From contig LN890280.1 of NCBI GenBank assembly GCA_900065925.1, forward strand, positions 1,728,451 to 1,792,450: DNA of 64,000 bases. Direction: 5' to 3'. Numbering within the stretch: the first letter of the stretch is position 1; the number at the start of each line of letters is the position of its first letter. This stretch comes from Nitrosotalea devaniterrae (GTDB taxonomy: Archaea; Thermoproteota; Nitrososphaeria; Nitrososphaerales; Nitrosopumilaceae). This document shows, piece after piece, positions 1 through 64,000 of the stretch. Position numbers and translations under genes: made by a program. The notes under the pieces were generated by a model. The model did no database searches and was not told where the DNA came from. It saw nothing but the letters and a program-made list of their open reading frames with translations.

Positions 1-2
1 TT

Positions 3-278
3 TTTGAAAAAGAGACCAATACTAGAGAAAAAGACTTGAAAAAAGCAATCATAACATTGCTTGATGTTGCACCAAATTTTGTTTTGCTGTTACTAAGAAA
101 ATATATCGAATCATACAGTGAGGGAACAATTGACAAACTTGTCCCGCTCAATTCAGAATACATCAAAAAGGCCTTTGATGATGCATTACATGTTCAAAGG
201 GAGTTATTGGAGGGTTTTTCGTCCCTATCAAATTCTGACAGAGAGCCGATCATGAGCTTTCTCAAGAAGCTAGGCTAG
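3..278 (+). CDS. Hypothetical protein, 5' end outside window
   Basis: The frame is open from base 3 through the TTG at 36 to the TAG at 276-278, so the protein probably starts upstream of the window; the 80 residues from the TTG may be only its C-terminal part. The visible part is helical and charged, with a short hydrophobic stretch (FVLLLL) near the TTG and no cysteine motifs. I do not recognise a family. It runs in the same direction as the next gene, 105 bases away. Confidence 0.5.
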   Translation, partial: FEKETNTREKDLKKAIITLLDVAPNFVLLLLRKYIESYSEGTIDKLVPLNSEYIKKAFDDALHVQRELLEGFSSLSNSDREPIMSFLKKLG

Positions 279-383
279 GCACTCAATAATAATTAAAATC
301 CCTTTCCAAAAGAGCTTGATAATATTGATAATGTCATCTAAAGCCGCTTTTTCCAAGTCATGTCATATTGGAACAGTGGTTAG

Positions 384-953
384 ATGACAGACGAACTAAT
401 TGAATATGTAATACATCTCATAGATGGTAAAAAGGGAGATGTTGGAAGACTCGGCTATATTCTAGACACTCTACAAGATGGCAAGACACTTTACAATTCT
501 GATAAAAAATATCTAGACTCATTGATTTCTACATACCTTAGTCCCTCAAAGAAAAAATCAGGAGATCAAAAGTCGGTTGAGGAATTAAAGATAGAACTTG
601 CAAGAGTCAAGGAAAGACTGGAAAAATTTGAAAAACGTGGATACAAAAAACCTGTAGGCAGAAAGGCCGGATTTTTCTTTGTGACATTTTTCTTTGGATG
701 GCATGCAGTTATCACGTTGCTTGACAAAAAATCTGTAATCAACATACATGATCTCAATCCATATCTTTTGCCGCTATACCAATTAGACAAAGTAATACCT
801 GCAGAATATCTCAACTATGTATACCAATTCAATCTGAGTATACCAAAAATTGTAGTTCTTGCATGGGGTGCCATGATAATTACATGGGTAATACTTGGGT
901 TTGTCTATCTAGTAAAATTCATACGCTCAAGGTATAATCCTGGCAAACGCTAG
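384..953 (+). CDS. Coiled-coil membrane protein, unknown function
   Basis: 189 residues starting at an ATG. Residues about 60-90 are a charged coiled coil (EELKIELARVKERLEKFEKR). Two hydrophobic segments follow, at about 97-113 (FFFVTFFFGWHAVITLL) and 154-180 (IVVLAWGAMIITWVILGFVYLVKF), ending in a basic tail. The likely topology is a cytoplasmic N-terminus with two membrane helices joined by an external loop of about 40 residues. I do not recognise a family. The stop lies 3 bases from the stop of the convergent next gene. Confidence 0.7.
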   Translation: MTDELIEYVIHLIDGKKGDVGRLGYILDTLQDGKTLYNSDKKYLDSLISTYLSPSKKKSGDQKSVEELKIELARVKERLEKFEKRGYKKPVGRKAGFFFVTFFFGWHAVITLLDKKSVINIHDLNPYLLPLYQLDKVIPAEYLNYVYQFNLSIPKIVVLAWGAMIITWVILGFVYLVKFIRSRYNPGKR

Positions 954-956
954 GAT

Positions 957-1532
957 TTATTGCCAGAAATCAAAGTCTTTTGTATAAGCCTGGCCTGCAA
1001 AAGCTGAATGTGTTGAATAATAGGCAGTTCCATTAAATCTAAACTTGATAGTAGCATGAGATTGTAATGCGGACCAGACCTGTGGATTATTTCCATCATT
1101 GAGAATCTTTGTGTCAACTGTGATGACTTCAGAGTTGTGTTGTGTCAGTGGTAGATACGAAGAGCTCTCCCAAGTTCCATCGTATCGCTGTCCATATTGC
1201 CCATGTCCAATTACTACATTATTTGCATAGATATCATAAGTTACCATTTCAATTATCAAAGTATTGTCATTTGGATTTGTAAGATTGAATTTTGTTTCTA
1301 TTGTTCCATCCCTGTCTCCAACTGAGAGTACAGAAGAGCCGTTGAATTGTATATCAAGAGGCTTTACCTCAGTCATTACAGATGTAAGTGCAGTCGGTGT
1401 ATTTGCATTTGGAGTAAACATGTTTTTTATAATTCCAGAACTAGGAAGAATTACAACCATGCCAAGTACTGCAATTATTACTCCTACTGCAACAAAGACA
1501 AAAATTTTCTTATCCAAGGATGTTTCTACCAT
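957..1532 (-). CDS. Membrane-anchored LEA14/WHy-like protein
   Basis: 191 residues. One N-terminal membrane helix (about 9-31, FVFVAVGVIIAVLGMVVIL) is followed by an extracytoplasmic beta domain. The core pattern F-N-L-x-N-P followed by a Y-x-I-Y-x-N-x-x-x-I-G-x-G strand resembles the LEA14/WHy fold, found in stress and desiccation proteins. Two similar anchored proteins lie at 44271-44768 and 50253-50726. It is probably a cell-surface protein; its ligand is unknown. The gene is a single unit, with its start facing the gene at 1579. Confidence 0.65.
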   Translation of the reverse strand: MVETSLDKKIFVFVAVGVIIAVLGMVVILPSSGIIKNMFTPNANTPTALTSVMTEVKPLDIQFNGSSVLSVGDRDGTIETKFNLTNPNDNTLIIEMVTYDIYANNVVIGHGQYGQRYDGTWESSSYLPLTQHNSEVITVDTKILNDGNNPQVWSALQSHATIKFRFNGTAYYSTHSAFAGQAYTKDFDFWQ

Positions 1533-1578
1533 TTGTTCAATTCTTAAATGTTGAGTTGAAAACGCTTATAGTAAAAGT

Positions 1579-1911
1579 TTGAAAATACAAATTGTGCAAT
1601 ATCACCAAGCAATCAGAATAGGACAAGAGAGATCAAGAAAGTCACAGATGACCCTATTCTCACATGCAGGTTTTGCCATGCTCACACTTACTGTGAAAAA
1701 ATCTCAGGGAGTGTTTGTGCCAGTTGGAGAAAAAGAGTTTGTTGCAGTTGTTGAAAAACCTGGAGAAGGATGGCTTGTTGTGATAGTTGACGAAGAAGGA
1801 TATGCAAAATCTCAGTCAAAGGTTCTAGTAGAAAATGATGCTAGAGAAATTTTGAATAAAGCCATGACTGCAGGTATTGTAGAGTATACTGGGCAAGTCA
1901 GGCTAGTGTAA
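1579..1911 (+). CDS. Conserved hypothetical protein, 110 aa
   Basis: It starts at TTG (1579) and is soluble, with alternating beta strands and no signal or membrane segment. The C-terminal half carries a helix ([14 protein letters not shown]). The stop overlaps the 3' end of the convergent pyrH gene by 14 bases, which fits compact packing of two real genes. No family is recognised and no catalytic motif is visible. Confidence 0.6.
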
Positions 1912-2575
1912 TTTCAGTGCCCTCGGGGCTTCCTTTGATTGCTTTTTCAAGTACCTTTGTGTCTGATTTTAGTATCCTAGTCTTTAGCTTGGAGCGCTCT
2001 ATCACCTTTAGTGCAACTATATCCATCAGGTCATAGCCACCTGCCACTGAATCCTGGTGGACAAGCATTGAACGCAGTTTTTTTATTGGTATCTTTTTGA
2101 ATTTTCTTGCATTTTTATTCTTGTTTGGATCAGAATCATACACACCATCAACATCTGTGGCATTAAGAAATGTGCTTGCTCGGACTTTTTCTGCAATCAA
2201 TGCTGCGGTGGCATTTGTACTCTGTCCGGGATGAAGTCCTCCTGTTACTACAATTAGTCCAGTATCTGCTGCGTTTGCAACTTCTTTTAGATTGATTGGA
2301 GGGTGTGGGTATGCTTTTTGTTGTAATGCATAGATCAAAAGTTTTGCATTAAGCCTTGATACTTCAATTCCAAGCTCATCTAGTGTTGATTCGTCTGCAC
2401 CTGAAGATCTTGCATGAGAGATATAGTGTCTTGCAATCTTTCCACCACCTGCAATTATAATTGGCTGGCAGACCTTACTTATTTTTACAAAAAACTCGGC
2501 ATACTGCTTTAATGTCTTCATGTCTTCAAGGCCAAACAAGCTTCCTGATAGTTTTATTACGATTCTTTTTTTCAT
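1898..2575 (-). CDS. pyrH: UMP kinase (archaeal uridylate kinase)
   Basis: 225 residues, the usual length of archaeal PyrH of the amino-acid-kinase fold. It phosphorylates UMP to UDP in pyrimidine nucleotide synthesis. Visible motifs are the N-terminal phosphate-binding strand [10 protein letters not shown] (6-15), the [10 protein letters not shown] turn (39-48), the [11 protein letters not shown] segment (112-122) and [11 protein letters not shown] (140-150). The ATG overlaps the TGA of the upstream HD phosphohydrolase by 4 bases, so the two are translationally coupled. It is the last gene of the tmk-HD-pyrH operon. Confidence 0.93.
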
Positions 2576-3819
2576 TGACTGTTTTCACCAAGGATGACGT
2601 TTGCTGCAATTTCAACCTTTTTTCTAAATTGCTGTCGCGTATAGACTCGAAGTATATCCATAAAGCCTGAAATTGCAGAAACTAGTGGAATCTCAGATAT
2701 TGGCAACTCGTAAGACTCTTTTGGTCCTTCCCCTTTTTTTGTTGTAAGAATTATAGACTGGGATTCTTTTTTTGAGGGGGCAAGTGGAATGGATGGTGTT
2801 TTTGATATGTCAATGAAAACCTCACACTTGTCTATTTTGGATCTTTTTGCAATCTCGTCTTGGAGATCTTTTACGTTTACCTTGCCCATTCTTGGACGAG
2901 TAAAGATCTTTTCATAGACACATTTGAGTAGTTTTCGCTCTTGGTATTCTACTGCAAGCTGTCTTGCTCTTCTGAGTTCCTCATTTTTGGGCTCTAGTGA
3001 TACAAGTTTTGATATTACAAACTCGTCTGTCATCTGGACATATTTTTTGATATCATCTGTAGTAAGGTCAAGTTCGCTGTCTGCAAGTACCATTGATTGT
3101 ATCAACATCACCTCTGCAGAGCGTACTGTCTTGTGGAAATATACCGCCTTGAACATTTGGTATCTTGAGATCATCATTGATTCAAAAGAAAGAAGTGCTG
3201 ACTTGTCAAGGGAAAGTTTCTTGTCATGAACATCAAGTGAGTGGATTATTCTCATAAAATCCACTTTTGCATGCTCTGCACCTGTGAAATAGCCATCACG
3301 CAAAAGATAGTCCATCATATCAGCACTTAATCCGCCAGAGATGATTTCATTCATGAATTGATACTTGGAATTTCCAAATGCTAGATTACCAAGAAATACC
3401 TTGTCAAATCCTGATTTTTTTATGATATCTCCAATTTCAGATTCTAGTATGAGTTTTTTTCCAATGTCCTCATGAGAATTTTTTTTCTTTTTTTGTAATA
3501 CTTCTTCGAATAGATGTGAAAATGGCCCGTGGCCAATATCATGCAAGAGAGCAGCCATGCGTATGTTTTCAGAATCGTTTGCATCAAGATACCCCTTGTC
3601 TTTGAGTACATTTGCTGCCTGGCCTGCAATATGCATCGTTCCAAGAGAGTGTTCAAATCTAGAATGCTGGGCACCAGGATAGACAAGATGTGCACCTGCT
3701 AGTTGTCGTATCCTTCTTAGACGTTGAAATACAGGCGAGTCTATCAATTGTAATTCATGTGGATATACAGTAATGAAGTCATGAATCGGGTCTACAATTT
3801 GGAGATATTTTTTGGCCAT
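2572..3819 (-). CDS. HD-domain phosphohydrolase (dNTPase/SAMHD1-like)
   Basis: About 415 residues from the ATG at 3819. A longer TTG start at 3846 would overlap tmk; the ATG gives [15 protein letters not shown], the usual family opening. Metal ligands are visible in HSRFEHSLG and [12 protein letters not shown]. Relatives (COG1078, SAMHD1 group) hydrolyse dNTPs or related nucleotides. It sits between thymidylate kinase and UMP kinase, which suggests a role in trimming or balancing pyrimidine or deoxynucleotide pools. The substrate is inferred, not seen. Confidence 0.88.
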
Positions 3820-3823
3820 GTCT

Positions 3824-4405
3824 TTATCTGATATGCTTTGACACAATATCTCTTACTTGTTTGTGAACTTGATCTTTTTGCTGTGATGCGTTTACTATAT
3901 GCCAGTGATATTTTTTTGCAAGTTTTCTGTATGTGTTTGCAATCTTGAGCGCAAATGTTTTATCTTTTTCAAATCTGTCTCGTTTTTTTATCTTTCTTGA
4001 AAATGAATCCGATACTTTGACATCAAGCAATATTACCATGTTTTCTTTTGGGAGGCCTCGGTCAAGATTTTCAAGCCATTTCAAGTCAAGACCATTTACG
4101 GTACCATATACTAGATTAGATTGGTAATATCGATTCATTATTACCACATGGTTTTTTGCAAGTGCATTTTTGATGTCTTGTGACTTTTCCCATCTATTTG
4201 CTGCAAGAAGACAATGAATAACCTGTGGTGCAAACTTGCGCTTGCCTCCAAGAAAGTTTTTGATTTCTTTTCCTACTGGAGTTGTATAGTCAGGGAAACT
4301 AAATATGGTAGATTTTTTGTTTTGTGTTTTCAAGAAATCTGACAATAATTTTGACTGGGTTTTTTTTCCTGCCTGATCAAAGCCTTCTATAACAATAATC
4401 ATCAA
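3824..4405 (-). CDS. tmk: Thymidylate kinase
   Basis: 193 residues. It phosphorylates dTMP to dTDP. The P-loop reads EGFDQAGKKTQ (7-17); the more common residue after GK is S, here K, but the eukaryote/archaeal-type D-x-A-G-K context is kept. A mid-protein NRYYQSNLVYG segment matches the dTMP-binding/DR-like region. It is the first gene of the operon with the HD hydrolase and pyrH, 4 bases apart from the preferred HD start. The start is at a double ATG; the second would also serve. Confidence 0.88.
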   Translation of the reverse strand: MMIIVIEGFDQAGKKTQSKLLSDFLKTQNKKSTIFSFPDYTTPVGKEIKNFLGGKRKFAPQVIHCLLAANRWEKSQDIKNALAKNHVVIMNRYYQSNLVYGTVNGLDLKWLENLDRGLPKENMVILLDVKVSDSFSRKIKKRDRFEKDKTFALKIANTYRKLAKKYHWHIVNASQQKDQVHKQVRDIVSKHIR

Positions 4406-4491
4406 AGTCCTATTAAATTGGGCAGTAGATAAATTGTGAATCTAACGGCTCTATTACAGAGCTAATTTGACTAAGGTTTAATAATCAAAAA

Positions 4492-4893
4492 ATGATAAAT
4501 GATACTATCATGGGCATAGGTCATTACATGGTAAAAGAAGTCATGAGAGAGATAGGTAACAAGTCACGTGAATTCTACGAGTTTGTTTTACCTCCAGTAG
4601 ACATGATACTACAAAATGACAGCCTAGTTGTATCAATAGACATGCCAGGATTTGACAAAAAAGAGATCAAGCTAAGACTAAACGGTAACATACTCTCAAT
4701 TAGCGCAACAAGAGAGGATGAGGTTGAAGGTACCATAGTCTGGAAGCAAAGACCCCGTTTTATTGACAAAAAAATTAGACTGCCAATAGAGGTAAAAGAT
4801 GATGAAAATCCAGGAGCATCTGCAAAATATCGTGATGGTGTACTTACACTAACCATACCAACAAAGACTGGAAAAAATATTACAATAGAATAA
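4492..4893 (+). CDS. hsp20: Small heat shock protein, Hsp20/alpha-crystallin family
   Basis: 133 residues. It is an ATP-independent chaperone that holds unfolding proteins. The alpha-crystallin domain covers about 36-128: the first strand region DSLVVSIDMPGFDKKEIKL, then NGNILSISATRE, and the closing DGVLTLTIPTK motif. The N-terminal arm is short (about 30 residues). An AT-rich TTTAATAA element about 20 bases upstream could be the promoter. It is divergent from the tmk operon and convergent with the FN3 protein. Confidence 0.93.
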   Translation: MINDTIMGIGHYMVKEVMREIGNKSREFYEFVLPPVDMILQNDSLVVSIDMPGFDKKEIKLRLNGNILSISATREDEVEGTIVWKQRPRFIDKKIRLPIEVKDDENPGASAKYRDGVLTLTIPTKTGKNITIE

Positions 4894-4937
4894 GATCTGA
4901 AACAGTCATCAGAAGTGATTTTTACTAGAAATTATGT

Positions 4938-6452
4938 CTAGTCGTCGTTTTTGTTATTGCCTTGCTGGTTGTGCTTTCCCCGGTTATGATTATCTTTACC
5001 ACCTTGTTTTTCTGAGTTTATCTTGAGATGTTGTGTCATGTTGTTTTGTAAATTAGGCAATTTCAGCTCAAAGTGCCCTGTCATGTTTCCTAGTTGACTG
5101 ATTTTATTCTCAGAGTGTTCTGTTTCATTTTCAGAATGTGTCGTTTTGCTTTCAGAATGTTCTGTTTCATTATCAGAGTGTTTTTCATTTTTGTCTTGAT
5201 GTGATTGTGATTTTAGTTGAGCCTTGAGCGTTGCCAATTCTGTGTTTAGTTGGTTTTTTAGATCAGTGTATTTTGTTCTGGATTCTTTTATCTTTATTTT
5301 ACAATCCTGAGCAACTTGTGTTTTATTCTCTGAAGATGCATTCTTGATTTGAACACGACAGTCATGAATTAGAACTAGAGTTTCTTGCCTTTGTTGTTTT
5401 AACAGTTCGTTGCGCTGATGTTCCAAATCGGAGATTAATTTACCCAAATTAGAAGTCTGGTTTGTTCCATTACCTGAGGGTAAGATTATAGTTGAATTTG
5501 TAATTCCAGAAACCTCACTTGAAAATGTGCCTAATCCAATATTATTCCAGGCAGCAACTCGATATGTTTGCACGTGAGATGGTAAGAGGTATGCATCAGT
5601 ATAGCTTGTTTTGTTTGATAATGTATTGACTACAATAGTTGTGCCGTTTCTCTGTATGAGATAACCAATTATTGTAGATCCACCGTTATCAGATGGTGCA
5701 ATCCAAGTAAGATTTAGTGATGTGTTAGATGTTGTTTTTACATCTAGTCCCGTAGGAGAATTTGGTACATGTGTTTGAACTGGTATTGAAAGAGTAGTTG
5801 CAGTTACATTATTTGTCATTATACTACCCAGTCCTATTGCATTGATTGCTTCAATGTTATATCTATAGCATGTATTTGCTACAAGTCCAGTATCAGAATA
5901 TTTTGTACTTGAATTAGTTGTATCGGATACAGTAACAAATGTTCCGGTACATGAATTATCTCGTAGAATTTTATAACCTGTGATAGGAGTTCCGCCATTA
6001 TTGCTTGGTGCATTCCAAATAAGATCAATTTGTGATGAAGAAATTACAGTGGCAGATAAATTTCTAGGTGCAGATGGAGTAGAGAGTGTTGTTGCAGTGG
6101 CCTCGTTTGATGAGTTACCAATTCCAGCAGAACTAATTGCAGAAACGCGATAAGTGTAAGTTGTGTTTGCTACAAGTCCAGTATTAAGATATGTTGTTAG
6201 ATTACCTGTTAGACTCAAAACTGAATACGAATTAGAACCTGTCTTGTATTCTATCTGATATCCCGTAATTCCGGTTGCATTAACTGGAGTATCCCAGATC
6301 AAAAAGATCTGGGTATTAGACACTGAAGATGCATTAAGATTTCTTGGCAAAGATGGAATCTGTTCAATAGCAGATGCGGACAATATTCCACCTTGTGTGA
6401 CTAGCGCACTAAAAAGGAGAAGCCAAACAAGAGATAGTCCCAATGTCTTCAC
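4938..6452 (-). CDS. Secreted protein with three fibronectin type III domains
   Basis: 504 residues: an N-terminal signal peptide (about 1-29, hydrophobic LSLVWLLLFSALVT), then three FN3 domains at about 33-120, 128-218 and 231-320. Each opens with P-x-x-P-x-x-L or P-x-x-L and contains the I-T-G-Y and L-x-x-x-T-x-Y-x-Y marks. A linker rich in N, S and T is followed by a charged Q/K-rich helix (340-415), then a low-complexity tail with repeated SEN/TEHSE units. It is probably a cell-surface adhesion or matrix protein. No membrane anchor is visible at the C-terminus. Confidence 0.82.
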   Translation of the reverse strand: MKTLGLSLVWLLLFSALVTQGGILSASAIEQIPSLPRNLNASSVSNTQIFLIWDTPVNATGITGYQIEYKTGSNSYSVLSLTGNLTTYLNTGLVANTTYTYRVSAISSAGIGNSSNEATATTLSTPSAPRNLSATVISSSQIDLIWNAPSNNGGTPITGYKILRDNSCTGTFVTVSDTTNSSTKYSDTGLVANTCYRYNIEAINAIGLGSIMTNNVTATTLSIPVQTHVPNSPTGLDVKTTSNTSLNLTWIAPSDNGGSTIIGYLIQRNGTTIVVNTLSNKTSYTDAYLLPSHVQTYRVAAWNNIGLGTFSSEVSGITNSTIILPSGNGTNQTSNLGKLISDLEHQRNELLKQQRQETLVLIHDCRVQIKNASSENKTQVAQDCKIKIKESRTKYTDLKNQLNTELATLKAQLKSQSHQDKNEKHSDNETEHSESKTTHSENETEHSENKISQLGNMTGHFELKLPNLQNNMTQHLKINSEKQGGKDNHNRGKHNQQGNNKNDD

Positions 6453-6554
6453 TATACAGATTTGAAATTTTTTAGATATAACTATCAGGCAGAATTCATC
6501 AGTATGACTACATAGTAAGCTTAAAGTACAAAAGTGTAAAATCCTGCTTACATT

Positions 6555-8105
6555 CTAATGATCTCTCAGTAATACAGAGAGAGTCATTATAACAGCAGAG
6601 CCAATCATTCCAATTTCTCCTATTGTACTGTTTGTTGAATACAATATTGTAGAGCCAACAAATATAGCAGCTGTAAGAATTGTTCCAGAAAGCAAAACTG
6701 TCCTTGATTTTGGTTTGTTTTGCTGCATGTTTTTATTTTGTTCTATGAATTGTCTTATCTCTGGAACAAGTGCAATTGCAGAGTCTACTGACTTTACAAA
6801 TCTTCCAAACGAGATCTTAATCTCTTCAACATATGCATCCCGTACAATGTTTTCCTCTTCTAGTATATTTTGTAAAACATTTATGAATCTGAAATTTACT
6901 TTATGTGTAAGGTAGACTCCCTCAAGTATTGATGCCATCCTCATGTATAATGCAAGATGTTTTGGCAGCTTGAATGGAAACTTGCTCATTGTCTTGTTTG
7001 CAAGCTCCATCAATGCCTTTACTTCCATTCTGTCCACTTTGGTTCCATGAAAGGCCTGGATTGAAAGTGCCAATCCCTTTTCTATTATACTTCGGTCGTA
7101 TCCTGGCATTAGCATCCCAAGATCATCCATTGCAGATACTGTTCTTGTCGGGTCTCGCTCTATGAGGGATAAATATAGCCTGATTAGCTTCAGTCTTGTT
7201 TTATTGTCAAGCCTTCCGACCATTCCAAAATCATACAGTATCAGTGAACCGTCATTTGCCACTGCAATATTTCCAGGGTGAGGGTCGGCATGAAACAGGT
7301 CATGTCTTAGCAACATTGTAAAAAATATCCTATGTGCACGCACAACAATCTGTTCTCTGTCAATTCCTGCCTCGTCAAGTGCCTTGACATTTGTTATTTT
7401 GATTCCAGGAAGATACTCCATGGTGAGTATGTTTTTGCTTGACCTATCGTCTATTACAGATGGAATTATCAGTTTTGGATAGCTCTGCATGTTTTTCTTG
7501 ATTGCCTTTAGGTTCTGGGATTCTATTCTATAGTCCATCTCTTCGTGGATTGTCTCAATAAACTGTGAAAGCATGGCCTCTGCAGAATATCGAAGATTTG
7601 GGTCAACAAATCTCATTGCAAATGGAATTATTTTTTTTAGAACATGGATATCTTCTTCAACAATTTTTTCAATCCCTGGTCTTTTGACTTTGATTATGAC
7701 ATCTTGTCCTCGTAACTTTGCCTTGTAGACCTGTCCAAGTGATGCACCTGATATCACATTTGTATCCACAAAATCAAAACTCTTGTCCATTGGTCCAAGA
7801 TCATTTTCTATGATTGGTCTTACTTTATCAAATGATTCTGCAGGAACTTCATCTTGGAGCTTTGCCAGTTCCTCAAGATATGGTTGTGGCAAAATGTCTG
7901 CCCTTGATGAAAGCCATTGACCAAGTTTTATGTAGACAGGGCCAAGTGAGAGAAATGTTTTGAGTGCCTTACGTGCATTTTTTTGATACCTTTTGAGGTC
8001 TACATTTTTTCCTTGTTTTTTTACCCACTCTCTTCTGTCCTTTCGTAGTGCAATTACAAGAGGTACTAGCTTGATGAAGGTTTGAATTGTTCTAAGACGT
8101 GAAAT
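6555..8105 (-). CDS. ABC1/UbiB-family atypical kinase, probable ATT start
   Basis: UbiB/ADCK-type kinase-like ATPase linked to isoprenoid-lipid or quinone metabolism. Conserved parts are the N-terminal LGPVYIKLGQWLSSR (about 57-71), GASLGQVYKA (120-129), HADPHPGN (272-279) and DFG (292-294), with two C-terminal membrane helices. The first standard start codon (TTG, 7892) would remove the family's KLGQ motif, yet the frame upstream carries it and has no ATG, GTG or TTG before its stop at 8130. A perfect AGGAGG (8120-8115) sits 9 bases before an ATT at 8105-8103, giving 516 residues. The Shine-Dalgarno overlaps the TAG of the upstream gene. Confidence 0.85.
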   Translation of the reverse strand: MSRLRTIQTFIKLVPLVIALRKDRREWVKKQGKNVDLKRYQKNARKALKTFLSLGPVYIKLGQWLSSRADILPQPYLEELAKLQDEVPAESFDKVRPIIENDLGPMDKSFDFVDTNVISGASLGQVYKAKLRGQDVIIKVKRPGIEKIVEEDIHVLKKIIPFAMRFVDPNLRYSAEAMLSQFIETIHEEMDYRIESQNLKAIKKNMQSYPKLIIPSVIDDRSSKNILTMEYLPGIKITNVKALDEAGIDREQIVVRAHRIFFTMLLRHDLFHADPHPGNIAVANDGSLILYDFGMVGRLDNKTRLKLIRLYLSLIERDPTRTVSAMDDLGMLMPGYDRSIIEKGLALSIQAFHGTKVDRMEVKALMELANKTMSKFPFKLPKHLALYMRMASILEGVYLTHKVNFRFINVLQNILEEENIVRDAYVEEIKISFGRFVKSVDSAIALVPEIRQFIEQNKNMQQNKPKSRTVLLSGTILTAAIFVGSTILYSTNSTIGEIGMIGSAVIMTLSVLLRDH

Positions 8106-8114
8106 TTGCTTTTC

Positions 8115-8120
8115 CCTCCT
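8115..8120 (-). promoter_or_regulatory. Ribosome binding site deciding the UbiB-like start
   Basis: On the minus strand this reads AGGAGG. Its first bases belong to the TAG stop of the 8119-8511 gene, and it lies 9 bases before the proposed ATT start at 8105. The arrangement points to coupled translation of the two genes. Confidence 0.7.
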
Positions 8121-8511
8121 AGAACTCTTTTAGTTTTTTTGATATAGTATAGCCTGCATAGCCTGCAATTACTGATGCAACAAGTCCTGCAAAGATAGAT
8201 GCACCTTTTGCAAAAGGCATGTTTTTTTGTAATTTGTAAACACTTGATGAAACTTTATTTCCAGCAACTAGTCCACTTGCAACTCCAACTAGAATTTCTG
8301 GTGCGTCTTGTACAAGATGACCAAGTGGATCTATTCTTGGATCAACTTTATCCATGTGGACTAGATACTTGTCATCGTATTCTCTAATGTGTAGATTACC
8401 ATAACGATACTGTTTTTTTGCGCCATTTTTTTGACCCAGTACTGTCTCTTCTGCCCCTTCAAGCATAAAATGACGAACTTCTTTTGGGATCTCAATTTCA
8501 TCCCATATCAT
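8119..8511 (-). CDS. Conserved hypothetical protein with C-terminal membrane hairpin
   Basis: 130 residues. The N-terminal 70 are soluble and charged; residues about 70-125 are glycine/alanine-rich and hydrophobic (ILVGVASGLVAG; ASIFAGLVASVIAGYAGYTI), consistent with one or two membrane helices, ending in KKLKEF. No known family. It is immediately upstream of the UbiB-like kinase and its stop codon lies within that gene's Shine-Dalgarno, so the two probably act together at the membrane. Confidence 0.7.
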   Translation of the reverse strand: MIWDEIEIPKEVRHFMLEGAEETVLGQKNGAKKQYRYGNLHIREYDDKYLVHMDKVDPRIDPLGHLVQDAPEILVGVASGLVAGNKVSSSVYKLQKNMPFAKGASIFAGLVASVIAGYAGYTISKKLKEF

Positions 8512-8544
8512 GTCTAAAAAAATGCCTTTGCTGTAAATATACCC

Positions 8545-10203
8545 TTAGCTTGATTCTTCGATTTTCTTTTCAAGTACAATAGCCTTTTTCTTTCGTACCT
8601 TGAATACTATACCACCTATTCCTGCAGCAATTGCTACAAGTATGATAATCTGTAATTGGTTAAAGTTTGAACCGTTGCCCGACTGTACTTGAGGTGTTCC
8701 AAATGATACTGTATCAATTTCAGTTATTGTGTGCTGCTGCAATAAAGTATCCTTCCAAGTTAGTGTCACCTGGACTTTTTGATCGCCTGTTGGTACAGTG
8801 TCAGAGTTTACTGGAATGTTAAACGGTACTGGTGCATCAATGTCAATGTCTCCGATATATTGGGTTGATTTTTTAATAATTGAATTATCAAGAGGCATTA
8901 CAGTCACCTGACCAAAGACTGCCTTTACGTTTCCTTGGTTGAGTACATCTCCTATTATCATCTTCTTGCCTGCAATGTCTGTCACCCCTATATCGTGAAG
9001 TGAGATATCAATTACTCCCCTGATGTATGTTGCAAAGTTTTGTTTTTCAATTACTGTTGCACCATCTTTTGTATACTGGGTATCAACTTCATAGTTTACT
9101 GCTTGTCCCTCTAGGCTCTTGTCTGCAAATACTGGAATTACTAGATTGGTCTTTTCAAGAGGACCTATTTCTTGTATGAACCACTTGTTGTCTTGGAGAA
9201 TCTTCAAGTTGTTAGAGTTTGGTGTAATTGAGATTGAAATGTCAGATATTTTTGATGGGGATAAATTTTCAATTCCTAGTGTAAGGTTTTGCATTACTGC
9301 AGTAAAGAGGTATGGCGGAGATGATAACTTGATAATAGATACAGAACTTGTTGGTCCTACGATAAAGTCCACAGTCCTAGTTGTTGTGATTTGGTTTCCT
9401 TGTCCGTCAAAATATGTTATTGTAAATGGCGCATGGATTGTTTGTCCTGCCACATTTTGTGGGATAAATGCCTGGATTGAAAATGTGTTCGATGATCCTG
9501 GCTGGACAGTTCCTACCTTCCAGTGATTTTGGTCAAGTACGATTCCCTGCAAGTTGTTTGTATCAGTTGTTGTACCTGTGTTTTGGTCTCTTTGTATTAC
9601 AACATCAACATCATTTAGTGGTGCAGTACCGGCGTCTGAGATCTGGATTGTTACATCATTATTTGATGCTGGATCCAAAAATGGGTTTTCTGCCTTCAAG
9701 TTTATCACACTTTTTCCGGTAACCTTGAAATTAAAATCAAGAAATGCTGTTCGGTCACCATTTTCTCTTACTCTAGAATAGGTAACCTTGATCGTTCCTG
9801 AATAATCGTGAATATTGATTGTCTTGTCCATGTTGACAAAGAATGTAAGTGTAAAGGATTGGCCTGCAGTTGCTGTCTGGGTGTTGTCAGCCTCGATTAA
9901 TCCATTGCTTGTAATTGCCCCTGAGAATCCTGTTGGCAAGCTGAGAAGGCCGCTGATTCCTGAGATATCTTCTGTTCCAACATTTGATAAAACAATTGTC
10001 AATGGAACATTCTTGTCACCTGGCTCTGCCTCAATTTTTTGTCCGGCAGGACCAAAATATGCATCAAGTAATTTGATGTCATTGAATCCATGCTCAAATG
10101 GAGACACTGCTGGTGTTAGTATTTCACCTGATGTTGCATAGCTTGGTAATACAATCTGTCCTGCAAGCAACAGTACTAGTACTGCTATACCCTTGTAGAT
10201 CAT
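8545..10203 (-). CDS. Extracytoplasmic partner of an ABC transporter (COG1361/CARDB-like)
   Basis: 552 residues: signal peptide (about 1-23), a long series of immunoglobulin-like beta domains with NPFLDPASNNDVTI and VGPTSSVSI boundaries typical of CARDB/NEW3-like repeats, then a C-terminal membrane helix (about 519-537, LQIIILVAIAAGIGGIVFKV) and a basic tail. It overlaps the ATPase gene by 4 bases. With the ATPase and FtsX-type permease it forms a MacB-like transport or surface-remodelling system; the cargo is unknown. Confidence 0.78.
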   Translation of the reverse strand: MIYKGIAVLVLLLAGQIVLPSYATSGEILTPAVSPFEHGFNDIKLLDAYFGPAGQKIEAEPGDKNVPLTIVLSNVGTEDISGISGLLSLPTGFSGAITSNGLIEADNTQTATAGQSFTLTFFVNMDKTINIHDYSGTIKVTYSRVRENGDRTAFLDFNFKVTGKSVINLKAENPFLDPASNNDVTIQISDAGTAPLNDVDVVIQRDQNTGTTTDTNNLQGIVLDQNHWKVGTVQPGSSNTFSIQAFIPQNVAGQTIHAPFTITYFDGQGNQITTTRTVDFIVGPTSSVSIIKLSSPPYLFTAVMQNLTLGIENLSPSKISDISISITPNSNNLKILQDNKWFIQEIGPLEKTNLVIPVFADKSLEGQAVNYEVDTQYTKDGATVIEKQNFATYIRGVIDISLHDIGVTDIAGKKMIIGDVLNQGNVKAVFGQVTVMPLDNSIIKKSTQYIGDIDIDAPVPFNIPVNSDTVPTGDQKVQVTLTWKDTLLQQHTITEIDTVSFGTPQVQSGNGSNFNQLQIIILVAIAAGIGGIVFKVRKKKAIVLEKKIEESS

Positions 10204-10898
10204 ACCAGATTTGCCTCCATCTCTTCTTTGAGAATTCTACCGTCTTTTATTGTTACTACTTTGTCCACTTCACCAAATTGGTGTCTGTCATGTGTAACTA
10301 TGATAAATGTCTGGTAGAGTTTTCGGTTAAGTGATTTTAATAGTTGTACCGTAGTTTCTGCAGAAACTGAATCCAGGTTTCCGGTAGGCTCGTCTGCTAG
10401 AACTATAGCTGGCTTTGCAATCAGTGCCCTTGTAATGGCAACTCGTTGGGCCTGTCCACCTGATATTTGGTTTCCAAATTTGTGCATCTGGTTTTCTAGT
10501 CCCACCGTTTTTAGCAATGTTTTTGCCTCATCTGCAGAATTTTGTATTGTACCTTGGATTTTTCTTGGCAGTGTAACATTTTCAAGAACTGTAAGATCTG
10601 ACAAGAGATTTGAGAATTGAAATATGAAACCAAGTTTAGAGTTTCTAAATGTGGAAAGTTCATTGTCGTTTAGCTCTGATGTATCAATTCCATCAATTAT
10701 GACCTTGCCCCTTGTTGGCCTGTCAAGTAGTCCAATCATGTTAAGCAATGTAGACTTGCCAGAGCCTGAGCTTCCAACTATTAGCATAAACTCTCCTCGC
10801 TTGACGCTAAATGACAGGTTTCGTAATGCATAGACCTCAGTATCTCCCTGGCCATACACCTTGTCGACGTTTTTTACTTCTAAAACGTAATCAGCCAA
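10200..10898 (-). CDS. ABC transporter ATPase, LolD/MacB type
   Basis: 232 residues. Walker A is GSSGSGKST (43-51); the signature ISGGQAQRVAITRAL and Walker B IVLADEPTGNLDS follow, with a switch His in VTHD. This is the subfamily that pairs with FtsX/MacB permeases and drives conformational work rather than classic import. The gene overlaps the permease by 8 bases and the extracytoplasmic partner by 4 bases, which indicates one operon. Confidence 0.93.
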   Translation of the reverse strand: MADYVLEVKNVDKVYGQGDTEVYALRNLSFSVKRGEFMLIVGSSGSGKSTLLNMIGLLDRPTRGKVIIDGIDTSELNDNELSTFRNSKLGFIFQFSNLLSDLTVLENVTLPRKIQGTIQNSADEAKTLLKTVGLENQMHKFGNQISGGQAQRVAITRALIAKPAIVLADEPTGNLDSVSAETTVQLLKSLNRKLYQTFIIVTHDRHQFGEVDKVVTIKDGRILKEEMEANLV

Positions 10899-12087
10899 CT
10901 CTCATTGCCTCCACTGGCTCTAGCCTTGTAGCCTTGTATGCGGGATAGATTGATGCAATAACTGCAAGCACAAATGCCATGATATCTGTCTGCATTATGC
11001 TTGTCCAGTTATACTTGACCTCAAGTGGCAAACTTCCTTGAAAAGTCATGTGGGTCTCTTTTGCATATGCTGTATATGTTACACCCATGACAGTTCCAAG
11101 TCCTGCACCTATTGCGCCAATTACCATTCCTTGAAATATGAAAACTAGCAATACATCTTTTCTTTTTGCACCAATTGCCCTCATCACACCAATGTCTCTT
11201 GTTTTGCTTGTTACCTGCATCATTTGTATGGTAACTACAGCAAACGCTGACGACATCATTCCGAAATATCCAACTAGGTTAATCAATGCAATTCCTGATC
11301 TAAAACCGCTCAGTGTCTGCTCTGCTGACTCTTCGATTGTCTGTGCCTTGAATTTGTCAGCGTTTGATGGAAATGCAGCAAGAAATAGATCTTTGACATC
11401 TGTATCCTTTGTTGGATCGCTTAGCTTGACAAGAATTGATTGTGTCTGGTGTGGCCTGTCTAAAATTTCACGTAACGTATCTATATTCATTATAACACTA
11501 TTGTCAAGACCTACTGAACCTGCAGTTGCAGTGATTCCAACTATAGTTAATCTTCGTAAAATGTCTTGGCCGAACTGATCCTTGAATTTTAATTTGATAG
11601 TATCACCCACTTGAGGATAACCAAGATCTCTGTCAACAATTGCTCCAACCACAACTGAATCTCTGTAGGAAACATACTGGCCACCAGGGGCTACTGTTTG
11701 GTACATGGTTGACGCTTCCCTGTCAAGAACTGGATCAACTCCTATAACAGGTACAGAATAATCTCGAATTATTTTTCCACCTATTGTTGCATTAATTGAA
11801 GCGGCCGAATCAATTCTAGGAGCTGCTGCTTGAACATATGGAATTCTTTCAAGCCAGTTTACAAGCATGAAATCAGATTTTGTGATAAAGTCTTCTTGTC
11901 TTGTAATGTACACATGGCCAAATCTGTAATTGATTTGGTCTCTGACAATTGCATCATACAAGCCCTGGAAGATTACTGAATTTACCTGGACTACAAGTAT
12001 GGCAATTGCCACTGCAAGACTTGCTGCAATGAGACTGCCCCTACGCCTTGTGATGAATCTAATACCAATCTGTGCTCGATAGTCCAA
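10891..12087 (-). CDS. ABC transporter permease, FtsX/MacB type
   Basis: 398 residues with the MacB/FtsX layout: a membrane helix at about 18-38 (SLIAASLAVAIAILVVQVNSV), a periplasm-side domain of about 220 residues, then three helices at about 268-385. The GAKRKDVLLVFIFQG segment is the usual cytoplasmic coupling loop, and the protein ends with TRLEPVEAMRVG, a typical family tail. It is the first gene of the operon with the ATPase and CARDB-like protein, divergent from the Lrp-type regulator at 12206. Confidence 0.92.
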   Translation of the reverse strand: MDYRAQIGIRFITRRRGSLIAASLAVAIAILVVQVNSVIFQGLYDAIVRDQINYRFGHVYITRQEDFITKSDFMLVNWLERIPYVQAAAPRIDSAASINATIGGKIIRDYSVPVIGVDPVLDREASTMYQTVAPGGQYVSYRDSVVVGAIVDRDLGYPQVGDTIKLKFKDQFGQDILRRLTIVGITATAGSVGLDNSVIMNIDTLREILDRPHQTQSILVKLSDPTKDTDVKDLFLAAFPSNADKFKAQTIEESAEQTLSGFRSGIALINLVGYFGMMSSAFAVVTIQMMQVTSKTRDIGVMRAIGAKRKDVLLVFIFQGMVIGAIGAGLGTVMGVTYTAYAKETHMTFQGSLPLEVKYNWTSIMQTDIMAFVLAVIASIYPAYKATRLEPVEAMRVG

Positions 12088-12205
12088 TAGACGATCAAGA
12101 ATTAGTCTGATATTTAATGTTTTAGAGGTGTATAGTTATCATAGTAGACAATAATATATAATACATGTTCAATTTGATATGATTAATGGGGTAATACTAA
12201 GACAA

Positions 12206-13108
12206 ATGGACAAATTAGACATACAAATCCTATCACACCTGCTCAATAACTGCAGAAAGTCAGACAGGCAGATAGGACAAGAGATTGGTATTTCAGGGGT
12301 TGCTGTAAAATCAAGAATTCAGAAAATGATTGAAAATAAAATAATTGAAGAATTTGCTCTAAAAATTGAACCGCCAGTATTAGGGTATAGTGTTTTGTAT
12401 TTTGTAGTAAATGGAAAAGAGATTGATGATATCATACAAAAAATTAGATTGGTAGGAGAGCCGTTCTTTGTTGTACCATGTGTTGGTGGCATTACAGTAT
12501 GCAGCATAGTGGTAAAAGAAGATCCTGCAAAAAAGATGGACTTGGCAAAGAACTTGCTTCGTGATGTCAGAGTCCTCAGTGTCTTTGAGGCAAAAAATCC
12601 TGAGATACGATCTGATCTGACAAAGACTGACATTGAAATTATTGATATTTTATTAAAAGATCCGCGATTAAAGATCGAAGAGATTGCAAAAGAGTCTGGC
12701 TTTTCAACAAAGACTATTGCTCGCTCACTTGAAAAATTACAAAATGATGAAGCCATCCAATTTACTTTGATATATAATCCAAAAAATATGGGAGAGTTTA
12801 TTCCATTTGCAATCCTAGTTGGGGTAACAGATGTAAAAAAGACACTTGCAAAATTGGCCAAGGTGTTTTCAGGATCATTTTTGCAAAATCCATTTGTACA
12901 CATGAACCAGATTGTTCTTTTCATGTATACAGATAACATCTACAAGATGGATGATTTATCCGGTAAAGTACATGATATTGAAGGCATACATTCTGTGGAT
13001 TTATTCATGCCAAAAAAAATTACATTTTTGAACAAGTGGGTAAGAGATGCAATAATACAAGCCAAGAAATCAAAGAGGCTTCATCTCATGTCTGAGATAC
13101 ATTCATAA
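12206..13108 (+). CDS. Lrp/AsnC-like regulator with two HTH units
   Basis: 300 residues from the ATG at 12206, which gives the family opening MDKLDIQILSHLL; an in-frame ATG at 12179 adds nine residues but lies almost on the start expected from the TATA-like AATATATAA at about 12153. Two winged-HTH units are seen, at about 3-55 and 145-195 (SDLTKTDIEIIDILLKDPR), each followed by a sensor-like segment, so it is an internal duplication. It probably regulates its own or divergent genes; the effector is unknown. Confidence 0.83.
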   Translation: MDKLDIQILSHLLNNCRKSDRQIGQEIGISGVAVKSRIQKMIENKIIEEFALKIEPPVLGYSVLYFVVNGKEIDDIIQKIRLVGEPFFVVPCVGGITVCSIVVKEDPAKKMDLAKNLLRDVRVLSVFEAKNPEIRSDLTKTDIEIIDILLKDPRLKIEEIAKESGFSTKTIARSLEKLQNDEAIQFTLIYNPKNMGEFIPFAILVGVTDVKKTLAKLAKVFSGSFLQNPFVHMNQIVLFMYTDNIYKMDDLSGKVHDIEGIHSVDLFMPKKITFLNKWVRDAIIQAKKSKRLHLMSEIHS

Positions 13109-13124
13109 CATAATTGTGGTGTAA

Positions 13125-13646
13125 TTGTTCAAAATGAGAAAAAATGTCTTCAAGGGAAGAGTTCTCTCACTTAGTCTTTACACTTTATCTATTAACAAGC
13201 GAAAAGTTACACGCGAAGTAATAGAGCACCCAGGTGCTGCTGCCATACTTGCAATAGAAGATGGAAAAATATTGCTGGTACGACAACATAGGTTTCCGCA
13301 TGGATATGTGCTTGAAATTCCTGCTGGAACACTAGAAAAGGGAGAAAAGCCGCTCAAATGTGCTCACAGGGAACTGCGCGAAGAGACTGGATACACTGCA
13401 AAAAAGATGACTCCTCTAATCAAGTACTATCCTTCAATAGGATACAATACTGAAATCATCCATTGCTATGTTGCATCTGGAATAAAAAAAGCAGGAGACT
13501 TGCAGCTTGACCAAGATGAAATCATGTCTGTTGTAAAAATTGATTTCAAAAAGGTTCTCAAGATGATAACATCAGGCAAGATTACAGATTCTAAAACAAT
13601 TTGTGCTGTCTTGACTTATGCTGTAAACAAGAAATATCACGTATAG
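13125..13646 (+). CDS. Nudix hydrolase, ADP-ribose pyrophosphatase-like
   Basis: 173 residues. The Nudix box is complete at 68-90: G-T-L-E-K-G-E, seven residues, then RELREETGY. The N-terminal beta layer (VLSLSLYTL, EHPGAAAILAI, RQHRFPHGYVLEIPAG) resembles ADP-ribose pyrophosphatase, which cleaves ADP-ribose to AMP and ribose 5-phosphate. It follows the Lrp-like gene by 16 bases and may share its transcript. The 3' end overlaps the convergent PhoU-like gene by 10 bases. Confidence 0.9.
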   Translation: MFKMRKNVFKGRVLSLSLYTLSINKRKVTREVIEHPGAAAILAIEDGKILLVRQHRFPHGYVLEIPAGTLEKGEKPLKCAHRELREETGYTAKKMTPLIKYYPSIGYNTEIIHCYVASGIKKAGDLQLDQDEIMSVVKIDFKKVLKMITSGKITDSKTICAVLTYAVNKKYHV

Positions 13647-14614
13647 ACTGGTTTTACCAAATCAGCAACATCTGCCCAACACCTTGATAGTTTTTCAAAT
13701 GTAAATACTAGGTTTAGTAGTTGAATTGATCCTTGTTTTTTTGGATCAAGTGAAGAGCCCACACTTGAGATCTTTTTTTGATAGTTTCGGTGAAGTGTGA
13801 TTGCCTCAATTGCAAGTTTTCTATTGTTTTCAATAAATGAGGTAATTGATTTTTCATGCACGTTTTCTATCTCTTGTGCTGTATCATACAGTTTTTTTGT
13901 GTCAGATTTTGATATGGGTAATTCTGAAATTGAATGTGCAAGATCTATTATTGTATCCCCTGCAGTCTCTAGCAAGTTTGCTGCAACTCGATAATCTAAA
14001 ATGTCAATGTTTCCCAAGTTTAGTGCAGTTGCAAGCTTCTTGTCAACCATTGCACTTCGAATCAATCTTACCAGCAAGAAATATTGCCTGTCAATTTCAT
14101 CATCTCTGCTTGGCATTGTCTGTAGTACAGACTTGTCATCTGATGTAAGACATGATATTGTATCACGAAACATTCCAAGTACAATTGAGCTCATTCTTTT
14201 TAGTATCTTATCAGGACTAAGTGTAGTTGCATCAAGCAAAAACTGGACATTAACATTTGATGCATCCTCTTCAACAATTTCCATACCGACAAGCCTTCGC
14301 ATCAGACCACGAATTTTTTCTCGGTCCTCTACTGATATGGTTGATTTTCCCTTGATTTTTATGATATCATACCCAAGCAGGTATGCACCTGTTACATAGG
14401 CGCTAATGTTTTCTTGTTTTGATACCGGGTATTGTATCACAACTTCATTTGGTGGCTTGCTTCCACCAGTTGGTGTAATGGAAATACTGTTAGAGCCTGT
14501 TTCAATTTCAACTTCGTCACTTTTTTCAAGCTTGTTTGCCTGAACCCACTCTATTGGCAGAGAAACTAGGATACTGCTTCCTATCCTTTGTAGGCGTCGA
14601 ATGAATTTAGTCAA
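13637..14614 (-). CDS. PhoU-domain protein with N-terminal AbrB domain
   Basis: 325 residues. Residues 1-45 are a SpoVT/AbrB-type DNA-binding domain (RRLQRIGSSILVSLPIEW, then DEVEIE). The remainder is helical with two PhoU-like repeats (about 110-215 and 220-320; EIDRQYFLLVRLIRSA and TAGDTIIDLAHSI). Such archaeal proteins are taken to sense or control phosphate uptake and transcription. The phosphate link is inferred from the family. It is divergent from the CoA operon, 62 bases from pantoate kinase. Confidence 0.87.
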   Translation of the reverse strand: MTKFIRRLQRIGSSILVSLPIEWVQANKLEKSDEVEIETGSNSISITPTGGSKPPNEVVIQYPVSKQENISAYVTGAYLLGYDIIKIKGKSTISVEDREKIRGLMRRLVGMEIVEEDASNVNVQFLLDATTLSPDKILKRMSSIVLGMFRDTISCLTSDDKSVLQTMPSRDDEIDRQYFLLVRLIRSAMVDKKLATALNLGNIDILDYRVAANLLETAGDTIIDLAHSISELPISKSDTKKLYDTAQEIENVHEKSITSFIENNRKLAIEAITLHRNYQKKISSVGSSLDPKKQGSIQLLNLVFTFEKLSRCWADVADLVKPVYT

Positions 14615-14644
14615 TTTATACTAATTTATATAATTTAATGATCA

Positions 14645-14652
14645 TTTTTATA
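14645..14652 (+). promoter_or_regulatory. TATA-like element for the CoA operon
   Basis: The TTTATATT-type stretch lies about 25-30 bases before the ATG at 14677. This is the spacing expected for a leaderless archaeal transcript and supports that start over the longer ATG at 14638. Confidence 0.5.
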
Positions 14653-14676
14653 TTTTCTCATAAATTTAAGCTAGTT

Positions 14677-15561
14677 ATGCAGGCAGTAGCCTTTGCGCCA
14701 GGCCACATTACTGGGTTTTTCAAAGCAGAAGTAGAACCAAAAGAGTCAGAGCAAAAGGGGTCAATTGGTGCAGGATTTTGCATCAAGGAAGGAGTGACAA
14801 CAAAGGTCAAGGTGACAAGCTCTGACAAGTCTGGATTCAAGATTACAGTCACTGGTTTCAAGTCTGATAATACCCAAGTTTCAGAATTTGTTGTAAAGGA
14901 ATTTTTCAAAATTGTCAAGGAAAATTATTTTCTAGACATTGAACATGATACTACAATACCAGTTGGTTATGGTCTTGGTTCCAGTGGAGCTGTTGCACTG
15001 AGCTTGGCATTTGCATTAAACAAGGCACTTGGGACAAATCTATCTCGTACCAAAATAGGACAGATTGCACACAATGCAGAGATCCACTGCAAGACAGGAC
15101 TTGGGACAGTTTTATCATCATATCATGGTGGATTTGAGATAAGGACAAAGCATGGCGCTCCAGGAATTGGTAGCCTGCAAAAGATCCACACGGATTATAC
15201 CGCAATCGTAATTTGTTTTTCTCCAATATCAACAAAACAATTCATCAAGACTGAACTCTCAAAGATAAATGGCCTTGGCGGAAAGATGGTTATAAAATTA
15301 TTAAAGTCAAGGGACCAGATGGAATTTTTGGACATGTCACTTGAGTTTGCAAAATATGTCCATGTCATTACAAAACAGATGCAGCAAGTAATTGATGACC
15401 TATCCCAAAATGGATTCAAGTCAGGTGTTGCAATGTTTGGAGAGACTGTATTTACACTTGTACCAAAGACAAAGGAATTAGAAGTAATACAAATTTTAAA
15501 AAAATATGATGGAATGATAATTAAAACTGAGATAGACAAGAGTGGAGCTAGGGTCTCCTAG
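14677..15561 (+). CDS. Pantoate kinase (archaeal GHMP kinase)
   Basis: 294 residues from MQAVAFAPGHITGFF; an upstream ATG at 14638 adds 13 unlikely residues. It phosphorylates pantoate to 4-phosphopantoate in the archaeal CoA pathway. GHMP marks are APGHITGFF at the start, IPVGYGLGSSGAVALSLAFA (the glycine/serine phosphate loop) and KTGLGTV. It is the first gene of a four-gene CoA operon; its stop overlaps the next GTG by 1 base. Confidence 0.92.
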   Translation: MQAVAFAPGHITGFFKAEVEPKESEQKGSIGAGFCIKEGVTTKVKVTSSDKSGFKITVTGFKSDNTQVSEFVVKEFFKIVKENYFLDIEHDTTIPVGYGLGSSGAVALSLAFALNKALGTNLSRTKIGQIAHNAEIHCKTGLGTVLSSYHGGFEIRTKHGAPGIGSLQKIHTDYTAIVICFSPISTKQFIKTELSKINGLGGKMVIKLLKSRDQMEFLDMSLEFAKYVHVITKQMQQVIDDLSQNGFKSGVAMFGETVFTLVPKTKELEVIQILKKYDGMIIKTEIDKSGARVS

Positions 15562-16307
15562 TGTTGATCCCAAAGACACATCCAAGAGCCACTTCTCTTT
15601 ACATCCGTGAAAAACTTGTCCACGGATTCAGGGAGGGTCTGGTGGTAGAAGAAGGACTTCTAGCCCATGGAAGAGGTGAGATGTTTGACTATCTCATAGG
15701 GGAAAAGACCACCAAGACTTCTCAGAAGGCAATAAAGGCTGCTGCAAGGGCTCTTCTTGTGGCTAAATTACCTGTAATATCTGTAAATGGCAACTTTGCT
15801 GCCCTTTGTGCAAAAGAGATTGTAGAGCTGTCAAAAATTACTGGTGCAAAAATTGAGGTAAACTTGTTTTATGCAAGCGAGAAACGAAAAAAAGCCATTG
15901 CTCAAATTCTAAAGAAAAACGGTGCAAAAGAAGTATTAGGAATTGAATCCAAGTTTGCAAAGAAAATTCCTAAACTGGATAGTGCAAGAAGAGTTGTAGA
16001 CAAGCGTGGAATATTTTCTGCAGATGTTATATTGGTACCACTTGAAGATGGAGATAGAACTATTGCGCTCAAGAAATTTGGAAAAGATGTGATTACGTTT
16101 GATTTGAACCCCATGTCACGCACTGCACAGACTGCAGATATCACAATTGTAGATAATGTAACTCGTGGAATGAAGATACTAATTGATGTCTGTAAAAAAT
16201 TATCAAAAAAAGATCTAGAAAAAAAATCAAAGTTTGACAACAAAAAGAACTTGAAAAAATCTACTCTAATCATAAGGAAAAATTTGAGGAGGATGGCAAA
16301 TGCCTAA
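15561..16307 (+). CDS. 4-phosphopantoate--beta-alanine ligase
   Basis: 248 residues, GTG start in a TAGTG overlap. It joins 4-phosphopantoate and beta-alanine with ATP to make 4-phosphopantothenate (COG1701/DUF137 family). Diagnostic stretches are IPKTHPRATSLYIREKLV, the glycine-rich GLLAHGRGEMFDYL, and DLNPMSRTAQTADITIVDN near the C-terminus. With pantoate kinase it replaces the bacterial PanC/CoaA route. It overlaps panB by 8 bases. Confidence 0.93.
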   Translation: MLIPKTHPRATSLYIREKLVHGFREGLVVEEGLLAHGRGEMFDYLIGEKTTKTSQKAIKAAARALLVAKLPVISVNGNFAALCAKEIVELSKITGAKIEVNLFYASEKRKKAIAQILKKNGAKEVLGIESKFAKKIPKLDSARRVVDKRGIFSADVILVPLEDGDRTIALKKFGKDVITFDLNPMSRTAQTADITIVDNVTRGMKILIDVCKKLSKKDLEKKSKFDNKKNLKKSTLIIRKNLRRMANA

Positions 16308-17133
16308 GTCTGTCAGAGACATTTTATCAATGAAAAATTCCAAAAAAATTACCGTAATTACAGCATATGATTATACCACATCACAGCTTTGCGACAAGGC
16401 CGGAGTTGACATGGTATTAGTTGGAGATAGTGCTGGGATGGTGATGTTAGGATATGACAATACAATACCAGTTACAATGGAACAGATGTGTCTTTTTACG
16501 GAGGCAGTTGCAAGAGGGCGACAAAATGCATTGGTTGTTGCAGACATGCCATTCATGTCATACCAATCTAGCAAATCACAAGCAATTGAAAATGCTGGGA
16601 GATTGATAAAGGCAGGTGCTGATGCTGTAAAACTTGAAGGTGGAGTTGAGATAAAAGATACCATACATGCTATTGTAGAAATTGGAATACCTGTGATGGG
16701 ACATATTGGGTTCCAGCCCCAGACTACTACACTACAAGAAGGCTACAAGGTCCAAGCAAAGACAAAAGAGGCTGCAATGAAATTAATTGATTCTGCCAAG
16801 TCACTCGAGAAGGCAGGCGTGTTCAGCATTGCACTTGAGATGGTTACAAGTGAGGTCTCAGAGATTATTTCACGTTCTATCAGTGTGCCAACAATTGGCA
16901 TTGGCTCTGGTCCTGACTGTGATGGACAGGTGCTTGTGGTCCATGATGTTTTGGGTTTGTATGAAAAAATAAAACCCAAGTTTGCAAAAAGATATCTTGA
17001 ATTGTCTTCTGATATTGTACACGCTATCGAGTCTTACAAAAATGATGTAACATCAGGCAAGTTTCCTGGTGCAGAACACTCTTTTTCAATTGACAAAACA
17101 GAACTTGAAAGGTTAAGAAAAGAAATTGGTTGA
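16300..17133 (+). CDS. panB: 3-methyl-2-oxobutanoate hydroxymethyltransferase
   Basis: 277 residues, normal for PanB. It makes ketopantoate from 2-oxoisovalerate and methylene-tetrahydrofolate (or the tetrahydromethanopterin analogue). Seen: TAYDYTTSQLCDKAG, VGDSAGMVMLGYDNT, VKLEGG, GHIGFQPQT and GIGSGPDCDGQVLVVHD. It is the third gene of the CoA operon and overlaps coaBC by 8 bases. Ketopantoate reductase is not in the window. Confidence 0.96.
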   Translation: MPKSVRDILSMKNSKKITVITAYDYTTSQLCDKAGVDMVLVGDSAGMVMLGYDNTIPVTMEQMCLFTEAVARGRQNALVVADMPFMSYQSSKSQAIENAGRLIKAGADAVKLEGGVEIKDTIHAIVEIGIPVMGHIGFQPQTTTLQEGYKVQAKTKEAAMKLIDSAKSLEKAGVFSIALEMVTSEVSEIISRSISVPTIGIGSGPDCDGQVLVVHDVLGLYEKIKPKFAKRYLELSSDIVHAIESYKNDVTSGKFPGAEHSFSIDKTELERLRKEIG

Positions 17134-18361
17134 AAAGCATCCTTCTTTAGATATAGTTGGCTCTGATGGTACCGAGCTTGCAGGAAAGAAAATTATTTTA
17201 TGCATATCAGGAAGTGTTGCTGCATACAAGGCAATTGAGCTTGCAAGGCTGTTTATGCGACATGGTGGAGATGTTACCTGTGTTGCAAGCAAGGCTGCAA
17301 CCGATTTAATCCAGCCAAGCTACTTCAAGTGGGCAACAGGAAATCAAGTTATTACAAAACTAACTGGTGATCTTGAGCACATCAAGGTTGCAGACTATAA
17401 ACAATCAGATTGTATTGTGGTGTATCCGTGTACTGCAAATACGCTTGGCAAGCTGGCAAACGGAATTGATGATACACCAATTTCTACTGTACTAAGCGTT
17501 GGACTGGGTTCTAAGATTCCAATTGTAATTGCTCTTGCAATGCATCAGGCAATGTATGAAAATCCTGCAGTTGTAAAAAATATTGAATTTTTGAAAAATA
17601 AGGTTGATTTTATTTCTCCAAGCTTTGTTGAGGGAAAGGCAAAGGCTGCAGAACCTGAAGAGATACTTGATTATACATTAAGAAAGTTTGGCTCTTCATC
17701 TGCTCTCAAGGGCAAAAAAGTTCTCATCACTGCAGGTCCTACGATAGAATACATCGACCCTGTGAGGGTGATTACAAATCAGAGTACAGGCAAGACTGGT
17801 GTTTTACTTGCATCAGAGTTTGTCTCAGCTGGTGCCAAAGTCACCTTGATTTATGGTCCTGGTACAGAAGTTCCTCCAAAAGGCTCCAAGGTGATATCAG
17901 TGGAGACTAGTGAAGAGATGAGTAACGCATTACGAAAAGAAATGAAACAAAAGTTTGACATTGTAATCCTTGCAGCAGCTGCATCAGACTATACTCCAGA
18001 AAAACCAAGCAGGACCAAACTTGACAGCGACCTTCTTAGAATTTCTTTAAAGCTCAAAAGAGTGCCCAAGATGATTAATGATGTAAAAAAACTACAGAGG
18101 GATACATTTCTTGTTGGATTCAAGGCAGAAGCCAATGTATCCAAGAGAGATTTGATAGTAAAAGCAAGAGAGAAGATTGTACAAGCAGGCTGTGATCTTG
18201 TCATTGCAAATGACATTGGTACCAAGAGATACAAGCAAAACCCTGGTTACAATAATGTGATAGTTGTTAATTCAAAAACCTCTATTGAGTCAGGATGGAA
18301 GAACAAATCAAAAATTGTCAAATTCATCAGAAATGAGATAGAAAGACAATTTTCACACTAA
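17126..18361 (+). CDS. coaBC: Bifunctional phosphopantothenoylcysteine synthetase/decarboxylase
   Basis: 411 residues, TTG start overlapping panB. The N-terminal flavin decarboxylase (CoaC, about 20-185) shows LCISGSVAAYKAIELAR and a PCTANTLGKLANGI loop; the C-terminal ligase (CoaB, about 195-405) shows ITAGPTIEYIDPVR, ITNQSTGKTG and the AAAASDYTPE motif. Together they turn 4-phosphopantothenate plus cysteine into 4-phosphopantetheine, completing the operon's run from ketopantoate. Confidence 0.95.
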   Translation: MVEKHPSLDIVGSDGTELAGKKIILCISGSVAAYKAIELARLFMRHGGDVTCVASKAATDLIQPSYFKWATGNQVITKLTGDLEHIKVADYKQSDCIVVYPCTANTLGKLANGIDDTPISTVLSVGLGSKIPIVIALAMHQAMYENPAVVKNIEFLKNKVDFISPSFVEGKAKAAEPEEILDYTLRKFGSSSALKGKKVLITAGPTIEYIDPVRVITNQSTGKTGVLLASEFVSAGAKVTLIYGPGTEVPPKGSKVISVETSEEMSNALRKEMKQKFDIVILAAAASDYTPEKPSRTKLDSDLLRISLKLKRVPKMINDVKKLQRDTFLVGFKAEANVSKRDLIVKAREKIVQAGCDLVIANDIGTKRYKQNPGYNNVIVVNSKTSIESGWKNKSKIVKFIRNEIERQFSH

Positions 18362-18591
18362 AGATCATGCTTGAAAGGTCGTATCAGTTTGTACTTTCCT
18401 TCTGAGTCCATTTCAAATAATTCTGAGGTTTCACTTGGATTAACTTGTTTATGCTTTGACAAAAACACCATACAGGTGTATTTATCCAGATATGGGCATG
18501 CTTTGATGAGATCATTCAAAGAGAAAGGTTCCATTAACTTGGCTGACTTTATTGCCCTAACAATTGTTCTGTAAATAACATGTACCGCCAT
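18358..18591 (-). CDS. Small hypothetical protein
   Basis: 77 residues starting at an ATG, with four cysteine-free helices and a compact helix-turn-helix-like region (FSLNDLIKACPYLDKYTCMVFLSKH). It may be a small wHTH protein, but the family is not recognised. The 3' end overlaps coaBC by 4 bases. The 3' neighbour on the same strand is the M24 peptidase, 53 bases upstream. Confidence 0.55.
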   Translation of the reverse strand: MAVHVIYRTIVRAIKSAKLMEPFSLNDLIKACPYLDKYTCMVFLSKHKQVNPSETSELFEMDSEGKYKLIRPFKHDL

Positions 18592-18643
18592 GATATTACA
18601 GATACATGAGGTACTGTTTGAACATTGGCCTAGTTTGGTCTAG

Positions 18644-19705
18644 TTATACTATAACAAGTTCTTTTGTAAACTTGTGCATGACTTCAACTTTGTTTCCAAC
18701 AATTACAGAGTCTTCAATTCTTACGCCAAACTTTTTTGGAATGTATATTCCAGGCTCTACTGTTGCTGCCATATTTTTGGATAAGATTGCCTTGCTTGAT
18801 GGACCTAGGTTTGGCAATTCATGAACTTCAAGTCCAATTCCATGACCTGTTGAATGGATGAAATATTTTCCATATTGTTTCTTTTCAATTACTTTTCTGC
18901 AAGCATCATCTACAGATTTGCAAGATACATTAGGCTTGACAGCTTTGAGTCCAGCTTCTTGTGATTGCCGTACAATTTCATAGACTTTTTTTGCTTCTGC
19001 GGATACTGAACCAAGACCAAATGTCCTGGTTGCATCAGAAACATATCCTTTGTATCGTAAAGTAAGATCAACTACAACCATGTCTCCATTTTTGAATTTT
19101 CTGTCAGTTACCTGTGCATGTGGAAGTGAACCATTTGGACCACCTGCAATTATCAATGGATTTAGTGTAGACTTGTATCCAGTTGCAAACATGCCCCGTT
19201 CCATTGCATACTGCATCAAAATAGTTTGAAGCTGAGCCTCAGTTTGACCTATCATCATTTCATCTACACACATTTCATACATTTCATCTAGTATCGAAGA
19301 CGCTTTTCTCAGTGTAACAATTTCTTGAGCATCTTTTACTTCTCTAGCACGATAAAACGGATCAGTAGAAGACTTGACTTCTGGAAGAGACCTGTTCAGA
19401 CTTGATACAATATTGTAACTATCACTGTCTGTGCACACTTTTTTTCCCTTTAACATCTTGACAACAGTAGCAAGAGAACCCTTTCCACGCTCGGATTTGA
19501 CCACATCACAACCAGTAGATTCGTCTTTTGCACGACCCATCTCAAGTTCTGGAGAGACAATTGTACAGCCATTTTTATCCAATATGGTGATTGCCTCACC
19601 CCAAAATCCAGTCATGTAAAATAGGTTTTCAGGCTCAAAGGCAACAAGTGCATCACATCCGATATCATTACAATATTTTAGAAGATTCTTTCTGCGCTGG
19701 TTCAA
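18644..19705 (-). CDS. pepQ: Xaa-Pro aminopeptidase/dipeptidase, M24 family
   Basis: 353 residues: a creatinase-like N-terminal domain (1-125) and a pita-bread catalytic domain. Metal ligands are visible in VVDLTLRYKGYVSDATRTF (two Asp), HSTGHGIGLEVHE (His), and the Glu in ATVEPGIYIP and RIEDSV. It removes residues next to proline from peptides, in the cytoplasm. It is divergent from the PP-loop enzyme at 19780. Confidence 0.92.
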   Translation of the reverse strand: MNQRRKNLLKYCNDIGCDALVAFEPENLFYMTGFWGEAITILDKNGCTIVSPELEMGRAKDESTGCDVVKSERGKGSLATVVKMLKGKKVCTDSDSYNIVSSLNRSLPEVKSSTDPFYRAREVKDAQEIVTLRKASSILDEMYEMCVDEMMIGQTEAQLQTILMQYAMERGMFATGYKSTLNPLIIAGGPNGSLPHAQVTDRKFKNGDMVVVDLTLRYKGYVSDATRTFGLGSVSAEAKKVYEIVRQSQEAGLKAVKPNVSCKSVDDACRKVIEKKQYGKYFIHSTGHGIGLEVHELPNLGPSSKAILSKNMAATVEPGIYIPKKFGVRIEDSVIVGNKVEVMHKFTKELVIV

Positions 19706-19779
19706 TACAACAATTCTAACCCTTTGCTATTTTATATTTGCTGGAAGGTTTAGATATTGGAAAATGACCCTCTGGTTTT

Positions 19780-20784
19780 GTGGAAGAGAAAAAGAAAGTT
19801 GTAGCATTATTGTCAGGCGGTCTTGATAGCAGACTAGCTGTAAAGATGATGCAAAACCAAGGGTTTGATGTAACTGCTGTTGCAATCAAGACTCCGTTTT
19901 GTGATTTTGATTGTGGTAGAGGTTGTGGATTTGAAATAAGAGAGACTGCAGACTCGCTAGGTGTTGATTTGAAAACAGTTTACCTCGGTGATGATTATAT
20001 CGAGATGCTAAAACATCCAAAGCACGGTTTTGGTTCTGGAATGAATCCGTGCATTGACTGCAGAGCAATGATGTTCAAAGCTGGAAAGAAAGTGATGGAT
20101 GACATTGGTGCAGAATTTATCATATCAGGTGAGGTTCTTGGCCAAAGACCAATGAGTCAGTTTGCTCCAGCACTAAAAACAATAGAAAAAGAATCTGGAC
20201 TAGAAGGAATTATTGTAAGACCACTTTCTGCTGCATTATTACCACCAACAAAACCAGAAATGGATGGAATTATCAAAAGAGAAAATCTTGGAATGATTCG
20301 AGGACGTTCTAGAAAAGAACAGCTAAAGATGGCACAAGAGTTTGGTTTTGACAACCCACCAAATGCTGGCGGTGGTTGCTTGCTTACTGATCCTGCATTT
20401 TCTATCAGGGCAAAAGATCTTTTCTCTCACACAGAGACACCAAACACAAATGATATTGATCTTCTAAAAATTGGAAGACATTTTAGATTTGACGAGAAAA
20501 CAAAATTCATTGTTGGAAGACACAAAGATGAAAATGAAATGTTAAAGGCACTTGCATTACCTGGTGATGTTTTGTTTGATGCAAAAGATCATGTCGGTCC
20601 AATTTCATTATTGCGCGGAGAAGATTCTGAGAAAAACATGAAATTAGCTGCAGCTATCGCAGTACGATATTCTGATGCACCAAAGGACAAGCAAGTCATA
20701 GTCCTGACAGAAAAGAACGATACAAAGTCAGAGATTATCACTGGCTCTATTGCAGAATCAGAATACCTCCAGTATAGGATTTAG
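19780..20784 (+). CDS. PP-loop tRNA-thiolation-type enzyme (MnmA/ThiI-like)
   Basis: 334 residues, GTG start. The PP-loop SGGLDS (12-17) binds and activates ATP. It has a cysteine-rich run (CDFDCGRGC), NPCIDCRAMM and GGGCLLTDP, which are suited to persulfide transfer or an iron-sulfur cluster. This pattern is seen in archaeal MnmA-like proteins that thiolate tRNA uridine. Length and motif order fit the family, but the target base is not decided. Neighbours give no operon clue. Confidence 0.78.
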   Translation: MEEKKKVVALLSGGLDSRLAVKMMQNQGFDVTAVAIKTPFCDFDCGRGCGFEIRETADSLGVDLKTVYLGDDYIEMLKHPKHGFGSGMNPCIDCRAMMFKAGKKVMDDIGAEFIISGEVLGQRPMSQFAPALKTIEKESGLEGIIVRPLSAALLPPTKPEMDGIIKRENLGMIRGRSRKEQLKMAQEFGFDNPPNAGGGCLLTDPAFSIRAKDLFSHTETPNTNDIDLLKIGRHFRFDEKTKFIVGRHKDENEMLKALALPGDVLFDAKDHVGPISLLRGEDSEKNMKLAAAIAVRYSDAPKDKQVIVLTEKNDTKSEIITGSIAESEYLQYRI

Positions 20785-20854
20785 TCATACAACCTAATCT
20801 GTGAATTGCATTTGACTGCAAAGACTTTTTGAGGGAGTTGATCGCTTACAGAGT

Positions 20855-21133
20855 ATGCAGCAGCAAAAGGCTCCCACTTACCTCAAGGCAATAACTTTGA
20901 GGGACTATAGTGACGTACATAGTGTAAAGGAGGATATCAAAAAGGGAATGATTCTAGTTCTCAGGGTAACCCCACTTGCACAAAAAAATGTGGATGAGCT
21001 CAGAAAGGCAGTTGAAGAAATTTACAACATTGCAAAAAATGCAGATGCTGACATTGCAAGACTCGGTGAAGAAAGAATCATTGTTACTCCATCTGGAGTA
21101 AAGATCTGGCGAGCCGAGTACGATCTAAAGTAA
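20855..21133 (+). CDS. sepF: SepF-like cell division protein
   Basis: 92 residues, a DUF552/SepF core: YLKAITLRDYSDV, DIKKGMILVLRVTPL, then a helix (VDELRKAVEEIYNIAKNAD) and the closing IIVTPSGVKIW. In archaea SepF anchors FtsZ at the membrane. An N-terminal amphipathic membrane-targeting helix is not obvious in this short form, and the TATA context is unclear, so the true start could lie further upstream. The 3' end overlaps the convergent aCPSF1 gene by 9 bases. Confidence 0.82.
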   Translation: MQQQKAPTYLKAITLRDYSDVHSVKEDIKKGMILVLRVTPLAQKNVDELRKAVEEIYNIAKNADADIARLGEERIIVTPSGVKIWRAEYDLK

Positions 21134-23056
21134 TCTAATTCCTTCTTGTACTTGTGGACAGGTTGTTGCAATTCTAAACATCCTGTGTACTGAGCTTGCC
21201 AAGTTTTCACACTTGCGTCGCTCACCGTGATTTACAATTACTCTTCGAAGTTTTGGTCGGAGTCTGTGGATGTATGACATCAATTGGTTGTAATCACTGT
21301 GACCACTGAACCCATCAAGTTTTTCAGTTGAACAGTTTATGTTAATGACCTCAATTTTTCCATCCTTTCCTACAACAGAGACTTGTCTTGAACCATCAAG
21401 AACTCTTCTTCCTAGTGTGCCGTTTACCTGATATGACACAAACAAGATCTTGTTTTTCTGGACTGGTGCAATATTTTTAAAGTATTCAAGAACTGGTCCA
21501 CCCTCTAACATACCAGATGTTGCCATGATAATTGATGGGCCTTCGCGTAATGGTTCTTCTCTTGCATCAGAGTGTTCGACATTTGTGAAATATTCAGAGT
21601 CAAATGGGTTGTCATCTGTCTCAAGGATCTTTTGTCTGAGTTCTCGTGCAAGATATTCTGGATAGGATTCGTGAATAGCAGTTGCCTCTGAGATCATTCC
21701 CTCTGTAAACACAGGCGCTTCCATGAGTTGTCCTTGTTTCATGTATTGATCGATTACCATCATGAGTTCTTGTGCACGACCCACTGCTGGAATTGGTATA
21801 AGCACCTTTCCGCCGTTTCGTAGTGTCTCGTTTACGGATTTGATAAACATGGACTCGACTTCTTCTCTTGATGATTGAATGTCTTCTTTTGCACCATAGG
21901 TACTCTCAATCAATAAGGTCTCAACTCTTGGGAAATTCCAAGATGCGCTCTCAAAGAGCATGGATTTTCCATACTTTAGATCGCCCGTATAGACAAAGTT
22001 GTGATTGCCGTTTCCAATATGAAAGTGGCAGCTTGCAGAGCCCAAGATGTGGCCTGCATTTGAAAATACTAGTTTAATGTCAGGTGAAATATCGGTAACT
22101 GTTCCATATGATAGTGGAATTGTCTGCTTCATGACTTGCTTGACATCACGCTCAGAGTATAGCGGAACTCTGCCTTGAGCCGCTGCAACCTTGATTGCAT
22201 CAAGCTGGATTAGGTTCATCATAGGTAAGGTTGGCTCGGTACAGTAGATTGGGCCCTTGTAGCCATACTTGAACAATACAGGCAGAAATCCTGTGTGGTC
22301 AAGGTGCGCATGGCTGATTACTACAGCGTCAAGCTCGTCTAGTGTTATGTTTGGCCAATCAAGTCGAGGATATGCCTCTATTGGGTTTTTTGCACCCGGG
22401 TTTATACCACAATCAATTAGGATCTTGCTTTCATGAGTGGTAAGCAACATACAGGATCTTCCTACCTGGCTAAAGCCTCCAAGTGTCATCAGTGAGACTT
22501 CAGCATCTTCTGATAGCTTTGGTCTGAATATTTGCTCACCGACTTGTCTTAGGTGCTTGCTTCTTTCAGTTGAGGAAATTTTTAGGTTATAGTTGATAGT
22601 TTGAATGGTAGACGACTGGCTTGCAGTTGCCTTTCTGATTCGTATCCTCCAGCCAGTTTTTGATACAAGTTCTGGCATGTTAAAGGCATCAGTATTGTTA
22701 AGAAGCCATGGGCGCTTGACATCTACTGTCATCTCGCCTGTTGCAGTATCAAAGAAAGTTCCTCCAAGTTCTGCCTCTTTTGGAAGCATTTGAGTTAGTA
22801 TCTGTCTTGACTCTTCCTCATTCTTTCTAATCGACTCTTCAGTTCTTACTACAATTCTTTTTTTGATGACATTTACCATGTTGGAGATCACTTCGTTATG
22901 CTCCATCAGATACTTTGGATTCTTTGTATAGATTGCAATCCTTGGTCCTTCGTAATCTATCTTGGTAACGTCAGCTTCTTTTGGGATACTTTGCAGTATT
23001 GTTGCCATTATGTTTTGGGCTGGAGATAGTTCACGTTGTGCTTGTTTTCTTTGCAT
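21125..23056 (-). CDS. KH/beta-CASP ribonuclease aCPSF1
   Basis: 643 residues, the usual aCPSF1 length. Residues 1-150 carry KH-type RNA-binding domains; from about 185 a metallo-beta-lactamase domain shows HAHLDHTG (249-256), the beta-CASP insert, and the closing GFSGHSDYNQL. It is the archaeal CPSF73 relative that cleaves transcript 3' ends at U-rich terminators and may take part in RNA decay. It lies 7 bases after psmB on the same strand. Confidence 0.95.
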   Translation of the reverse strand: MQRKQAQRELSPAQNIMATILQSIPKEADVTKIDYEGPRIAIYTKNPKYLMEHNEVISNMVNVIKKRIVVRTEESIRKNEEESRQILTQMLPKEAELGGTFFDTATGEMTVDVKRPWLLNNTDAFNMPELVSKTGWRIRIRKATASQSSTIQTINYNLKISSTERSKHLRQVGEQIFRPKLSEDAEVSLMTLGGFSQVGRSCMLLTTHESKILIDCGINPGAKNPIEAYPRLDWPNITLDELDAVVISHAHLDHTGFLPVLFKYGYKGPIYCTEPTLPMMNLIQLDAIKVAAAQGRVPLYSERDVKQVMKQTIPLSYGTVTDISPDIKLVFSNAGHILGSASCHFHIGNGNHNFVYTGDLKYGKSMLFESASWNFPRVETLLIESTYGAKEDIQSSREEVESMFIKSVNETLRNGGKVLIPIPAVGRAQELMMVIDQYMKQGQLMEAPVFTEGMISEATAIHESYPEYLARELRQKILETDDNPFDSEYFTNVEHSDAREEPLREGPSIIMATSGMLEGGPVLEYFKNIAPVQKNKILFVSYQVNGTLGRRVLDGSRQVSVVGKDGKIEVININCSTEKLDGFSGHSDYNQLMSYIHRLRPKLRRVIVNHGERRKCENLASSVHRMFRIATTCPQVQEGIRLL

Positions 23057-23063
23057 TAAATCA

Positions 23064-23696
23064 CTAAAGCGTAATTATTGCCTTTTTCTGTTCTTTTGTT
23101 AAGAGTCGATATCCCTGCTTGTCGATTATTGCGACGTTGATTCCGTCACCAGTTCCAATGTTTCTGGTGATTGCAGCTTTTACCGCTCTTAGGGCAATTA
23201 TTTTTCCCTCTTCTACTGTTAGGCCGTCACGGTACTCACTTTCCAATAGACCGTATGCTACTGGCGAACCACTTCCTGTTGTTACGTATGTTTTTTTGTC
23301 AAGTGATCCGAACATGTCTATGTTGTAAAGTGATGGACCTTGCTTGTCGTATCCTCCAACGAGAATATCGGCAATGAATGGATAGTATCTATTTTGGAAA
23401 AATATCAATGATGCAAGTCTTGCAATTGATTTTATTGGTAGATACTCTTGTTTGTCAATTCGGTGTATGTTTGAATGATATCGCAACATGTCTGTAACAT
23501 TTTGTGCATCTGCAACACCACCTGCAATTGTCATTCCTGCGTGATTATCGATCTTTTGGATCTTCATTGTATTGTTATTTGCTATGAAATATCCTGCGCT
23601 TGCTCTCATATCTGCGCAAAGAACTACACCGTCAGTACAGCTTATTCCTACTGTAGTTGTTCCATGGTATGTGTGTTGTTCGATATAGTCTGACAA
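23064..23696 (-). CDS. psmB: Proteasome beta subunit
   Basis: 210 residues from the TTG at 23696. The open frame runs to an ATG at 23801, but that would give a 47-residue propeptide overlapping the divergent gene. The TTG has AGGAG 8 bases before it and gives a 12-residue propeptide ending HG|TTTVG, where the first Thr is the catalytic nucleophile. The conserved GYFIANN and GSGSPVAYGLLE segments are present. It forms the inner rings of the 20S proteasome. Confidence 0.92.
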   Translation of the reverse strand: MSDYIEQHTYHGTTTVGISCTDGVVLCADMRASAGYFIANNNTMKIQKIDNHAGMTIAGGVADAQNVTDMLRYHSNIHRIDKQEYLPIKSIARLASLIFFQNRYYPFIADILVGGYDKQGPSLYNIDMFGSLDKKTYVTTGSGSPVAYGLLESEYRDGLTVEEGKIIALRAVKAAITRNIGTGDGINVAIIDKQGYRLLTKEQKKAIITL

Positions 23697-23741
23697 ATAA
23701 CTTGCTCCTAACTTGAGATGTTTTGGTTTGCATAATACCCG

Positions 23742-23750
23742 CTTAAATAA
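23742..23750 (-). promoter_or_regulatory. TATA-like element for psmB
   Basis: TTATTTAAG on the minus strand, about 50 bases before the proposed TTG start at 23696. It leaves a short leader that carries the AGGAG at 23709-23705. Confidence 0.4.
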
Positions 23751-23799
23751 CTTTGGATTACTAGGATATCGATAAATAACCAAATTCCAAGTGAAAATC

Positions 23800-24840
23800 A
23801 TGGCTTCTCACATAATGGAGCTACCAAGAAAGATACTCATAGGTGAGAACAATATTTCTGATATAGGAAATTTTCTGGTAGGCCTGTCAAATCCAAAGAA
23901 GGTTTCTCTAGTTTCAGGAGATCAGGTACGAAAGATAACTGATAAAAAAATTTCCGCTTCACTTTTGGATTCAAAGATCAAGTATGTTTGGCATCGTAGC
24001 ACAAGCAATGATGTAGAGGCTGCAAAAAAAACACTTGATGAAATAAAAAAAGACAAGAGCGATTTGATAATTGGAATTGGCGGTGGCAGATCTGTTGACA
24101 TTGCAAAGATGATTGCATTTACACTAAAGAAATCATTTGTCAGTATACCAACATCTGCTTCACATGACGGCATAGCTAGTCCCTTTGTTTCATTACGTGG
24201 TGACAAGCCGTATTCCATCATAGCAACTGCACCACTAGGGGTCTTTGTTGATATAGCAATTCTGAAAAAGGCTCCAAGGAGGCTTTTAGCTAGTGGTTGT
24301 GGTGATCTTATGGCAAAAGTTACTGCAGTGCGAGACTGGGAACTTGCAAGAGATAACACTGGAGAATATTTTGGTACATATGCGGCAAATCTTGCATCAA
24401 TGAGTGCAAAGATAGTCATAGATAATTCAAAAGATTTTAGAAAAAATCCAGATGTTAGAATGATTGTTGAGGCATTGATAAGTTCAGGGGTAGCTGCCTG
24501 CATTGCTGGAAGCAGCAGGCCATGTTCTGGTGCAGAACATTTGTTTTCTCATGCAATTGATCACATCAAGCCAGGTGTAGGTCTGCATGGAGAAAAGTGC
24601 GGTATTGGTGCAATATTGATTGCAAAACTTCAAGGCCAAGACTGGAAAAAAATAATTCAGATGCTAAAAAATGTAGGTGCACCAACAAAAGCAAAAGAGA
24701 TTGGATTAGAGCCTGAGATTCTTGCAAAAGCACTTACAATTGCACAGTCATTAAGACCTGAGAGATATACTATACTCAGCAGGATAAAGATGAATAAAGA
24801 AAAAGCTATAGATCTTGCAAAAGATACTGGCGTACTATAA
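23800..24840 (+). CDS. egsA: Glycerol-1-phosphate dehydrogenase
   Basis: 346 residues from the ATG at 23800. A GTG at 23791 is in frame, but a TATA-like GATAAATAA at about 23768 suits a leaderless ATG. It reduces dihydroxyacetone phosphate to sn-glycerol-1-phosphate, the archaeal lipid backbone. Seen: IGIGGGRSVDIAKM, SIPTSASHDGIASPF and the metal-binding GVGLHGEKCGIG region. It is divergent from psmB and convergent, 2 bases apart, with the FKBP gene. Confidence 0.94.
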   Translation: MASHIMELPRKILIGENNISDIGNFLVGLSNPKKVSLVSGDQVRKITDKKISASLLDSKIKYVWHRSTSNDVEAAKKTLDEIKKDKSDLIIGIGGGRSVDIAKMIAFTLKKSFVSIPTSASHDGIASPFVSLRGDKPYSIIATAPLGVFVDIAILKKAPRRLLASGCGDLMAKVTAVRDWELARDNTGEYFGTYAANLASMSAKIVIDNSKDFRKNPDVRMIVEALISSGVAACIAGSSRPCSGAEHLFSHAIDHIKPGVGLHGEKCGIGAILIAKLQGQDWKKIIQMLKNVGAPTKAKEIGLEPEILAKALTIAQSLRPERYTILSRIKMNKEKAIDLAKDTGVL

Positions 24841-24842
24841 TT

Positions 24843-25589
24843 CTAGGCTGTTTTTTGCTGGGCAGGTTTTTCTTCAGCTGGTTTTTGTTCTACTGGTTTG
24901 TCCTGTTTTGGTTTGCTGTATGTATCAACAAAGTTAACTTTCTCTAGTTTTGTTACAAACTTGAAAATTTCATTTGCAATTGCACGTTTTACTATTTGAA
25001 GACCTTCCATCATCATTGCTTCCTCTGGGATGTTAACATCAAGTTCTGTTCCCTTGATCTCAAACTTGATCTTTGACTCTTCAATTGGGAATCTTCGCTT
25101 GAGCAATCCCAAGACTTTGTCTTGGTCTGTATCTAGTGATTTGATAACATTAAGATCATAAACAATTGTTTTTCCTGCAAATCTGTGATTGAAATCAACT
25201 TGGACTCTACCTGAACCAATGAATCTTACAATTCCTGTTCTTTCATCAATTTCTATACTATCTCCAACTGTAACTTTTTCTGCATCTTCTCCAAGTTTTC
25301 GAAGTGGAATCATACGAACCTTGCCTGTATCTCTTACTCCGAATCCTTTCTCTGGAGGAACTTCGATTGAAAGTTTGTCACCAGCTTTTGTATTTGCTAG
25401 TGCATCATCAAGACCCTTTAGAACCCATGACTCTCCTACGGAAATGAGTCTTGGTTGATACTTTACATTTGCATCATGAATTGAACTTGATTTAGCATCG
25501 GCTTCGCGTGTTGTCTCAAAGACCTCGTTTGAATCTTTAACCTTAGCAGTATAATCTACCAGAATTAAAGTTCCTTTTTGGAAAGCCAA
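24843..25589 (-). CDS. FKBP-type peptidyl-prolyl isomerase
   Basis: 248 residues: an FKBP domain opening KGTLILVDYTAKVKD, with the insert-in-flap layout (VGESWVLKGLDDALANTKAG, EVPPEKGFG), and an extra C-terminal domain of about 90 residues (FPIEESKIKFEIKGTELDVN). A K/P/Q/E-rich tail closes it. It catalyses proline isomerisation and may act as a folding chaperone. Length above that of SlyD marks the archaeal long form. Confidence 0.92.
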   Translation of the reverse strand: MAFQKGTLILVDYTAKVKDSNEVFETTREADAKSSSIHDANVKYQPRLISVGESWVLKGLDDALANTKAGDKLSIEVPPEKGFGVRDTGKVRMIPLRKLGEDAEKVTVGDSIEIDERTGIVRFIGSGRVQVDFNHRFAGKTIVYDLNVIKSLDTDQDKVLGLLKRRFPIEESKIKFEIKGTELDVNIPEEAMMMEGLQIVKRAIANEIFKFVTKLEKVNFVDTYSKPKQDKPVEQKPAEEKPAQQKTA

Positions 25590-25632
25590 CGTGATCGATC
25601 CTTCAACTTCCTTATATTAAGTTAACACGAAA

Positions 25633-26760
25633 TTATAGAGCCTTTAGTTTTTCTTCAGCAACTTTGAGTGCTTCTGGATTTGTCTTGTATCCCATCATAT
25701 CAAGTGTAGATCCTATTGCAGAAATTGTTCTCATTACATGATACTTGTTGACTTCTCCCATACATCCAACTCGAAATACTTTACCTTTTAGTTCGCCAAA
25801 TCCACCTGCAACTAAGACTCGGAATTTTTCAGAAAGTGTTCCTCTGAATGTCTTGTCATCAAGACCTTCAAGATAGTTTAATGCAATTACAACTGTAGAA
25901 CGTGCATCTTCTTTAGCAAACGGTGATAATCCTAATGCACTTAGTCCACTGTAAAGAGCATCAGAACAAACTCTATGTCTTTTAATTCTGTTGTCAATTC
26001 CCTCTTCTAGGATAATATCAAGTGCTTCTCTGTATGCATAAAGCAATGGAATAGCAGGAGTAAATGGTGTTTCTTTGCTATCATCATAATACTTGAAGTA
26101 TCTTGCCATGTTAAAGTAGAATGTCGGAGGAGGATTTGCAATCATGTGCTTCTTTGCTTTTTGACTCACAGCAATTGGTGATATTCCTGGAGGTGCAGCG
26201 AGTGCCTTTTGTGCGCCTGTTACACATACGTCTACTCCCCACTTGTCCATATGGAATTCTTCTCCGCCAAGTATTGAAACTGCATCTACTACAAAGAAAG
26301 AATCGTTTCTTGCAGTAAGATCTTTTATTTTATCAAGATACTTTACCATTGTACCAGTAGAGGTTTCATTCCAAACTACATAGAATGCTTTTACATCTTT
26401 ATTGTTATCAAATGCCTCTTTTACTTGATCAAAAGTTGCATTTTGTCCAAATGGTGTTGTGAGACGTACTACATTTGCACCAGCCCACTCTAGCATTGTT
26501 GAGAGTCTGTTGCTAAATTCACCGTTGACTGGAATTATTACCTTGTCGCCTTTCTTTACCATGTTTACAACAGAGGCTTCTACTGCACCTGTTCCAGATG
26601 CACTAAGAGCTACTACATCGCTTGTAGTATCAAAAATTTTCTGACTCTTTTCAATAGTATCTACGTATAACTTGACAAAATCTTTGCTTCTGTGATTTAT
26701 CATGTGAGTAAACATTGAACGTGTTACTCTTTCTGGAACATTTGTTGGTCCAGGTAACAT
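25633..26760 (-). CDS. Class V aminotransferase (alanine-glyoxylate/serine-pyruvate type)
   Basis: 375 residues from ATG 26760, giving the family opening MLPGPTNVPERV; the longer ATG at 26805 adds 15 residues, and a TATA-like AATTTATTTGG about 20 bases upstream supports a leaderless start at 26760. PLP site: VDAVSILGGEEFHMDKWGVD, then CVTGAQKALAAPPG with the lysine. It probably transfers an amino group between alanine, serine or aspartate and glyoxylate/pyruvate; the exact substrate is undecided. Confidence 0.9.
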   Translation of the reverse strand: MLPGPTNVPERVTRSMFTHMINHRSKDFVKLYVDTIEKSQKIFDTTSDVVALSASGTGAVEASVVNMVKKGDKVIIPVNGEFSNRLSTMLEWAGANVVRLTTPFGQNATFDQVKEAFDNNKDVKAFYVVWNETSTGTMVKYLDKIKDLTARNDSFFVVDAVSILGGEEFHMDKWGVDVCVTGAQKALAAPPGISPIAVSQKAKKHMIANPPPTFYFNMARYFKYYDDSKETPFTPAIPLLYAYREALDIILEEGIDNRIKRHRVCSDALYSGLSALGLSPFAKEDARSTVVIALNYLEGLDDKTFRGTLSEKFRVLVAGGFGELKGKVFRVGCMGEVNKYHVMRTISAIGSTLDMMGYKTNPEALKVAEEKLKAL

Positions 26761-27044
26761 GACTAGATATTCCAAATAAATTCTCCAATTTGCAAGAAAG
26801 TTCACCGCTATTTATAATTAAAGTTCGCAAATATTGACCGTATTTTAGGCTCTGAATCAAACCTGTTTTTACCAGATTTCTGCTATTGTTACTAGGAAAG
26901 TTGGTTCTTTCATTCGTATGAGTTACTTTTAATGCGTCTAGATATAATTTTGCCAATTTTATAGGAGTTTTGTTATTTACACTAGCTAACGAGTGGTTCC
27001 AAATTCACCACAAACTATTAAGATCTGATCTACGTAATATTTGA
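26761..27044. other. Intergenic stretch, no gene seen
   Basis: About 285 bases between the aminotransferase and the structured RNA candidate. It holds the aminotransferase promoter near 26774-26784. A 101-codon frame crosses it on the minus strand (26651-26956) but overlaps the aminotransferase and has no coding character. I could not find a repeat here matching the right end of the island. Confidence 0.4.
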
Positions 27045-27105
27045 TAGGCAAAGGAGAGTTGCGATAACTCGCTGGGATGACCTTCGGGTCATTCCACCTT
27101 TCCTA
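27045..27105 (+). ncRNA. Candidate structured RNA, three-way junction with cUUCGg loop
   Basis: The bases fold as an outer stem (TAGG, one bulged C, AAAGG at 27045-27054 with CCTTTCCTA at 27097-27105), a hairpin (GAGTT/AACTC, 27056-27070, loop GCGAT) and a 9-bp hairpin (27074-27095) capped by UUCG between C and G. That tetraloop is exceptionally stable only when this strand is transcribed. It sits 4 bases from the stop of the convergent DUF3800 gene and lacks a T-run. It is not a tRNA, SRP or RNase P RNA by sight. Function is unknown; a terminator-like role for DUF3800 on the other strand is an alternative. Confidence 0.5.
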
Positions 27106-27108
27106 GCG

Positions 27109-27885
27109 TTATTTTATCCATCGAGTTTTTGCCGGGACTATTGATGGCTCATATCCTCGATCTCCAAGAGCAGAGATTTGATTGAATCTGTTGCTTTTAC
27201 AATGTTCAAAATGTTGCCAAACTGCTCTACTACAGAAATCAGCAAGTTGAATGCCGGGTGAAGTTTCTGAAGAAGCCATGTTAATTGTATTTAATAGATT
27301 ACCTAGATTGTCATCCATTCTAGGTCTGTAATTTTCACCGGTTAGCACTATTCCAAATCTTCTGAATCCAAGTATCATTTCTTGCAAATTTTTATCCTTT
27401 CGATATTCTTCAGCGTCATAAGTAACACTTCCAATAAGATTTTCTCTTTGCAAATAAATTGAGAATCTACCAATAGTAGCACGCATTGCTAGTCGATTTG
27501 GTATGTGGGCATTATGTCCGTAGACTCTTTTCAACTGTATTTTATTTATTGCAGTTGCAAACAAAACAGGCTTAAGTTCTAAAAGAAGATTGAAGACTTC
27601 ATCAGCAAGAGCTTTTAACTCCTCTTGTTTTAAATGTGAAAATAATCTTTGACCTCTAATAATGTCAAGATAATGTAATTCATACATTTTGTCGGGAAAT
27701 TTTGCTCTGACCTCTTCAGGAACATATTTTGCGAGGATTTTAGAGGTCTCCCTATGTGCCTTAAGATCAGCTTCTGGCGTTAGTACTAGTCCTGCAAGTA
27801 CATACCATTCCGTTTTACTTTTTCCGAATGGATGAACCCATCCAGTATCTCCAGAGGCATCAAGATATAGTGTACAAGAATCCAA
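27109..27885 (-). CDS. DUF3800 protein
   Basis: 258 residues. The N-terminus has the DUF3800 mark LYLDASGD; the C-terminal half has GIQLADFCSRAVWQHFE, the second family signature. The two acidic motifs (D..GD and QLAD) suggest an RNase H-like metal fold; such proteins are common in mobile elements and defence islands. The function is untested. It is the leftmost gene of the accessory island, and its start is a plain ATG. Confidence 0.85.
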   Translation of the reverse strand: MDSCTLYLDASGDTGWVHPFGKSKTEWYVLAGLVLTPEADLKAHRETSKILAKYVPEEVRAKFPDKMYELHYLDIIRGQRLFSHLKQEELKALADEVFNLLLELKPVLFATAINKIQLKRVYGHNAHIPNRLAMRATIGRFSIYLQRENLIGSVTYDAEEYRKDKNLQEMILGFRRFGIVLTGENYRPRMDDNLGNLLNTINMASSETSPGIQLADFCSRAVWQHFEHCKSNRFNQISALGDRGYEPSIVPAKTRWIK

Positions 27886-27954
27886 GACTTGTAACGAGGC
27901 TTCAGACTGATTAACTTTAGGATTTGTAGATAACGCTTGATTTACTATCTTAAT

Positions 27955-28221
27955 TTATAGATCCAAATTACAATTCATGCAGTATTTTTGACCTTCACAC
28001 ATGTCTTGCATTTTCTTGGGATGTTTGCACGGTGGCGCTATCTCTTTTTTGAGGGCACCCAGCCAGCTAATTTCGTTTGATAATGATGTTATTTCTCGCT
28101 GTACCAATCTGCCAACTACATCTATACCCCAGTCGTTTTCCGGTTTCTCTAGATTTTGCTTGTGTCTAGTTTTTATTTCAAGAAGCATTTCCACTATTTG
28201 GACTGCTTTTTTTGAAGTCAT
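27955..28221 (-). CDS. Small cysteine-bearing hypothetical protein
   Basis: 88 residues. The N-terminal two thirds are helical; the C-terminus holds a possible zinc site (CKHP, then DMCEGQKYCMNCNLDL). No known family. It lies upstream of DUF3800 on the same strand, 69 bases away, so the two may be co-transcribed. Confidence 0.6.
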   Translation of the reverse strand: MTSKKAVQIVEMLLEIKTRHKQNLEKPENDWGIDVVGRLVQREITSLSNEISWLGALKKEIAPPCKHPKKMQDMCEGQKYCMNCNLDL

Positions 28222-28329
28222 TAATTGATAATAGAAATACTAGAATAAATTATTCGGGTTATTTTGAAATATTCATGTCTAAAAGCTTATCCCGTCTTTG
28301 TATCTTTCATATCATTGTGAATAGTAAAA

Positions 28330-29001
28330 ATGGATAGAAAAACATGGGCAGTTCTTATTGTTGGAGGTTTGATAATGAGTACAGGTTTATCTTTTGTACT
28401 TAATTTTGGATCTTGGGTTCATCATGATGTTAATTTTCTTTATGTGAGTAATCCCATTAATCTTGAGAATGGAACAATATTTGTCATTTTAAATTTCACT
28501 ACTACAGATGCGTTTGTAGCACAAAAATCCATGGATGTTAATATGCAAGTTGTAGAAAAATCTGTGATTTATGAAAACGGTACGATTAAACCATTTCCGC
28601 ATCCATTGTCTAATGATTATAGAATTGGTTCGTATAATTTGATGATCATTAGCGCAAGAAATTCAGATTCAACTTATCCTCACACTGAATTGAATTATAC
28701 TGGTGCTTTTATTTCTCCATCTGATTATAAACAAAAACCGATGCTGCAAATAAATGGTAATGACAAAGTGATTTTTCCTCTAGCTGGTGATTATACAGCT
28801 TATCTGATAGTTATTGCACTTAATCATCCAGAACAAAGCATACCTCTAGGTAGAGTTATGAATGTCTCACCACCAGAAACATCATTACAAGTATCATCAA
28901 ATAATATTGGTATTGGTCTTTCCATAATTGTTGTAGGATTGACTATAGTTCAAATTGGTTTAGCATCACACACAATTAAAAAACACAGATCATCTGAATA
29001 A
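28330..29001 (+). CDS. Membrane-anchored extracytoplasmic protein
   Basis: 223 residues. An N-terminal helix (about 7-26, AVLIVGGLIMSTGLSFVLNF), an extracytoplasmic beta domain with several N-x-T sites, and a C-terminal helix (about 195-213, IGLSIIVVGLTIVQIGLA) ending in a short basic tail. No known family. The layout (two helices bracketing a surface domain) recurs in the island at 35523. Confidence 0.65.
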   Translation: MDRKTWAVLIVGGLIMSTGLSFVLNFGSWVHHDVNFLYVSNPINLENGTIFVILNFTTTDAFVAQKSMDVNMQVVEKSVIYENGTIKPFPHPLSNDYRIGSYNLMIISARNSDSTYPHTELNYTGAFISPSDYKQKPMLQINGNDKVIFPLAGDYTAYLIVIALNHPEQSIPLGRVMNVSPPETSLQVSSNNIGIGLSIIVVGLTIVQIGLASHTIKKHRSSE

Positions 29002-29017
29002 ATTATGTCAAAGTATT

Positions 29018-29569
29018 CTATGGATCAGTACTATCTTGTTTTTTATCTTCCTCTTCTTTCAAACGTTCTAATTCCTCTTTTACTATTTTTTTGATATCTT
29101 CAATAGAATATGGCGGAGATAATCTCTGTGTTCCTACACGAATTTTGGCGTTTTTATAATTTTGTAACTTTCTATGAATAAACTCTGCTATACTGATAGA
29201 ACCCGCTGCTATACTGATTATATTACTAACCCAAAAAATAACAAATTCACTTTGCATTGATTCAACAGATGCTTGGTAAATTCCTCCATTGCCTTGTATA
29301 GTAATTCCTTTTTCTTCAAATGATTCGCCAGCTAGATGAGGGAGTTCATTAGCTTTTGGTGCAGAAAAAGCTATATCTAATTTTAAACTGTTGCTTTCTA
29401 ACTCACGTAAAATATCTTCTAGAATCATTACGTTAACACGCTGTTGGTTTTTCACTGCCATTCTAAAATTATCATCAGTATCATTGATTTCACAGGATTT
29501 TGTTTCGCCCTGAATGTATTCTCTAAGTTTTTTTATTCCCGATTTGTGTGTCATATTACCAATTAGCAC
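29018..29569 (-). CDS. Hypothetical protein with one membrane helix
   Basis: 183 residues, GTG start; ATG at 29554 is an alternative. A soluble N-terminal domain is followed by one membrane-like helix (about 107-127, FVIFWVSNIISIAAGSISIA) and a strongly charged C-terminus rich in E and K (VKEELERLKEEEDKK). It has no known family. It is convergent with the gene at 28330. Confidence 0.55.
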   Translation of the reverse strand: MLIGNMTHKSGIKKLREYIQGETKSCEINDTDDNFRMAVKNQQRVNVMILEDILRELESNSLKLDIAFSAPKANELPHLAGESFEEKGITIQGNGGIYQASVESMQSEFVIFWVSNIISIAAGSISIAEFIHRKLQNYKNAKIRVGTQRLSPPYSIEDIKKIVKEELERLKEEEDKKQDSTDP

Positions 29570-29739
29570 ATCTAATAATTAATCTTTGAAATAGTTAAAA
29601 AACTCCAATTGTATTTTAAAGAACCACCTAATCAGGTCATTTCCCAACTATTGTTAAGCATCTTCATTTCTCACTCCCAAGAGGATTTTAGTATATGAAA
29701 GGAGAGTTTAACTGAAACGTGTGAAAAATAAATCACAGA

Positions 29740-31029
29740 TTGAACAGATTTCGGTTTACAAACATGTATGATATTAGAAAAACAATTAACGAAATTGAAT
29801 CTGTAGATAGAACTCACTTTAATGAAAAAATTATTCTACATCTGGCAATAGACAAAAAAGACACCCCTAAACCATCCTTTATCAAGATAGATTTCTTAGC
29901 AAAAGATGAACCATTACCTGATGAATTAACATATGATTATGGTGATTTCATCATAATTAGAAAGACTATTTCATATTCTGAATTTATTGATATGTTATAT
30001 CATATTGAAGATCAAACTAAATTTGGAATTAGACCAATACAAGATAATATTGTAAAAACGGAACAGTGGGATAGATTTTACATATCAAGCAATCAATCAT
30101 GGGGATACATACAACCTGAATTTCCTACACTTTATTTTCAATCTAGATTTGATCAACAAACTAGTGGCATCATACCGCAGGAAATACTAGCTGCTAAAGA
30201 TACACCTCCATATCCAAATGCTAGTAAAGCAATAGCACATATCTTTGGAATAAGAGTTGGATGGAATCAGGAACGATATTTTGTAATATCAATTCCAGAT
30301 TATAGAGCAAGAATTAAGACTGTACGAATTTCCAATAACAAAATACTGACGGATATTGATGCTAGATACATATCTGAAAAGGAGTTGTTCTACCAGTTTT
30401 ATCTTGGAGGAAACAATCAGGCAGTATCAGAATCCAAGGTTGAAATTAAAAATGGTATATCTACTATTTCCATACCAAAGGACTCTGATCACTATCTAGT
30501 TTTATTGATGACAAAATCTGGTGAGTTGCTTGATAAAAAAGAGATCTCAACAGCATATCCTTCTCAGGATTCTAGTGTGATAGTAGAAATTCCATCATAT
30601 AGTCTCATGGAGATGATTTCAAATGGAGAAGGAAAACATATTGAATTTAAATCCAAACTCGATAACCCAGAACCATTTATCACTTCAGTAGTATCATTTT
30701 CAAATACAGGAGGTGGGCGAATTTTCATTGGAGTTAACGATTATGGAGAGATCATCGGTATCGATGAACCTGATGCCATCACGAAGAAAGTATTTGAGTG
30801 GATTGCACAATATTGTGACCCGCGAGTAGATGTCAAACCAACACATTCTACTGATCTTAATGTCATAGTGGTTGATGTTCCAAAAGGTGTAAACAAGCCA
30901 TACTTTCTAAAAACTGGCGGGTGTTTTGTAAGACATGGTGCTACGGACAGACAAGCTACAAGAGTAGAGTTAGAGAGCATGAAAAAACCCCAAGACATGA
31001 ATGAACGTAGAGGATTAGCACTAGAATAG
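29740..31029 (+). CDS. AlbA_2/Schlafen-type protein with novel N-terminal region
   Basis: 429 residues, TTG start (ATG at 29764 is an alternative). Residues about 287-400 match the AlbA_2 (Schlafen-like) domain: GEGKHIEFKSKL, SFSNTGGGRIFIGVND, then VIVVDVP and FVRHGATDRQATRVELE. The N-terminal 280 residues are not recognised. AlbA_2 proteins bind nucleic acid or ATP, and Schlafen relatives include defence proteins and tRNA or RNA nucleases. It is isolated in the island, with no helicase half. Confidence 0.78.
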   Translation: MNRFRFTNMYDIRKTINEIESVDRTHFNEKIILHLAIDKKDTPKPSFIKIDFLAKDEPLPDELTYDYGDFIIIRKTISYSEFIDMLYHIEDQTKFGIRPIQDNIVKTEQWDRFYISSNQSWGYIQPEFPTLYFQSRFDQQTSGIIPQEILAAKDTPPYPNASKAIAHIFGIRVGWNQERYFVISIPDYRARIKTVRISNNKILTDIDARYISEKELFYQFYLGGNNQAVSESKVEIKNGISTISIPKDSDHYLVLLMTKSGELLDKKEISTAYPSQDSSVIVEIPSYSLMEMISNGEGKHIEFKSKLDNPEPFITSVVSFSNTGGGRIFIGVNDYGEIIGIDEPDAITKKVFEWIAQYCDPRVDVKPTHSTDLNVIVVDVPKGVNKPYFLKTGGCFVRHGATDRQATRVELESMKKPQDMNERRGLALE

Positions 31030-31163
31030 ATTCAATCATTGAAAAGAGTAGTAATCTTGAATCGGATCCAATGCCTGAACGGTTTATTCTTGTAGCATGA
31101 ATGATTTCATTTCTCTTTTAATAGGATTTACAGTAATATTGATCCATAATTTCATGTAAGATA

Positions 31164-31301
31164 TTATTGATTATTCTTTAATTGCGTGAGTGAATATTCA
31201 AAACCATGCGAACGATTTGCGTATTTCTTTTTCTTAATTTGCAAATCAAGCCATTTTATTAGATCTTCATCAACTGTAATGCTGAGTTTAACCTTGACCA
31301 A
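31164..31301 (-). CDS. Ribbon-helix-helix (CopG-like) regulator
   Basis: 45 residues from a TTG at 31301. The protein reads KVKLSITVDEDL for the DNA-binding strand, followed by two helices with KKYANRSHGFEYSLTQL, the hallmark of CopG-type regulators. It lies divergent from the gene at 31384, and the shared region holds the inverted repeat at 31349-31365. It probably represses both genes. No toxin partner is adjacent on its own strand. Confidence 0.8.
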   Translation of the reverse strand: MVKVKLSITVDEDLIKWLDLQIKKKKYANRSHGFEYSLTQLKNNQ

Positions 31302-31313
31302 TAGTATGACTAA

Positions 31314-31365
31314 GTAGGATACAGCAATTTATCTAGGAGTGAGATAAAATCCTACTAGGTAGGAT
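31314..31365. promoter_or_regulatory. Putative operator for the RHH regulator
   Basis: A perfect 7-bp inverted repeat, ATCCTAC-TAG-GTAGGAT, at 31349-31365, plus a third copy of GTAGGAT at 31314-31320. The sites lie between the divergent RHH gene and the gene at 31384, as expected for an autoregulated operator. Confidence 0.6.
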
Positions 31366-31383
31366 ATTTAGAGATGTCTGAAT

Positions 31384-31986
31384 ATGGTAGATGAAAAAAT
31401 GGTAGACATACACACACCGGACGGAGCCGTGAAGCTATTGACCGATTGGATAGTAGAAAACATGTATGAAGAAATTAAAAATCGTGAATCTACTGATATC
31501 ATAGACATTACTCCTTCTGAATTATTAGACAAAATAGTAAGTCTCTACCAAGGAGATGAACTACACAGAATCATAAGAACTGCCGTATTTGATGCCATAG
31601 AGAATGTAAAAAGTGACAAGGTAACTGACGCACATGAAAAATTCATTGAGGGTGTTGCTGTTGATACCCCAAAGGATAAGGCTCAAAATATTATCGAATC
31701 AAAAGTGCCCACGAAAAAGAAGACAGGTAAATCTGCCAAGATTTCAGGTATAGTCATTGCAATTTGTGCAGTGATAATCATTACAAGTCTGGTACATACA
31801 GACTCAAAATATTGGGGATTGACGGATACACAAAGATCAAAAATAAAGGCTATGGAAAATACCTGTGATGCTAATGGAGCAGCTGCATGGCTCCAGTCAG
31901 GACAATATGATCAAGCCTTCCATGATAGATGTTATGGAGCAATAGATTCACAAATACAGCAATTCCGTAGCTTGAATCAAAAGTAA
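31384..31986 (+). CDS. Single-pass membrane protein with soluble N-domain
   Basis: 200 residues, ATG start. A cytoplasmic acidic N-domain (1-105), a lysine-rich linker, one membrane helix (about 119-138, ISGIVIAICAVIIITSLV) and an external tail with two cysteines (CDANG and DRCYG) that could form a disulphide. No known family. Its promoter region carries the RHH operator, so it is probably the controlled partner of that regulator. Confidence 0.65.
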   Translation: MVDEKMVDIHTPDGAVKLLTDWIVENMYEEIKNRESTDIIDITPSELLDKIVSLYQGDELHRIIRTAVFDAIENVKSDKVTDAHEKFIEGVAVDTPKDKAQNIIESKVPTKKKTGKSAKISGIVIAICAVIIITSLVHTDSKYWGLTDTQRSKIKAMENTCDANGAAAWLQSGQYDQAFHDRCYGAIDSQIQQFRSLNQK

Positions 31987-32024
31987 AATATGTTTAGATT
32001 CGGCACTTGGTATATTCTAAAATT

Positions 32025-33023
32025 TTAGGTTTCGCCATCAATCAATTGTTTCTTTATATTTTCAAATTCTGATGGAGTAAATATACCAGTATCACGCAAT
32101 TTGTTAAGTGCTTCAATCTCTTTAGTCATATCATATCCACAATAGGCTAGTACCACTCTATCATTAGGTTTCTTTAACTCAATACTTGGAATAGTTTTCA
32201 AATTCATAGATGATGCAATTTTTTCTATCATTTCTTGAAGTTCGCCTCTTACATGACTTTGTTCTGCCCCTATGTGCATGGTGAATAATGAAACCAAGAT
32301 TGTAGCTATGGGTATTTTAGACAATTGTCTTTCAACCATAGATTTTGGAACGCCTAGTCCAGGTATCACTTGATTCTCAAGAAATTGGATTAACTGAGAA
32401 TTACCAGTTTGTATTGCGAATCTTAAATTATATAGCGGTGTCAGTACTATTCTCAAAATAGAATCCCCATACGTATCATATGACCAAATGTCATGTCCTT
32501 TCAAATGGACTACGTCTTCTTTTGTATAATTCTTAATGTTTTCACCTTCCTTTACCTTGATTCCTTTGATTTCTCTTTCACCAGTATACGCTTGTCCACG
32601 TTGAATATTACCTCCAAGTTCTATTGAGACATTCTTTGGATGCAGTAATTGTAAACTTGTTATCTTGCCTGATTCATCTTTTTTTAACAAGATGAAGGCA
32701 TCTCCATACAAGAACATGTGTTGGAATGCATCTTTTAACAAGACATCAAAATTAGAATTTTTTAAAAATTGTTCAATCTGTAAATGAGACTTATCATCAG
32801 TAGGTTTTATTGCATAATTTCCGGCATATTTGGTAAGTAAGTCTATTGATCCTCTTACTAATGGAATATTCTTGTAATAGTAATCATAAGCATCATGTAT
32901 AGTGAATTCTCTATTACAAGAAGTACATTTTAATAATTTATGATTCTGAATTTGTTGAAAAGTTGTATCAACTCTTTTTGTACAAAATGGACATCCAAAG
33001 AAAATATCAAAATCAATTGACAC
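32025..33023 (-). CDS. Phage-portal-like protein with zinc ribbon and SHOCT tail
   Basis: 332 residues, GTG start. A zinc ribbon leads (C11, C14, C33, C36). The core (about 55-215) resembles viral portal proteins: AFQHMFLYGDAFILL, LHPKNVSIELG and DVVHLKGHD...YGDSIL. The last 30 residues (ALNKLRDTGIFTPSEFENIK) match the short SHOCT motif. No terminase, capsid or tail gene lies near, so it is either a provirus remnant or a portal fold reused by the host. Identification is by pattern only. Confidence 0.55.
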   Translation of the reverse strand: MSIDFDIFFGCPFCTKRVDTTFQQIQNHKLLKCTSCNREFTIHDAYDYYYKNIPLVRGSIDLLTKYAGNYAIKPTDDKSHLQIEQFLKNSNFDVLLKDAFQHMFLYGDAFILLKKDESGKITSLQLLHPKNVSIELGGNIQRGQAYTGEREIKGIKVKEGENIKNYTKEDVVHLKGHDIWSYDTYGDSILRIVLTPLYNLRFAIQTGNSQLIQFLENQVIPGLGVPKSMVERQLSKIPIATILVSLFTMHIGAEQSHVRGELQEMIEKIASSMNLKTIPSIELKKPNDRVVLAYCGYDMTKEIEALNKLRDTGIFTPSEFENIKKQLIDGET

Positions 33024-33062
33024 TAGCTACCTGCGTCATGCCATATTATAAAGACCATCTTT

Positions 33063-33149
33063 TGTACTGGATATATTCAAAAATTTGAGTTTTTTGTATG
33101 AGATGTATCACATCATTATATTCAACTGACGCCGTGTGGAGAAATCGTT
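33063..33149. repeat. Left copy of 87-bp direct repeat
   Basis: Aligns without gaps to 34651-34737 with about 15 mismatches in 87; the first 23 bases are identical. The two copies are in the same orientation, 1.6 kb apart, and bracket the genes at 33313 and 33825. Each also lies 40-75 bases upstream of a minus-strand start (33023 and 34577). Confidence 0.85.
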
Positions 33150-33312
33150 CTAAATTTAGATTATTTCAGAAGGGTAGTTGACAGGATAAAAAACCAAAGC
33201 CTATCCCCATGGATGAAACTAGAGCTAACTACATAATACAAAATGTCATGATTTGTTGGGAAGAATTCAACTTTAGAAAGTTTATCATCAAACGTATTTA
33301 CTATTAGAAATA

Positions 33313-33828
33313 ATGGATAACAACAATTCCAGTCAGATTAATGATGGAGCAATTTTAGAAAGATCATATATTTTTTGTAACGAAACAATGCATACAATAT
33401 CTCTTCAAGTCAGACGCCTTCAAACTACGGAACCGGAAGATTCAGAATTCATATTTAGAAAATGGGCAGATCTACGATTTCTAATTTTATCTCTTGATAG
33501 ACTTTACAAAGCTACAGGTATAGCACTTAATGTTAAAAGTATTTCAAATGATGTACAAAAAGCTAGACAGGAATTTCGTAATTCTATGCCGTTTTTAAAA
33601 AACCTACGTGACATAGGAGAACATTTTGATTCTTATTCTATGGATAATGGACGTCTAAAGAATATCTCTAGGGGAGATCTTCAGGTTGGAACATGGGGTC
33701 GCGATGGGACTTGGTTTAATTGGCTTGGTGAAGAGATAAAGGTCATTGAATGTGAACAAGCTGCAATAGAATTATTCAAAAAGATGCGTGATATTAGGAA
33801 TAATTTTAAAAAACCTCAAATTAATTAA
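33313..33828 (+). CDS. HEPN-like hypothetical protein
   Basis: 171 residues, all-helical by composition. It carries R-D-I-G-E-H (R99, H104), which fits the R-x4-H pattern of HEPN RNases, in the context NLRDIGEHFDSY. HEPN proteins often serve as RNA-cutting toxins or defence effectors. The family match is weak, since only the motif and helical character are seen. It ends 4 bases inside the convergent membrane gene, and the pair lies between two direct repeats. Confidence 0.5.
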   Translation: MDNNNSSQINDGAILERSYIFCNETMHTISLQVRRLQTTEPEDSEFIFRKWADLRFLILSLDRLYKATGIALNVKSISNDVQKARQEFRNSMPFLKNLRDIGEHFDSYSMDNGRLKNISRGDLQVGTWGRDGTWFNWLGEEIKVIECEQAAIELFKKMRDIRNNFKKPQIN

Positions 33829-34577
33829 GAGTCCAATATTGGAAATTTTCCACTTAATCTACGCTTGACATTCACCATTAATCGATCCAACTGGAATTTT
33901 TTTAATAGATAATAGCTTATGATTGCAGTGTAGAAACAAAATGCAAAAAGGATCAACATTGCTAATAAAATGTATAACATGATCTGTGGTTTTGTAACAA
34001 GTGGATAGATTAATGATGTGAATATGAATGGTGAAATTGCCCATTCAAGATTTGATGACATTTCTCTGCCTAAATTTATTCTACTACTATCTTCTTTATT
34101 TTCAAACATAAGACCGGATTTTGTTAAGAGGTATGTAGCCACATTAATGATCGAAGCCGCAAATAATGATGGCACAGAGGTTAACATCATAATGATTACT
34201 ACTCTATTTGCATTCTCAGATAACGCGTCTAACATTCCAGTCCAAGTAAGAATATTGCAGATTATGGCAAATGAGTATAGAGTAGTTCTAATAGAGAATT
34301 TCAATACTGATGGAGTTTTTGCTTCAATTGTTGCATACGTGTATGAACCGTGATCCTGGTGTCGCCATTTGTGTAATGTAGCAAATCTTTGAGTAAAACC
34401 CGGAGAACACTCAATTGATATGGCAGCTGGAATCAAAGCAAGCATAGTCATAGCAAAAGGTATCCCCAAAAACCATAGTGATTGATTACCTTGAGCAATT
34501 GCAGTTGGAATTGATATGCCTACTGCAAACCACGTGATCTTGGATTTGAGAATTTTTTTGATTTTTTCTTTATTCAC
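33825..34577 (-). CDS. Multi-pass membrane protein
   Basis: 250 residues with about six hydrophobic segments (for example FLGIPFAMTMLALIPAAI, TLYSFAIICNILTWTG, VIIMMLTSVPSLFAASIINV and MLYILLAMLILFAFCFYTAI). No transporter motif is seen. GTG start. It is convergent with the HEPN-like gene (4-base overlap), and both lie between 87-bp direct repeats, which suggests a joint module. Confidence 0.65.
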   Translation of the reverse strand: MNKEKIKKILKSKITWFAVGISIPTAIAQGNQSLWFLGIPFAMTMLALIPAAISIECSPGFTQRFATLHKWRHQDHGSYTYATIEAKTPSVLKFSIRTTLYSFAIICNILTWTGMLDALSENANRVVIIMMLTSVPSLFAASIINVATYLLTKSGLMFENKEDSSRINLGREMSSNLEWAISPFIFTSLIYPLVTKPQIMLYILLAMLILFAFCFYTAIISYYLLKKFQLDRLMVNVKRRLSGKFPILDS

Positions 34578-34650
34578 AATTTTGGTAGAAACATGAAAGA
34601 AGTAATAAGTAGATCTAACTAAGCAAATTAGTTTAAATTTATTATGATTC

Positions 34651-34737
34651 TGTACTGGATATATTCAAAAATTCAAGTTTTTTGTATTAGCAGTATCACC
34701 TTATAAGATTCAAATGACACGGTGTGGATAATTCGTA
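34651..34737. repeat. Right copy of 87-bp direct repeat
   Basis: Partner of 33063-33149, about 83% identical without gaps, same orientation. The shared block starts TGTACTGGATATATTCAAAA. It holds no ORF and could be an activator or operator element shared by two genes, or the scar of a cassette insertion or duplication. Confidence 0.85.
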
Positions 34738-34760
34738 ATCAGATCAAGTTTCCTAGAAAT

Positions 34761-35408
34761 TCATATCATTTTATCAAGTTTTACTAACAAGTTTTCTGTT
34801 GCGTCAACAAATCCTTTTGTCTCAAGACGGGCAATTTTTCCTTTTTCAGCAAAAATGTAATATTTTCTCAGTGGCTCATAGATTTTTAATGCATCTTCAA
34901 GAATATCATGCGGTATGACATCGCCGAATTCATATGCAAATTTCTGCATGTCATTTATTAACACACTTAGACTCATTTCCAAAAGTTTCACTTCTTGTTC
35001 GTAACTATCCTTGGCTGTCGCAGGAATCGTATTTTCAACAGCATAGATTGTGCCTATATCTATTAATTTTCGTTTTAGTAATTGCAAGTCTAAATGCATT
35101 TTTTTGATTACAAATTTTCCTCGGTTCTTTTTGCTCTCGTTTTGTTCTAATATTATATCATTAATTCGAGACTGTTGAGTATCAGTATAAATCAAAATTG
35201 CTATTGCTATTGCTATTCCTATTCCAGTTGAAACTACCAACGTAGCCCATCCTGAAATATCATAATGTTCATCAGTAGTTTTAACCAAAAAAGAGAAACT
35301 AGTGTTCATACTAAAATAGATAATTGTGCTTATGATCCCTATTGTACTCAAAATAAAAATAATAATGATTTGTTGTATTGGACTCCAAGGAGTACATGAT
35401 AATTTCAT
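34761..35408 (-). CDS. Two-helix membrane protein with cytoplasmic helical domain
   Basis: 215 residues. Two membrane helices near the N-terminus (about 11-32 and 50-72) are followed by a helical cytoplasmic domain with no cysteines. No family is recognised with confidence. The gene is divergent from 35523, with an inverted repeat between them. Confidence 0.6.
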   Translation of the reverse strand: MKLSCTPWSPIQQIIIIFILSTIGIISTIIYFSMNTSFSFLVKTTDEHYDISGWATLVVSTGIGIAIAIAILIYTDTQQSRINDIILEQNESKKNRGKFVIKKMHLDLQLLKRKLIDIGTIYAVENTIPATAKDSYEQEVKLLEMSLSVLINDMQKFAYEFGDVIPHDILEDALKIYEPLRKYYIFAEKGKIARLETKGFVDATENLLVKLDKMI

Positions 35409-35470
35409 TATCTCAATTATACAAGTTTCTTCTTTCTTAAAACAGTTTAACAGTATTACTGCATAACTAT

Positions 35471-35521
35471 GTTTAGTAAATTTTTGTATAAGTTAATCTA
35501 TTTCATAAATTTATACTAAAC
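35471..35521. promoter_or_regulatory. Inverted repeat between divergent membrane genes
   Basis: GTTTAGTA at 35471-35478 and its complement TACTAAAC at 35514-35521, with AT-rich sequence between. The right arm ends one base before the start at 35523. It could be a shared operator. Confidence 0.35.
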
Positions 35522-35522
35522 A

Positions 35523-36563
35523 TTGCAAGTTAATCGAAAACGAATTTATAAAATTATTATGATAAGCATTATAGTAATACTTACGGGTGTTGACTTGTAT
35601 CTGATTATTCAGAACTCAACATACAGTCAACCTGTTTTAATAGGTACAAATGATTTAGGGCATATTTACTTTACAGCTCATGTAGAGATATACGATTATT
35701 CTCATCGTAATTACATAGCAGAACATGATCAGTTTGGATATAGCGTAAGATATCAGAGTCATTCAAGTACGCTACAAATTAATCAAAATCTTTTCGTAAT
35801 TAATGGAAAGACTAATGAACAATATCCAATAGCGGGTATTTACGAACTGAAAAATGATGGTTCAACTATTACCATCTCAACGCCTCTCATAATTGACATG
35901 GTAGGATCAAATACGGTAGATCTCCAGTTTCAAGTAATAAATAAAACAACTAACAAAATAGTAACAACAAACGATATTCCTGTAAATATAGAAACCATAT
36001 CATTGGCTGACGGATTACAACAAGATGCATTAAACATACAAAGACAGAACATATTTTTTACAGCCATGATAGGAGTAGTAACTGCAATCGGAGTATACTT
36101 GTCATATGATAATTCCAGAAAAATAGAAGAAACTCAACGAAAGCAAATTGATATTCTTAAAAATCAACACGATTCACAGCGTCAACAATTCTTTTCTCAA
36201 GCTATGCTTACTTGCTTCAACATACTGAGTAATTCAGACATTCGTAGTTGTAAAGAAATCATAGGTCAAGAACGCAGGGATCGGATGGAACATAAAAAAT
36301 CTCTAATTTTCAATGAAGATGGTATTAAAAACTGCGCTGACAAAATAGAAGAAGCTTACAATGAAGTATCAGCATTATATCTTTTAGATCTTTTAAACAA
36401 AGAAAACTTTCGTACTGTATATGGAGGTGGGTTGGTTATTTGGTGGAAGGTTATGAAAGATGACATAAAAGAAAAACAGAAAAAAAGTCCAAAGATAGGT
36501 AAGCATTTTGAAGATGTAGCTGACGAACTTATGAAAGCTGGGATAAATGATGAACCTTATTGA
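35523..36563 (+). CDS. Bitopic-pair membrane protein with extracytoplasmic and cytoplasmic domains
   Basis: 346 residues, TTG start. A first helix (about 10-29, IIMISIIVILTGVDLYLII), an external beta domain (30-175), a second helix (about 178-196, FFTAMIGVVTAIGVYLSY), then a cytoplasmic coiled/helical domain (200-346) that begins with a charged heptad-like run. The layout resembles a sensor with outer input and inner output. No catalytic motif seen. A DUF4760-like match for the inner domain is possible but not established. Confidence 0.6.
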   Translation: MQVNRKRIYKIIMISIIVILTGVDLYLIIQNSTYSQPVLIGTNDLGHIYFTAHVEIYDYSHRNYIAEHDQFGYSVRYQSHSSTLQINQNLFVINGKTNEQYPIAGIYELKNDGSTITISTPLIIDMVGSNTVDLQFQVINKTTNKIVTTNDIPVNIETISLADGLQQDALNIQRQNIFFTAMIGVVTAIGVYLSYDNSRKIEETQRKQIDILKNQHDSQRQQFFSQAMLTCFNILSNSDIRSCKEIIGQERRDRMEHKKSLIFNEDGIKNCADKIEEAYNEVSALYLLDLLNKENFRTVYGGGLVIWWKVMKDDIKEKQKKSPKIGKHFEDVADELMKAGINDEPY

Positions 36564-36580
36564 GGATATTCAAGATACAA

Positions 36581-36988
36581 TTATTTCTTCTTAAGAGCAG
36601 AGGCAACTACAGCTATTGCACCTGCAATTATTATAGCTGTAAGAAGACCCTTGGCTAGTTTCATTGCCGTTCCTTCATAACCACATGCCTCCAGGACAGC
36701 TATTACAATAATATCAATTTCAGCAGTAAAGAAGTCACCTTCCAGTAAAGATGTAGCCTCTTTGATTATTGATGAAGTCATATCTTTTTCCTGTCCCTGT
36801 GCATATTGCTTTAGGAAAGGACAAACAATCCTACTGAATAATGGATCATTTCTAAATTCTGCAACAAGCCCAGTTTTACCCTGATGATTAACATATTTTC
36901 TCATATCATAATGAGGATGTGTCAAACTCCATTCAGAACATTTCTTTCTAAAGTAATCACAAGATTCAGGATAACTCATAAAATTCAC
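36581..36988 (-). CDS. Hypothetical protein with C-terminal hydrophobic helix
   Basis: 135 residues. A soluble N-domain with three cysteines and aromatic residues; the C-terminal 25 residues are a membrane helix (LLTAIIIAGAIAVVASAL) closed by KKK. Its ATG shares one base with the stop of the upstream DUF3892 gene, so the two are coupled. Function unknown. Confidence 0.6.
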   Translation of the reverse strand: MNFMSYPESCDYFRKKCSEWSLTHPHYDMRKYVNHQGKTGLVAEFRNDPLFSRIVCPFLKQYAQGQEKDMTSSIIKEATSLLEGDFFTAEIDIIVIAVLEACGYEGTAMKLAKGLLTAIIIAGAIAVVASALKKK

Positions 36989-37293
36989 TAAAATGTTGGC
37001 AAATTTCCTAAATTGTCAGAAGTTGTATTATCTGCTTTAGTTTTGATATAGTCTATACCGTTAACCCTATCAATTATGATATATTGTCCGAAATCCCAGT
37101 TACCATTACTATTCTTTGTAATAGTTGCATACTTCAAACCTGCTTTAATATTTGAAACAACAGTTGATCGGAGTGCTGAATTACCGTTTGTAATTTTATC
37201 ATTAATATCTTCTCGTTGCCATACTTGGTCTATGTGAGGATGATTTACATTGTATCTCACATGCGAAATGAGATAATCAGCCCATTTTGTCAT
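36988..37293 (-). CDS. DUF3892 protein
   Basis: 101 residues. It shows the DUF3892 pattern: ADYLISHVRYNVNHPHIDQV near the start, a KAGLKYATITKNSNGNW segment, DRVNGIDYIKTKADN, and the SDNLGNLPTF ending. The family's function is unknown and it is scattered among mobile regions. It is co-transcribed with the membrane-tailed partner downstream. A palindrome (37302-37312) lies just before its ATG. Confidence 0.8.
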   Translation of the reverse strand: MTKWADYLISHVRYNVNHPHIDQVWQREDINDKITNGNSALRSTVVSNIKAGLKYATITKNSNGNWDFGQYIIIDRVNGIDYIKTKADNTTSDNLGNLPTF

Positions 37294-37301
37294 GTTTGGT
37301 A

Positions 37302-37312
37302 TGTACAGTACA
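37302..37312. promoter_or_regulatory. TGTACAGTACA palindrome
   Basis: A perfect 11-bp palindrome 9 bases upstream of the DUF3892 ATG. TGTAC is also the start of the 87-bp repeats at 33063 and 34651. It is a likely operator. Confidence 0.35.
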
Positions 37313-37373
37313 ATAATTTAACAATGATCTATAGTTGATGGTTAACCTGTGATGTACGATCTTTTGACTGTAT

Positions 37374-37406
37374 GTTAGTAAATTGTTAGCAAATTGTTTG
37401 TAATTT
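37374..37406. promoter_or_regulatory. Three tandem 11-bp repeats
   Basis: GTTAGTAAATT, GTTAGCAAATT and GTTTGTAATTT lie head to tail at 37374, 37385 and 37396. An 11-bp period keeps the sites on one DNA face. They end 17 bases before the GTG at 37423 and resemble a phased binding site for a regulator. Confidence 0.55.
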
Positions 37407-37422
37407 CTATCATAATTCTTAA

Positions 37423-38454
37423 GTGGTTGTATTTGATCCGATCAAATCGGGGAGTTGGCCTATGATAGATACTCAAATACGAATATACCGTCAGTACAGA
37501 ACTTATCGCCTAGTAAATGCCAGAGTAATGGAAATTACTGCGCGATATTACATGTGGATAAAGGCAAAAACTGAACTTTGGGTCTACGGATTACCGGGTT
37601 ACCTGCCAAGTTTAGATGTAAAAAATAGCGATGGAGTTAGTCTGCCAGTACTGAGCCCCGACGAACTAAATCATTTATTGAAAGGTGAGACTGAACAGGA
37701 GATGGGAATAATAGCAAAGGAGCGAGTTACGCAAGAAAGTCTTCGTAAATTGATGAGTCAGACAGAAGCAGGTAAAAAATCCAAAGCTCCAGTAGATAAT
37801 CCAAATGGTAAAGCAGTTCATTATGTTGGAGTAATATTACCACCAGTGGACTTTGATCATTTTGAAGAAATCACATTACAGTGGATAGAGCAGATTGAAA
37901 GTAAAGAGAACTCAAATCACTGCATTAGTCAACATGTAAACCGCCAGCATATCATAGAATCTACAACTACTGATAGTGAATATATCGACATAACAATGGA
38001 TAACAAAAAGTATGAGTTACGCAAAACACCGGAAATAACTGCTGTTGATGTAGACAAAAAACCAGTAAATATCACAGATGGTAAAGAATACGTAAAAGTT
38101 CTTAGTGATAAGACGCGATCCGTCTTTAGAATTAAGAGAAATTGCCCACACATATTTACTATCAAATGGTCTATTGGTATTCCTAATCTTGTCAGGAGAT
38201 GGGCTTGGGCTGGCTTTGCAATAGCATTATCAGTTATCGCTTTTGCAATAGCAGGCTTTGTTCATGATAAATCAACATTTGATTTCAATGCAAGATTATT
38301 GGCTGGTTTGATTGCTATGATTGTGGCTTTCCGGGCTCTCTTATTCCATGATACTGATTTGATGTCTCGTTGGAATAAGGTATACCTCATACTATTAGGG
38401 ATCATCGTAGGAATAGTCTTGGTAATGTACCTGATATCCAAAATTGTATCATAA
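37423..38454 (+). CDS. Membrane protein with large soluble N-domain
   Basis: 343 residues, GTG start. The N-terminal 240 residues are soluble and charged; three hydrophobic helices close the protein (about 259-280, AWAGFAIALSVIAFAIAGFV; 289-307; 318-342). No known family. Its promoter holds three phased 11-bp repeats. It is another of the soluble-plus-membrane proteins of the island. Confidence 0.6.
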   Translation: MVVFDPIKSGSWPMIDTQIRIYRQYRTYRLVNARVMEITARYYMWIKAKTELWVYGLPGYLPSLDVKNSDGVSLPVLSPDELNHLLKGETEQEMGIIAKERVTQESLRKLMSQTEAGKKSKAPVDNPNGKAVHYVGVILPPVDFDHFEEITLQWIEQIESKENSNHCISQHVNRQHIIESTTTDSEYIDITMDNKKYELRKTPEITAVDVDKKPVNITDGKEYVKVLSDKTRSVFRIKRNCPHIFTIKWSIGIPNLVRRWAWAGFAIALSVIAFAIAGFVHDKSTFDFNARLLAGLIAMIVAFRALLFHDTDLMSRWNKVYLILLGIIVGIVLVMYLISKIVS

Positions 38455-38523
38455 AAATATAACAATGAAGTAGTAAATTTTATCAAAAAGTATATCTATA
38501 GTAGATCGGAAGTGACTGTACGA

Positions 38524-38640
38524 ATGGTTCCTGCGCCACATTGGCAAGTCAAAAATGAAGGCGATTGTAGTAAAATCATAGGCAAAGGCATAGCAGAAGG
38601 ACTTACTGACATTAAGGTAGAAGCAGACATTACTGAATGA
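38524..38640 (+). CDS. Possible 38-residue peptide
   Basis: ATG to TGA, with a GTG 12 bases earlier in frame. The peptide starts MVPAPHWQVKNEGDCSKI and contains IGKGIAEGLTD, an even, protein-like composition unlike random AT-rich frames. It follows the membrane gene by 70 bases. Coding status rests only on composition. Confidence 0.3.
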   Translation: MVPAPHWQVKNEGDCSKIIGKGIAEGLTDIKVEADITE

Positions 38641-38670
38641 TTTACTATCATTATTGTTTATTTTAGAATT

Positions 38671-38785
38671 TTTCATTATATACGTCTGATACTGAAACTT
38701 TCCAGTCGTCAACCATACTTAGGAAGCTAGATAAACCATGTAAAAATGAGGAACGAGATTGTTTTAGTTTAACCAATTAAGGAAC
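38671..38785 (+). repeat. Tandem repeat copy 1, possible small RNA unit
   Basis: Similar over 115 bases to 38807-38921. Copy 1 opens with a TATA-like CATTATATACG, followed by the conserved blocks ACTTTCCA, AACCAT, GATAAA, AAATGAGGA and CCAATTAA. There is no shared reading frame. Each unit may be a promoter plus short transcript. Confidence 0.6.
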
Positions 38786-38806
38786 AAGTTTCTTTATATA
38801 TGAATT

Positions 38807-38921
38807 CTCTTTATAAACGCCAATACTGAGAACTTTCCAATCCTAAACCATGCGTATGAGGGTGGATAAAACACGAAGAAAATGAGGATCGGAATTTTAA
38901 AACTCTGCCAATTAACGATTC
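38807..38921 (+). repeat. Tandem repeat copy 2, possible small RNA unit
   Basis: Second copy, 136 bases downstream of the first. It opens with CTTTATAAACG in the place of the first copy's TATA-like box and keeps the same conserved blocks in the same order, with changes between them. That pattern suggests selection on short motifs or an RNA shape. Confidence 0.6.
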
Positions 38922-39005
38922 GGTTTAGATATCCATGCCTATTCTAGAGAGTGTGAGTGTGAGAAATGATTAGAATACTAAAACTTGAAAATAAAATGTT
39001 GTATT

Positions 39006-39044
39006 AGTTACTAACTTACTAATTTTTCAAAAAAGTTAGTAACT
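39006..39044. repeat. 12-bp inverted repeat, two 9-bp palindromes
   Basis: AGTTACTAACTT (39006-39017) pairs with AAGTTAGTAACT (39033-39044) over a 15-base AT-rich spacer. Each arm holds a palindrome (GTTACTAAC or GTTAGTAAC), so it may be a pair of operators rather than a hairpin terminator. It shares GTTAGTAA with the 37374 repeats. Confidence 0.6.
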
Positions 39045-39173
39045 TTTCACACACTGTTCAGATCGTATTCTAGTATTGCTATCATCTATAATATTTCGTA
39101 TATAAAAAAAATAATGTGTGTGAGTGTATGATATCTAGGATATGATATCTGTAGTAGATACTGGGGAATCTTG

Positions 39174-39428
39174 TTACTTGTATTTTATCAGAGTGATTCC
39201 AAACTCATTCGTACGACTCACACACTTACCCATACTTGAACACATTTTGTCAAGATATCTTTTTGCAGTTACAGGAGAAATCTCTGCTAGTTCTGCACCA
39301 GAGTATACTAGTTCCTCTAATACTGCATATCCTACCTTATTCAGTTTGTCATAGACAAATTTCCTAAAGATTGGCTCTTTATTCCTGCTAACCTGTAATT
39401 CAGAAGGATTCTGTGGTTGTTCGCTCAC
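39174..39428 (-). CDS. Small HTH-like protein
   Basis: 84 residues, GTG start directly after the upstream stop (no gap). The middle (KVGYAVLEELVYSGAELAEI, then SPVTAKRYLDKMCS) reads as a helix-turn-helix with a recognition helix. It is the last of three small genes in one operon. It probably binds DNA; the target may be the GTGTGAGTGT sites near 39118, though this is only proximity. Confidence 0.6.
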   Translation of the reverse strand: MSEQPQNPSELQVSRNKEPIFRKFVYDKLNKVGYAVLEELVYSGAELAEISPVTAKRYLDKMCSSMGKCVSRTNEFGITLIKYK

Positions 39429-39674
39429 TTACATAACACCTCCTGATTCAATTGCTTGTTGTGCAACTCTTGCTAGCAATGCATTTCTAGCCCTCCTCAA
39501 AAGCTGAGTTCTGTTGGCTCTTGGCTTTACTGCTAAAGGATTTTTGCAACAGGGACATAGTATGTCATTACATACCATAAAGACCTCGCAATGTCTACAG
39601 CATTTCTTTCCATCTTTGTAGTTAGGAGCAAGCCCATGAAATCTATCACAGATTCCCTTGCAAGACCTACTCAT
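39429..39674 (-). CDS. Zinc-finger protein
   Basis: 81 residues. Nine cysteines in pairs (SCKGIC, KCCRHC, CNDILCPCC) form one or two zinc ribbons, followed by a basic arginine-rich helix (RANRTQLLRRARNALLARV). It is suited to nucleic-acid binding. Its ATG overlaps the TGA of the 51-residue gene upstream (ATGA), and its stop abuts the next GTG. Small zinc proteins of this kind are common in archaeal mobile elements. Confidence 0.7.
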   Translation of the reverse strand: MSRSCKGICDRFHGLAPNYKDGKKCCRHCEVFMVCNDILCPCCKNPLAVKPRANRTQLLRRARNALLARVAQQAIESGGVM

Positions 39675-39826
39675 TTTATCTCCCTTGCGGAAATTGCATA
39701 TTTTTTGAAATACTCTAGTTTGCCGTGTTTCTCACAGACATGGAAAAGCTGTTCCCCTTCTGGTGATGTTACTCGAATTTCGAGTATCTTTTTCTTGTCA
39801 CAGCAAGAGTTTATTTTTTCAAGCAT
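39671..39826 (-). CDS. 51-residue zinc-binding protein
   Basis: ATG (39826) to TGA (39671). The residues C8, C9, C31 and H34 (NSCCDKK, HVCEKHGK) could bind one zinc. It is coupled to the next gene by a 4-base overlap and starts a three-gene operon of small nucleic-acid-binding-type proteins. The start lies 10 bases from the divergent ATG at 39836. Confidence 0.65.
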   Translation of the reverse strand: MLEKINSCCDKKKILEIRVTSPEGEQLFHVCEKHGKLEYFKKYAISAREIK

Positions 39827-39835
39827 GAAATATCT

Positions 39836-40789
39836 ATGAAAAAATACGCCATGTTACAGTTCAGACGCACGCTTCTAGGTATAAGATATAAGGCTGAAAA
39901 ACAATTTATGCCTAAGAAACCGCACCATTTTAGTTTGGAAAATATAGATCAGATTCTAGGGGATTACAGCAGGCGTTTGTTTAGTGGTTTAAAGGATGAA
40001 GAATACAATATTCTAAAATGGTTAGCGAAAAATGGTGCACAGAGTCTTTCTGAAATCAACGAATTCCGTAGATGGAGTGTAAAGAGACATCTGTATGGTT
40101 CAAAGCGGATTTTTAGTCTGATTGATCAAGAGTATGTACGTATCATTGTAATCAATAAAAGAAAAAAATATGATTTAACAATGAAAGGCTTACTCGCAGT
40201 TTTAGCTGTAACCCACTTTGAAGATATTCATCTAATACAAACTTACAGAAAATCTCTACAGAGGAAAATAAAGAAAATTAAATTGGTAAAGTGGTCTCTT
40301 GATTTTATAAAATATGAAATAGCATTGGTCATGAATTATAATTATTTACAGGGATTAGACTGGACTAGATTCAAATTTGTTCAGTGGTATTGGGATAACT
40401 TGAAAGACGAGGATACAATAATATCAGAAATTATAGTTAATCCAATATTTTTAAAAAAAAATAATGTTGCAACAGAAGATTACAATTACATAAAAAAGGA
40501 ATATCTGAGATTATTTTTTATTTTAAATTTTTGTACCATTAAGATATCACTAGGAAAACAAGTCAATCCAAATATTCTTGAAAAAGATCAAACTGGTCGT
40601 AAATTTATTCATTTGTGGCATCATTACTTGATTTGGGATACAAGTGAGAAATCCTTGAAAGAAAGACAACAATATAGAACTATCAAGAAAAATGCTGAAA
40701 AACCCTATAGAGAATATTTAGAATCAATAGAAAAAGAAGCTAAAGAAATTGTTCTTAAAAATGGATATGAAATATCAAACAAAACCTAA
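39836..40789 (+). CDS. Winged-helix-like protein of the island
   Basis: 317 residues. About residues 48-125 look like a winged helix (GLKDEEYNILKWLAKNGAQ, then RRWSVKRHLYGSKRIFSLI and a YDLTMKGLLAVLAV tail). The rest is helical and rich in aromatic and basic residues, with no enzymatic motif. Lysine-rich, AT-rich codon use fits the island. The 3' end overlaps the convergent integrase by 4 bases. It probably binds DNA. Confidence 0.65.
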   Translation: MKKYAMLQFRRTLLGIRYKAEKQFMPKKPHHFSLENIDQILGDYSRRLFSGLKDEEYNILKWLAKNGAQSLSEINEFRRWSVKRHLYGSKRIFSLIDQEYVRIIVINKRKKYDLTMKGLLAVLAVTHFEDIHLIQTYRKSLQRKIKKIKLVKWSLDFIKYEIALVMNYNYLQGLDWTRFKFVQWYWDNLKDEDTIISEIIVNPIFLKKNNVATEDYNYIKKEYLRLFFILNFCTIKISLGKQVNPNILEKDQTGRKFIHLWHHYLIWDTSEKSLKERQQYRTIKKNAEKPYREYLESIEKEAKEIVLKNGYEISNKT

Positions 40790-42060
40790 GTTTGATTTGC
40801 CTCGGGGATTTGATTTCGAAGCTCTTTCCAATCCTTGAGCATCTCAAAAAATTGTTCCATTTCTTGAGGTGCCATATCTATGAAGGGATTTGCCCGCATC
40901 TTGGAAAGCTGCCTTTGTAGATTATTAATCTCAAGTTCCTTTTCTCTCAGGCTCTCATTCACAGTTTCCTCAAGTTGCTGATTCTTTATTCTCAATACCT
41001 CCGATTCCCCTATAGTCAATTCCGGAATACATCTTCGAAACTCATTTTTGATGGTCTGGAACATCTTTTGTTCCTGAGGTGACATTCCTGCTTCATTTGT
41101 GGGTAGCCTCCAATAATGCCCAGAAAGCGAGGAATTTGCGTGTCCCATTAGCATTTCAACCCTTTCAGAGTCCATTCCAGAGGTTTTGCATATTGTGTTA
41201 AAGTACTTACGAAAACCGTGGCATGTCATGGTTTTATGCCTAGTTTTGAAATTATGAGAGTTAGTAGCAACTCCCGCTTTTCTTACCAAATTGATGATAA
41301 TCTCGGATATACCGCTGTCTGAATGAATGGCTTCTGGAAAATGTTTCTTGTTGTATATGTCAGTCCATTCTCCAGCATGCTCCGGTCTGAATTCATTTCG
41401 TATAAGAGGAGAATCTTCTGTTACCTTTTCCCCGTTTCGTTTTCTATATTCATGATAATCCCTTATGGATTGTAGTCCCTGCGGAGTGACAAAGGAATGA
41501 TACTCTTCGTTGGTACCTGCATAAACCCGTATGGCTGCCCAATCTTCTATAGTTGTGATATCTTTGAATTTGAGGTCTTTTATCGCTCCCTTTCGCATCC
41601 CAGACAATAACAGTCCTAGTATTGCTTTTTCCCGAAAACTTGCAATGTTATACATTTTTTGTAGTTCAAGCTCATCATACTTTTCATCAGTAGAACGTTT
41701 CCTGTCTGGAAAATTTGCCTTTATTCGTATCCAAGCATCAGACATGTTTTCTACTCTATTGAAGATCAGAAACTTCTTGAGCGGATTTACTAGTGTAATT
41801 ATGCTATTTGGGTTAACTTCGTTCTGATTGACTCTACTTTTGAGATAATCAACATAGGTTTCTATGATATCTTCTTTTGTAGAGTTGTCTAGTTTTATGA
41901 ATTGATCAGGATGAATTTTGACAAATTCAAAGAAATCGTAAAGAGAATATTTCCAGTTGTTAAGAGTAGCTGGGCTTCTTGCTTTCTTTAGATATCTGTA
42001 AACTGATTCTATCTTTGCAAATTCATTTCTGTCATTCGGTATTGATTCTGTCAAAGTCAT
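40786..42060 (-). CDS. Tyrosine recombinase (integrase)
   Basis: 424 residues. An N-terminal SAM-like core-binding domain (about 15-115) is followed by a catalytic domain: R156 (LLSGMRKGAI), H281/R284 (CHGFRKYF), H307 (LMGHANS) and Y316 (SGHYW). A C-terminal coiled coil (350-420) follows. The set of catalytic residues is complete. It lies at the right edge of the island, next to core nadM, and is probably the agent that moved it. The gene is not split. Confidence 0.93.
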   Translation of the reverse strand: MTLTESIPNDRNEFAKIESVYRYLKKARSPATLNNWKYSLYDFFEFVKIHPDQFIKLDNSTKEDIIETYVDYLKSRVNQNEVNPNSIITLVNPLKKFLIFNRVENMSDAWIRIKANFPDRKRSTDEKYDELELQKMYNIASFREKAILGLLLSGMRKGAIKDLKFKDITTIEDWAAIRVYAGTNEEYHSFVTPQGLQSIRDYHEYRKRNGEKVTEDSPLIRNEFRPEHAGEWTDIYNKKHFPEAIHSDSGISEIIINLVRKAGVATNSHNFKTRHKTMTCHGFRKYFNTICKTSGMDSERVEMLMGHANSSLSGHYWRLPTNEAGMSPQEQKMFQTIKNEFRRCIPELTIGESEVLRIKNQQLEETVNESLREKELEINNLQRQLSKMRANPFIDMAPQEMEQFFEMLKDWKELRNQIPEANQT

Positions 42061-42063
42061 GCA

Positions 42064-42085
42064 TTAGGTAGCAAAAAGTACCTAA
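42064..42085. promoter_or_regulatory. Inverted repeat upstream of integrase
   Basis: TTAGGTA (42064-42070) and TACCTAA (42079-42085) with an 8-base spacer, four bases before the integrase ATG. It is either an operator or part of the attachment or recombinase-binding site. Confidence 0.45.
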
Positions 42086-42114
42086 AATACACCGATTATC
42101 AACAATCTTGATAA

Positions 42115-42612
42115 TTAAAGAATTTTGGCAAGTCTGCTTTTTGCGTCTATTTTTAAGAGAACTTGTTTGGTTCCTTCAGGAACAAGATCTGACCAGTTTT
42201 TGCCATTTGCGATCAACTCTCGAATATTTGTTCCAGAAATCATATCTCTTTTGAAAAGAGGAACTTCAAAGACAGTTTTTCCTCTTTTTTTGTATAATGT
42301 AATAGTAAATTCGTCATTTGAAAAAACCATATCGTATGGAGGTACAATGGAATCAACGTGATATGTCCACATATCATGATCGCCAGTATCTGGTACAAAA
42401 AATATCTTGACACGTTCTAATGTTTTAGAATCAAGCGATGAGAGAATCATTTCTTTTCGTTCATCTGCTGTGAATGGATTTCTTTTTTCATGACTTTTGT
42501 TTGAGCTTCCAATTCCAATCCACAAATTGTCAACCTTTGACAATCCAATATGTACAGCTTCTAGGTGTCCCTTGTGAAACGGTTGGAATCTACCAATTAG
42601 AAGACCATCCAT
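42115..42612 (-). CDS. nadM: Nicotinamide-nucleotide adenylyltransferase
   Basis: 165 residues from ATG 42612 (a GTG/ATG at 42633 would add seven). It joins NMN and ATP to form NAD. Class motifs: GRFQPFHKGHLEAV (nucleotide-binding GxFxPxHxGH) near the start and MISGTNIRELI near the end. It is the first core gene right of the island, and its stop lies 54 bases from the integrase start. Confidence 0.94.
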   Translation of the reverse strand: MDGLLIGRFQPFHKGHLEAVHIGLSKVDNLWIGIGSSNKSHEKRNPFTADERKEMILSSLDSKTLERVKIFFVPDTGDHDMWTYHVDSIVPPYDMVFSNDEFTITLYKKRGKTVFEVPLFKRDMISGTNIRELIANGKNWSDLVPEGTKQVLLKIDAKSRLAKIL

Positions 42613-42681
42613 TGTCGAGATCTTGTTGTACATGTTTAAAAAACCATCATTAATTAGATTCTAAAATTAAACGAGCTAGTC

Positions 42682-43704
42682 ATGGAGCCAATAAAGATAG
42701 ACGGTGGACGGGGCGAGGGAGGAGGACAGATAATTCGAAGTGCCGTTACCTTATCTGCAATCACAGGCAAGCCAGTTGAAATAGAAAATATTCGAAAGAA
42801 TAGAAAAGTCCCAGGTCTTAGACCGCAGCATTTGCTTGGAGTAAAAATATTGTCAAAGATGTGTCAAGCTAAAGTGGAAGGACTATATGTTAACTCAACT
42901 TCGCTAAAGTTTTTTCCTTCTCAAGGATTGAATTTGGATCTGCAAGAAGACATTGGTACTGCAGGAAGTATTCCACTTATTTTACAAGTATTGATTCCTG
43001 CTGTCTCAATTATGAAAAATAGTTTGAAATTATCAATTATTGGAGGAACAGATGTTACTTGGAGTCCTACAGTTGATTACACAAGACATGTCTTTGCTGA
43101 AGCATTTTCTAGAATTGGAATCAATTTTACTTTGGAAACCAAAAGACGTGGATATTATCCAAGAGGCGGTGGGCTTGTTGAGACACAGATACAACCTTGC
43201 GAGAGTTTGAATCCAATATCACTTCTTGAGAGGAGTACAACATCTGCAAGACTATTGTGTACATATTCACACATACCAAAGGAAACTGTAGAAAAAGAGG
43301 TACATGATGCAAAAAATATTCTTATCAAAAATGGATTTGATTGTGAAATTACAATAAAAGAAGAAAGTGCACTTGACAAGGGATGCTCAATCTTGGTATC
43401 TTCACAGGATGCAAATTCAATAATAGGTTCAGATGACATATACCAAAAAAGCTTGAATGGTCTTGGAGAATCAGTTGCAAGAAAATTTATTGAATCAAAC
43501 CTTGGTGTTGACCTTTACCTTTCTGACATGTTGGTAGTTCCGCTTTCTCTTGTAAAAGAGACTTCGATATATCGAGTGAAACAGATTACAAAACATTTGG
43601 AGACAAATCTTTTCGTTGCAGCAAAAATGACTGGCTGTAGATATGGTATAGGAAAACTTGATGACGGTTTTGAAGTAAGAATTTCTGGAGTCTCAGACAC
43701 CTGA
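42682..43704 (+). CDS. rtcA: RNA 3'-terminal phosphate cyclase
   Basis: 340 residues. It converts RNA 3'-phosphate to a 2',3'-cyclic phosphate with ATP. Opens IDGGRGEGGGQIIRSAVTLS, then RKVPGLRPQHLLG, IPLILQVLIPA, RRGYYPRGGG and the C-terminal NLFVAAKMTGC. Full length. It is divergent from nadM, and its end overlaps the convergent CopD-like gene by 12 bases. Confidence 0.94.
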   Translation: MEPIKIDGGRGEGGGQIIRSAVTLSAITGKPVEIENIRKNRKVPGLRPQHLLGVKILSKMCQAKVEGLYVNSTSLKFFPSQGLNLDLQEDIGTAGSIPLILQVLIPAVSIMKNSLKLSIIGGTDVTWSPTVDYTRHVFAEAFSRIGINFTLETKRRGYYPRGGGLVETQIQPCESLNPISLLERSTTSARLLCTYSHIPKETVEKEVHDAKNILIKNGFDCEITIKEESALDKGCSILVSSQDANSIIGSDDIYQKSLNGLGESVARKFIESNLGVDLYLSDMLVVPLSLVKETSIYRVKQITKHLETNLFVAAKMTGCRYGIGKLDDGFEVRISGVSDT

Positions 43705-44187
43705 ATGAAGTAATGCAGCCATTAGAAGTATGAGAAGAGAGAGTATTACTGTTAACCTTCCAAGCATAATAATTTTTGAACGGAGTTTTTGTAGGTGATC
43801 TCCAGAAAGATTTTTTGACTCTATTTTTCTTTCCACTTCAGATCGGATTAGCCTCACATGTATTGCAAATATGACTATCAACATGATTACAAGTATTACC
43901 TTGACGAGAAGTACAATTCCATAGTTTGTGGAAAGTATCAGTGACGGCTTTACAATAAACCCAACAGAGTTGTAGATTCCAGTTATGATTAGTATGATAA
44001 GAGATGGGACTCCAATTGTGTTGAATTTTCGTCCTACTCGTATCATTATTGATAATCTTCCTTCTACAGAATCAGAAATTGTCTTAAGAAGTGGAGCAAG
44101 AACTATTCCGATGAATATCGAACCACCAACCCAAATTGATGCTGCAACAAGATGTGCCCACATAATGAGTGCATCAACAAGTGACAT
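43693..44187 (-). CDS. CopD-like membrane protein
   Basis: 164 residues with four membrane helices: about 7-30, 55-75, 85-110 and 138-158. The first carries WAHLVAASIWVGG, the signature of CopD/DUF4149-type proteins that handle copper or heme in the membrane; a His in the fourth (LLHSG) could be a ligand. Copper matters to ammonia oxidisers, but no copper partner gene is adjacent. Confidence 0.72.
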   Translation of the reverse strand: MSLVDALIMWAHLVAASIWVGGSIFIGIVLAPLLKTISDSVEGRLSIMIRVGRKFNTIGVPSLIILIITGIYNSVGFIVKPSLILSTNYGIVLLVKVILVIMLIVIFAIHVRLIRSEVERKIESKNLSGDHLQKLRSKIIMLGRLTVILSLLILLMAALLHSGV

Positions 44188-44270
44188 TACACTATTGCAA
44201 AGTCAACGAATAATATCTATTATCATCTGAAGAAGGTTTTTTAATTGAACAGGCCTCGTAGCTTCTAGAT

Positions 44271-44768
44271 TTGATAAGTAAGGGAAGAGTAGTCATACTA
44301 GCATGTTTTGCCGGTCTAGGCGCAATGATGTTATTTTTCTATCTTTATGCAAATTCTTTTCAGGGTGATCTTGACAAAGTTATAGTAAGTGTTGACAGCA
44401 TCAAGGTTCTCGATGAAAACAAGATAGACAAGCGTGCACATCTTGATGTGAGATTTAATCTTCAAAATCCTACTTCAATTGTATTGACTGTTTCTACAAT
44501 AAACTATCAGGTATATGCAAATGGAAATAATATTGGAGAAGGACATTTTACAACAGAAGATATTCCAGAGGCTGGAAGACCTGCACTATTTGCCAATAGC
44601 AATCTTACCTTACCGACAACATTTGATCTTGTAAACAGTGACCAGATTGCAAAGGAATATTCTGATATAACAACTGGTCAACCAGTAAAATACGAAGTAA
44701 AGGGCCAAGTAACTATAGAATCATTTTTGACTGCAATTATCAAAGACTTTGATTTGTCTTTTGGTTAA
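44271..44768 (+). CDS. Membrane-anchored LEA14/WHy-like protein
   Basis: 165 residues, TTG start. One N-terminal helix (about 5-26, VVILACFAGLGAMMLFFYLYA), then a WHy-type beta domain with RFNLQNPTSIVLTV, then NYQVYANGNNIGEG. It resembles the proteins at 957-1532 and 50253-50726, which argues for gene multiplication. It probably faces the outside. The stop overlaps the next convergent gene by 4 bases. Confidence 0.7.
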   Translation: MISKGRVVILACFAGLGAMMLFFYLYANSFQGDLDKVIVSVDSIKVLDENKIDKRAHLDVRFNLQNPTSIVLTVSTINYQVYANGNNIGEGHFTTEDIPEAGRPALFANSNLTLPTTFDLVNSDQIAKEYSDITTGQPVKYEVKGQVTIESFLTAIIKDFDLSFG

Positions 44769-45163
44769 CCCAGGCCCCAACTTATTTTAGTTTTTGGAGT
44801 AATTTTTACAAATGGTGCTTCTTTTTCTTTCCAAGGATTTTCCCTGACCCAAGTAAACTTTTTGTAAAATATTTCGTATAATCGCTTGAATTGTGGACCT
44901 TTTTCGATAAAAGTAGTTGAGCCTTGGACAACAACAGCTTTGTGTTGGCTAGGTGAGTAAATGTCAACAGAGATTGCAATTCTGTTGTTCTTCTTTAGAT
45001 TTGCATATTTTTTTGTATCATAATCTGTTGCAAAGTAAAAAAAGCCATCTTCAAAGTAATATGTAACAGGAGCAATATGCGGTACATCACTTGTACATGT
45101 AGATATTCGACATCCCTCATTTTCCTTTAGAAAATCTGATTCCTTTATTGTAAATTTTATCAC
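44765..45163 (-). CDS. Pyridoxamine 5'-phosphate oxidase-family protein
   Basis: 132 residues: a split-barrel flavin-binding domain. Seen: PHIAPVTYYFEDGFFYFATD and the NNRIAISVDIY strand. It may use FMN or F420; the family includes general stress and F420-dependent reductases. The substrate is unknown. Confidence 0.82.
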   Translation of the reverse strand: MIKFTIKESDFLKENEGCRISTCTSDVPHIAPVTYYFEDGFFYFATDYDTKKYANLKKNNRIAISVDIYSPSQHKAVVVQGSTTFIEKGPQFKRLYEIFYKKFTWVRENPWKEKEAPFVKITPKTKISWGLG

Positions 45164-45196
45164 AAAATGTAATTTATTACATTGAATAAAAAGAAA

Positions 45197-45271
45197 TGGG
45201 CCGAGAGAGATTTGAACTCTCGACCACCTCCGTGTCAGGGAGGTATCCTAACCAGACTAGACTACCGGCCC
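45197..45271 (-). tRNA. tRNA-Val (anticodon GAC)
   Basis: Folds as a standard cloverleaf: acceptor GGGCCGG with TCGGCCC, anticodon stem CCTCC/GGAGG around loop CTGACAC (anticodon GAC), T-arm GAGAG/CTCTC around TTCAAAT, discriminator A. There is no encoded CCA and no intron. A T-rich run (TTTCTTTTT) follows the 3' end on the minus strand and should terminate transcription. Confidence 0.95.
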
Positions 45272-45350
45272 AATAGAATTCGACCTTACTTTAGACGTTA
45301 TTAACGTTTAAGAAACAAGAATAATATGCAATGCATCAAGTGACTATCAT

Positions 45351-46061
45351 ATGATTGGTGATTTTTCACCAGAGGAAAAGGATGGCTTTTACAAAGCAGT
45401 ATTTTCCAGACGTGATGTTAGATCTCATTTTACTGCAGAGCCAATTGATGAACAAGTACTTACACGGATACTAAATGCCGCACATCATGCACCATCTGTA
45501 GGATTTTCTCAACCCTGGAACTTTATTCTGGTTAAAAACAAAGATACTAGGCAACAGGTCAGAGATTCATTTGATAGGGAACGAATTCGTTCTTCTACTC
45601 TTGTTGAGGATCCAAAAAGATCAAAGTACTTGGCATTAAGACTCCAAGGAATTTTGGATTGTGCTGTAAACATTTGCATTACATATGATCCCACAAAGTT
45701 TGGTCCTTTTGTCATAGGAAGATCAAGCATTCCAGAAACCGGAATCTATAGTGTTTGTTGTGCAATACAAAATCTTTGGCTTGCTGCAAGAGCAGAAGGG
45801 ATTGGGGTAGGATGGGTCAGTATACTTTCAAATGATGATCTTAAACAAATTCTTGAAATTCCAGAGCATGTAGTACCTGTTGCATATCTTTGTCTTGGAC
45901 ATGTGTCAAGCTTTGCAGACAAACCAGATTTGGAAAGTGCTGGTTGGTTGCCACGTCTTGGTCTCAAGGATGTTGTGTTCTATGAAAAGTGGAATAAGAA
46001 TAGTGATCCTAATTGGCAACAAATTCGTGAGATGATCATCTCAAATCTTGATTACGCTTAA
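45351..46061 (+). CDS. bluB: 5,6-dimethylbenzimidazole synthase (BluB)
   Basis: 236 residues, a nitroreductase-fold flavin enzyme that fragments reduced FMN to form the lower ligand of vitamin B12. Seen: RRDVRSHF near the start, APSVGFSQPWNFI, and the VGWVSILSNDD region used by BluB. AOA are known cobalamin makers, and CobJ lies at 56278, so the assignment fits. It stands alone between two tRNA genes. Confidence 0.9.
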   Translation: MIGDFSPEEKDGFYKAVFSRRDVRSHFTAEPIDEQVLTRILNAAHHAPSVGFSQPWNFILVKNKDTRQQVRDSFDRERIRSSTLVEDPKRSKYLALRLQGILDCAVNICITYDPTKFGPFVIGRSSIPETGIYSVCCAIQNLWLAARAEGIGVGWVSILSNDDLKQILEIPEHVVPVAYLCLGHVSSFADKPDLESAGWLPRLGLKDVVFYEKWNKNSDPNWQQIREMIISNLDYA

Positions 46062-46086
46062 ATGCTTACCAAGTATGATTTTTTTC

Positions 46087-46181
46087 GGGCTCGTGGCGCA
46101 GAGTCATATATTGACGCGAAGCTTGGATAGCGCGGTAGCCTCCTAAGTTACAGGTCGAGGGATCGAAGCCCTCCGAGCCCG
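46087..46181 (+). tRNA. tRNA-Arg (anticodon CCT) with D-loop intron
   Basis: Acceptor GGGCTCG/CGAGCCC, D stem GCGC/GCGC, anticodon stem GTAGC/GTTAC around loop CTCCTAA (anticodon CCT at 46142-46144), T-arm GAGGG/CCCTC, discriminator G. The D loop is 20 bases too long; removing about 46102-46121 restores the normal loop AGCTTGGATA. Repeated AG at the edges leaves the exact cut ambiguous by 1-2 bases. Such off-centre introns are typical of Nitrososphaerota. Confidence 0.93.
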
Positions 46182-46200
46182 TCTTATTTTGAATTAAAAT

Positions 46201-46626
46201 CTAGGTTGAAGTTGTTCCAGGTGCTGGACTTTTTACTACAGCTTTGTAGATGTTTACTGTATAATCACCCTCAAAGATGTGAATTACTTTGTCGTTTACA
46301 ACAGATGTTACTCTGAAATATTGTTCATAGGAACCGTCACTTTTTACGTTGGTTTGTGCAACATAAACTGGTTTGTCATTTCCATTTTGGTATATCTGAA
46401 TTACAACAGGATAACCTGGTGCAGCATTTTGTACCGTTCCCCAAACGCAACCAAATGGTAATTTGCTATCTCCTGGAATATGCATAGAAACAATACTTTT
46501 TTGCAAGGCAACATTTTCTTCAGGTACTAGCTTTTGATCCCATTCTGCTCCTTGTGATGCTGGCAGTGTAATACTTGGAACTAAGAGTATGAAGAATCCA
46601 AAAATTGCGCCTAATAGTAGCTTCAT
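46201..46626 (-). CDS. Secreted hypothetical protein
   Basis: 141 residues with a signal peptide (about 1-26, LLLGAIFGFFILLVPSITLP then A-S-Q-G-A). The mature part is a beta domain (GTVQNAAPGYPVVIQIY, DGSYEQYFRVT) of the kind seen in archaeal surface proteins, ending in a T/S/P tail. No family is recognised. It lies 20 bases from the convergent tRNA-Arg 3' end. Confidence 0.65.
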   Translation of the reverse strand: MKLLLGAIFGFFILLVPSITLPASQGAEWDQKLVPEENVALQKSIVSMHIPGDSKLPFGCVWGTVQNAAPGYPVVIQIYQNGNDKPVYVAQTNVKSDGSYEQYFRVTSVVNDKVIHIFEGDYTVNIYKAVVKSPAPGTTST

Positions 46627-46681
46627 GCAAGAAATTCCTTATTGTTAAATATTAAGTTGACGCATCTATTATTCACACCAA

Positions 46682-46801
46682 TTGATATCAGAAGAGAAAC
46701 TAAACGATGGATGCAAATGTGATTGCCATTATGGAGGAGCAATAAGCTGTCCGTCATGTAAAGAGAATCACGGTAAACATTCTTGTGCACACTGCAAGTA
46801 G
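46682..46801 (+). CDS. 39-residue zinc-finger peptide
   Basis: TTG (46682) to TAG (46799-46801). Seven cysteines and four histidines in a tight array (GCKCDCHYGG, SCPSCKENHGKHSC, HCK) could bind zinc. Coding is supported by the pattern, although no known family matches. The stop adjoins the stop of the convergent gene at 46802. The 55-base gap to the divergent secreted-protein gene may hold both promoters. Confidence 0.6.
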   Translation: MISEEKLNDGCKCDCHYGGAISCPSCKENHGKHSCAHCK

Positions 46802-47263
46802 TTATTTTTTCTTTTTACTATTTTCCTTTGCTGCCAAAGTCTTCAGATTGGCAAGATCTACTTTTAGTTTCTCAATTTCAACAAGTGTATTAAGACTAGA
46901 TATCTCAGATTTTAGACTTTCAATTTCCTCGTCTTTGTTCTTCAATGAACTTCGAAGTGAATCAAGTTCTGCGTTTAATTCAGATTTTGCTTGACTAATC
47001 TGATTTGATGTCATTTGTAGAGTTTGGCTGCTGCTGTGGCTAGTTAGCTTTTTTTTTCCTTCTTCGTGTTCGTGGCCTTCATACCTGTGCATGTATTGAG
47101 TACTTTTCAGAGCCAGCCAGCATATGGCTACTAGGAACCAAGAAATTGCTACGAAAACCATCATAGTGAAGTGAAGTGCTGCAGGAAGTACAAAGTACAA
47201 GATAGTTAGGGCTATTCCAAGACAGGTTGTCATGATTGTCGGTATGTCATATTGGCGTCCCAT
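46802..47263 (-). CDS. Two-helix membrane protein with long coiled coil
   Basis: 153 residues. Two hydrophobic helices at about 8-29 and 31-53, a His-rich connector (HRYEGHEHEEG), then a coiled coil at about 82-142 rich in L/E/K (LKNKDEEIESLKSEISSL) and a basic tail. It is probably a membrane-anchored scaffold; function unknown. Confidence 0.65.
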   Translation of the reverse strand: MGRQYDIPTIMTTCLGIALTILYFVLPAALHFTMMVFVAISWFLVAICWLALKSTQYMHRYEGHEHEEGKKKLTSHSSSQTLQMTSNQISQAKSELNAELDSLRSSLKNKDEEIESLKSEISSLNTLVEIEKLKVDLANLKTLAAKENSKKKK

Positions 47264-47352
47264 GAATTTACCTCTCCGACGCTTGAATATAAATAGTAAT
47301 GCAGATTTTCAGAATAAAAAAGGACTTTGTAAAAATGAAAAGGGGTAATATG

Positions 47353-47610
47353 CTAGTCAGCGCTTTGAGTAGTCTTTCCTTGTGCAATCTCCATTTCTGG
47401 AACTTCAGATTGCAAGATCTTAATTTTTTGTAGAAGTTCATTTCTAAGATCTCTAGCTACTCGTCTTACGGTTGGTCTTGGAACCCCAAGTTCTTCTACT
47501 ACTTTAGAGTAGATATCTTGTTTATCTGTAAAGCCTTTGTCAAGCAATTCATTGATTGCTTGTTTGATGCTTGTGCTTTGAGTAGTACGATTCACGAATT
47601 TTAATTTCAA
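47353..47610 (-). CDS. Small HTH regulator-like protein
   Basis: 85 residues, TTG start at 47610; a GTG at 47595 would fit a leaderless transcript from the TTATATA near 47622. The core (TDKQDIYSKVVEELGVPRPT, then VRRVARDLRNEL) is a clear helix-turn-helix, followed by an acidic tail. Regulatory role inferred; the target is unknown. Confidence 0.68.
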   Translation of the reverse strand: MKLKFVNRTTQSTSIKQAINELLDKGFTDKQDIYSKVVEELGVPRPTVRRVARDLRNELLQKIKILQSEVPEMEIAQGKTTQSAD

Positions 47611-47870
47611 GATGTTCTATATAAGACTGTTACTATGTTTTTGGTAATATTTTTTGATACTTGAAAGTTTGACTTTGACACAAAAACAAGATTATGTGTT
47701 TGTATCACAAGATTATAGTTTTTGAAGAATTTTTACAAATAAAAATTTGTTATCTAAAATGTTTTTATTTTACGAATTTGTTATGACCATGCAGAATTAG
47801 TAATTTTGTCTGCCCCACTGTAGAAGTAAGTGGAGAAAAGTTCTTATGATTAAAAATCAGTTGTCAAGAG

Positions 47871-48350
47871 GTGTCCAAAGCAACCATTGAAACAAATTTT
47901 GGCAACATAGTCTTTGAATTATTTCCAAATATAGCTCCAGAAACTGTAAGAAATTTTACCAAATTGGCAAAAAGTAACTTTTATGATGGAACACTATTCC
48001 ATCGAGTGATTCCTGGTTTTATGATTCAGGGAGGAGATCCAAATACAAAGAAGTCAGACAAGAGTAATTGGGGTATGGGAGGACCAGGATACACAATAAA
48101 GGCAGAGTTTAGCTCTAGATCTCATCTTAGAGGCATAGTATCCATGGCAAGAGCCATGGACCCGGATAGTGCAGGCTCTCAATTCTTCATAGTAACAACA
48201 GATAGTACCTTTCTGGACAAGCAATACACTGTCTTTGGACAAGTTTTGCAAGGAATGGATGTAGCAGACAAGATTGTCAAACTTCCAAAAGACAAAAATG
48301 ACTGCCCACAACAGGAAGCAAAGATTATTCGAATAAGCATATCAGAATAG
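47871..48350 (+). CDS. Cyclophilin-type peptidyl-prolyl isomerase
   Basis: 159 residues, GTG start. Active-site residues: FHRVIPGFMIQGGD (Arg, Phe, Gln), SMARAMDPDSAGSQFFI (Gln, Phe) and the final VFGQVLQGMDVAD. Full-length single-domain cytoplasmic enzyme that helps protein folding. It is the cyclophilin of three PPIase families in this window. Confidence 0.95.
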   Translation: MSKATIETNFGNIVFELFPNIAPETVRNFTKLAKSNFYDGTLFHRVIPGFMIQGGDPNTKKSDKSNWGMGGPGYTIKAEFSSRSHLRGIVSMARAMDPDSAGSQFFIVTTDSTFLDKQYTVFGQVLQGMDVADKIVKLPKDKNDCPQQEAKIIRISISE

Positions 48351-48359
48351 GAAATTGAA

Positions 48360-49400
48360 TTGAAAATTCTCTTTGGCCTTCTCATCATACCAATACTGCT
48401 TCTTTCTGGCTACCAAGCATTTGGTCAACAGGTATCTATGGGTGATGCACCACATGAAGTCATAAAAGTTACAATTGATGAAACTAGTACTGCACACGTG
48501 ACACATGAAATCAATTCTACAGCTGCAAACCTCAAACCAATTCAAGTCGATACGATAAATGGAGACATGTCCAATCTTGCTGTTACAGACAGTAACGGTA
48601 ATCCTGTAGAATATGCCAAGATCCAAAAAACACCATTATCTGTAATCATCAATGCCTCTCAACGAAACATGACTTTGATCAAGTATGACTTGGCCAATGT
48701 TGTAACAAACACTGATGGAGTATGGAAATGGAATTATTATGAACCACAAGATACTGACTTTACTGCATTTCATTTTCCTAAAGGAGTTGACATGGTTTGG
48801 GCAAACGGTAGACCAGTATATCTTGGAAATCTAGGCCTCGGCCAACATGGAAACGGATTCACACTACAATACGTCATAAATGAACCAGTAAACATTCAGA
48901 CTGTACAACTCGCAGGCAAGAACTTTGCAGTAGGAGTAAGAACTGTTGCAGGAGTTGGAAGTTATGCATTTGATCAATCACTGAAAGCATACTCGTTTAA
49001 TGTAGACAAGGCAAACATACCAATTACTGTAATAATACCACAGGATCTTTTGTCAGGTCCATATGTTGTAACAATAAATGGCAATGCAACACTTCATCAG
49101 GAATTTCACTATAATGCAACACATGCATGGATTGGACTTGATCCAGTCAAAAGTGGAACTGTTCAGATAACAGGAGGAGCAGTAGGCCAAGGACAAACTA
49201 CACCACCTGGTTCATCAGATAGTGCTACAGTAGGCAGTAATCCACCATCATCAGACAATTCAGGAGTAAGCGGAAGCGGTCTAAACGTTCCATCTGACAA
49301 TACATCAATTTACCTAGTAATTGGAGGCATTATTGCAGCAGGAGTAGCTGGAATCATAATTGTCAAGAAAACAAGATCAAAACCAGTACCCAAGCCCTAA
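48360..49400 (+). CDS. Surface protein with C-terminal membrane anchor
   Basis: 346 residues, TTG start 7 bases after the cyclophilin stop region. Signal peptide (about 1-22), an extracytoplasmic beta domain with several N-x-S/T sites, a linker rich in S/G/P/T (QTTPPGSSDSATVGSNPPSS) and a closing membrane helix (about 318-336, YLVIGGIIAAGVAGIIIV) with a basic tail. The layout suits an archaeal S-layer-associated protein. It may share transcription with the cyclophilin. Confidence 0.72.
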   Translation: MKILFGLLIIPILLLSGYQAFGQQVSMGDAPHEVIKVTIDETSTAHVTHEINSTAANLKPIQVDTINGDMSNLAVTDSNGNPVEYAKIQKTPLSVIINASQRNMTLIKYDLANVVTNTDGVWKWNYYEPQDTDFTAFHFPKGVDMVWANGRPVYLGNLGLGQHGNGFTLQYVINEPVNIQTVQLAGKNFAVGVRTVAGVGSYAFDQSLKAYSFNVDKANIPITVIIPQDLLSGPYVVTINGNATLHQEFHYNATHAWIGLDPVKSGTVQITGGAVGQGQTTPPGSSDSATVGSNPPSSDNSGVSGSGLNVPSDNTSIYLVIGGIIAAGVAGIIIVKKTRSKPVPKP

Positions 49401-49459
49401 AACGTTTAGGAACCAAGAATTTCAACTTAGATTATTAATAGCAAAAGATCAATGAGCGT

Positions 49460-49642
49460 ATGCAATGTGGATGTCATTGTATAAAATGCGGCAGTATGGA
49501 ATTGTCATCCAAGCAAGTAGGAGAGACTGAGAAAGACGGATATTATGATATGCATCATACTTGTCTCAAATGCAAAGCACACTTTGATCACCTAGAGGGT
49601 GATATTTTTGATTCGTGTGAAAAATGTGGATTTAATATCTAA
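49460..49642 (+). CDS. Zinc-ribbon protein
   Basis: 60 residues. Four Cys pairs: CGCHCIKCG, CLKC and CEKCG, with a histidine-rich middle (DMHHTC). It probably binds one or two zinc ions. No partner is known. Its stop overlaps the convergent gene by 4 bases. Confidence 0.7.
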   Translation: MQCGCHCIKCGSMELSSKQVGETEKDGYYDMHHTCLKCKAHFDHLEGDIFDSCEKCGFNI

Positions 49643-50115
49643 TTGACCTGAAGCAACTTTACTTTGGAGTAATAGCTGCGTTTTTCTTTCAGATCCCTTT
49701 GAAGTTCATGAGTAAAGGCCATGTTTGTAAGTACTTTTGATACATCCAGTGGAACTGCAGACCAGCCATATTCTCTTAATTGTCCTACTACTTCTGAGAC
49801 TGTTCTTGCCTGGTCAAAGAAAGCATCATCAATTAATGTCTGCATTTTACTTTTGATCTGTTCTTTGTCGATAAACGTGGGCGTGGTAAATTCAGGCTCA
49901 TGAACTTCAGCATCTTCAAGTGTATGTAGTAAATCAGTTGTTTGTACAGGGTGTTGATCATAGGAATACTCGAACTGAGCATTGTTACTAGTAGAATCCT
50001 TGACAAATGATGCTAGATTACATATGACCTGCTCTGCGCTTTCATTGTCTATATAGAAGTCCTTTGACTCTATTTCAATTTCATTTTGACCGTATTTTAT
50101 CTTAATTCTAGCCAT
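49639..50115 (-). CDS. Conserved hypothetical protein
   Basis: 158 residues, soluble. N-terminal beta portion (RIKIKYGQNEIEIESKDF), acidic middle, then a helical C-domain with a possible helix-turn-helix (TVSEVVGQLREYGWSAVPLD, then VSKVLTNMAFTHEL). Possibly a DNA-binding protein. The family is not recognised. Confidence 0.6.
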   Translation of the reverse strand: MARIKIKYGQNEIEIESKDFYIDNESAEQVICNLASFVKDSTSNNAQFEYSYDQHPVQTTDLLHTLEDAEVHEPEFTTPTFIDKEQIKSKMQTLIDDAFFDQARTVSEVVGQLREYGWSAVPLDVSKVLTNMAFTHELQRDLKEKRSYYSKVKLLQVN

Positions 50116-50252
50116 TTTGTAACTTCAGTTCCGATTGATTTGATTTATTTTATTAGCTCTAAGTAGCTTAGAAAACTGATCAAAATATTTACACAACTTA
50201 TTTGGATTTTTTTTCTTCATGGGACTAAAAGGGAATATTCCAATTTGCTATC

Positions 50253-50726
50253 GTGGAAAGACGCTCAAAGGTAATAATCATAGTAGTATGCGTTATTGCG
50301 GCAATAGGGATATTTGCCTACTCTCAGTATACGTCTGCCACTCATCTTAGCATCTCAATACTTGAAAGCAAGATAATACAGAGAAATGATAACAATTCAT
50401 TATACAATATGACACTACAATTCCAGAATCCTTCATTACTTCCCATTAATGTAGGACAGACAGATTTTGTTATATCCATTAATGGTGAAAATCTTGGGAC
50501 AGGTACATTACAAGCACTTGTCATACCACCTATAGGAAAAATTTCATCTCAAGCCCCATTTACTGCAGACAATACAATTCTCCATAAATATGACAAGAGC
50601 AATAATGTTCCAAACGTCAAGTTGACTGGAACAAGCAAATATGGAATCTCGATAATATCGGTAAATGTACCATTTACATATTATCCAACAGAACAAGAAG
50701 CCAGAGAATTTATACACGGTTCCTAA
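50253..50726 (+). CDS. Membrane-anchored LEA14/WHy-like protein
   Basis: 157 residues, GTG start. N-terminal helix (about 6-24, KVIIIVVCVIAAIGIFAY) followed by a beta domain with MTLQFQNPSLLPINV, then ISINGENLGTG. Third member of the anchored WHy-like set of this window (957, 44271). It precedes the PfkB kinase by 12 bases and may be co-transcribed with it. Confidence 0.68.
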   Translation: MERRSKVIIIVVCVIAAIGIFAYSQYTSATHLSISILESKIIQRNDNNSLYNMTLQFQNPSLLPINVGQTDFVISINGENLGTGTLQALVIPPIGKISSQAPFTADNTILHKYDKSNNVPNVKLTGTSKYGISIISVNVPFTYYPTEQEAREFIHGS

Positions 50727-50738
50727 AACCAGCAAACT

Positions 50739-51632
50739 ATGCTGACTGTATTTGGATCAATAGCATATGATACAATAAGGACTCCCACAAAAGTTGTTAG
50801 AAATGCATTAGGTGGAGCAGCAACATATGCTGCAATCTCTGCAAGTTTCTTTGTAAAACCAGGCTTGATAGGAGTTGTAGGTCAAGATTTTCCAAAAAGT
50901 TATCAGAATATACTCGATAGATTTGTTGACACGCGTGGAGTAGTTCACGCAAAAGGCAAGACATTCAGATATGATGGTAGTTATGATTCTACTTTGAGCC
51001 TACGTACAACTAACAAAACGGAACTAAATGTACTAGGAGATTTCAAACCGGTTGTACCAGAAGAGTACCGCAAGTCAGAATTTGTATATCTTGCAAATAA
51101 TGATCCTGTACAAAATACTAGAATTATAAAAGAATTTGATAATGTTAAATTTTCAATGTGTGATACCATAGATTTTTGGATATCAAGCAAGAGAAATGAT
51201 GTTATCAAGATGATGGGTTCTGTTGATTCGGTTGTAATCAACGATGAGGAAGCTAAATTACTTACAAAGACCCACAATCTGATCAAGGCCGCAAAAAAGA
51301 TCATGGAGTGGGGAACAAAGTATGTCATAATAAAAAAAGGTGAACACGGTTCTTTGTTGTTTTATGAGGACACCATATTCCCATCACCTGCTTTTTCAAT
51401 GGAGGATATTGTAGATCCAACAGGTGCTGGCGATTCTTTTGCAGGTGGAATGATAGGCTATCTCTCAAGTAAAAACAGCACAAAGATCTCAACTATCAGA
51501 GAAGCTGCAGTATATGGAAACATTATGGGTTCATTTGCAGTAGAAAAATACGGAGTATATGGGATAACTGGATTGAAAAGACCAGATATCAAGAAGAGAT
51601 TTGGCAGATACAAAAAGATGGTCCATTTCTAA
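50739..51632 (+). CDS. PfkB-family sugar/nucleoside kinase
   Basis: 297 residues. Seen: NALGGAATYAAISASFF near the start (substrate site), VVINDEEAKLL in the middle, and the DPTGAGDSFAGGMIGYL catalytic loop near the end with the Asp base. PfkB enzymes phosphorylate ribose, fructose, adenosine or similar; the exact substrate cannot be read from sequence. Full length. Confidence 0.88.
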   Translation: MLTVFGSIAYDTIRTPTKVVRNALGGAATYAAISASFFVKPGLIGVVGQDFPKSYQNILDRFVDTRGVVHAKGKTFRYDGSYDSTLSLRTTNKTELNVLGDFKPVVPEEYRKSEFVYLANNDPVQNTRIIKEFDNVKFSMCDTIDFWISSKRNDVIKMMGSVDSVVINDEEAKLLTKTHNLIKAAKKIMEWGTKYVIIKKGEHGSLLFYEDTIFPSPAFSMEDIVDPTGAGDSFAGGMIGYLSSKNSTKISTIREAAVYGNIMGSFAVEKYGVYGITGLKRPDIKKRFGRYKKMVHF

Positions 51633-51666
51633 CAAAGGTTATAGACATCAAATTAAAAAATAAAAC

Positions 51667-51999
51667 ATGGATGACAAGCTAAATACAATTTTCAGCCTCC
51701 AAAAAAATCTTGAAAAAATGATGAATCTTGAACGCTATCCGAAAGATACTCAAGGAAAAATTTCTGCACTTTGTACAGCAATAATTCATGAAGCAGTTGA
51801 ACTTCAGAGAACCACGGATTGGAAATGGTGGAAAAAACCTACACCATTTGATGAAGCAGCAGCTCGTGAAGAGCTAATCGACATATGGCATTTTGTTATT
51901 CAAGCATCACTTGAGCTCAATATGACTCCAGATGACATTCTAAAAGAATACCAAAAAAAGAACCAGATAAACAGACAAAGACAGATAGATGGTTACTGA
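51667..51999 (+). CDS. All-alpha dUTPase/MazG-like pyrophosphatase
   Basis: 110 residues. Metal motif E-x-x-E in HEAVELQRTTDWKWWKK, then REELIDIWHFVIQ (E-x-x-D). This is the all-alpha NTP pyrophosphatase fold of dimeric dUTPase type, which removes dUTP and supplies dUMP to thymidylate synthesis. It is 34 bases after the PfkB kinase and overlaps the convergent MtrA-like gene by 7 bases. Confidence 0.85.
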   Translation: MDDKLNTIFSLQKNLEKMMNLERYPKDTQGKISALCTAIIHEAVELQRTTDWKWWKKPTPFDEAAAREELIDIWHFVIQASLELNMTPDDILKEYQKKNQINRQRQIDGY

Positions 52000-52484
52000 G
52001 TTTGCCTTAGAGTATCAATTATGTTTTTTAGTTGTGAGATACTAGTTTCACCTATTTTATTTATGATTTTTACTTGTCTCTGAAATTTTGACACTTCGCT
52101 TTTTGTAACTGTCAAGACAGGATGTGGACTTGATGAACCAATGATCATGCGATTTACATCCATTCCATTTTTGTACAGATAGAGTAGAGTCTCACCAGAT
52201 TTGTGTCCGAGGGTATCCTTTCCACAAAGTATGATTGTATCAATTTTTTCATTTGATATTACAGATCTTATAAGGGAATCAATGCCCTTGTTTTCAGATA
52301 ATAGCCTGCCTACAATTGCTACCTCTTTGATAATAGATGATTTGGAGATGTCTCTTAGTAGATTCATACTTGATAATGTGCAAACTACAATGTTTGATTT
52401 TGGATCTCCAAAGAATACTTCTTCCTTGATTGGAAGAATAATCCTACACAATTCTCCTGCAATATCTTCAATCAGGTTATTCAT
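51993..52484 (-). CDS. MtrA-like corrinoid-binding protein
   Basis: 163 residues. Matches the soluble part of methyltransferase subunit A (Mtr): IVVCTLSSMNLL, EVAIVGRLLSENKGIDSLI and LCGKDTLGHKSGETLLYL, in which H94 corresponds to the histidine that binds the cobamide cobalt. The C-terminal membrane helix of methanogen MtrA is missing. A methyl-transfer or corrinoid-storage role is inferred. It overlaps the DegT-type aminotransferase by 4 bases. Confidence 0.8.
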   Translation of the reverse strand: MNNLIEDIAGELCRIILPIKEEVFFGDPKSNIVVCTLSSMNLLRDISKSSIIKEVAIVGRLLSENKGIDSLIRSVISNEKIDTIILCGKDTLGHKSGETLLYLYKNGMDVNRMIIGSSSPHPVLTVTKSEVSKFQRQVKIINKIGETSISQLKNIIDTLRQTQ

Positions 52485-53566
52485 GCAATCAGTTTATGTA
52501 ATGTTTTTGAGATATGATGCAAGTCATTTTCTGTGACCAAAGGATTCACAGGAAGACTGAGAACAGAATCTGCCGCCCAATCAGTAAGAGGAAGTTTGAG
52601 ATCTTTTTTGTAAAATGGAGTCTTGTGCACTGGAATAGAATAGTATGCAGTTGCACCTATCCCTTGCAAGTTTAGCTGTTTCATCAGTTTATTGCGATTT
52701 TTAGTAGCAATTGTATACAGATACCAGTTTACATTGACGCCTTTTCTTTCTTCAGGCAATATAACATTGAGATCAGACAAGAGTTCATTGAGAACTGTAG
52801 CATTCTTTTTTCTCTTTTCTAGGAATTTTGGAAGTTTTTTCATTTGGATCTTTGCTATGGCAGCACAAATTTCCGGCAGCCTTAGATTCAGTCCAAGTAT
52901 TCTTGTGTCATAACCATGAAGCATTCCATGATTTCGGATCTTGCGCAATTTATCAAAAAGATTTTTGTCATCTGTAACTATAGCTCCACCTTCTCCAGCA
53001 GTCACAACTTTGGCAGCATACATACTAAAACAGCCCATTTTTGAGAATGTTCCAGATTGTTTTTTCTTGTATGTAGTTCCTAGTGATTGACATGCATCTT
53101 CAATTATCTCAAGATTATGCTTGTGAGCAATCTCAGAAATTTCATCCATGTATGAAAAGTTACCATATAGGTGAACTGGCATTATTGCTTTGGATTTTTT
53201 TGTAATCTTCTTTTTGAGATCACTTGGATCCATGGTATAATTTTCTGGGCGTATGTCAACAAACACAGGCTTTGCTCCAACTGACAAAATAGAGTTGGCA
53301 GTTGCTACAAATGTAAAAGATGGTACCAAAACCTCATCACCTTGCTTTATGTCAAGGGCATAAAGTGCAGCTTGCAGTGCGGCGGTTCCGGAATTTACTG
53401 CTACTGCATATTTTGATTTGGTATAAGAGGCTAAAAGTTGTTCAAAATCTTGTACTCTCTTTCCACCAGCATTTGCAGCAGTTGTGAGAGATTTCTCTGT
53501 TAATACAGAACGTACTTCATTTATTTCGTCTTTTTCGATAATTGGTATATTTATCGGAATTTTCAA
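52481..53566 (-). CDS. DegT/DnrJ/EryC1 family aminotransferase
   Basis: 361 residues, PLP-dependent sugar aminotransferase type. Seen: NSGTAALQAALYAL, PSFTFVATANSIL, PVHLYGN, IEDACQSLGTTYKKK, SMYAAKVVTAGEGGAIVT (the usual Lys replaced in context by AAKVV, with K as the Schiff base). It transfers an amino group to a keto-sugar for surface polysaccharide. It is coupled to the MtrA-like gene; no other sugar genes are near. Confidence 0.9.
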   Translation of the reverse strand: MKIPINIPIIEKDEINEVRSVLTEKSLTTAANAGGKRVQDFEQLLASYTKSKYAVAVNSGTAALQAALYALDIKQGDEVLVPSFTFVATANSILSVGAKPVFVDIRPENYTMDPSDLKKKITKKSKAIMPVHLYGNFSYMDEISEIAHKHNLEIIEDACQSLGTTYKKKQSGTFSKMGCFSMYAAKVVTAGEGGAIVTDDKNLFDKLRKIRNHGMLHGYDTRILGLNLRLPEICAAIAKIQMKKLPKFLEKRKKNATVLNELLSDLNVILPEERKGVNVNWYLYTIATKNRNKLMKQLNLQGIGATAYYSIPVHKTPFYKKDLKLPLTDWAADSVLSLPVNPLVTENDLHHISKTLHKLIA

Positions 53567-53650
53567 TAATACAATAGAAAATTTTCACCATAATTAAACT
53601 TCCTAAATTAAAACCAATTCTTATATTTTAGAGACATACATCGAGATCAA

Positions 53651-54214
53651 ATGAAAGTACACTTGCAAGAAAATGATCCCAGTTACAGGATATTCTTGTA
53701 TGTTTTCTATGCTAGCGCATTCATAATGTGTTCAATTACCATATTTGGATTCTATGCTATGATACAGGAGTGGTCCACCAAGGGCACATATGTGATGGGA
53801 GAAGTGCTTGTTAAGACAGAATTTCCAACTCCTCATTTTGCCAAATTGCTAACATGGTTATTTTTCACATCAATTGTTAGTTGGTACTGTGTTTCTCGAT
53901 TAGGTTGGAAAAGGACAGTTACTGTTTCAAAATGGAAGCTTACAATGGTTCAGCTAATGCTTTTGGGATTAGCAATAATTACGCTCTATGAAACAATTTA
54001 CAACTTTATTCTTCTTAGTTCTCAAATTACTGCAGGAATGATTAATGGTGTGACTCCAGACATTGATTCTCTCACGGTAGCATATCCAGATCCAAATAGG
54101 CCATGGAATCTCATCTTTGCAACAAAGATGTTTCTTGCCGCATTTCTGATAAGCGCACATGCATTTTATCTCAGTACTCGTCCAAGAAAGTCAATTCAAG
54201 AACTTGATGCTTAA
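53651..54214 (+). CDS. Four-helix membrane protein
   Basis: 187 residues. Four membrane helices: about 13-35, 72-90, 97-120 and 156-177, with aromatic residues and a few charged residues in loops. No family recognised. A TATA-like TTATATTTTA about 22 bases upstream suits the ATG. Location between the aminotransferase and TyrRS gives no function. Confidence 0.65.
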   Translation: MKVHLQENDPSYRIFLYVFYASAFIMCSITIFGFYAMIQEWSTKGTYVMGEVLVKTEFPTPHFAKLLTWLFFTSIVSWYCVSRLGWKRTVTVSKWKLTMVQLMLLGLAIITLYETIYNFILLSSQITAGMINGVTPDIDSLTVAYPDPNRPWNLIFATKMFLAAFLISAHAFYLSTRPRKSIQELDA

Positions 54215-54247
54215 ATTTATAGGAATACATGTTGGAATCTGACTGAA

Positions 54248-55303
54248 ATGGATGTTACAGAAAAAATTAGACTTGTAACTAGAGAACCCACAGAAGAGGT
54301 AGTAACTCAGGAAGAGCTATTGAATCTCTTTAACACAAATTCACAACCCAAACACTACATTGGCCTTGAGATATCAGGCTTCATGCATCTAGGCAGTTTG
54401 ATACTTACTGGATTTAAAATAAATGATTTTATCAAAGCTGGAGTAAAATGCACAGTATTTTTAGCAGACTGGCACACTTACCTAAACAACAAACTCGGAG
54501 GAGACTGGGACAAAATACACATGGTCTCAAAATACTATGCTGATGCATTCAAGATGTTCTGTCCAGGAGTCGAGATTGTAGAAGGCTCACAACTTTACGA
54601 ATTAAGGAGAGGTTATTGGTTGGATCTTGTCAAGTTTGCAAAGAATATGTCACTTGAACGCACCATGCGTTCGCTTACAATAATGGGAAGAAGTACGGAG
54701 AAGGACAAAATTGATCTTGGTCAACTTTTCTATCCTCCAATGCAAGCTGTAGATATTCACACAATGGATTTGGATATTGTGCATGCTGGAATGGATCAGA
54801 GAAAGATCCACATGCTTGTAAGAGAGATCTTTCCAAAAATGAAATGGAAGGTACCAGTTGCAGTTCATCATCACATTCTTGCAGGGCTTGGTGAACCAGA
54901 GCCCACTTCAGATTCTGATTCAGATTTTGTTTCAAGTAAGATGAGCAAATCAAAATCGTCATCAGGAATATTTGTCCATGATACAGACGAAGAGATTAAT
55001 TCAAAATTCAAAAAAGCGTGGTGTCCTGAGGGAATTGTAGACAAAAATCCAGTACTTGAGATCTCAAAACATATTGTTTTTCATGAATTCAATGAATTTG
55101 TAGTAGAGCGCCCGGCTAAGTTTGGTGGCAATGTTACCTATACAAGCTATCAGGATCTAGAGGCAGATTTTGCCCAGAAAAAATTGCACCCATCTGATCT
55201 AAAGGCTACAGTCTCAAAATATGTTACAGACATAATCAGACCAATAAGAGAGAAAATTGTTCTAACAGAAGAACTCTCAGAAGCAATAAAGAAAACTACT
55301 TGA
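54248..55303 (+). CDS. tyrS: Tyrosyl-tRNA synthetase
   Basis: 351 residues, ATG start. Class I: HIGH-like FMHLGSLIL, KMSKS in SSKMSKSKSSSG, and the Tyr-specific LADWHTYLNNKLGGDW. Archaeal TyrRS lacks the bacterial C-terminal S4 domain, which matches the length. It charges tRNA-Tyr. The end overlaps the convergent flavin monooxygenase by 8 bases. Confidence 0.94.
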   Translation: MDVTEKIRLVTREPTEEVVTQEELLNLFNTNSQPKHYIGLEISGFMHLGSLILTGFKINDFIKAGVKCTVFLADWHTYLNNKLGGDWDKIHMVSKYYADAFKMFCPGVEIVEGSQLYELRRGYWLDLVKFAKNMSLERTMRSLTIMGRSTEKDKIDLGQLFYPPMQAVDIHTMDLDIVHAGMDQRKIHMLVREIFPKMKWKVPVAVHHHILAGLGEPEPTSDSDSDFVSSKMSKSKSSSGIFVHDTDEEINSKFKKAWCPEGIVDKNPVLEISKHIVFHEFNEFVVERPAKFGGNVTYTSYQDLEADFAQKKLHPSDLKATVSKYVTDIIRPIREKIVLTEELSEAIKKTT

Positions 55304-56276
55304 GATTTGGTCGTACTTTTCGTGAAAACAATGATAACATCTCAAGTGATTTTGACAAGCCTATAAAATTTACAATAAAGTAGTTTATTCCAATCTTTTG
55401 GTATTGTTGTAGATAATTGCTTACTTCATCAGGTGTACCCAATGCAATACTATCCTTTGAACGTATGATAAACTCTGCAATAGATTCATTTTTCTTTTTA
55501 AGTTTTGATACAATATCTTTTACATCATCACTGTCTTTGCCAACCAAAACTCGCAGCAATACAGAGTTTTCTATTTCGTTATGATCTCTTTTGATTAATT
55601 TGCAATTCTCTTTTAGGAGTTTTATTTTTTCATCTAGAATTTCAGGTGTTCCAAATGGATGATTATACCTAGTAGCATGTCTTGCTGCAACCTTCATGAG
55701 TCTCTTTCCTGCTCCACCCACCATTATTGGCGGATGAGGTTTCTGTACAGGCTTTGGATTACAGATAGCATTTTTGATGGAATAATGTTTTCCTTTAAAG
55801 CTTGATTTTTTATTTTGCCACATCTTTTTAATTATAGTAATAGATTCATCAAGTTGCTCAATTCGTGTCAATAGATCTTCGAATTTGTATCCGTATGAAT
55901 TGTATTCATAGTCAAACCAACCTGCTCCTATACCAAACTCTAGCCTTCCATTGCTAATTGCATCAAGTGTAGATGTCATTTTTGCTAGAAGTGATGGTTG
56001 CCTGTAAGAATTACATGTAACTACCTGTCCTATTCGAAGTTTTGAAGTTATAGAGGAAACAGCAGAAAGAAGCGTATACGCCTCAAAAAAAGTCTCAGTA
56101 CGATTATCCACAGGATGTGGAATGAAATGATCATAAACATATCCTGCATCAAATCCAAGTTTTTCTGCAGTTACTGCGACATTTTTTGAAAACAGGAATT
56201 GATCATGTGGATTATCAGTAGGAAATTCATCTAGCCATCCTTGAGGCAAGGTTAGTCCTATCTGGACTGGTGTCAT
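55296..56276 (-). CDS. Luciferase-like flavin/F420 monooxygenase
   Basis: 326 residues with the TIM-barrel luciferase-like pattern: GYVYDHFIPHP, TSKLRIGQVVTCNSYRQP, GRLEFGIGAGWFDYEYNSYG and PPIMVGGAG. It uses FMN or F420; the F420 form is common in AOA. The substrate is unknown. It is 1 base from cobJ on the same strand and probably shares its operon. Confidence 0.88.
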   Translation of the reverse strand: MTPVQIGLTLPQGWLDEFPTDNPHDQFLFSKNVAVTAEKLGFDAGYVYDHFIPHPVDNRTETFFEAYTLLSAVSSITSKLRIGQVVTCNSYRQPSLLAKMTSTLDAISNGRLEFGIGAGWFDYEYNSYGYKFEDLLTRIEQLDESITIIKKMWQNKKSSFKGKHYSIKNAICNPKPVQKPHPPIMVGGAGKRLMKVAARHATRYNHPFGTPEILDEKIKLLKENCKLIKRDHNEIENSVLLRVLVGKDSDDVKDIVSKLKKKNESIAEFIIRSKDSIALGTPDEVSNYLQQYQKIGINYFIVNFIGLSKSLEMLSLFSRKVRPNLK

Positions 56277-56277
56277 A

Positions 56278-57066
56278 CTATTTTCTTGTTTGTTGCGGCT
56301 CTACAATATTATATTTGGATGTATAACCACGTGGGTTTATCATCAAGTCCTTGTACATAAAAGTCGAAGAGTTACCAATTATCACAGTAGTAATCATGCC
56401 AAGCTTGTCATTGTGTTCCTCCATGTTTTCCAAGTCAGTCATAACAATCTCTTCTGATTCTCTAAATGCACCCTTTACAATTGCTACTGGTGTGTTGGGT
56501 GCTCTATATTTTAAAAGAAGTTTTCTGGTATCTTGTAATTGATGAATTCTTTTTTTGCTTGCAGGGTTGTATATTACAATAACAAAATCACCTTGAGCTG
56601 CAGCTTCTACTCTTTTTGTTATAATTTCCCAAGGAACAAGCAGGTCACTCATGCTTACTACAGCAAAATCTGTCATAAGTGGAGAGCCAACTAGTGCAGC
56701 GCAAGAATTAAGCGATGAAACGCCTGGAACTATTTCAACAATAAGACCAGCCTTTCTATCCCATCCCTCCTCTGCCAAAATTTCATAGATCAAACCAGCC
56801 ATTCCGTAAATTCCAGGATCTCCACTTGATACAAGTGAAACTATTTTTCCAGATTTTGCAAGGTCAATACATTGGTGTGCCCTTTCTACTTCTTGTGTCA
56901 TTGCATATCTATGAACTTCTTTTCCTTCTATTAGATCTGCAACCAAGTTGACATATGTCTCATATCCAACAATTGTGTTGCTTTCTTCAATTGCCTGTTT
57001 TGCTCGAAAAGTCATATGATCGTGATGACCCGGTCCTACACCTACAATAAACAATTTGCCGGCCAT
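56278..57066 (-). CDS. cobJ: Precorrin-3B/cobalt-factor III C17-methyltransferase
   Basis: 262 residues, a tetrapyrrole methylase. Seen: FIVGVGPGHHDHMTFRAKQA, the YVNLV region, VSSGDPGIYGMAGLIYEI and VVSMSDLLVPWEII. It adds a methyl at C17 with ring contraction in cobalamin synthesis (CbiH/CobJ). With BluB at 45351 it shows corrin work by this organism. ATG start, operon with the flavin monooxygenase. Confidence 0.92.
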   Translation of the reverse strand: MAGKLFIVGVGPGHHDHMTFRAKQAIEESNTIVGYETYVNLVADLIEGKEVHRYAMTQEVERAHQCIDLAKSGKIVSLVSSGDPGIYGMAGLIYEILAEEGWDRKAGLIVEIVPGVSSLNSCAALVGSPLMTDFAVVSMSDLLVPWEIITKRVEAAAQGDFVIVIYNPASKKRIHQLQDTRKLLLKYRAPNTPVAIVKGAFRESEEIVMTDLENMEEHNDKLGMITTVIIGNSSTFMYKDLMINPRGYTSKYNIVEPQQTRK

Positions 57067-57111
57067 TCACACTAGGAGATTTTCAAAGTAAATTTATCCC
57101 TTTTGATGATT

Positions 57112-58563
57112 TTATGGATTTACAATTGGACAATCAAGAATGTAGTTCTTGTCAAGTGTTGTCGCTTCTTGTACAGTGATGTTACCTGTTGATTTTTCAG
57201 AGTCAATATCATTTTTGTTTTCTAGAACTTTTACATTTTGCGGATCATTCCAAGTTATTATTGAAATTTTGCAGATGGGACTGTAAGTAGAATCTCCCGG
57301 TTGTGCACCAGAAATTCCTTCTTGGTAACCAAATGGTCCGGCGCCCTGCAAGCCGTTAGCAAATTGATAGACATCTCTTGCTGATGAACCAAGAATTGAA
57401 AGCAAGGGAACATTCTGGACTTTCATCGTCTGTGCTGGGCCTTCAGGAGTTCCTGAAGTAATGATATAGTATATCGTTTTTCCATCAGGACCCCATCCCC
57501 TGTGTCCTACAAATGTAGCAGTCATGTTATCCACATTGACATCAAGTACTTGTCCATTTTGATATGATGTTGTATCTAACAATATTTTGTTGGTTCTCAC
57601 ATTTAATGCGCCGCCATCCCAAATTACTTCGGGTGTATTCAGAATCGTATCAGTAACAGTCAGTTTTATTTTTCCTGTCATGTTTGCATCAAGAATTGCT
57701 TTGGTAGAATTGAGAATGAATGGTCCTCGTCCTACATCCCATGATACTTCAATTACTTTGTTTAATGGACTATATTGTTTGTCAGAAGGTGTAAACGACA
57801 ACACATCATCTTGATATCCCCGTGTTCCATTTCCAGTAATTCCATTAGTAAAGATGAAAATGTTACCATATGAGATGGATGGAACATGAGCCAATACCGG
57901 TGATAATTGGACTTTCCAGTTTTGGTTGCTTGAGATGGTATTAGCTACAAGATTATTGCTTGAATCAGTTATGATATAGTAAACAGTTTTTCCATCAACT
58001 GTTCCTTCATGCATCGGTATCTGTACTGGAATTGTACTTTTTGCAAATTTGATTGTATAATTTTCAGCAGGTGGTGTAGTAACAGTAGATTGAATGATCT
58101 CTGGAGTTGTAACTCGTATCCATCCATCTACACTTACAGTAGCAGTAAATTGACTAGAGTTTATTGAATGAAGGCCAATTGCAGATCCTGTAAAATCCAA
58201 ACTACCACCAGTTGAATTTGGATCAATTATTGTTTGGGCATAAAGTGTATTGCCGTCTACTGTCCAAGTTGGTTGGCCCTTTGCATCACTTTTATCAATT
58301 TGATGCAAAACAACAACCTGAACTGGTTGGCTCGAACTATATGTTATTGAACCGTGATAAATAGAACCACTGTTTGGTGGTAAAACTATTGCCATCTGTT
58401 CATTGCTGTGACCGATCCCAGGATCTGGTGTAGATGTAATTGTTTGAGTAAACTGGATCTTCTTTGTTGATCCAGCATTAGCAAGTTGATCATTAAATAA
58501 TGAAAGCGAAGCTATTAGGCCTCCAACTATTACAACGATTGCTAAAAGTAAGAGCCGGTTCAT
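57112..58563 (-). CDS. Secreted protein with duplicated domain
   Basis: 483 residues. Signal peptide (about 1-29). The mature part contains two related units: VDGKTVYYIITDSSNN...GYQDD...YSPLNKVIEVSWD and PDGKTIYYIITSG...GYQEG...YSPICKISIITWND, about 200 residues apart. Beta-rich surface protein of unknown role; the internal duplication is seen directly. No membrane anchor at the C-terminus. Confidence 0.7.
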   Translation of the reverse strand: MNRLLLLAIVVIVGGLIASLSLFNDQLANAGSTKKIQFTQTITSTPDPGIGHSNEQMAIVLPPNSGSIYHGSITYSSSQPVQVVVLHQIDKSDAKGQPTWTVDGNTLYAQTIIDPNSTGGSLDFTGSAIGLHSINSSQFTATVSVDGWIRVTTPEIIQSTVTTPPAENYTIKFAKSTIPVQIPMHEGTVDGKTVYYIITDSSNNLVANTISSNQNWKVQLSPVLAHVPSISYGNIFIFTNGITGNGTRGYQDDVLSFTPSDKQYSPLNKVIEVSWDVGRGPFILNSTKAILDANMTGKIKLTVTDTILNTPEVIWDGGALNVRTNKILLDTTSYQNGQVLDVNVDNMTATFVGHRGWGPDGKTIYYIITSGTPEGPAQTMKVQNVPLLSILGSSARDVYQFANGLQGAGPFGYQEGISGAQPGDSTYSPICKISIITWNDPQNVKVLENKNDIDSEKSTGNITVQEATTLDKNYILDCPIVNP

Positions 58564-58613
58564 GTGCTATGAATATCTAATTTGCATAAATATGCTTTTA
58601 AAAAGAATTTCAG

Positions 58614-60011
58614 TTACTTGCCAAGCTTGAACTCATCATGTAGTGCCTGAACTGCAGAATTACAATCAGAATCTTTGACTACAAATGCAAGATTAAGCTC
58701 AGAAGATCCTTGTGCTATCATTATTACATTTACACCTTTTTTTGCCACAGCAGTAAACACTTTGGAAGCAACTCCGGCTATTCCTCTCATTCCAGAACCG
58801 ATGAGAGCTATTATGGAGACATCTACTGTAACATCTACTTTTTTGATTACTTTTCCAAGCAAGTTCATTTCAAGTGAATTCACTGCTTTATCCAAATCAT
58901 TTTTCTTGACTATAATTGAAATGGATGACTCTGAAGGACTTTGAGATATCATCATTATGTTTATTCCTTCTTTTGCAAGAATTGAAAATATTGTAGCAGC
59001 AGTACCAGGAGCACCAACCATGCTTCCTCCTCGAACATCGATTAGTCCAGTATGTCGGATTGTGCTTACGCATTTTACCATTTTTTGAGTATCAGCTTGA
59101 GGAGTTGCAGTAACTAGTGTACCAGGATTATCTACGTTAAACGTATTTCTTATGCGTAAAGGAATTTTTTTTGCAACAAGCGGCTCAAGTGCTCTGGGAT
59201 GAATATATTTTGCACCAAATAATGCCATCTCCATTGCTTCGATGTATGATACTTCTTTGATCAGTTTAGCATCTTTTACAATTTTTGGATCAGTTGTCAT
59301 TAAACCGTCCACATCACTCATTAACCAGACTTCATCTGCCTTGATACTTGATGCAATGATGGTTGCAGTATAATCAGATCCTCCCCTGCCAAATGTGGTT
59401 ATGTTACCATGTTGGTCTGCACCCGCAAATCCCCCAATTACTGCCATGATCTTCTTTTGCAATAGATTTTCTACTGTATGAGATACATGCAATCGTGTAG
59501 TATCCATGAGAGGTTTTGCTCCTCCAAAATTAGAATCTGTAACTATTCCTACATCTTTTCCTGTGAGCGGTACTGCTTTTACACCCATTTCATTTAATGC
59601 AAAAGCTACCAAGTTGATAGATAATCTCTCACCAAAAGAGATCATGTAATCAGAAGATCGTGGTGTAACTTCTCCAAGTAAAAGCATTCCATGCAACAGA
59701 TCTTGGAATTCATCAAGATCTGATTTCATCTTATTAAGTAGGTCTTTTTTTATTTTTGGGTTCTTTACACATTGCTCTGCAATATCAGTATGCATCTTGA
59801 TGATTTTCTTTGCAAGTGAACTTGCAGCTTCCTTGTTTCTATTCTGGATCAAATTTGTTATTCTGATTAAATCATCAGTTACTCCGCTTATAGCAGAAAA
59901 TACTGGAATGATTTTGTGTTCCTTTGATAGTTTTTTTATCAAGGTCGCAACATTTTGTATATTTTGTGAAGAGGAAACAGAAGTTCCGCCAAATTTTAGA
60001 ACAAGTTTCAA
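58614..60011 (-). CDS. lysC: Aspartate kinase
   Basis: 465 residues. Amino-acid kinase domain: KFGGTSVSSSQN (5-16), FGERLS, GRGGSDYTA and SDVDGLMTTDP. Two ACT domains follow (about 320-390 and 400-465; IMMISQSPSESSISI, VIMIAQGSSELNLAF), which suit feedback by lysine or threonine. First step to lysine, threonine and methionine. Complete length. Confidence 0.94.
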   Translation of the reverse strand: MKLVLKFGGTSVSSSQNIQNVATLIKKLSKEHKIIPVFSAISGVTDDLIRITNLIQNRNKEAASSLAKKIIKMHTDIAEQCVKNPKIKKDLLNKMKSDLDEFQDLLHGMLLLGEVTPRSSDYMISFGERLSINLVAFALNEMGVKAVPLTGKDVGIVTDSNFGGAKPLMDTTRLHVSHTVENLLQKKIMAVIGGFAGADQHGNITTFGRGGSDYTATIIASSIKADEVWLMSDVDGLMTTDPKIVKDAKLIKEVSYIEAMEMALFGAKYIHPRALEPLVAKKIPLRIRNTFNVDNPGTLVTATPQADTQKMVKCVSTIRHTGLIDVRGGSMVGAPGTAATIFSILAKEGINIMMISQSPSESSISIIVKKNDLDKAVNSLEMNLLGKVIKKVDVTVDVSIIALIGSGMRGIAGVASKVFTAVAKKGVNVIMIAQGSSELNLAFVVKDSDCNSAVQALHDEFKLGK

Positions 60012-60047
60012 ATCAGTATAACCTCGCCCTATTATCCTTAAAATCTT

Positions 60048-60794
60048 TTAACTCTCTACTCTAGGAGCAAGGTAAAAGTGAATTCTTCCTATGTTTGCTA
60101 CCTTAAATTCTAGTCTAAGTGGCATTTTACTTGAATATTCACAAACTACTGTTCCTGCAACAGTACCTACTGCTTTTACTATACTATTGAGATATTCTAG
60201 GCTATAGGTTGCATTGCTGTCTTCTTTTATCTCGAGTTCTGGCATCTCTGGCATTCCTTTTTCTAGTGTTATAATTGCCTCACCTGAATCACCACGCCCT
60301 GAAAATTCTGCTTTTGTGGGATTTGCATTAATTGAGAGATATTCTGAGACTACTTGTATATCACCAAGTATTTTGTCAAATTCTGCAGATGTTACACCCA
60401 CTTTGGCATTGTAAGTAATTTTTGGAAGTGGTGTATCAGTTGCTGAGCTTTCAATTAATCTCATTTTGTATTTTTTATTTTTACCTATTGTAACAAGCAA
60501 AAGCTTGTCTTCAGAAATACTGATTTCTATATTGTCTTTTTTATCAGATCGTTTGATCAACTTTGAAAATTCATCTATTCTTACTCCAAACTTGACATCT
60601 GCATCACAAACATATTTTTCAAATGCAGAATTAGGCCAAGCAATATCAATTAATGCTACATGTGATGGATCCATCCCTCGGAAAGCAATTCCTTCGCCTG
60701 TAGCTTCGAATGTAGCTTCTTCAACTAAAGTCGATATGGCAGATATGACTGCTTTCCATTCTTCAGAACCCCCAGTCTTTGCAGAAAATACCAA
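60048..60794 (-). CDS. pcn: DNA sliding clamp (PCNA)
   Basis: 248 residues. Two similar halves of the clamp fold: VFSAKTGGSEEWKAVISAIS, GIAFRGMDPSHVALIDIAWP, VRIDEFSKLIKRSDKKD and the end LRLEFKVANIGRIHFYLAPR. Encircles DNA and tethers polymerases and other factors. It lies 36 bases before lysC on the minus strand and follows TFS and rpoL in the same direction. Confidence 0.95.
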   Translation of the reverse strand: MVFSAKTGGSEEWKAVISAISTLVEEATFEATGEGIAFRGMDPSHVALIDIAWPNSAFEKYVCDADVKFGVRIDEFSKLIKRSDKKDNIEISISEDKLLLVTIGKNKKYKMRLIESSATDTPLPKITYNAKVGVTSAEFDKILGDIQVVSEYLSINANPTKAEFSGRGDSGEAIITLEKGMPEMPELEIKEDSNATYSLEYLNSIVKAVGTVAGTVVCEYSSKMPLRLEFKVANIGRIHFYLAPRVES

Positions 60795-60829
60795 ACTTAC
60801 TCACATCTCCAGAATGTTCAAGTTAAACC

Positions 60830-61144
60830 TTATGCGTAGTTTCGCCAAGTATAGCTACACTTGACGCACCGATAAAACTGAGTAGTGGGTTCATCTGCAC
60901 TTCTGGTTTGGAGCATCCACCAAACAGCTTCGTTGTTTCCGCATTTTTCACATTCGATCTTAATTGTTGGTAATGCCTCTTTCATTTCTTTTTCATCCAA
61001 AGAAATGATGGAGGGAGCAGTTTCATTTTTTACTTCTTTTGTTACCTTGTTTCCTTTTTCACTATATCCACACTTGGGACATACAAATTCAGAGTCAGAG
61101 CTATCTATCTTTAATCGCGCCTGACACTTGGGACAGAATTTCAT
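60830..61144 (-). CDS. Transcript-cleavage factor TFS
   Basis: 104 residues. N-terminal zinc ribbon C4/C7/C22/C25; C-terminal zinc ribbon C65/C68/C93/C96 with the catalytic acidic pair in QTRSADEPTT (D84, E85). This hairpin reaches into RNA polymerase and cuts the transcript's 3' end during backtracking. It abuts rpoL, consistent with a transcription operon. Confidence 0.94.
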   Translation of the reverse strand: MKFCPKCQARLKIDSSDSEFVCPKCGYSEKGNKVTKEVKNETAPSIISLDEKEMKEALPTIKIECEKCGNNEAVWWMLQTRSADEPTTQFYRCVKCSYTWRNYA

Positions 61145-61426
61145 TTAAACACCTTTAATTTTAGAAAAAATTGCTTTTTTTAATTCGTCTGTATATTCCA
61201 TGGCAGTCTTTGTTGCTTTTTCAATTTCCTTTACTGGATTGCCTTTTGAGGTATTTACTCGCATTGCAAGTTGTTTGGTAAGTGGGTGTTTCAAGACTAC
61301 ACCTGCAAACTCTACAGTAGGATCCTTGAGCATCTCATATTGGACTATATAGAGAGTACTGATGTCTGATTTCCTTATGTCCAATTGAACCTCCTTTGGA
61401 GAAGATTTTCTCAGTTGAACATCCAT
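61145..61426 (-). CDS. rpoL: DNA-directed RNA polymerase subunit L
   Basis: 93 residues from ATG 61426 (MDVQLRKSSPKEVQLDIR). The frame is open to 61600, but that would cross the divergent gene and add unrelated residues. Seen: DISTLYIVQYEMLKD, FAGVVLKHPLTKQLAMRV, the dimer interface with subunit D. It is directly before TFS and PCNA on one strand. Confidence 0.93.
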   Translation of the reverse strand: MDVQLRKSSPKEVQLDIRKSDISTLYIVQYEMLKDPTVEFAGVVLKHPLTKQLAMRVNTSKGNPVKEIEKATKTAMEYTDELKKAIFSKIKGV

Positions 61427-61472
61427 GTAAGTCAAAAAAATACTTATTGAGGATATAAACCATCCCCAATAG

Positions 61473-62015
61473 TTGACTAGCGATAAAAATGCAATAAGCG
61501 GAGTTTCTCTAGAGAAATCCTCTGATAAGCCAAAAGTAGAAGACATCATTACAGTAAACGTAAAATTTTCTGTAACAGGTGCACTCAGAGAAGCTTTCAC
61601 TGAGAAAAATTGGGAAAAAGCTTACAATAATCACGACAACACCTTCAAGCTAAGATACGGAGTAAAGCTCCATACAAGCGGACTAAGGAAAAAGGAGATT
61701 GGCAAGCCCCTAGATACGTACAAGAAAGCTGCCCTTTTTTGGACACGAAACCCGAAACTCACTCAAATGGGAGAGAAAAAGGTCTGGATACAAATATCCA
61801 AGAACTTTGAACCATCCATTCCAAATAGCCAATCCGAAGCCCAACAGCTATTTCTTGACTTTGATGAAAAACTACAATTTAACGCATCAGAGCTTGGAGT
61901 TGGTAAACACAAGATAGGAGCCGAAGTTTATGTCTCTTGGTTCAAACATGATTACACAGAACCATTTGATGAAACCACACACTCTAAGGAAATTGAGATC
62001 GAAGTTACCAAATAG
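61473..62015 (+). CDS. Conserved hypothetical protein
   Basis: 180 residues, TTG start. A beta-rich soluble protein (DIITVNVKFSVTGALREAF, VWIQISKNF, GVGKHKIGAEVYVSWFKHDY), without signal, cysteine or membrane segment. No family recognised. It lies 46 bases from the divergent rpoL start. Confidence 0.62.
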   Translation: MTSDKNAISGVSLEKSSDKPKVEDIITVNVKFSVTGALREAFTEKNWEKAYNNHDNTFKLRYGVKLHTSGLRKKEIGKPLDTYKKAALFWTRNPKLTQMGEKKVWIQISKNFEPSIPNSQSEAQQLFLDFDEKLQFNASELGVGKHKIGAEVYVSWFKHDYTEPFDETTHSKEIEIEVTK

Positions 62016-62044
62016 GATATAAATGGAATTATTGGTGGGTCAAT

Positions 62045-62191
62045 ATGGCAAAATTCGATGGACTCAGAGGACAAGAACTGCTTGAAGTAGAAGAAAAAAA
62101 TGATGAAGTAACTTTGATCTTCAAGGATAACAGATTTTTGTTTATCAAACTTGAAAACGGCAAGATGGTAACTACATCCATACCAGAGTAA
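62045..62191 (+). CDS. 48-residue conserved-looking protein
   Basis: ATG to TAA. Mixed beta sequence (FDGLRGQELLEVEEKNDEV, then TLIFKDNRFLFIKLENGKM). Even codon use and a clean end two bases from the convergent phosphatase gene support coding. Function unknown; it follows the 61473 gene by 29 bases. Confidence 0.6.
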   Translation: MAKFDGLRGQELLEVEEKNDEVTLIFKDNRFLFIKLENGKMVTTSIPE

Positions 62192-62193
62192 AC

Positions 62194-62688
62194 TTACTTG
62201 TTTAGGAATTTGTAGTATAGACCAATTGCTATTTCTTGTGATTCAGACTGGATAGAACCAGGTCTTTCTTTTCGTACTTTTTGTATAGCATCTTTTGCCT
62301 GGAGTTTTTGATATTTGATAAGATAACAAGCAAGAATCGTACCAGCTCTTCCAAGGCCTGCAGCGCAATGAACCATTACAGGTTCATTGTTTTCAATTCT
62401 AATTTTGATAAACTCAACTGCTTCATCAATTTGTTCCATATCAGGTGCAGAAAAGTCTGGGGTTGGAACATGTAGATATTTTACATCCTTAACCCATAAT
62501 TCTGGAAGTGAGTTTTCAGTCATAGTAACAATGGACTTTACTCCTTGTTTTAGTATCCAATCTATCTCAGAAATTGAGGTTGGCATTCCACTACCAGCTA
62601 GCTTGTCATTGATTAACCAGCTAAAGTTTGTGGGTTTCTTTGCAATTTTACCATGCACTTTTCTCCAAAGATTTCCAGGTTTACTCAC
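62194..62688 (-). CDS. Dual-specificity protein phosphatase
   Basis: 164 residues. Active-site loop HCAAGLGRAGT with C108 as nucleophile and R114 as phosphate ligand; D78 in PTPDFSAPD is the likely acid. It removes phosphate from protein Tyr/Ser/Thr or an RNA 5' end (the fold covers both). Cytoplasmic. No kinase partner nearby. Confidence 0.9.
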   Translation of the reverse strand: MSKPGNLWRKVHGKIAKKPTNFSWLINDKLAGSGMPTSISEIDWILKQGVKSIVTMTENSLPELWVKDVKYLHVPTPDFSAPDMEQIDEAVEFIKIRIENNEPVMVHCAAGLGRAGTILACYLIKYQKLQAKDAIQKVRKERPGSIQSESQEIAIGLYYKFLNK

Positions 62689-62770
62689 AGGATATTATGG
62701 AATGCGTACCATATATGTAGAAAACGAAGTTTAGAAATAAAAATAAGAAAAAGAGAAATTGATGCCGGAC

Positions 62771-63070
62771 TTAATCTATTAGTTCAGTCCAACCTTTTAC
62801 GAACACAGAGTTTCTATAGAGTGGTACTGGTTGACCTGGAGTAAAGTCCATTGGTCTCATCCAGAAGATTGCCTTTGTTGGGCATACACCTATGCATGCA
62901 CCATCTGAAATGCATCTTTCTGGATAAAATACAAATGCTTTACCTCTCTTCCAGCCTTCTACTGGTTTTACTCTTAATACGTCTGGGCCTAGTGATGTAC
63001 AAATCTCTACGCAGAGTGCACATCCTATGCACATTTGTTCGCCTATATCTGGAATAATTCCAACTGGCAT
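62771..63070 (-). CDS. Dicluster ferredoxin
   Basis: 99 residues. First cluster: CIGCALCVEIC; second: CISDGACIGVCP plus a further cysteine, with one of the two sites having an altered spacing (C-x5-C). An electron carrier with two iron-sulfur clusters, or one [4Fe-4S] and one [3Fe-4S]. The partner is unknown. Upstream is the 170-base gap with the TTATAAC repeats. Confidence 0.9.
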   Translation of the reverse strand: MPVGIIPDIGEQMCIGCALCVEICTSLGPDVLRVKPVEGWKRGKAFVFYPERCISDGACIGVCPTKAIFWMRPMDFTPGQPVPLYRNSVFVKGWTELID

Positions 63071-63118
63071 GTGAGTACTTCTAGAAAAGATCTTAATATA
63101 ACTTGCTGAAAAATGACA

Positions 63119-63160
63119 TGTTATAACGGCGTTTGGGAATTTTATAACACCGTTAATTTT
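63119..63160. promoter_or_regulatory. TTATAAC direct repeat
   Basis: TTATAACGGCG and TTATAACACCG recur 25 bases apart upstream of the ferredoxin gene and before the parvulin gene. They may be promoter or regulator sites. Confidence 0.3.
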
Positions 63161-63241
63161 CAGATCAGCTTATTCCAAATCTTTAGAATGACAAATGTTT
63201 GAACCGACGTTTTTTTATAATTTATCTTTGATCAAAGAATC

Positions 63242-63517
63242 ATGGGAAGCAAAATTCATTGTGCACATATTTTAGTTGAAAAGCTAAGTGTTGCACAAGA
63301 TCTTAAGACAAGAATTTCAAAAGGTGAAAGCTTTGCAAATCTTGCCAAAGAATACTCACTAGATGTTTCAAAAAAAAGGGGTGGAGACCTGGGGTTTTTT
63401 TCAAGAGGAGCCATGGTATCAGAATTTGAAAAAGCAGCTTTTGCATTACAGAAAGGACAGGTTTCTGAAATTGTAAAAACCCAGTTTGGCTATCACATAA
63501 TAAAAAGACTAGACTAG
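63242..63517 (+). CDS. Parvulin-type peptidyl-prolyl isomerase
   Basis: 91 residues: a single rotamase domain. Seen: IHCAHILVEK, FANLAKEYSLD, RGGDLGFFSRGAMVSEFEKA and the ending FGYHIIKRL. It matches single-domain AOA parvulins (for example NmPin of Nitrosopumilus). Folding helper, possibly membrane-associated. The 3' end overlaps the convergent gene by 9 bases. Confidence 0.94.
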   Translation: MGSKIHCAHILVEKLSVAQDLKTRISKGESFANLAKEYSLDVSKKRGGDLGFFSRGAMVSEFEKAAFALQKGQVSEIVKTQFGYHIIKRLD

Positions 63518-64000
63518 TGGAATCAAATTTGCAGGAATAACAAGTTTACACGAATCACTGGGTATGCTCAATACAATGCCTTCTTTTCCATATTCAAGAA
63601 GAATTTTCTTGCTATTTTTTGTTTCAATTAGGCGTTTTCCTGTAGGAGATAGGATCCAGCCTTCTTCTTTTTTGTAACGAACCATACTTGTGACAACAAG
63701 ATATGATTTGGTCATCTTTGTCATACTTGCAAGCAACATTATGATAGACATTACCGTCTTGCCAATGTTCTTTTTTCGATTTAGTATATTGAAGAGACCG
63801 TTAAGTGAATCTACAACAACTATAGTCTGAGATAAGCTTGCCTTGACTAGTATTTCCTTGATCATTTTATACAAAGTTTCAGTAGTGGGTTGAAATAGAG
63901 TTAGATTTTTCTCAGTAGAAATTATTCCTGAAACCACATATCCGCTATATAACAAGTCAAGATCCAAATATAGAACTTCAAGCTCTGTATCTTGGACTAG
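63509..64000 (-). CDS. RecA/KaiC-like ATPase, N-terminal part outside window
   Basis: The frame is open to the window edge at 64000; the first visible start at 63967 is a TTG within the frame and probably not the real start. The visible piece has a Walker B-type strand TIVVVDSLNGLF and a closing beta hairpin with SKKILLEYGKEGIVLSI; the Walker A is not in the window. Belongs to the RecA/RadA-type ATPases. Function unknown. Confidence 0.6.
   Translation of the reverse strand, partial: LVQDTELEVLYLDLDLLYSGYVVSGIISTEKNLTLFQPTTETLYKMIKEILVKASLSQTIVVVDSLNGLFNILNRKKNIGKTVMSIIMLLASMTKMTKSYLVVTSMVRYKKEEGWILSPTGKRLIETKNSKKILLEYGKEGIVLSIPSDSCKLVIPANLIPLV

Follow-up and report, generated by a model that had tools for sequence, protein, structure and literature searches.

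A small three-way-junction RNA beside a DUF3800 gene in an archaeal integrative element: a probable relative of the bacterial DUF3800-VI RNAs and a candidate RNA antidote

The window, by which is meant the whole stretch of 64,000 nucleotides of the Nitrosotalea devaniterrae genome analysed here (contig LN890280.1, positions 1,728,451 to 1,792,450), carries an integrative element of 15.3 kb (26824-42113), inserted between an aminotransferase gene (25633-26805, minus strand) and the 3' end of an NMN adenylyltransferase gene. The element is absent from two congeners (L004 and L006), where the flanking genes abut; it is bordered by two identical 10-bp att repeats, ATAATTAAAG, located at 26814-26823 on the left and at 42111-42120 on the right and present as a single copy in the empty site, and it carries a tyrosine integrase gene at its right end (40786-42060, minus strand; Phage_integrase PF00589, E 1.9e-9). 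What a sequence-only reading of this DNA had called an island is indeed a mobile unit, recognisable by its att repeats and its integrase. In most congeners, the aminotransferase gene is directly followed by that of nicotinamide-nucleotide adenylyltransferase, and others carry different inserts there; the first 45 bases of the present insert (26824-26868) are found again in the insert, otherwise different, that L008 has at this position, with similar sequences in L013 and L018; the site therefore seems to serve several integrative elements. Among the other contents of the element are a protein of 429 aa (29740-31029) whose C-terminal domain is Schlafen AlbA_2 (PF04326), a short protein resembling a phage portal and bearing a zinc ribbon at its N-terminus (32025-33023), near which no other phage structural gene was noted, and an 89-bp direct repeat, 83% identical (33060-33148 and 34648-34736).

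About 220 bp inside the left end, as cargo of the element, lies a 61-nt sequence (27045-27105, plus strand) that folds as a three-way junction; a role as the end of the island or as an att site was rejected, the att sites being elsewhere. An outer stem, UAGG(C)AAAGG/CCUUUCCUA (27045-27054 paired with 27097-27105), with the single bulged C27049, encloses hairpin A, of 5 bp (GAGUU-GCGAU-AACUC, 27056-27070), and hairpin B, of 10 bp (27073-27096), which includes one G.U pair and is closed by a C-UUCG-G loop; the junction bases are A27055 and GC at 27071-27072. Sequence and pairing agree with the sequence-only reading, which had recognised the bulged outer stem, the two hairpins and the C-UUCG-G loop within 61 bases. 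The folding energy is -26.6 kcal/mol for the plus strand (z -4.2, with none of 200 shuffles as good) and -22.4 kcal/mol for the minus strand (z -3.0); in the minimum-energy fold of the plus strand, the small hairpin takes the form GCGA-UAAC-UCGC, the 5-bp version being the one favoured by the comparative data. Folding energy alone is weak evidence for the element, because loose three-way junctions are also found 3' of 79 out of 121 control genes; indeed, set against this figure, their count in the 3' flanks of DUF3800 genes (24 out of 31) is uninformative. A tRNA search was negative, as had been expected by eye, and Rfam returned no match to the element at the gathering threshold or at E<=10 over the 251 bases searched. 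The host, an ammonia-oxidising archaeon, holds a single copy, and a DNA similarity search of the 36 other genomes of the genus found none.

A covariance model built from three copies (R1) retrieved the others, including those of two DPANN MAGs, bringing the total to 16 copies in 11 archaeal genomes, which belong to relatives of Nitrosopumilus, to one Nanoarchaeota MAG and to one Micrarchaeota MAG. When 15 copies are aligned on the strand of the DUF3800 gene that adjoins the element in the window (see below), 91.6% of the pair cells are standard and 15 of the 21 pairs have changed on both sides; if the partners are slid in the same alignment as a control, standard pairs fall to 42-57%. On the other strand, the alignment of 16 copies holds 94.8% of its pair cells; both sides have changed in 18 of its 22 pairs, and the double-change cells number 60. 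The junction bases are conserved among the copies, and the UUCG loop is not. The search for paired changes in relatives by means of a covariance model, which had been suggested as a check, has therefore returned conserved stems with compensatory changes, and the fold is, as had been claimed, beyond chance; judged by its covariation, the element is real and its structure under selection. A viral match (L078) was rejected as chance, the pattern lying within a coding gene, and the weak matches of a second model (R2, see below) to L108, L110, L111, L114, L116, L117 and L118, for the most part rich in GC or with gaps in their pairing, were likewise treated as chance. A search of plasmids and phages with P0001 gave no match.

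The neighbour of the RNA, convergent with it (tail to tail) and 3 nt apart, is a DUF3800 gene with a TTG start (27109-27885, minus strand), encoding a 258-aa protein of RNase-HII-like fold (PF12686, E 8.9e-11). The AlphaFold model (mean pLDDT 82) has an RNase H fold, the nearest fold according to Foldseek being that of RNase HII (E 2.9e-4), and D9, E69, D157 and D216 are invariant in six homologues; as modelled, the fold and the acidic residues would fit a nuclease. Published work describes DUF3800 as having an RNase H fold in which the catalytic residues are rearranged, and as associated with noncoding RNAs (PMC10910872); at some class 2 CRISPR loci it is an accessory protein (PMC12669027). 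PADLOC gave no hit.

Other archaea have homologues that belong to this clade, 33-54% identical, and a similar element lies directly 3' of the stop codon of the corresponding genes. In the protein tree, the eight DUF3800 genes accompanied by this RNA class form one clade (support 99/98), in which two DPANN proteins are included, the RNA class spanning three archaeal phyla; a ninth member (L036) has a shorter, similar element matched by no model. Since this class of RNA is restricted to a single DUF3800 clade, and that clade crosses phyla, gene and RNA move together, which upholds the suspected tie between the RNA and the adjacent gene. In two genomes (G048 and G199), DUF3800 genes from two or three clades coexist and their 3' flanks differ; the type of RNA thus tracks the protein and not the host. 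In general, archaeal DUF3800 3' flanks give better folds than the 3' flanks of control genes do (median z -2.36 vs -0.54, p 5e-9). Past the stop codons of other archaeal DUF3800 clades (L046/L050, L052/L057, L054/L056/L061/L051 and L058/L059) different structured elements are found, one of them with a GGAACCCCCC loop, and none has an Rfam match. Two genes of the RNA-linked clade (L040 and L042) contain in-frame stop codons, and the RNA beside L042 has a degraded outer stem too, as if the gene-RNA pair decays together.

The strand of the RNA was at first taken to be that of the gene, as a DUF3800-sense 3' UTR, a reading dropped after the results on fold, upstream box, pair asymmetry, model scores and bacterial relatives. 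A TATA-like box, CTATTAAGA (27015-27023, plus strand), lies 22-30 nt upstream of the RNA and is its putative promoter; across the 16 aligned copies, an AT-rich box occupies positions -28 to -20 (AT 0.84 vs 0.60, a value reached in 0 of 10000 permutations), and 20-28 nt upstream is the usual distance of an archaeal TATA box. A general test for such a box on other DUF3800 RNA classes was negative, and the promoter claim is therefore limited to the present class. On the 3' side, a T-rich stretch, GCGTTATTTTATCC (27106-27119, plus strand), which overlaps the DUF3800 stop codon, may act as an archaeal terminator; in the 16 copies, the first 15 nt past the RNA have a T content of 0.39 and a G content of 0.10, the composition being flat beyond, and a terminator scan of both strands found no terminator-like T-run. 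When a folding rule symmetric for the two strands is applied, 35 A.C against 15 G.U pairs are counted on the DUF3800 strand (p 0.007 on cells, not all of which are independent), and an A.C on one strand is a G.U on the opposite one. The strand opposite to DUF3800 also folds more stably in 12 of 17 cases, and a model of that strand built from the same three copies as R1 (R3) outscores the DUF3800-strand model on 9 of 13 held-out copies, a mild advantage (mean +3.0 bits, p 0.047). Taken together with the bacterial relatives described below, the box, the pair asymmetry, the fold stability and the model scores support an RNA on the plus strand of the window, convergent with DUF3800; the plus strand had been proposed on account of the UUCG tetraloop, and the strand stands while the reason does not, the loop being variable. 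In all likelihood, then, the segment 27045-27105 is a genuine gene for a small RNA and has a promoter of its own, from which it would be transcribed.

Five copies, one in G338, one in G387 and three in G045, are RNA-only loci with the promoter box present; the DUF3800 gene of the RNA-linked clade was not found in these three genomes, which are drafts, 87-96% complete. In G037, four RNA copies accompany one DUF3800 gene. There (L087, 8470-13166), all four copies share a strand and form two pairs, with a spacing of about 310-320 nt and with flanks that are repeated; one pair sits 3' of the DUF3800 gene. Copies about 185-320 nt apart occur only in G045 and G037, and copies that share a genome have similar promoter-side flanks. 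Because the RNA persists where the gene is missing, it is probably a separate partner of the DUF3800 protein, acting in trans; a cis element, or the guide of a missing enzyme, would be expected to decay, while a trans RNA, such as an antidote, could persist.

A bacterial counterpart is offered by the Rfam family RF02915 (DUF3800-VI), located about 50-60 nt upstream of the start of DUF3800 genes on plasmids and phages. A covariance model made from archaeal copies only (R2) and run without filters on bacterial loci placed the RF02915 sites at ranks 1, 2, 3 and 5 of 20 matches, with ends within 1 nt (L124, 17.8 bits; L119, 14.0; L120, 10.6; L123, 7.1); in a second set, the site in L102 was the top match and that in L103 the seventh, with ends within one base. 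The matches of R2 to these sites are weak (E 0.004 to 4). R3 also matches several RF02915 sites on the plus strand, and the strand given by Rfam for RF02915 corresponds to the plus strand of the window. Both RNAs are compact three-way junctions of 52-61 nt, composed of an outer stem and two hairpins, with junctions formed by A, by G plus a pyrimidine and by no base (1/2/0 nt), and both adjoin DUF3800; the archaeal RNA differs in its bulged outer stem and longer second hairpin, in its TATA-type promoter box and RNA-only copies, and in lying 3' of the gene on the opposite strand, whereas RF02915 is upstream on the same strand. The RF02915 covariance model itself gave no match to the archaeal element at the gathering threshold, or at E<=10 over 251 bases. 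The comparison makes homology likely and, the scores being weak (7-18 bits), stops short of proof; the shared architecture may instead have arisen by convergence. By score and by position the archaeal RNA falls outside RF02915 and is kept apart from that family; it is probably a form of the DUF3800-associated three-way-junction RNAs whose closest known member, on present comparisons, is the bacterial DUF3800-VI.

The organisation of the bacterial loci bears on the nature of the RNA. In L119, a promoter (647-675), the RNA (683-739), a terminator (751-775) and the DUF3800 start (801) follow one another, and the order of -10 box, RNA, terminator and DUF3800 start is visible by eye in ten bacterial loci; in L122, the scan found neither promoter nor terminator. 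Rfam files RF02915 as Cis-reg; despite this label, a terminator separates the RNA from the gene, which suggests that the RNA is free-standing.

The order of promoter, RNA, Rho-independent terminator and protein also defines the type III toxin-antitoxin loci (PMC5086642). The bacterial relatives share this layout; the archaeal RNA is convergent with its gene, not upstream of it. Binding and restraint of the protein are judged to be the most likely task of the RNA. In the type III systems (ToxIN, CptIN and TenpIN), as here, a small structured RNA and a nuclease-fold protein form a mobile two-gene module. The antitoxins of those systems form pseudoknots, in tandem arrays beside ToxN-type enzymes; the DUF3800 RNA, unlike them, is a three-way junction, usually single (no tandem repeat accompanies the one copy in the window), with an RNase H-fold neighbour. 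According to the mechanism proposed here, the RNA gene would be free-standing, transcribed from the TATA promoter at about 27015-27023, and its transcript would end in the T-rich stretch past 27105, tail to tail with the DUF3800 gene; the RNA would work in trans and serve the RNase-HII-like protein as its dedicated partner, binding it and restraining its presumed nuclease in the manner of a type III-like RNA antitoxin. The status of RNA gene is well supported, the conserved structure, the pairing with one protein clade, the promoter-like box, the bacterial counterpart and the RNA-only copies being shown by sequence comparison; the role of antidote, with the binding, nuclease activity, toxicity and inhibition that it would entail, we infer, and the mechanism as a whole we regard as about as likely to be right as wrong. 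A literature search found data on toxicity, binding or inhibition for no DUF3800 protein.

TnpB and IscB are RNase H-fold nucleases with an adjacent RNA, and the main rival to the antitoxin reading, in our view an unlikely one, is that a DUF3800 nuclease uses the RNA as an activating cofactor or as a guide and would form with it an effector ribonucleoprotein of that kind. The RNase H fold of DUF3800 (Foldseek; PMC10910872) and the tracking of one protein clade by the RNA are consistent with such a complex, as is the presence of DUF3800 proteins, of the same family and fold, at Cas12a2 and VI-F CRISPR loci (PMC10910872, PMC12669027). The integrative element of the window showed neither CRISPR genes nor CRISPR repeats. 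The flanks are alike within a genome, so that the variable guide expected next to a scaffold is not in view, the RNA is small and nearly all structured, and copies without a matching gene are hard to explain.

Less probable still is a cis-acting element in the 3' UTR of the DUF3800 mRNA (minus strand), serving stability, processing or autoregulation: the gene-linked copies do lie a few tens of nt past the stop codon, and the superior folding of archaeal DUF3800 3' flanks would suit it, but the evidence on strand speaks against it, the promoter-like box sits beyond the RNA as seen from the gene, some copies have no gene, and in bacteria the RNA is upstream with a terminator in between. A DNA hairpin, for instance one that forms the terminus of a small mobile element and is recognised in single- or double-stranded form, could account for the several copies with conserved flanks in G037 and in G045, and covariation is unable to separate DNA from RNA; it is nevertheless improbable, given that what is conserved in the outer flank is a box, at a fixed promoter distance, that the G.U/A.C counts are strand-biased, that no transposase was noted nearby and that the att ends of the element in the window are located elsewhere. 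An intrinsic terminator of DUF3800, one of the two outcomes that the sequence-only reading had named as fatal to its proposal, or chance folding, has the position 3' of the stop codon in its favour and is scarcely credible in view of the compensatory pairs, the conserved junction bases and the lack of a terminator-like T-run on either strand.

To our knowledge, DUF3800-associated RNAs have been catalogued for years with no function assigned. Other Rfam DUF3800 motifs, such as RF02969 (DUF3800-I) and RF02968 (DUF3800-IX), are also structured RNAs beside DUF3800, according to PMC11701678 and to earlier work cited in PMC10910872; motifs other than VI were compared through Rfam searches, in which none matched the window element at E<=10. 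In the broad sense of a conserved structured RNA beside DUF3800, the archaeal element belongs with them, and it is an undescribed archaeal variant of a known, unexplained kind of RNA. New here are the archaeal class, its strand and promoter box, the matching protein clade and the copies that survive without a gene, together with evidence that DUF3800-associated RNAs are free-standing genes and not leaders, and a specific, testable idea, that of an RNA partner controlling an RNase-HII-like enzyme. A wider and more tentative proposal, possible and on the whole doubtful, is that DUF3800 proteins and three-way-junction RNAs constitute a new cross-domain class of RNA-protein module, which could be a toxin-antitoxin resembling type III or a nuclease of RNase H fold under the control of an RNA; if so, archaea would have RNA antidotes too, and the RNA-only loci would be stand-alone antidotes against incoming DUF3800-bearing elements.

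Three small plasmids of E. coli and Klebsiella (NZ_CP104685.1, NZ_CP075065.1 and NZ_CP041106.1; 3.6-5.7 kb) also carry DUF3800. RF02915 reported no match to them, and upstream of their DUF3800 genes there is a three-way-junction sequence and a terminator-like hairpin; with a similar RNA on plasmids of this kind, the idea could be tested in laboratory strains.
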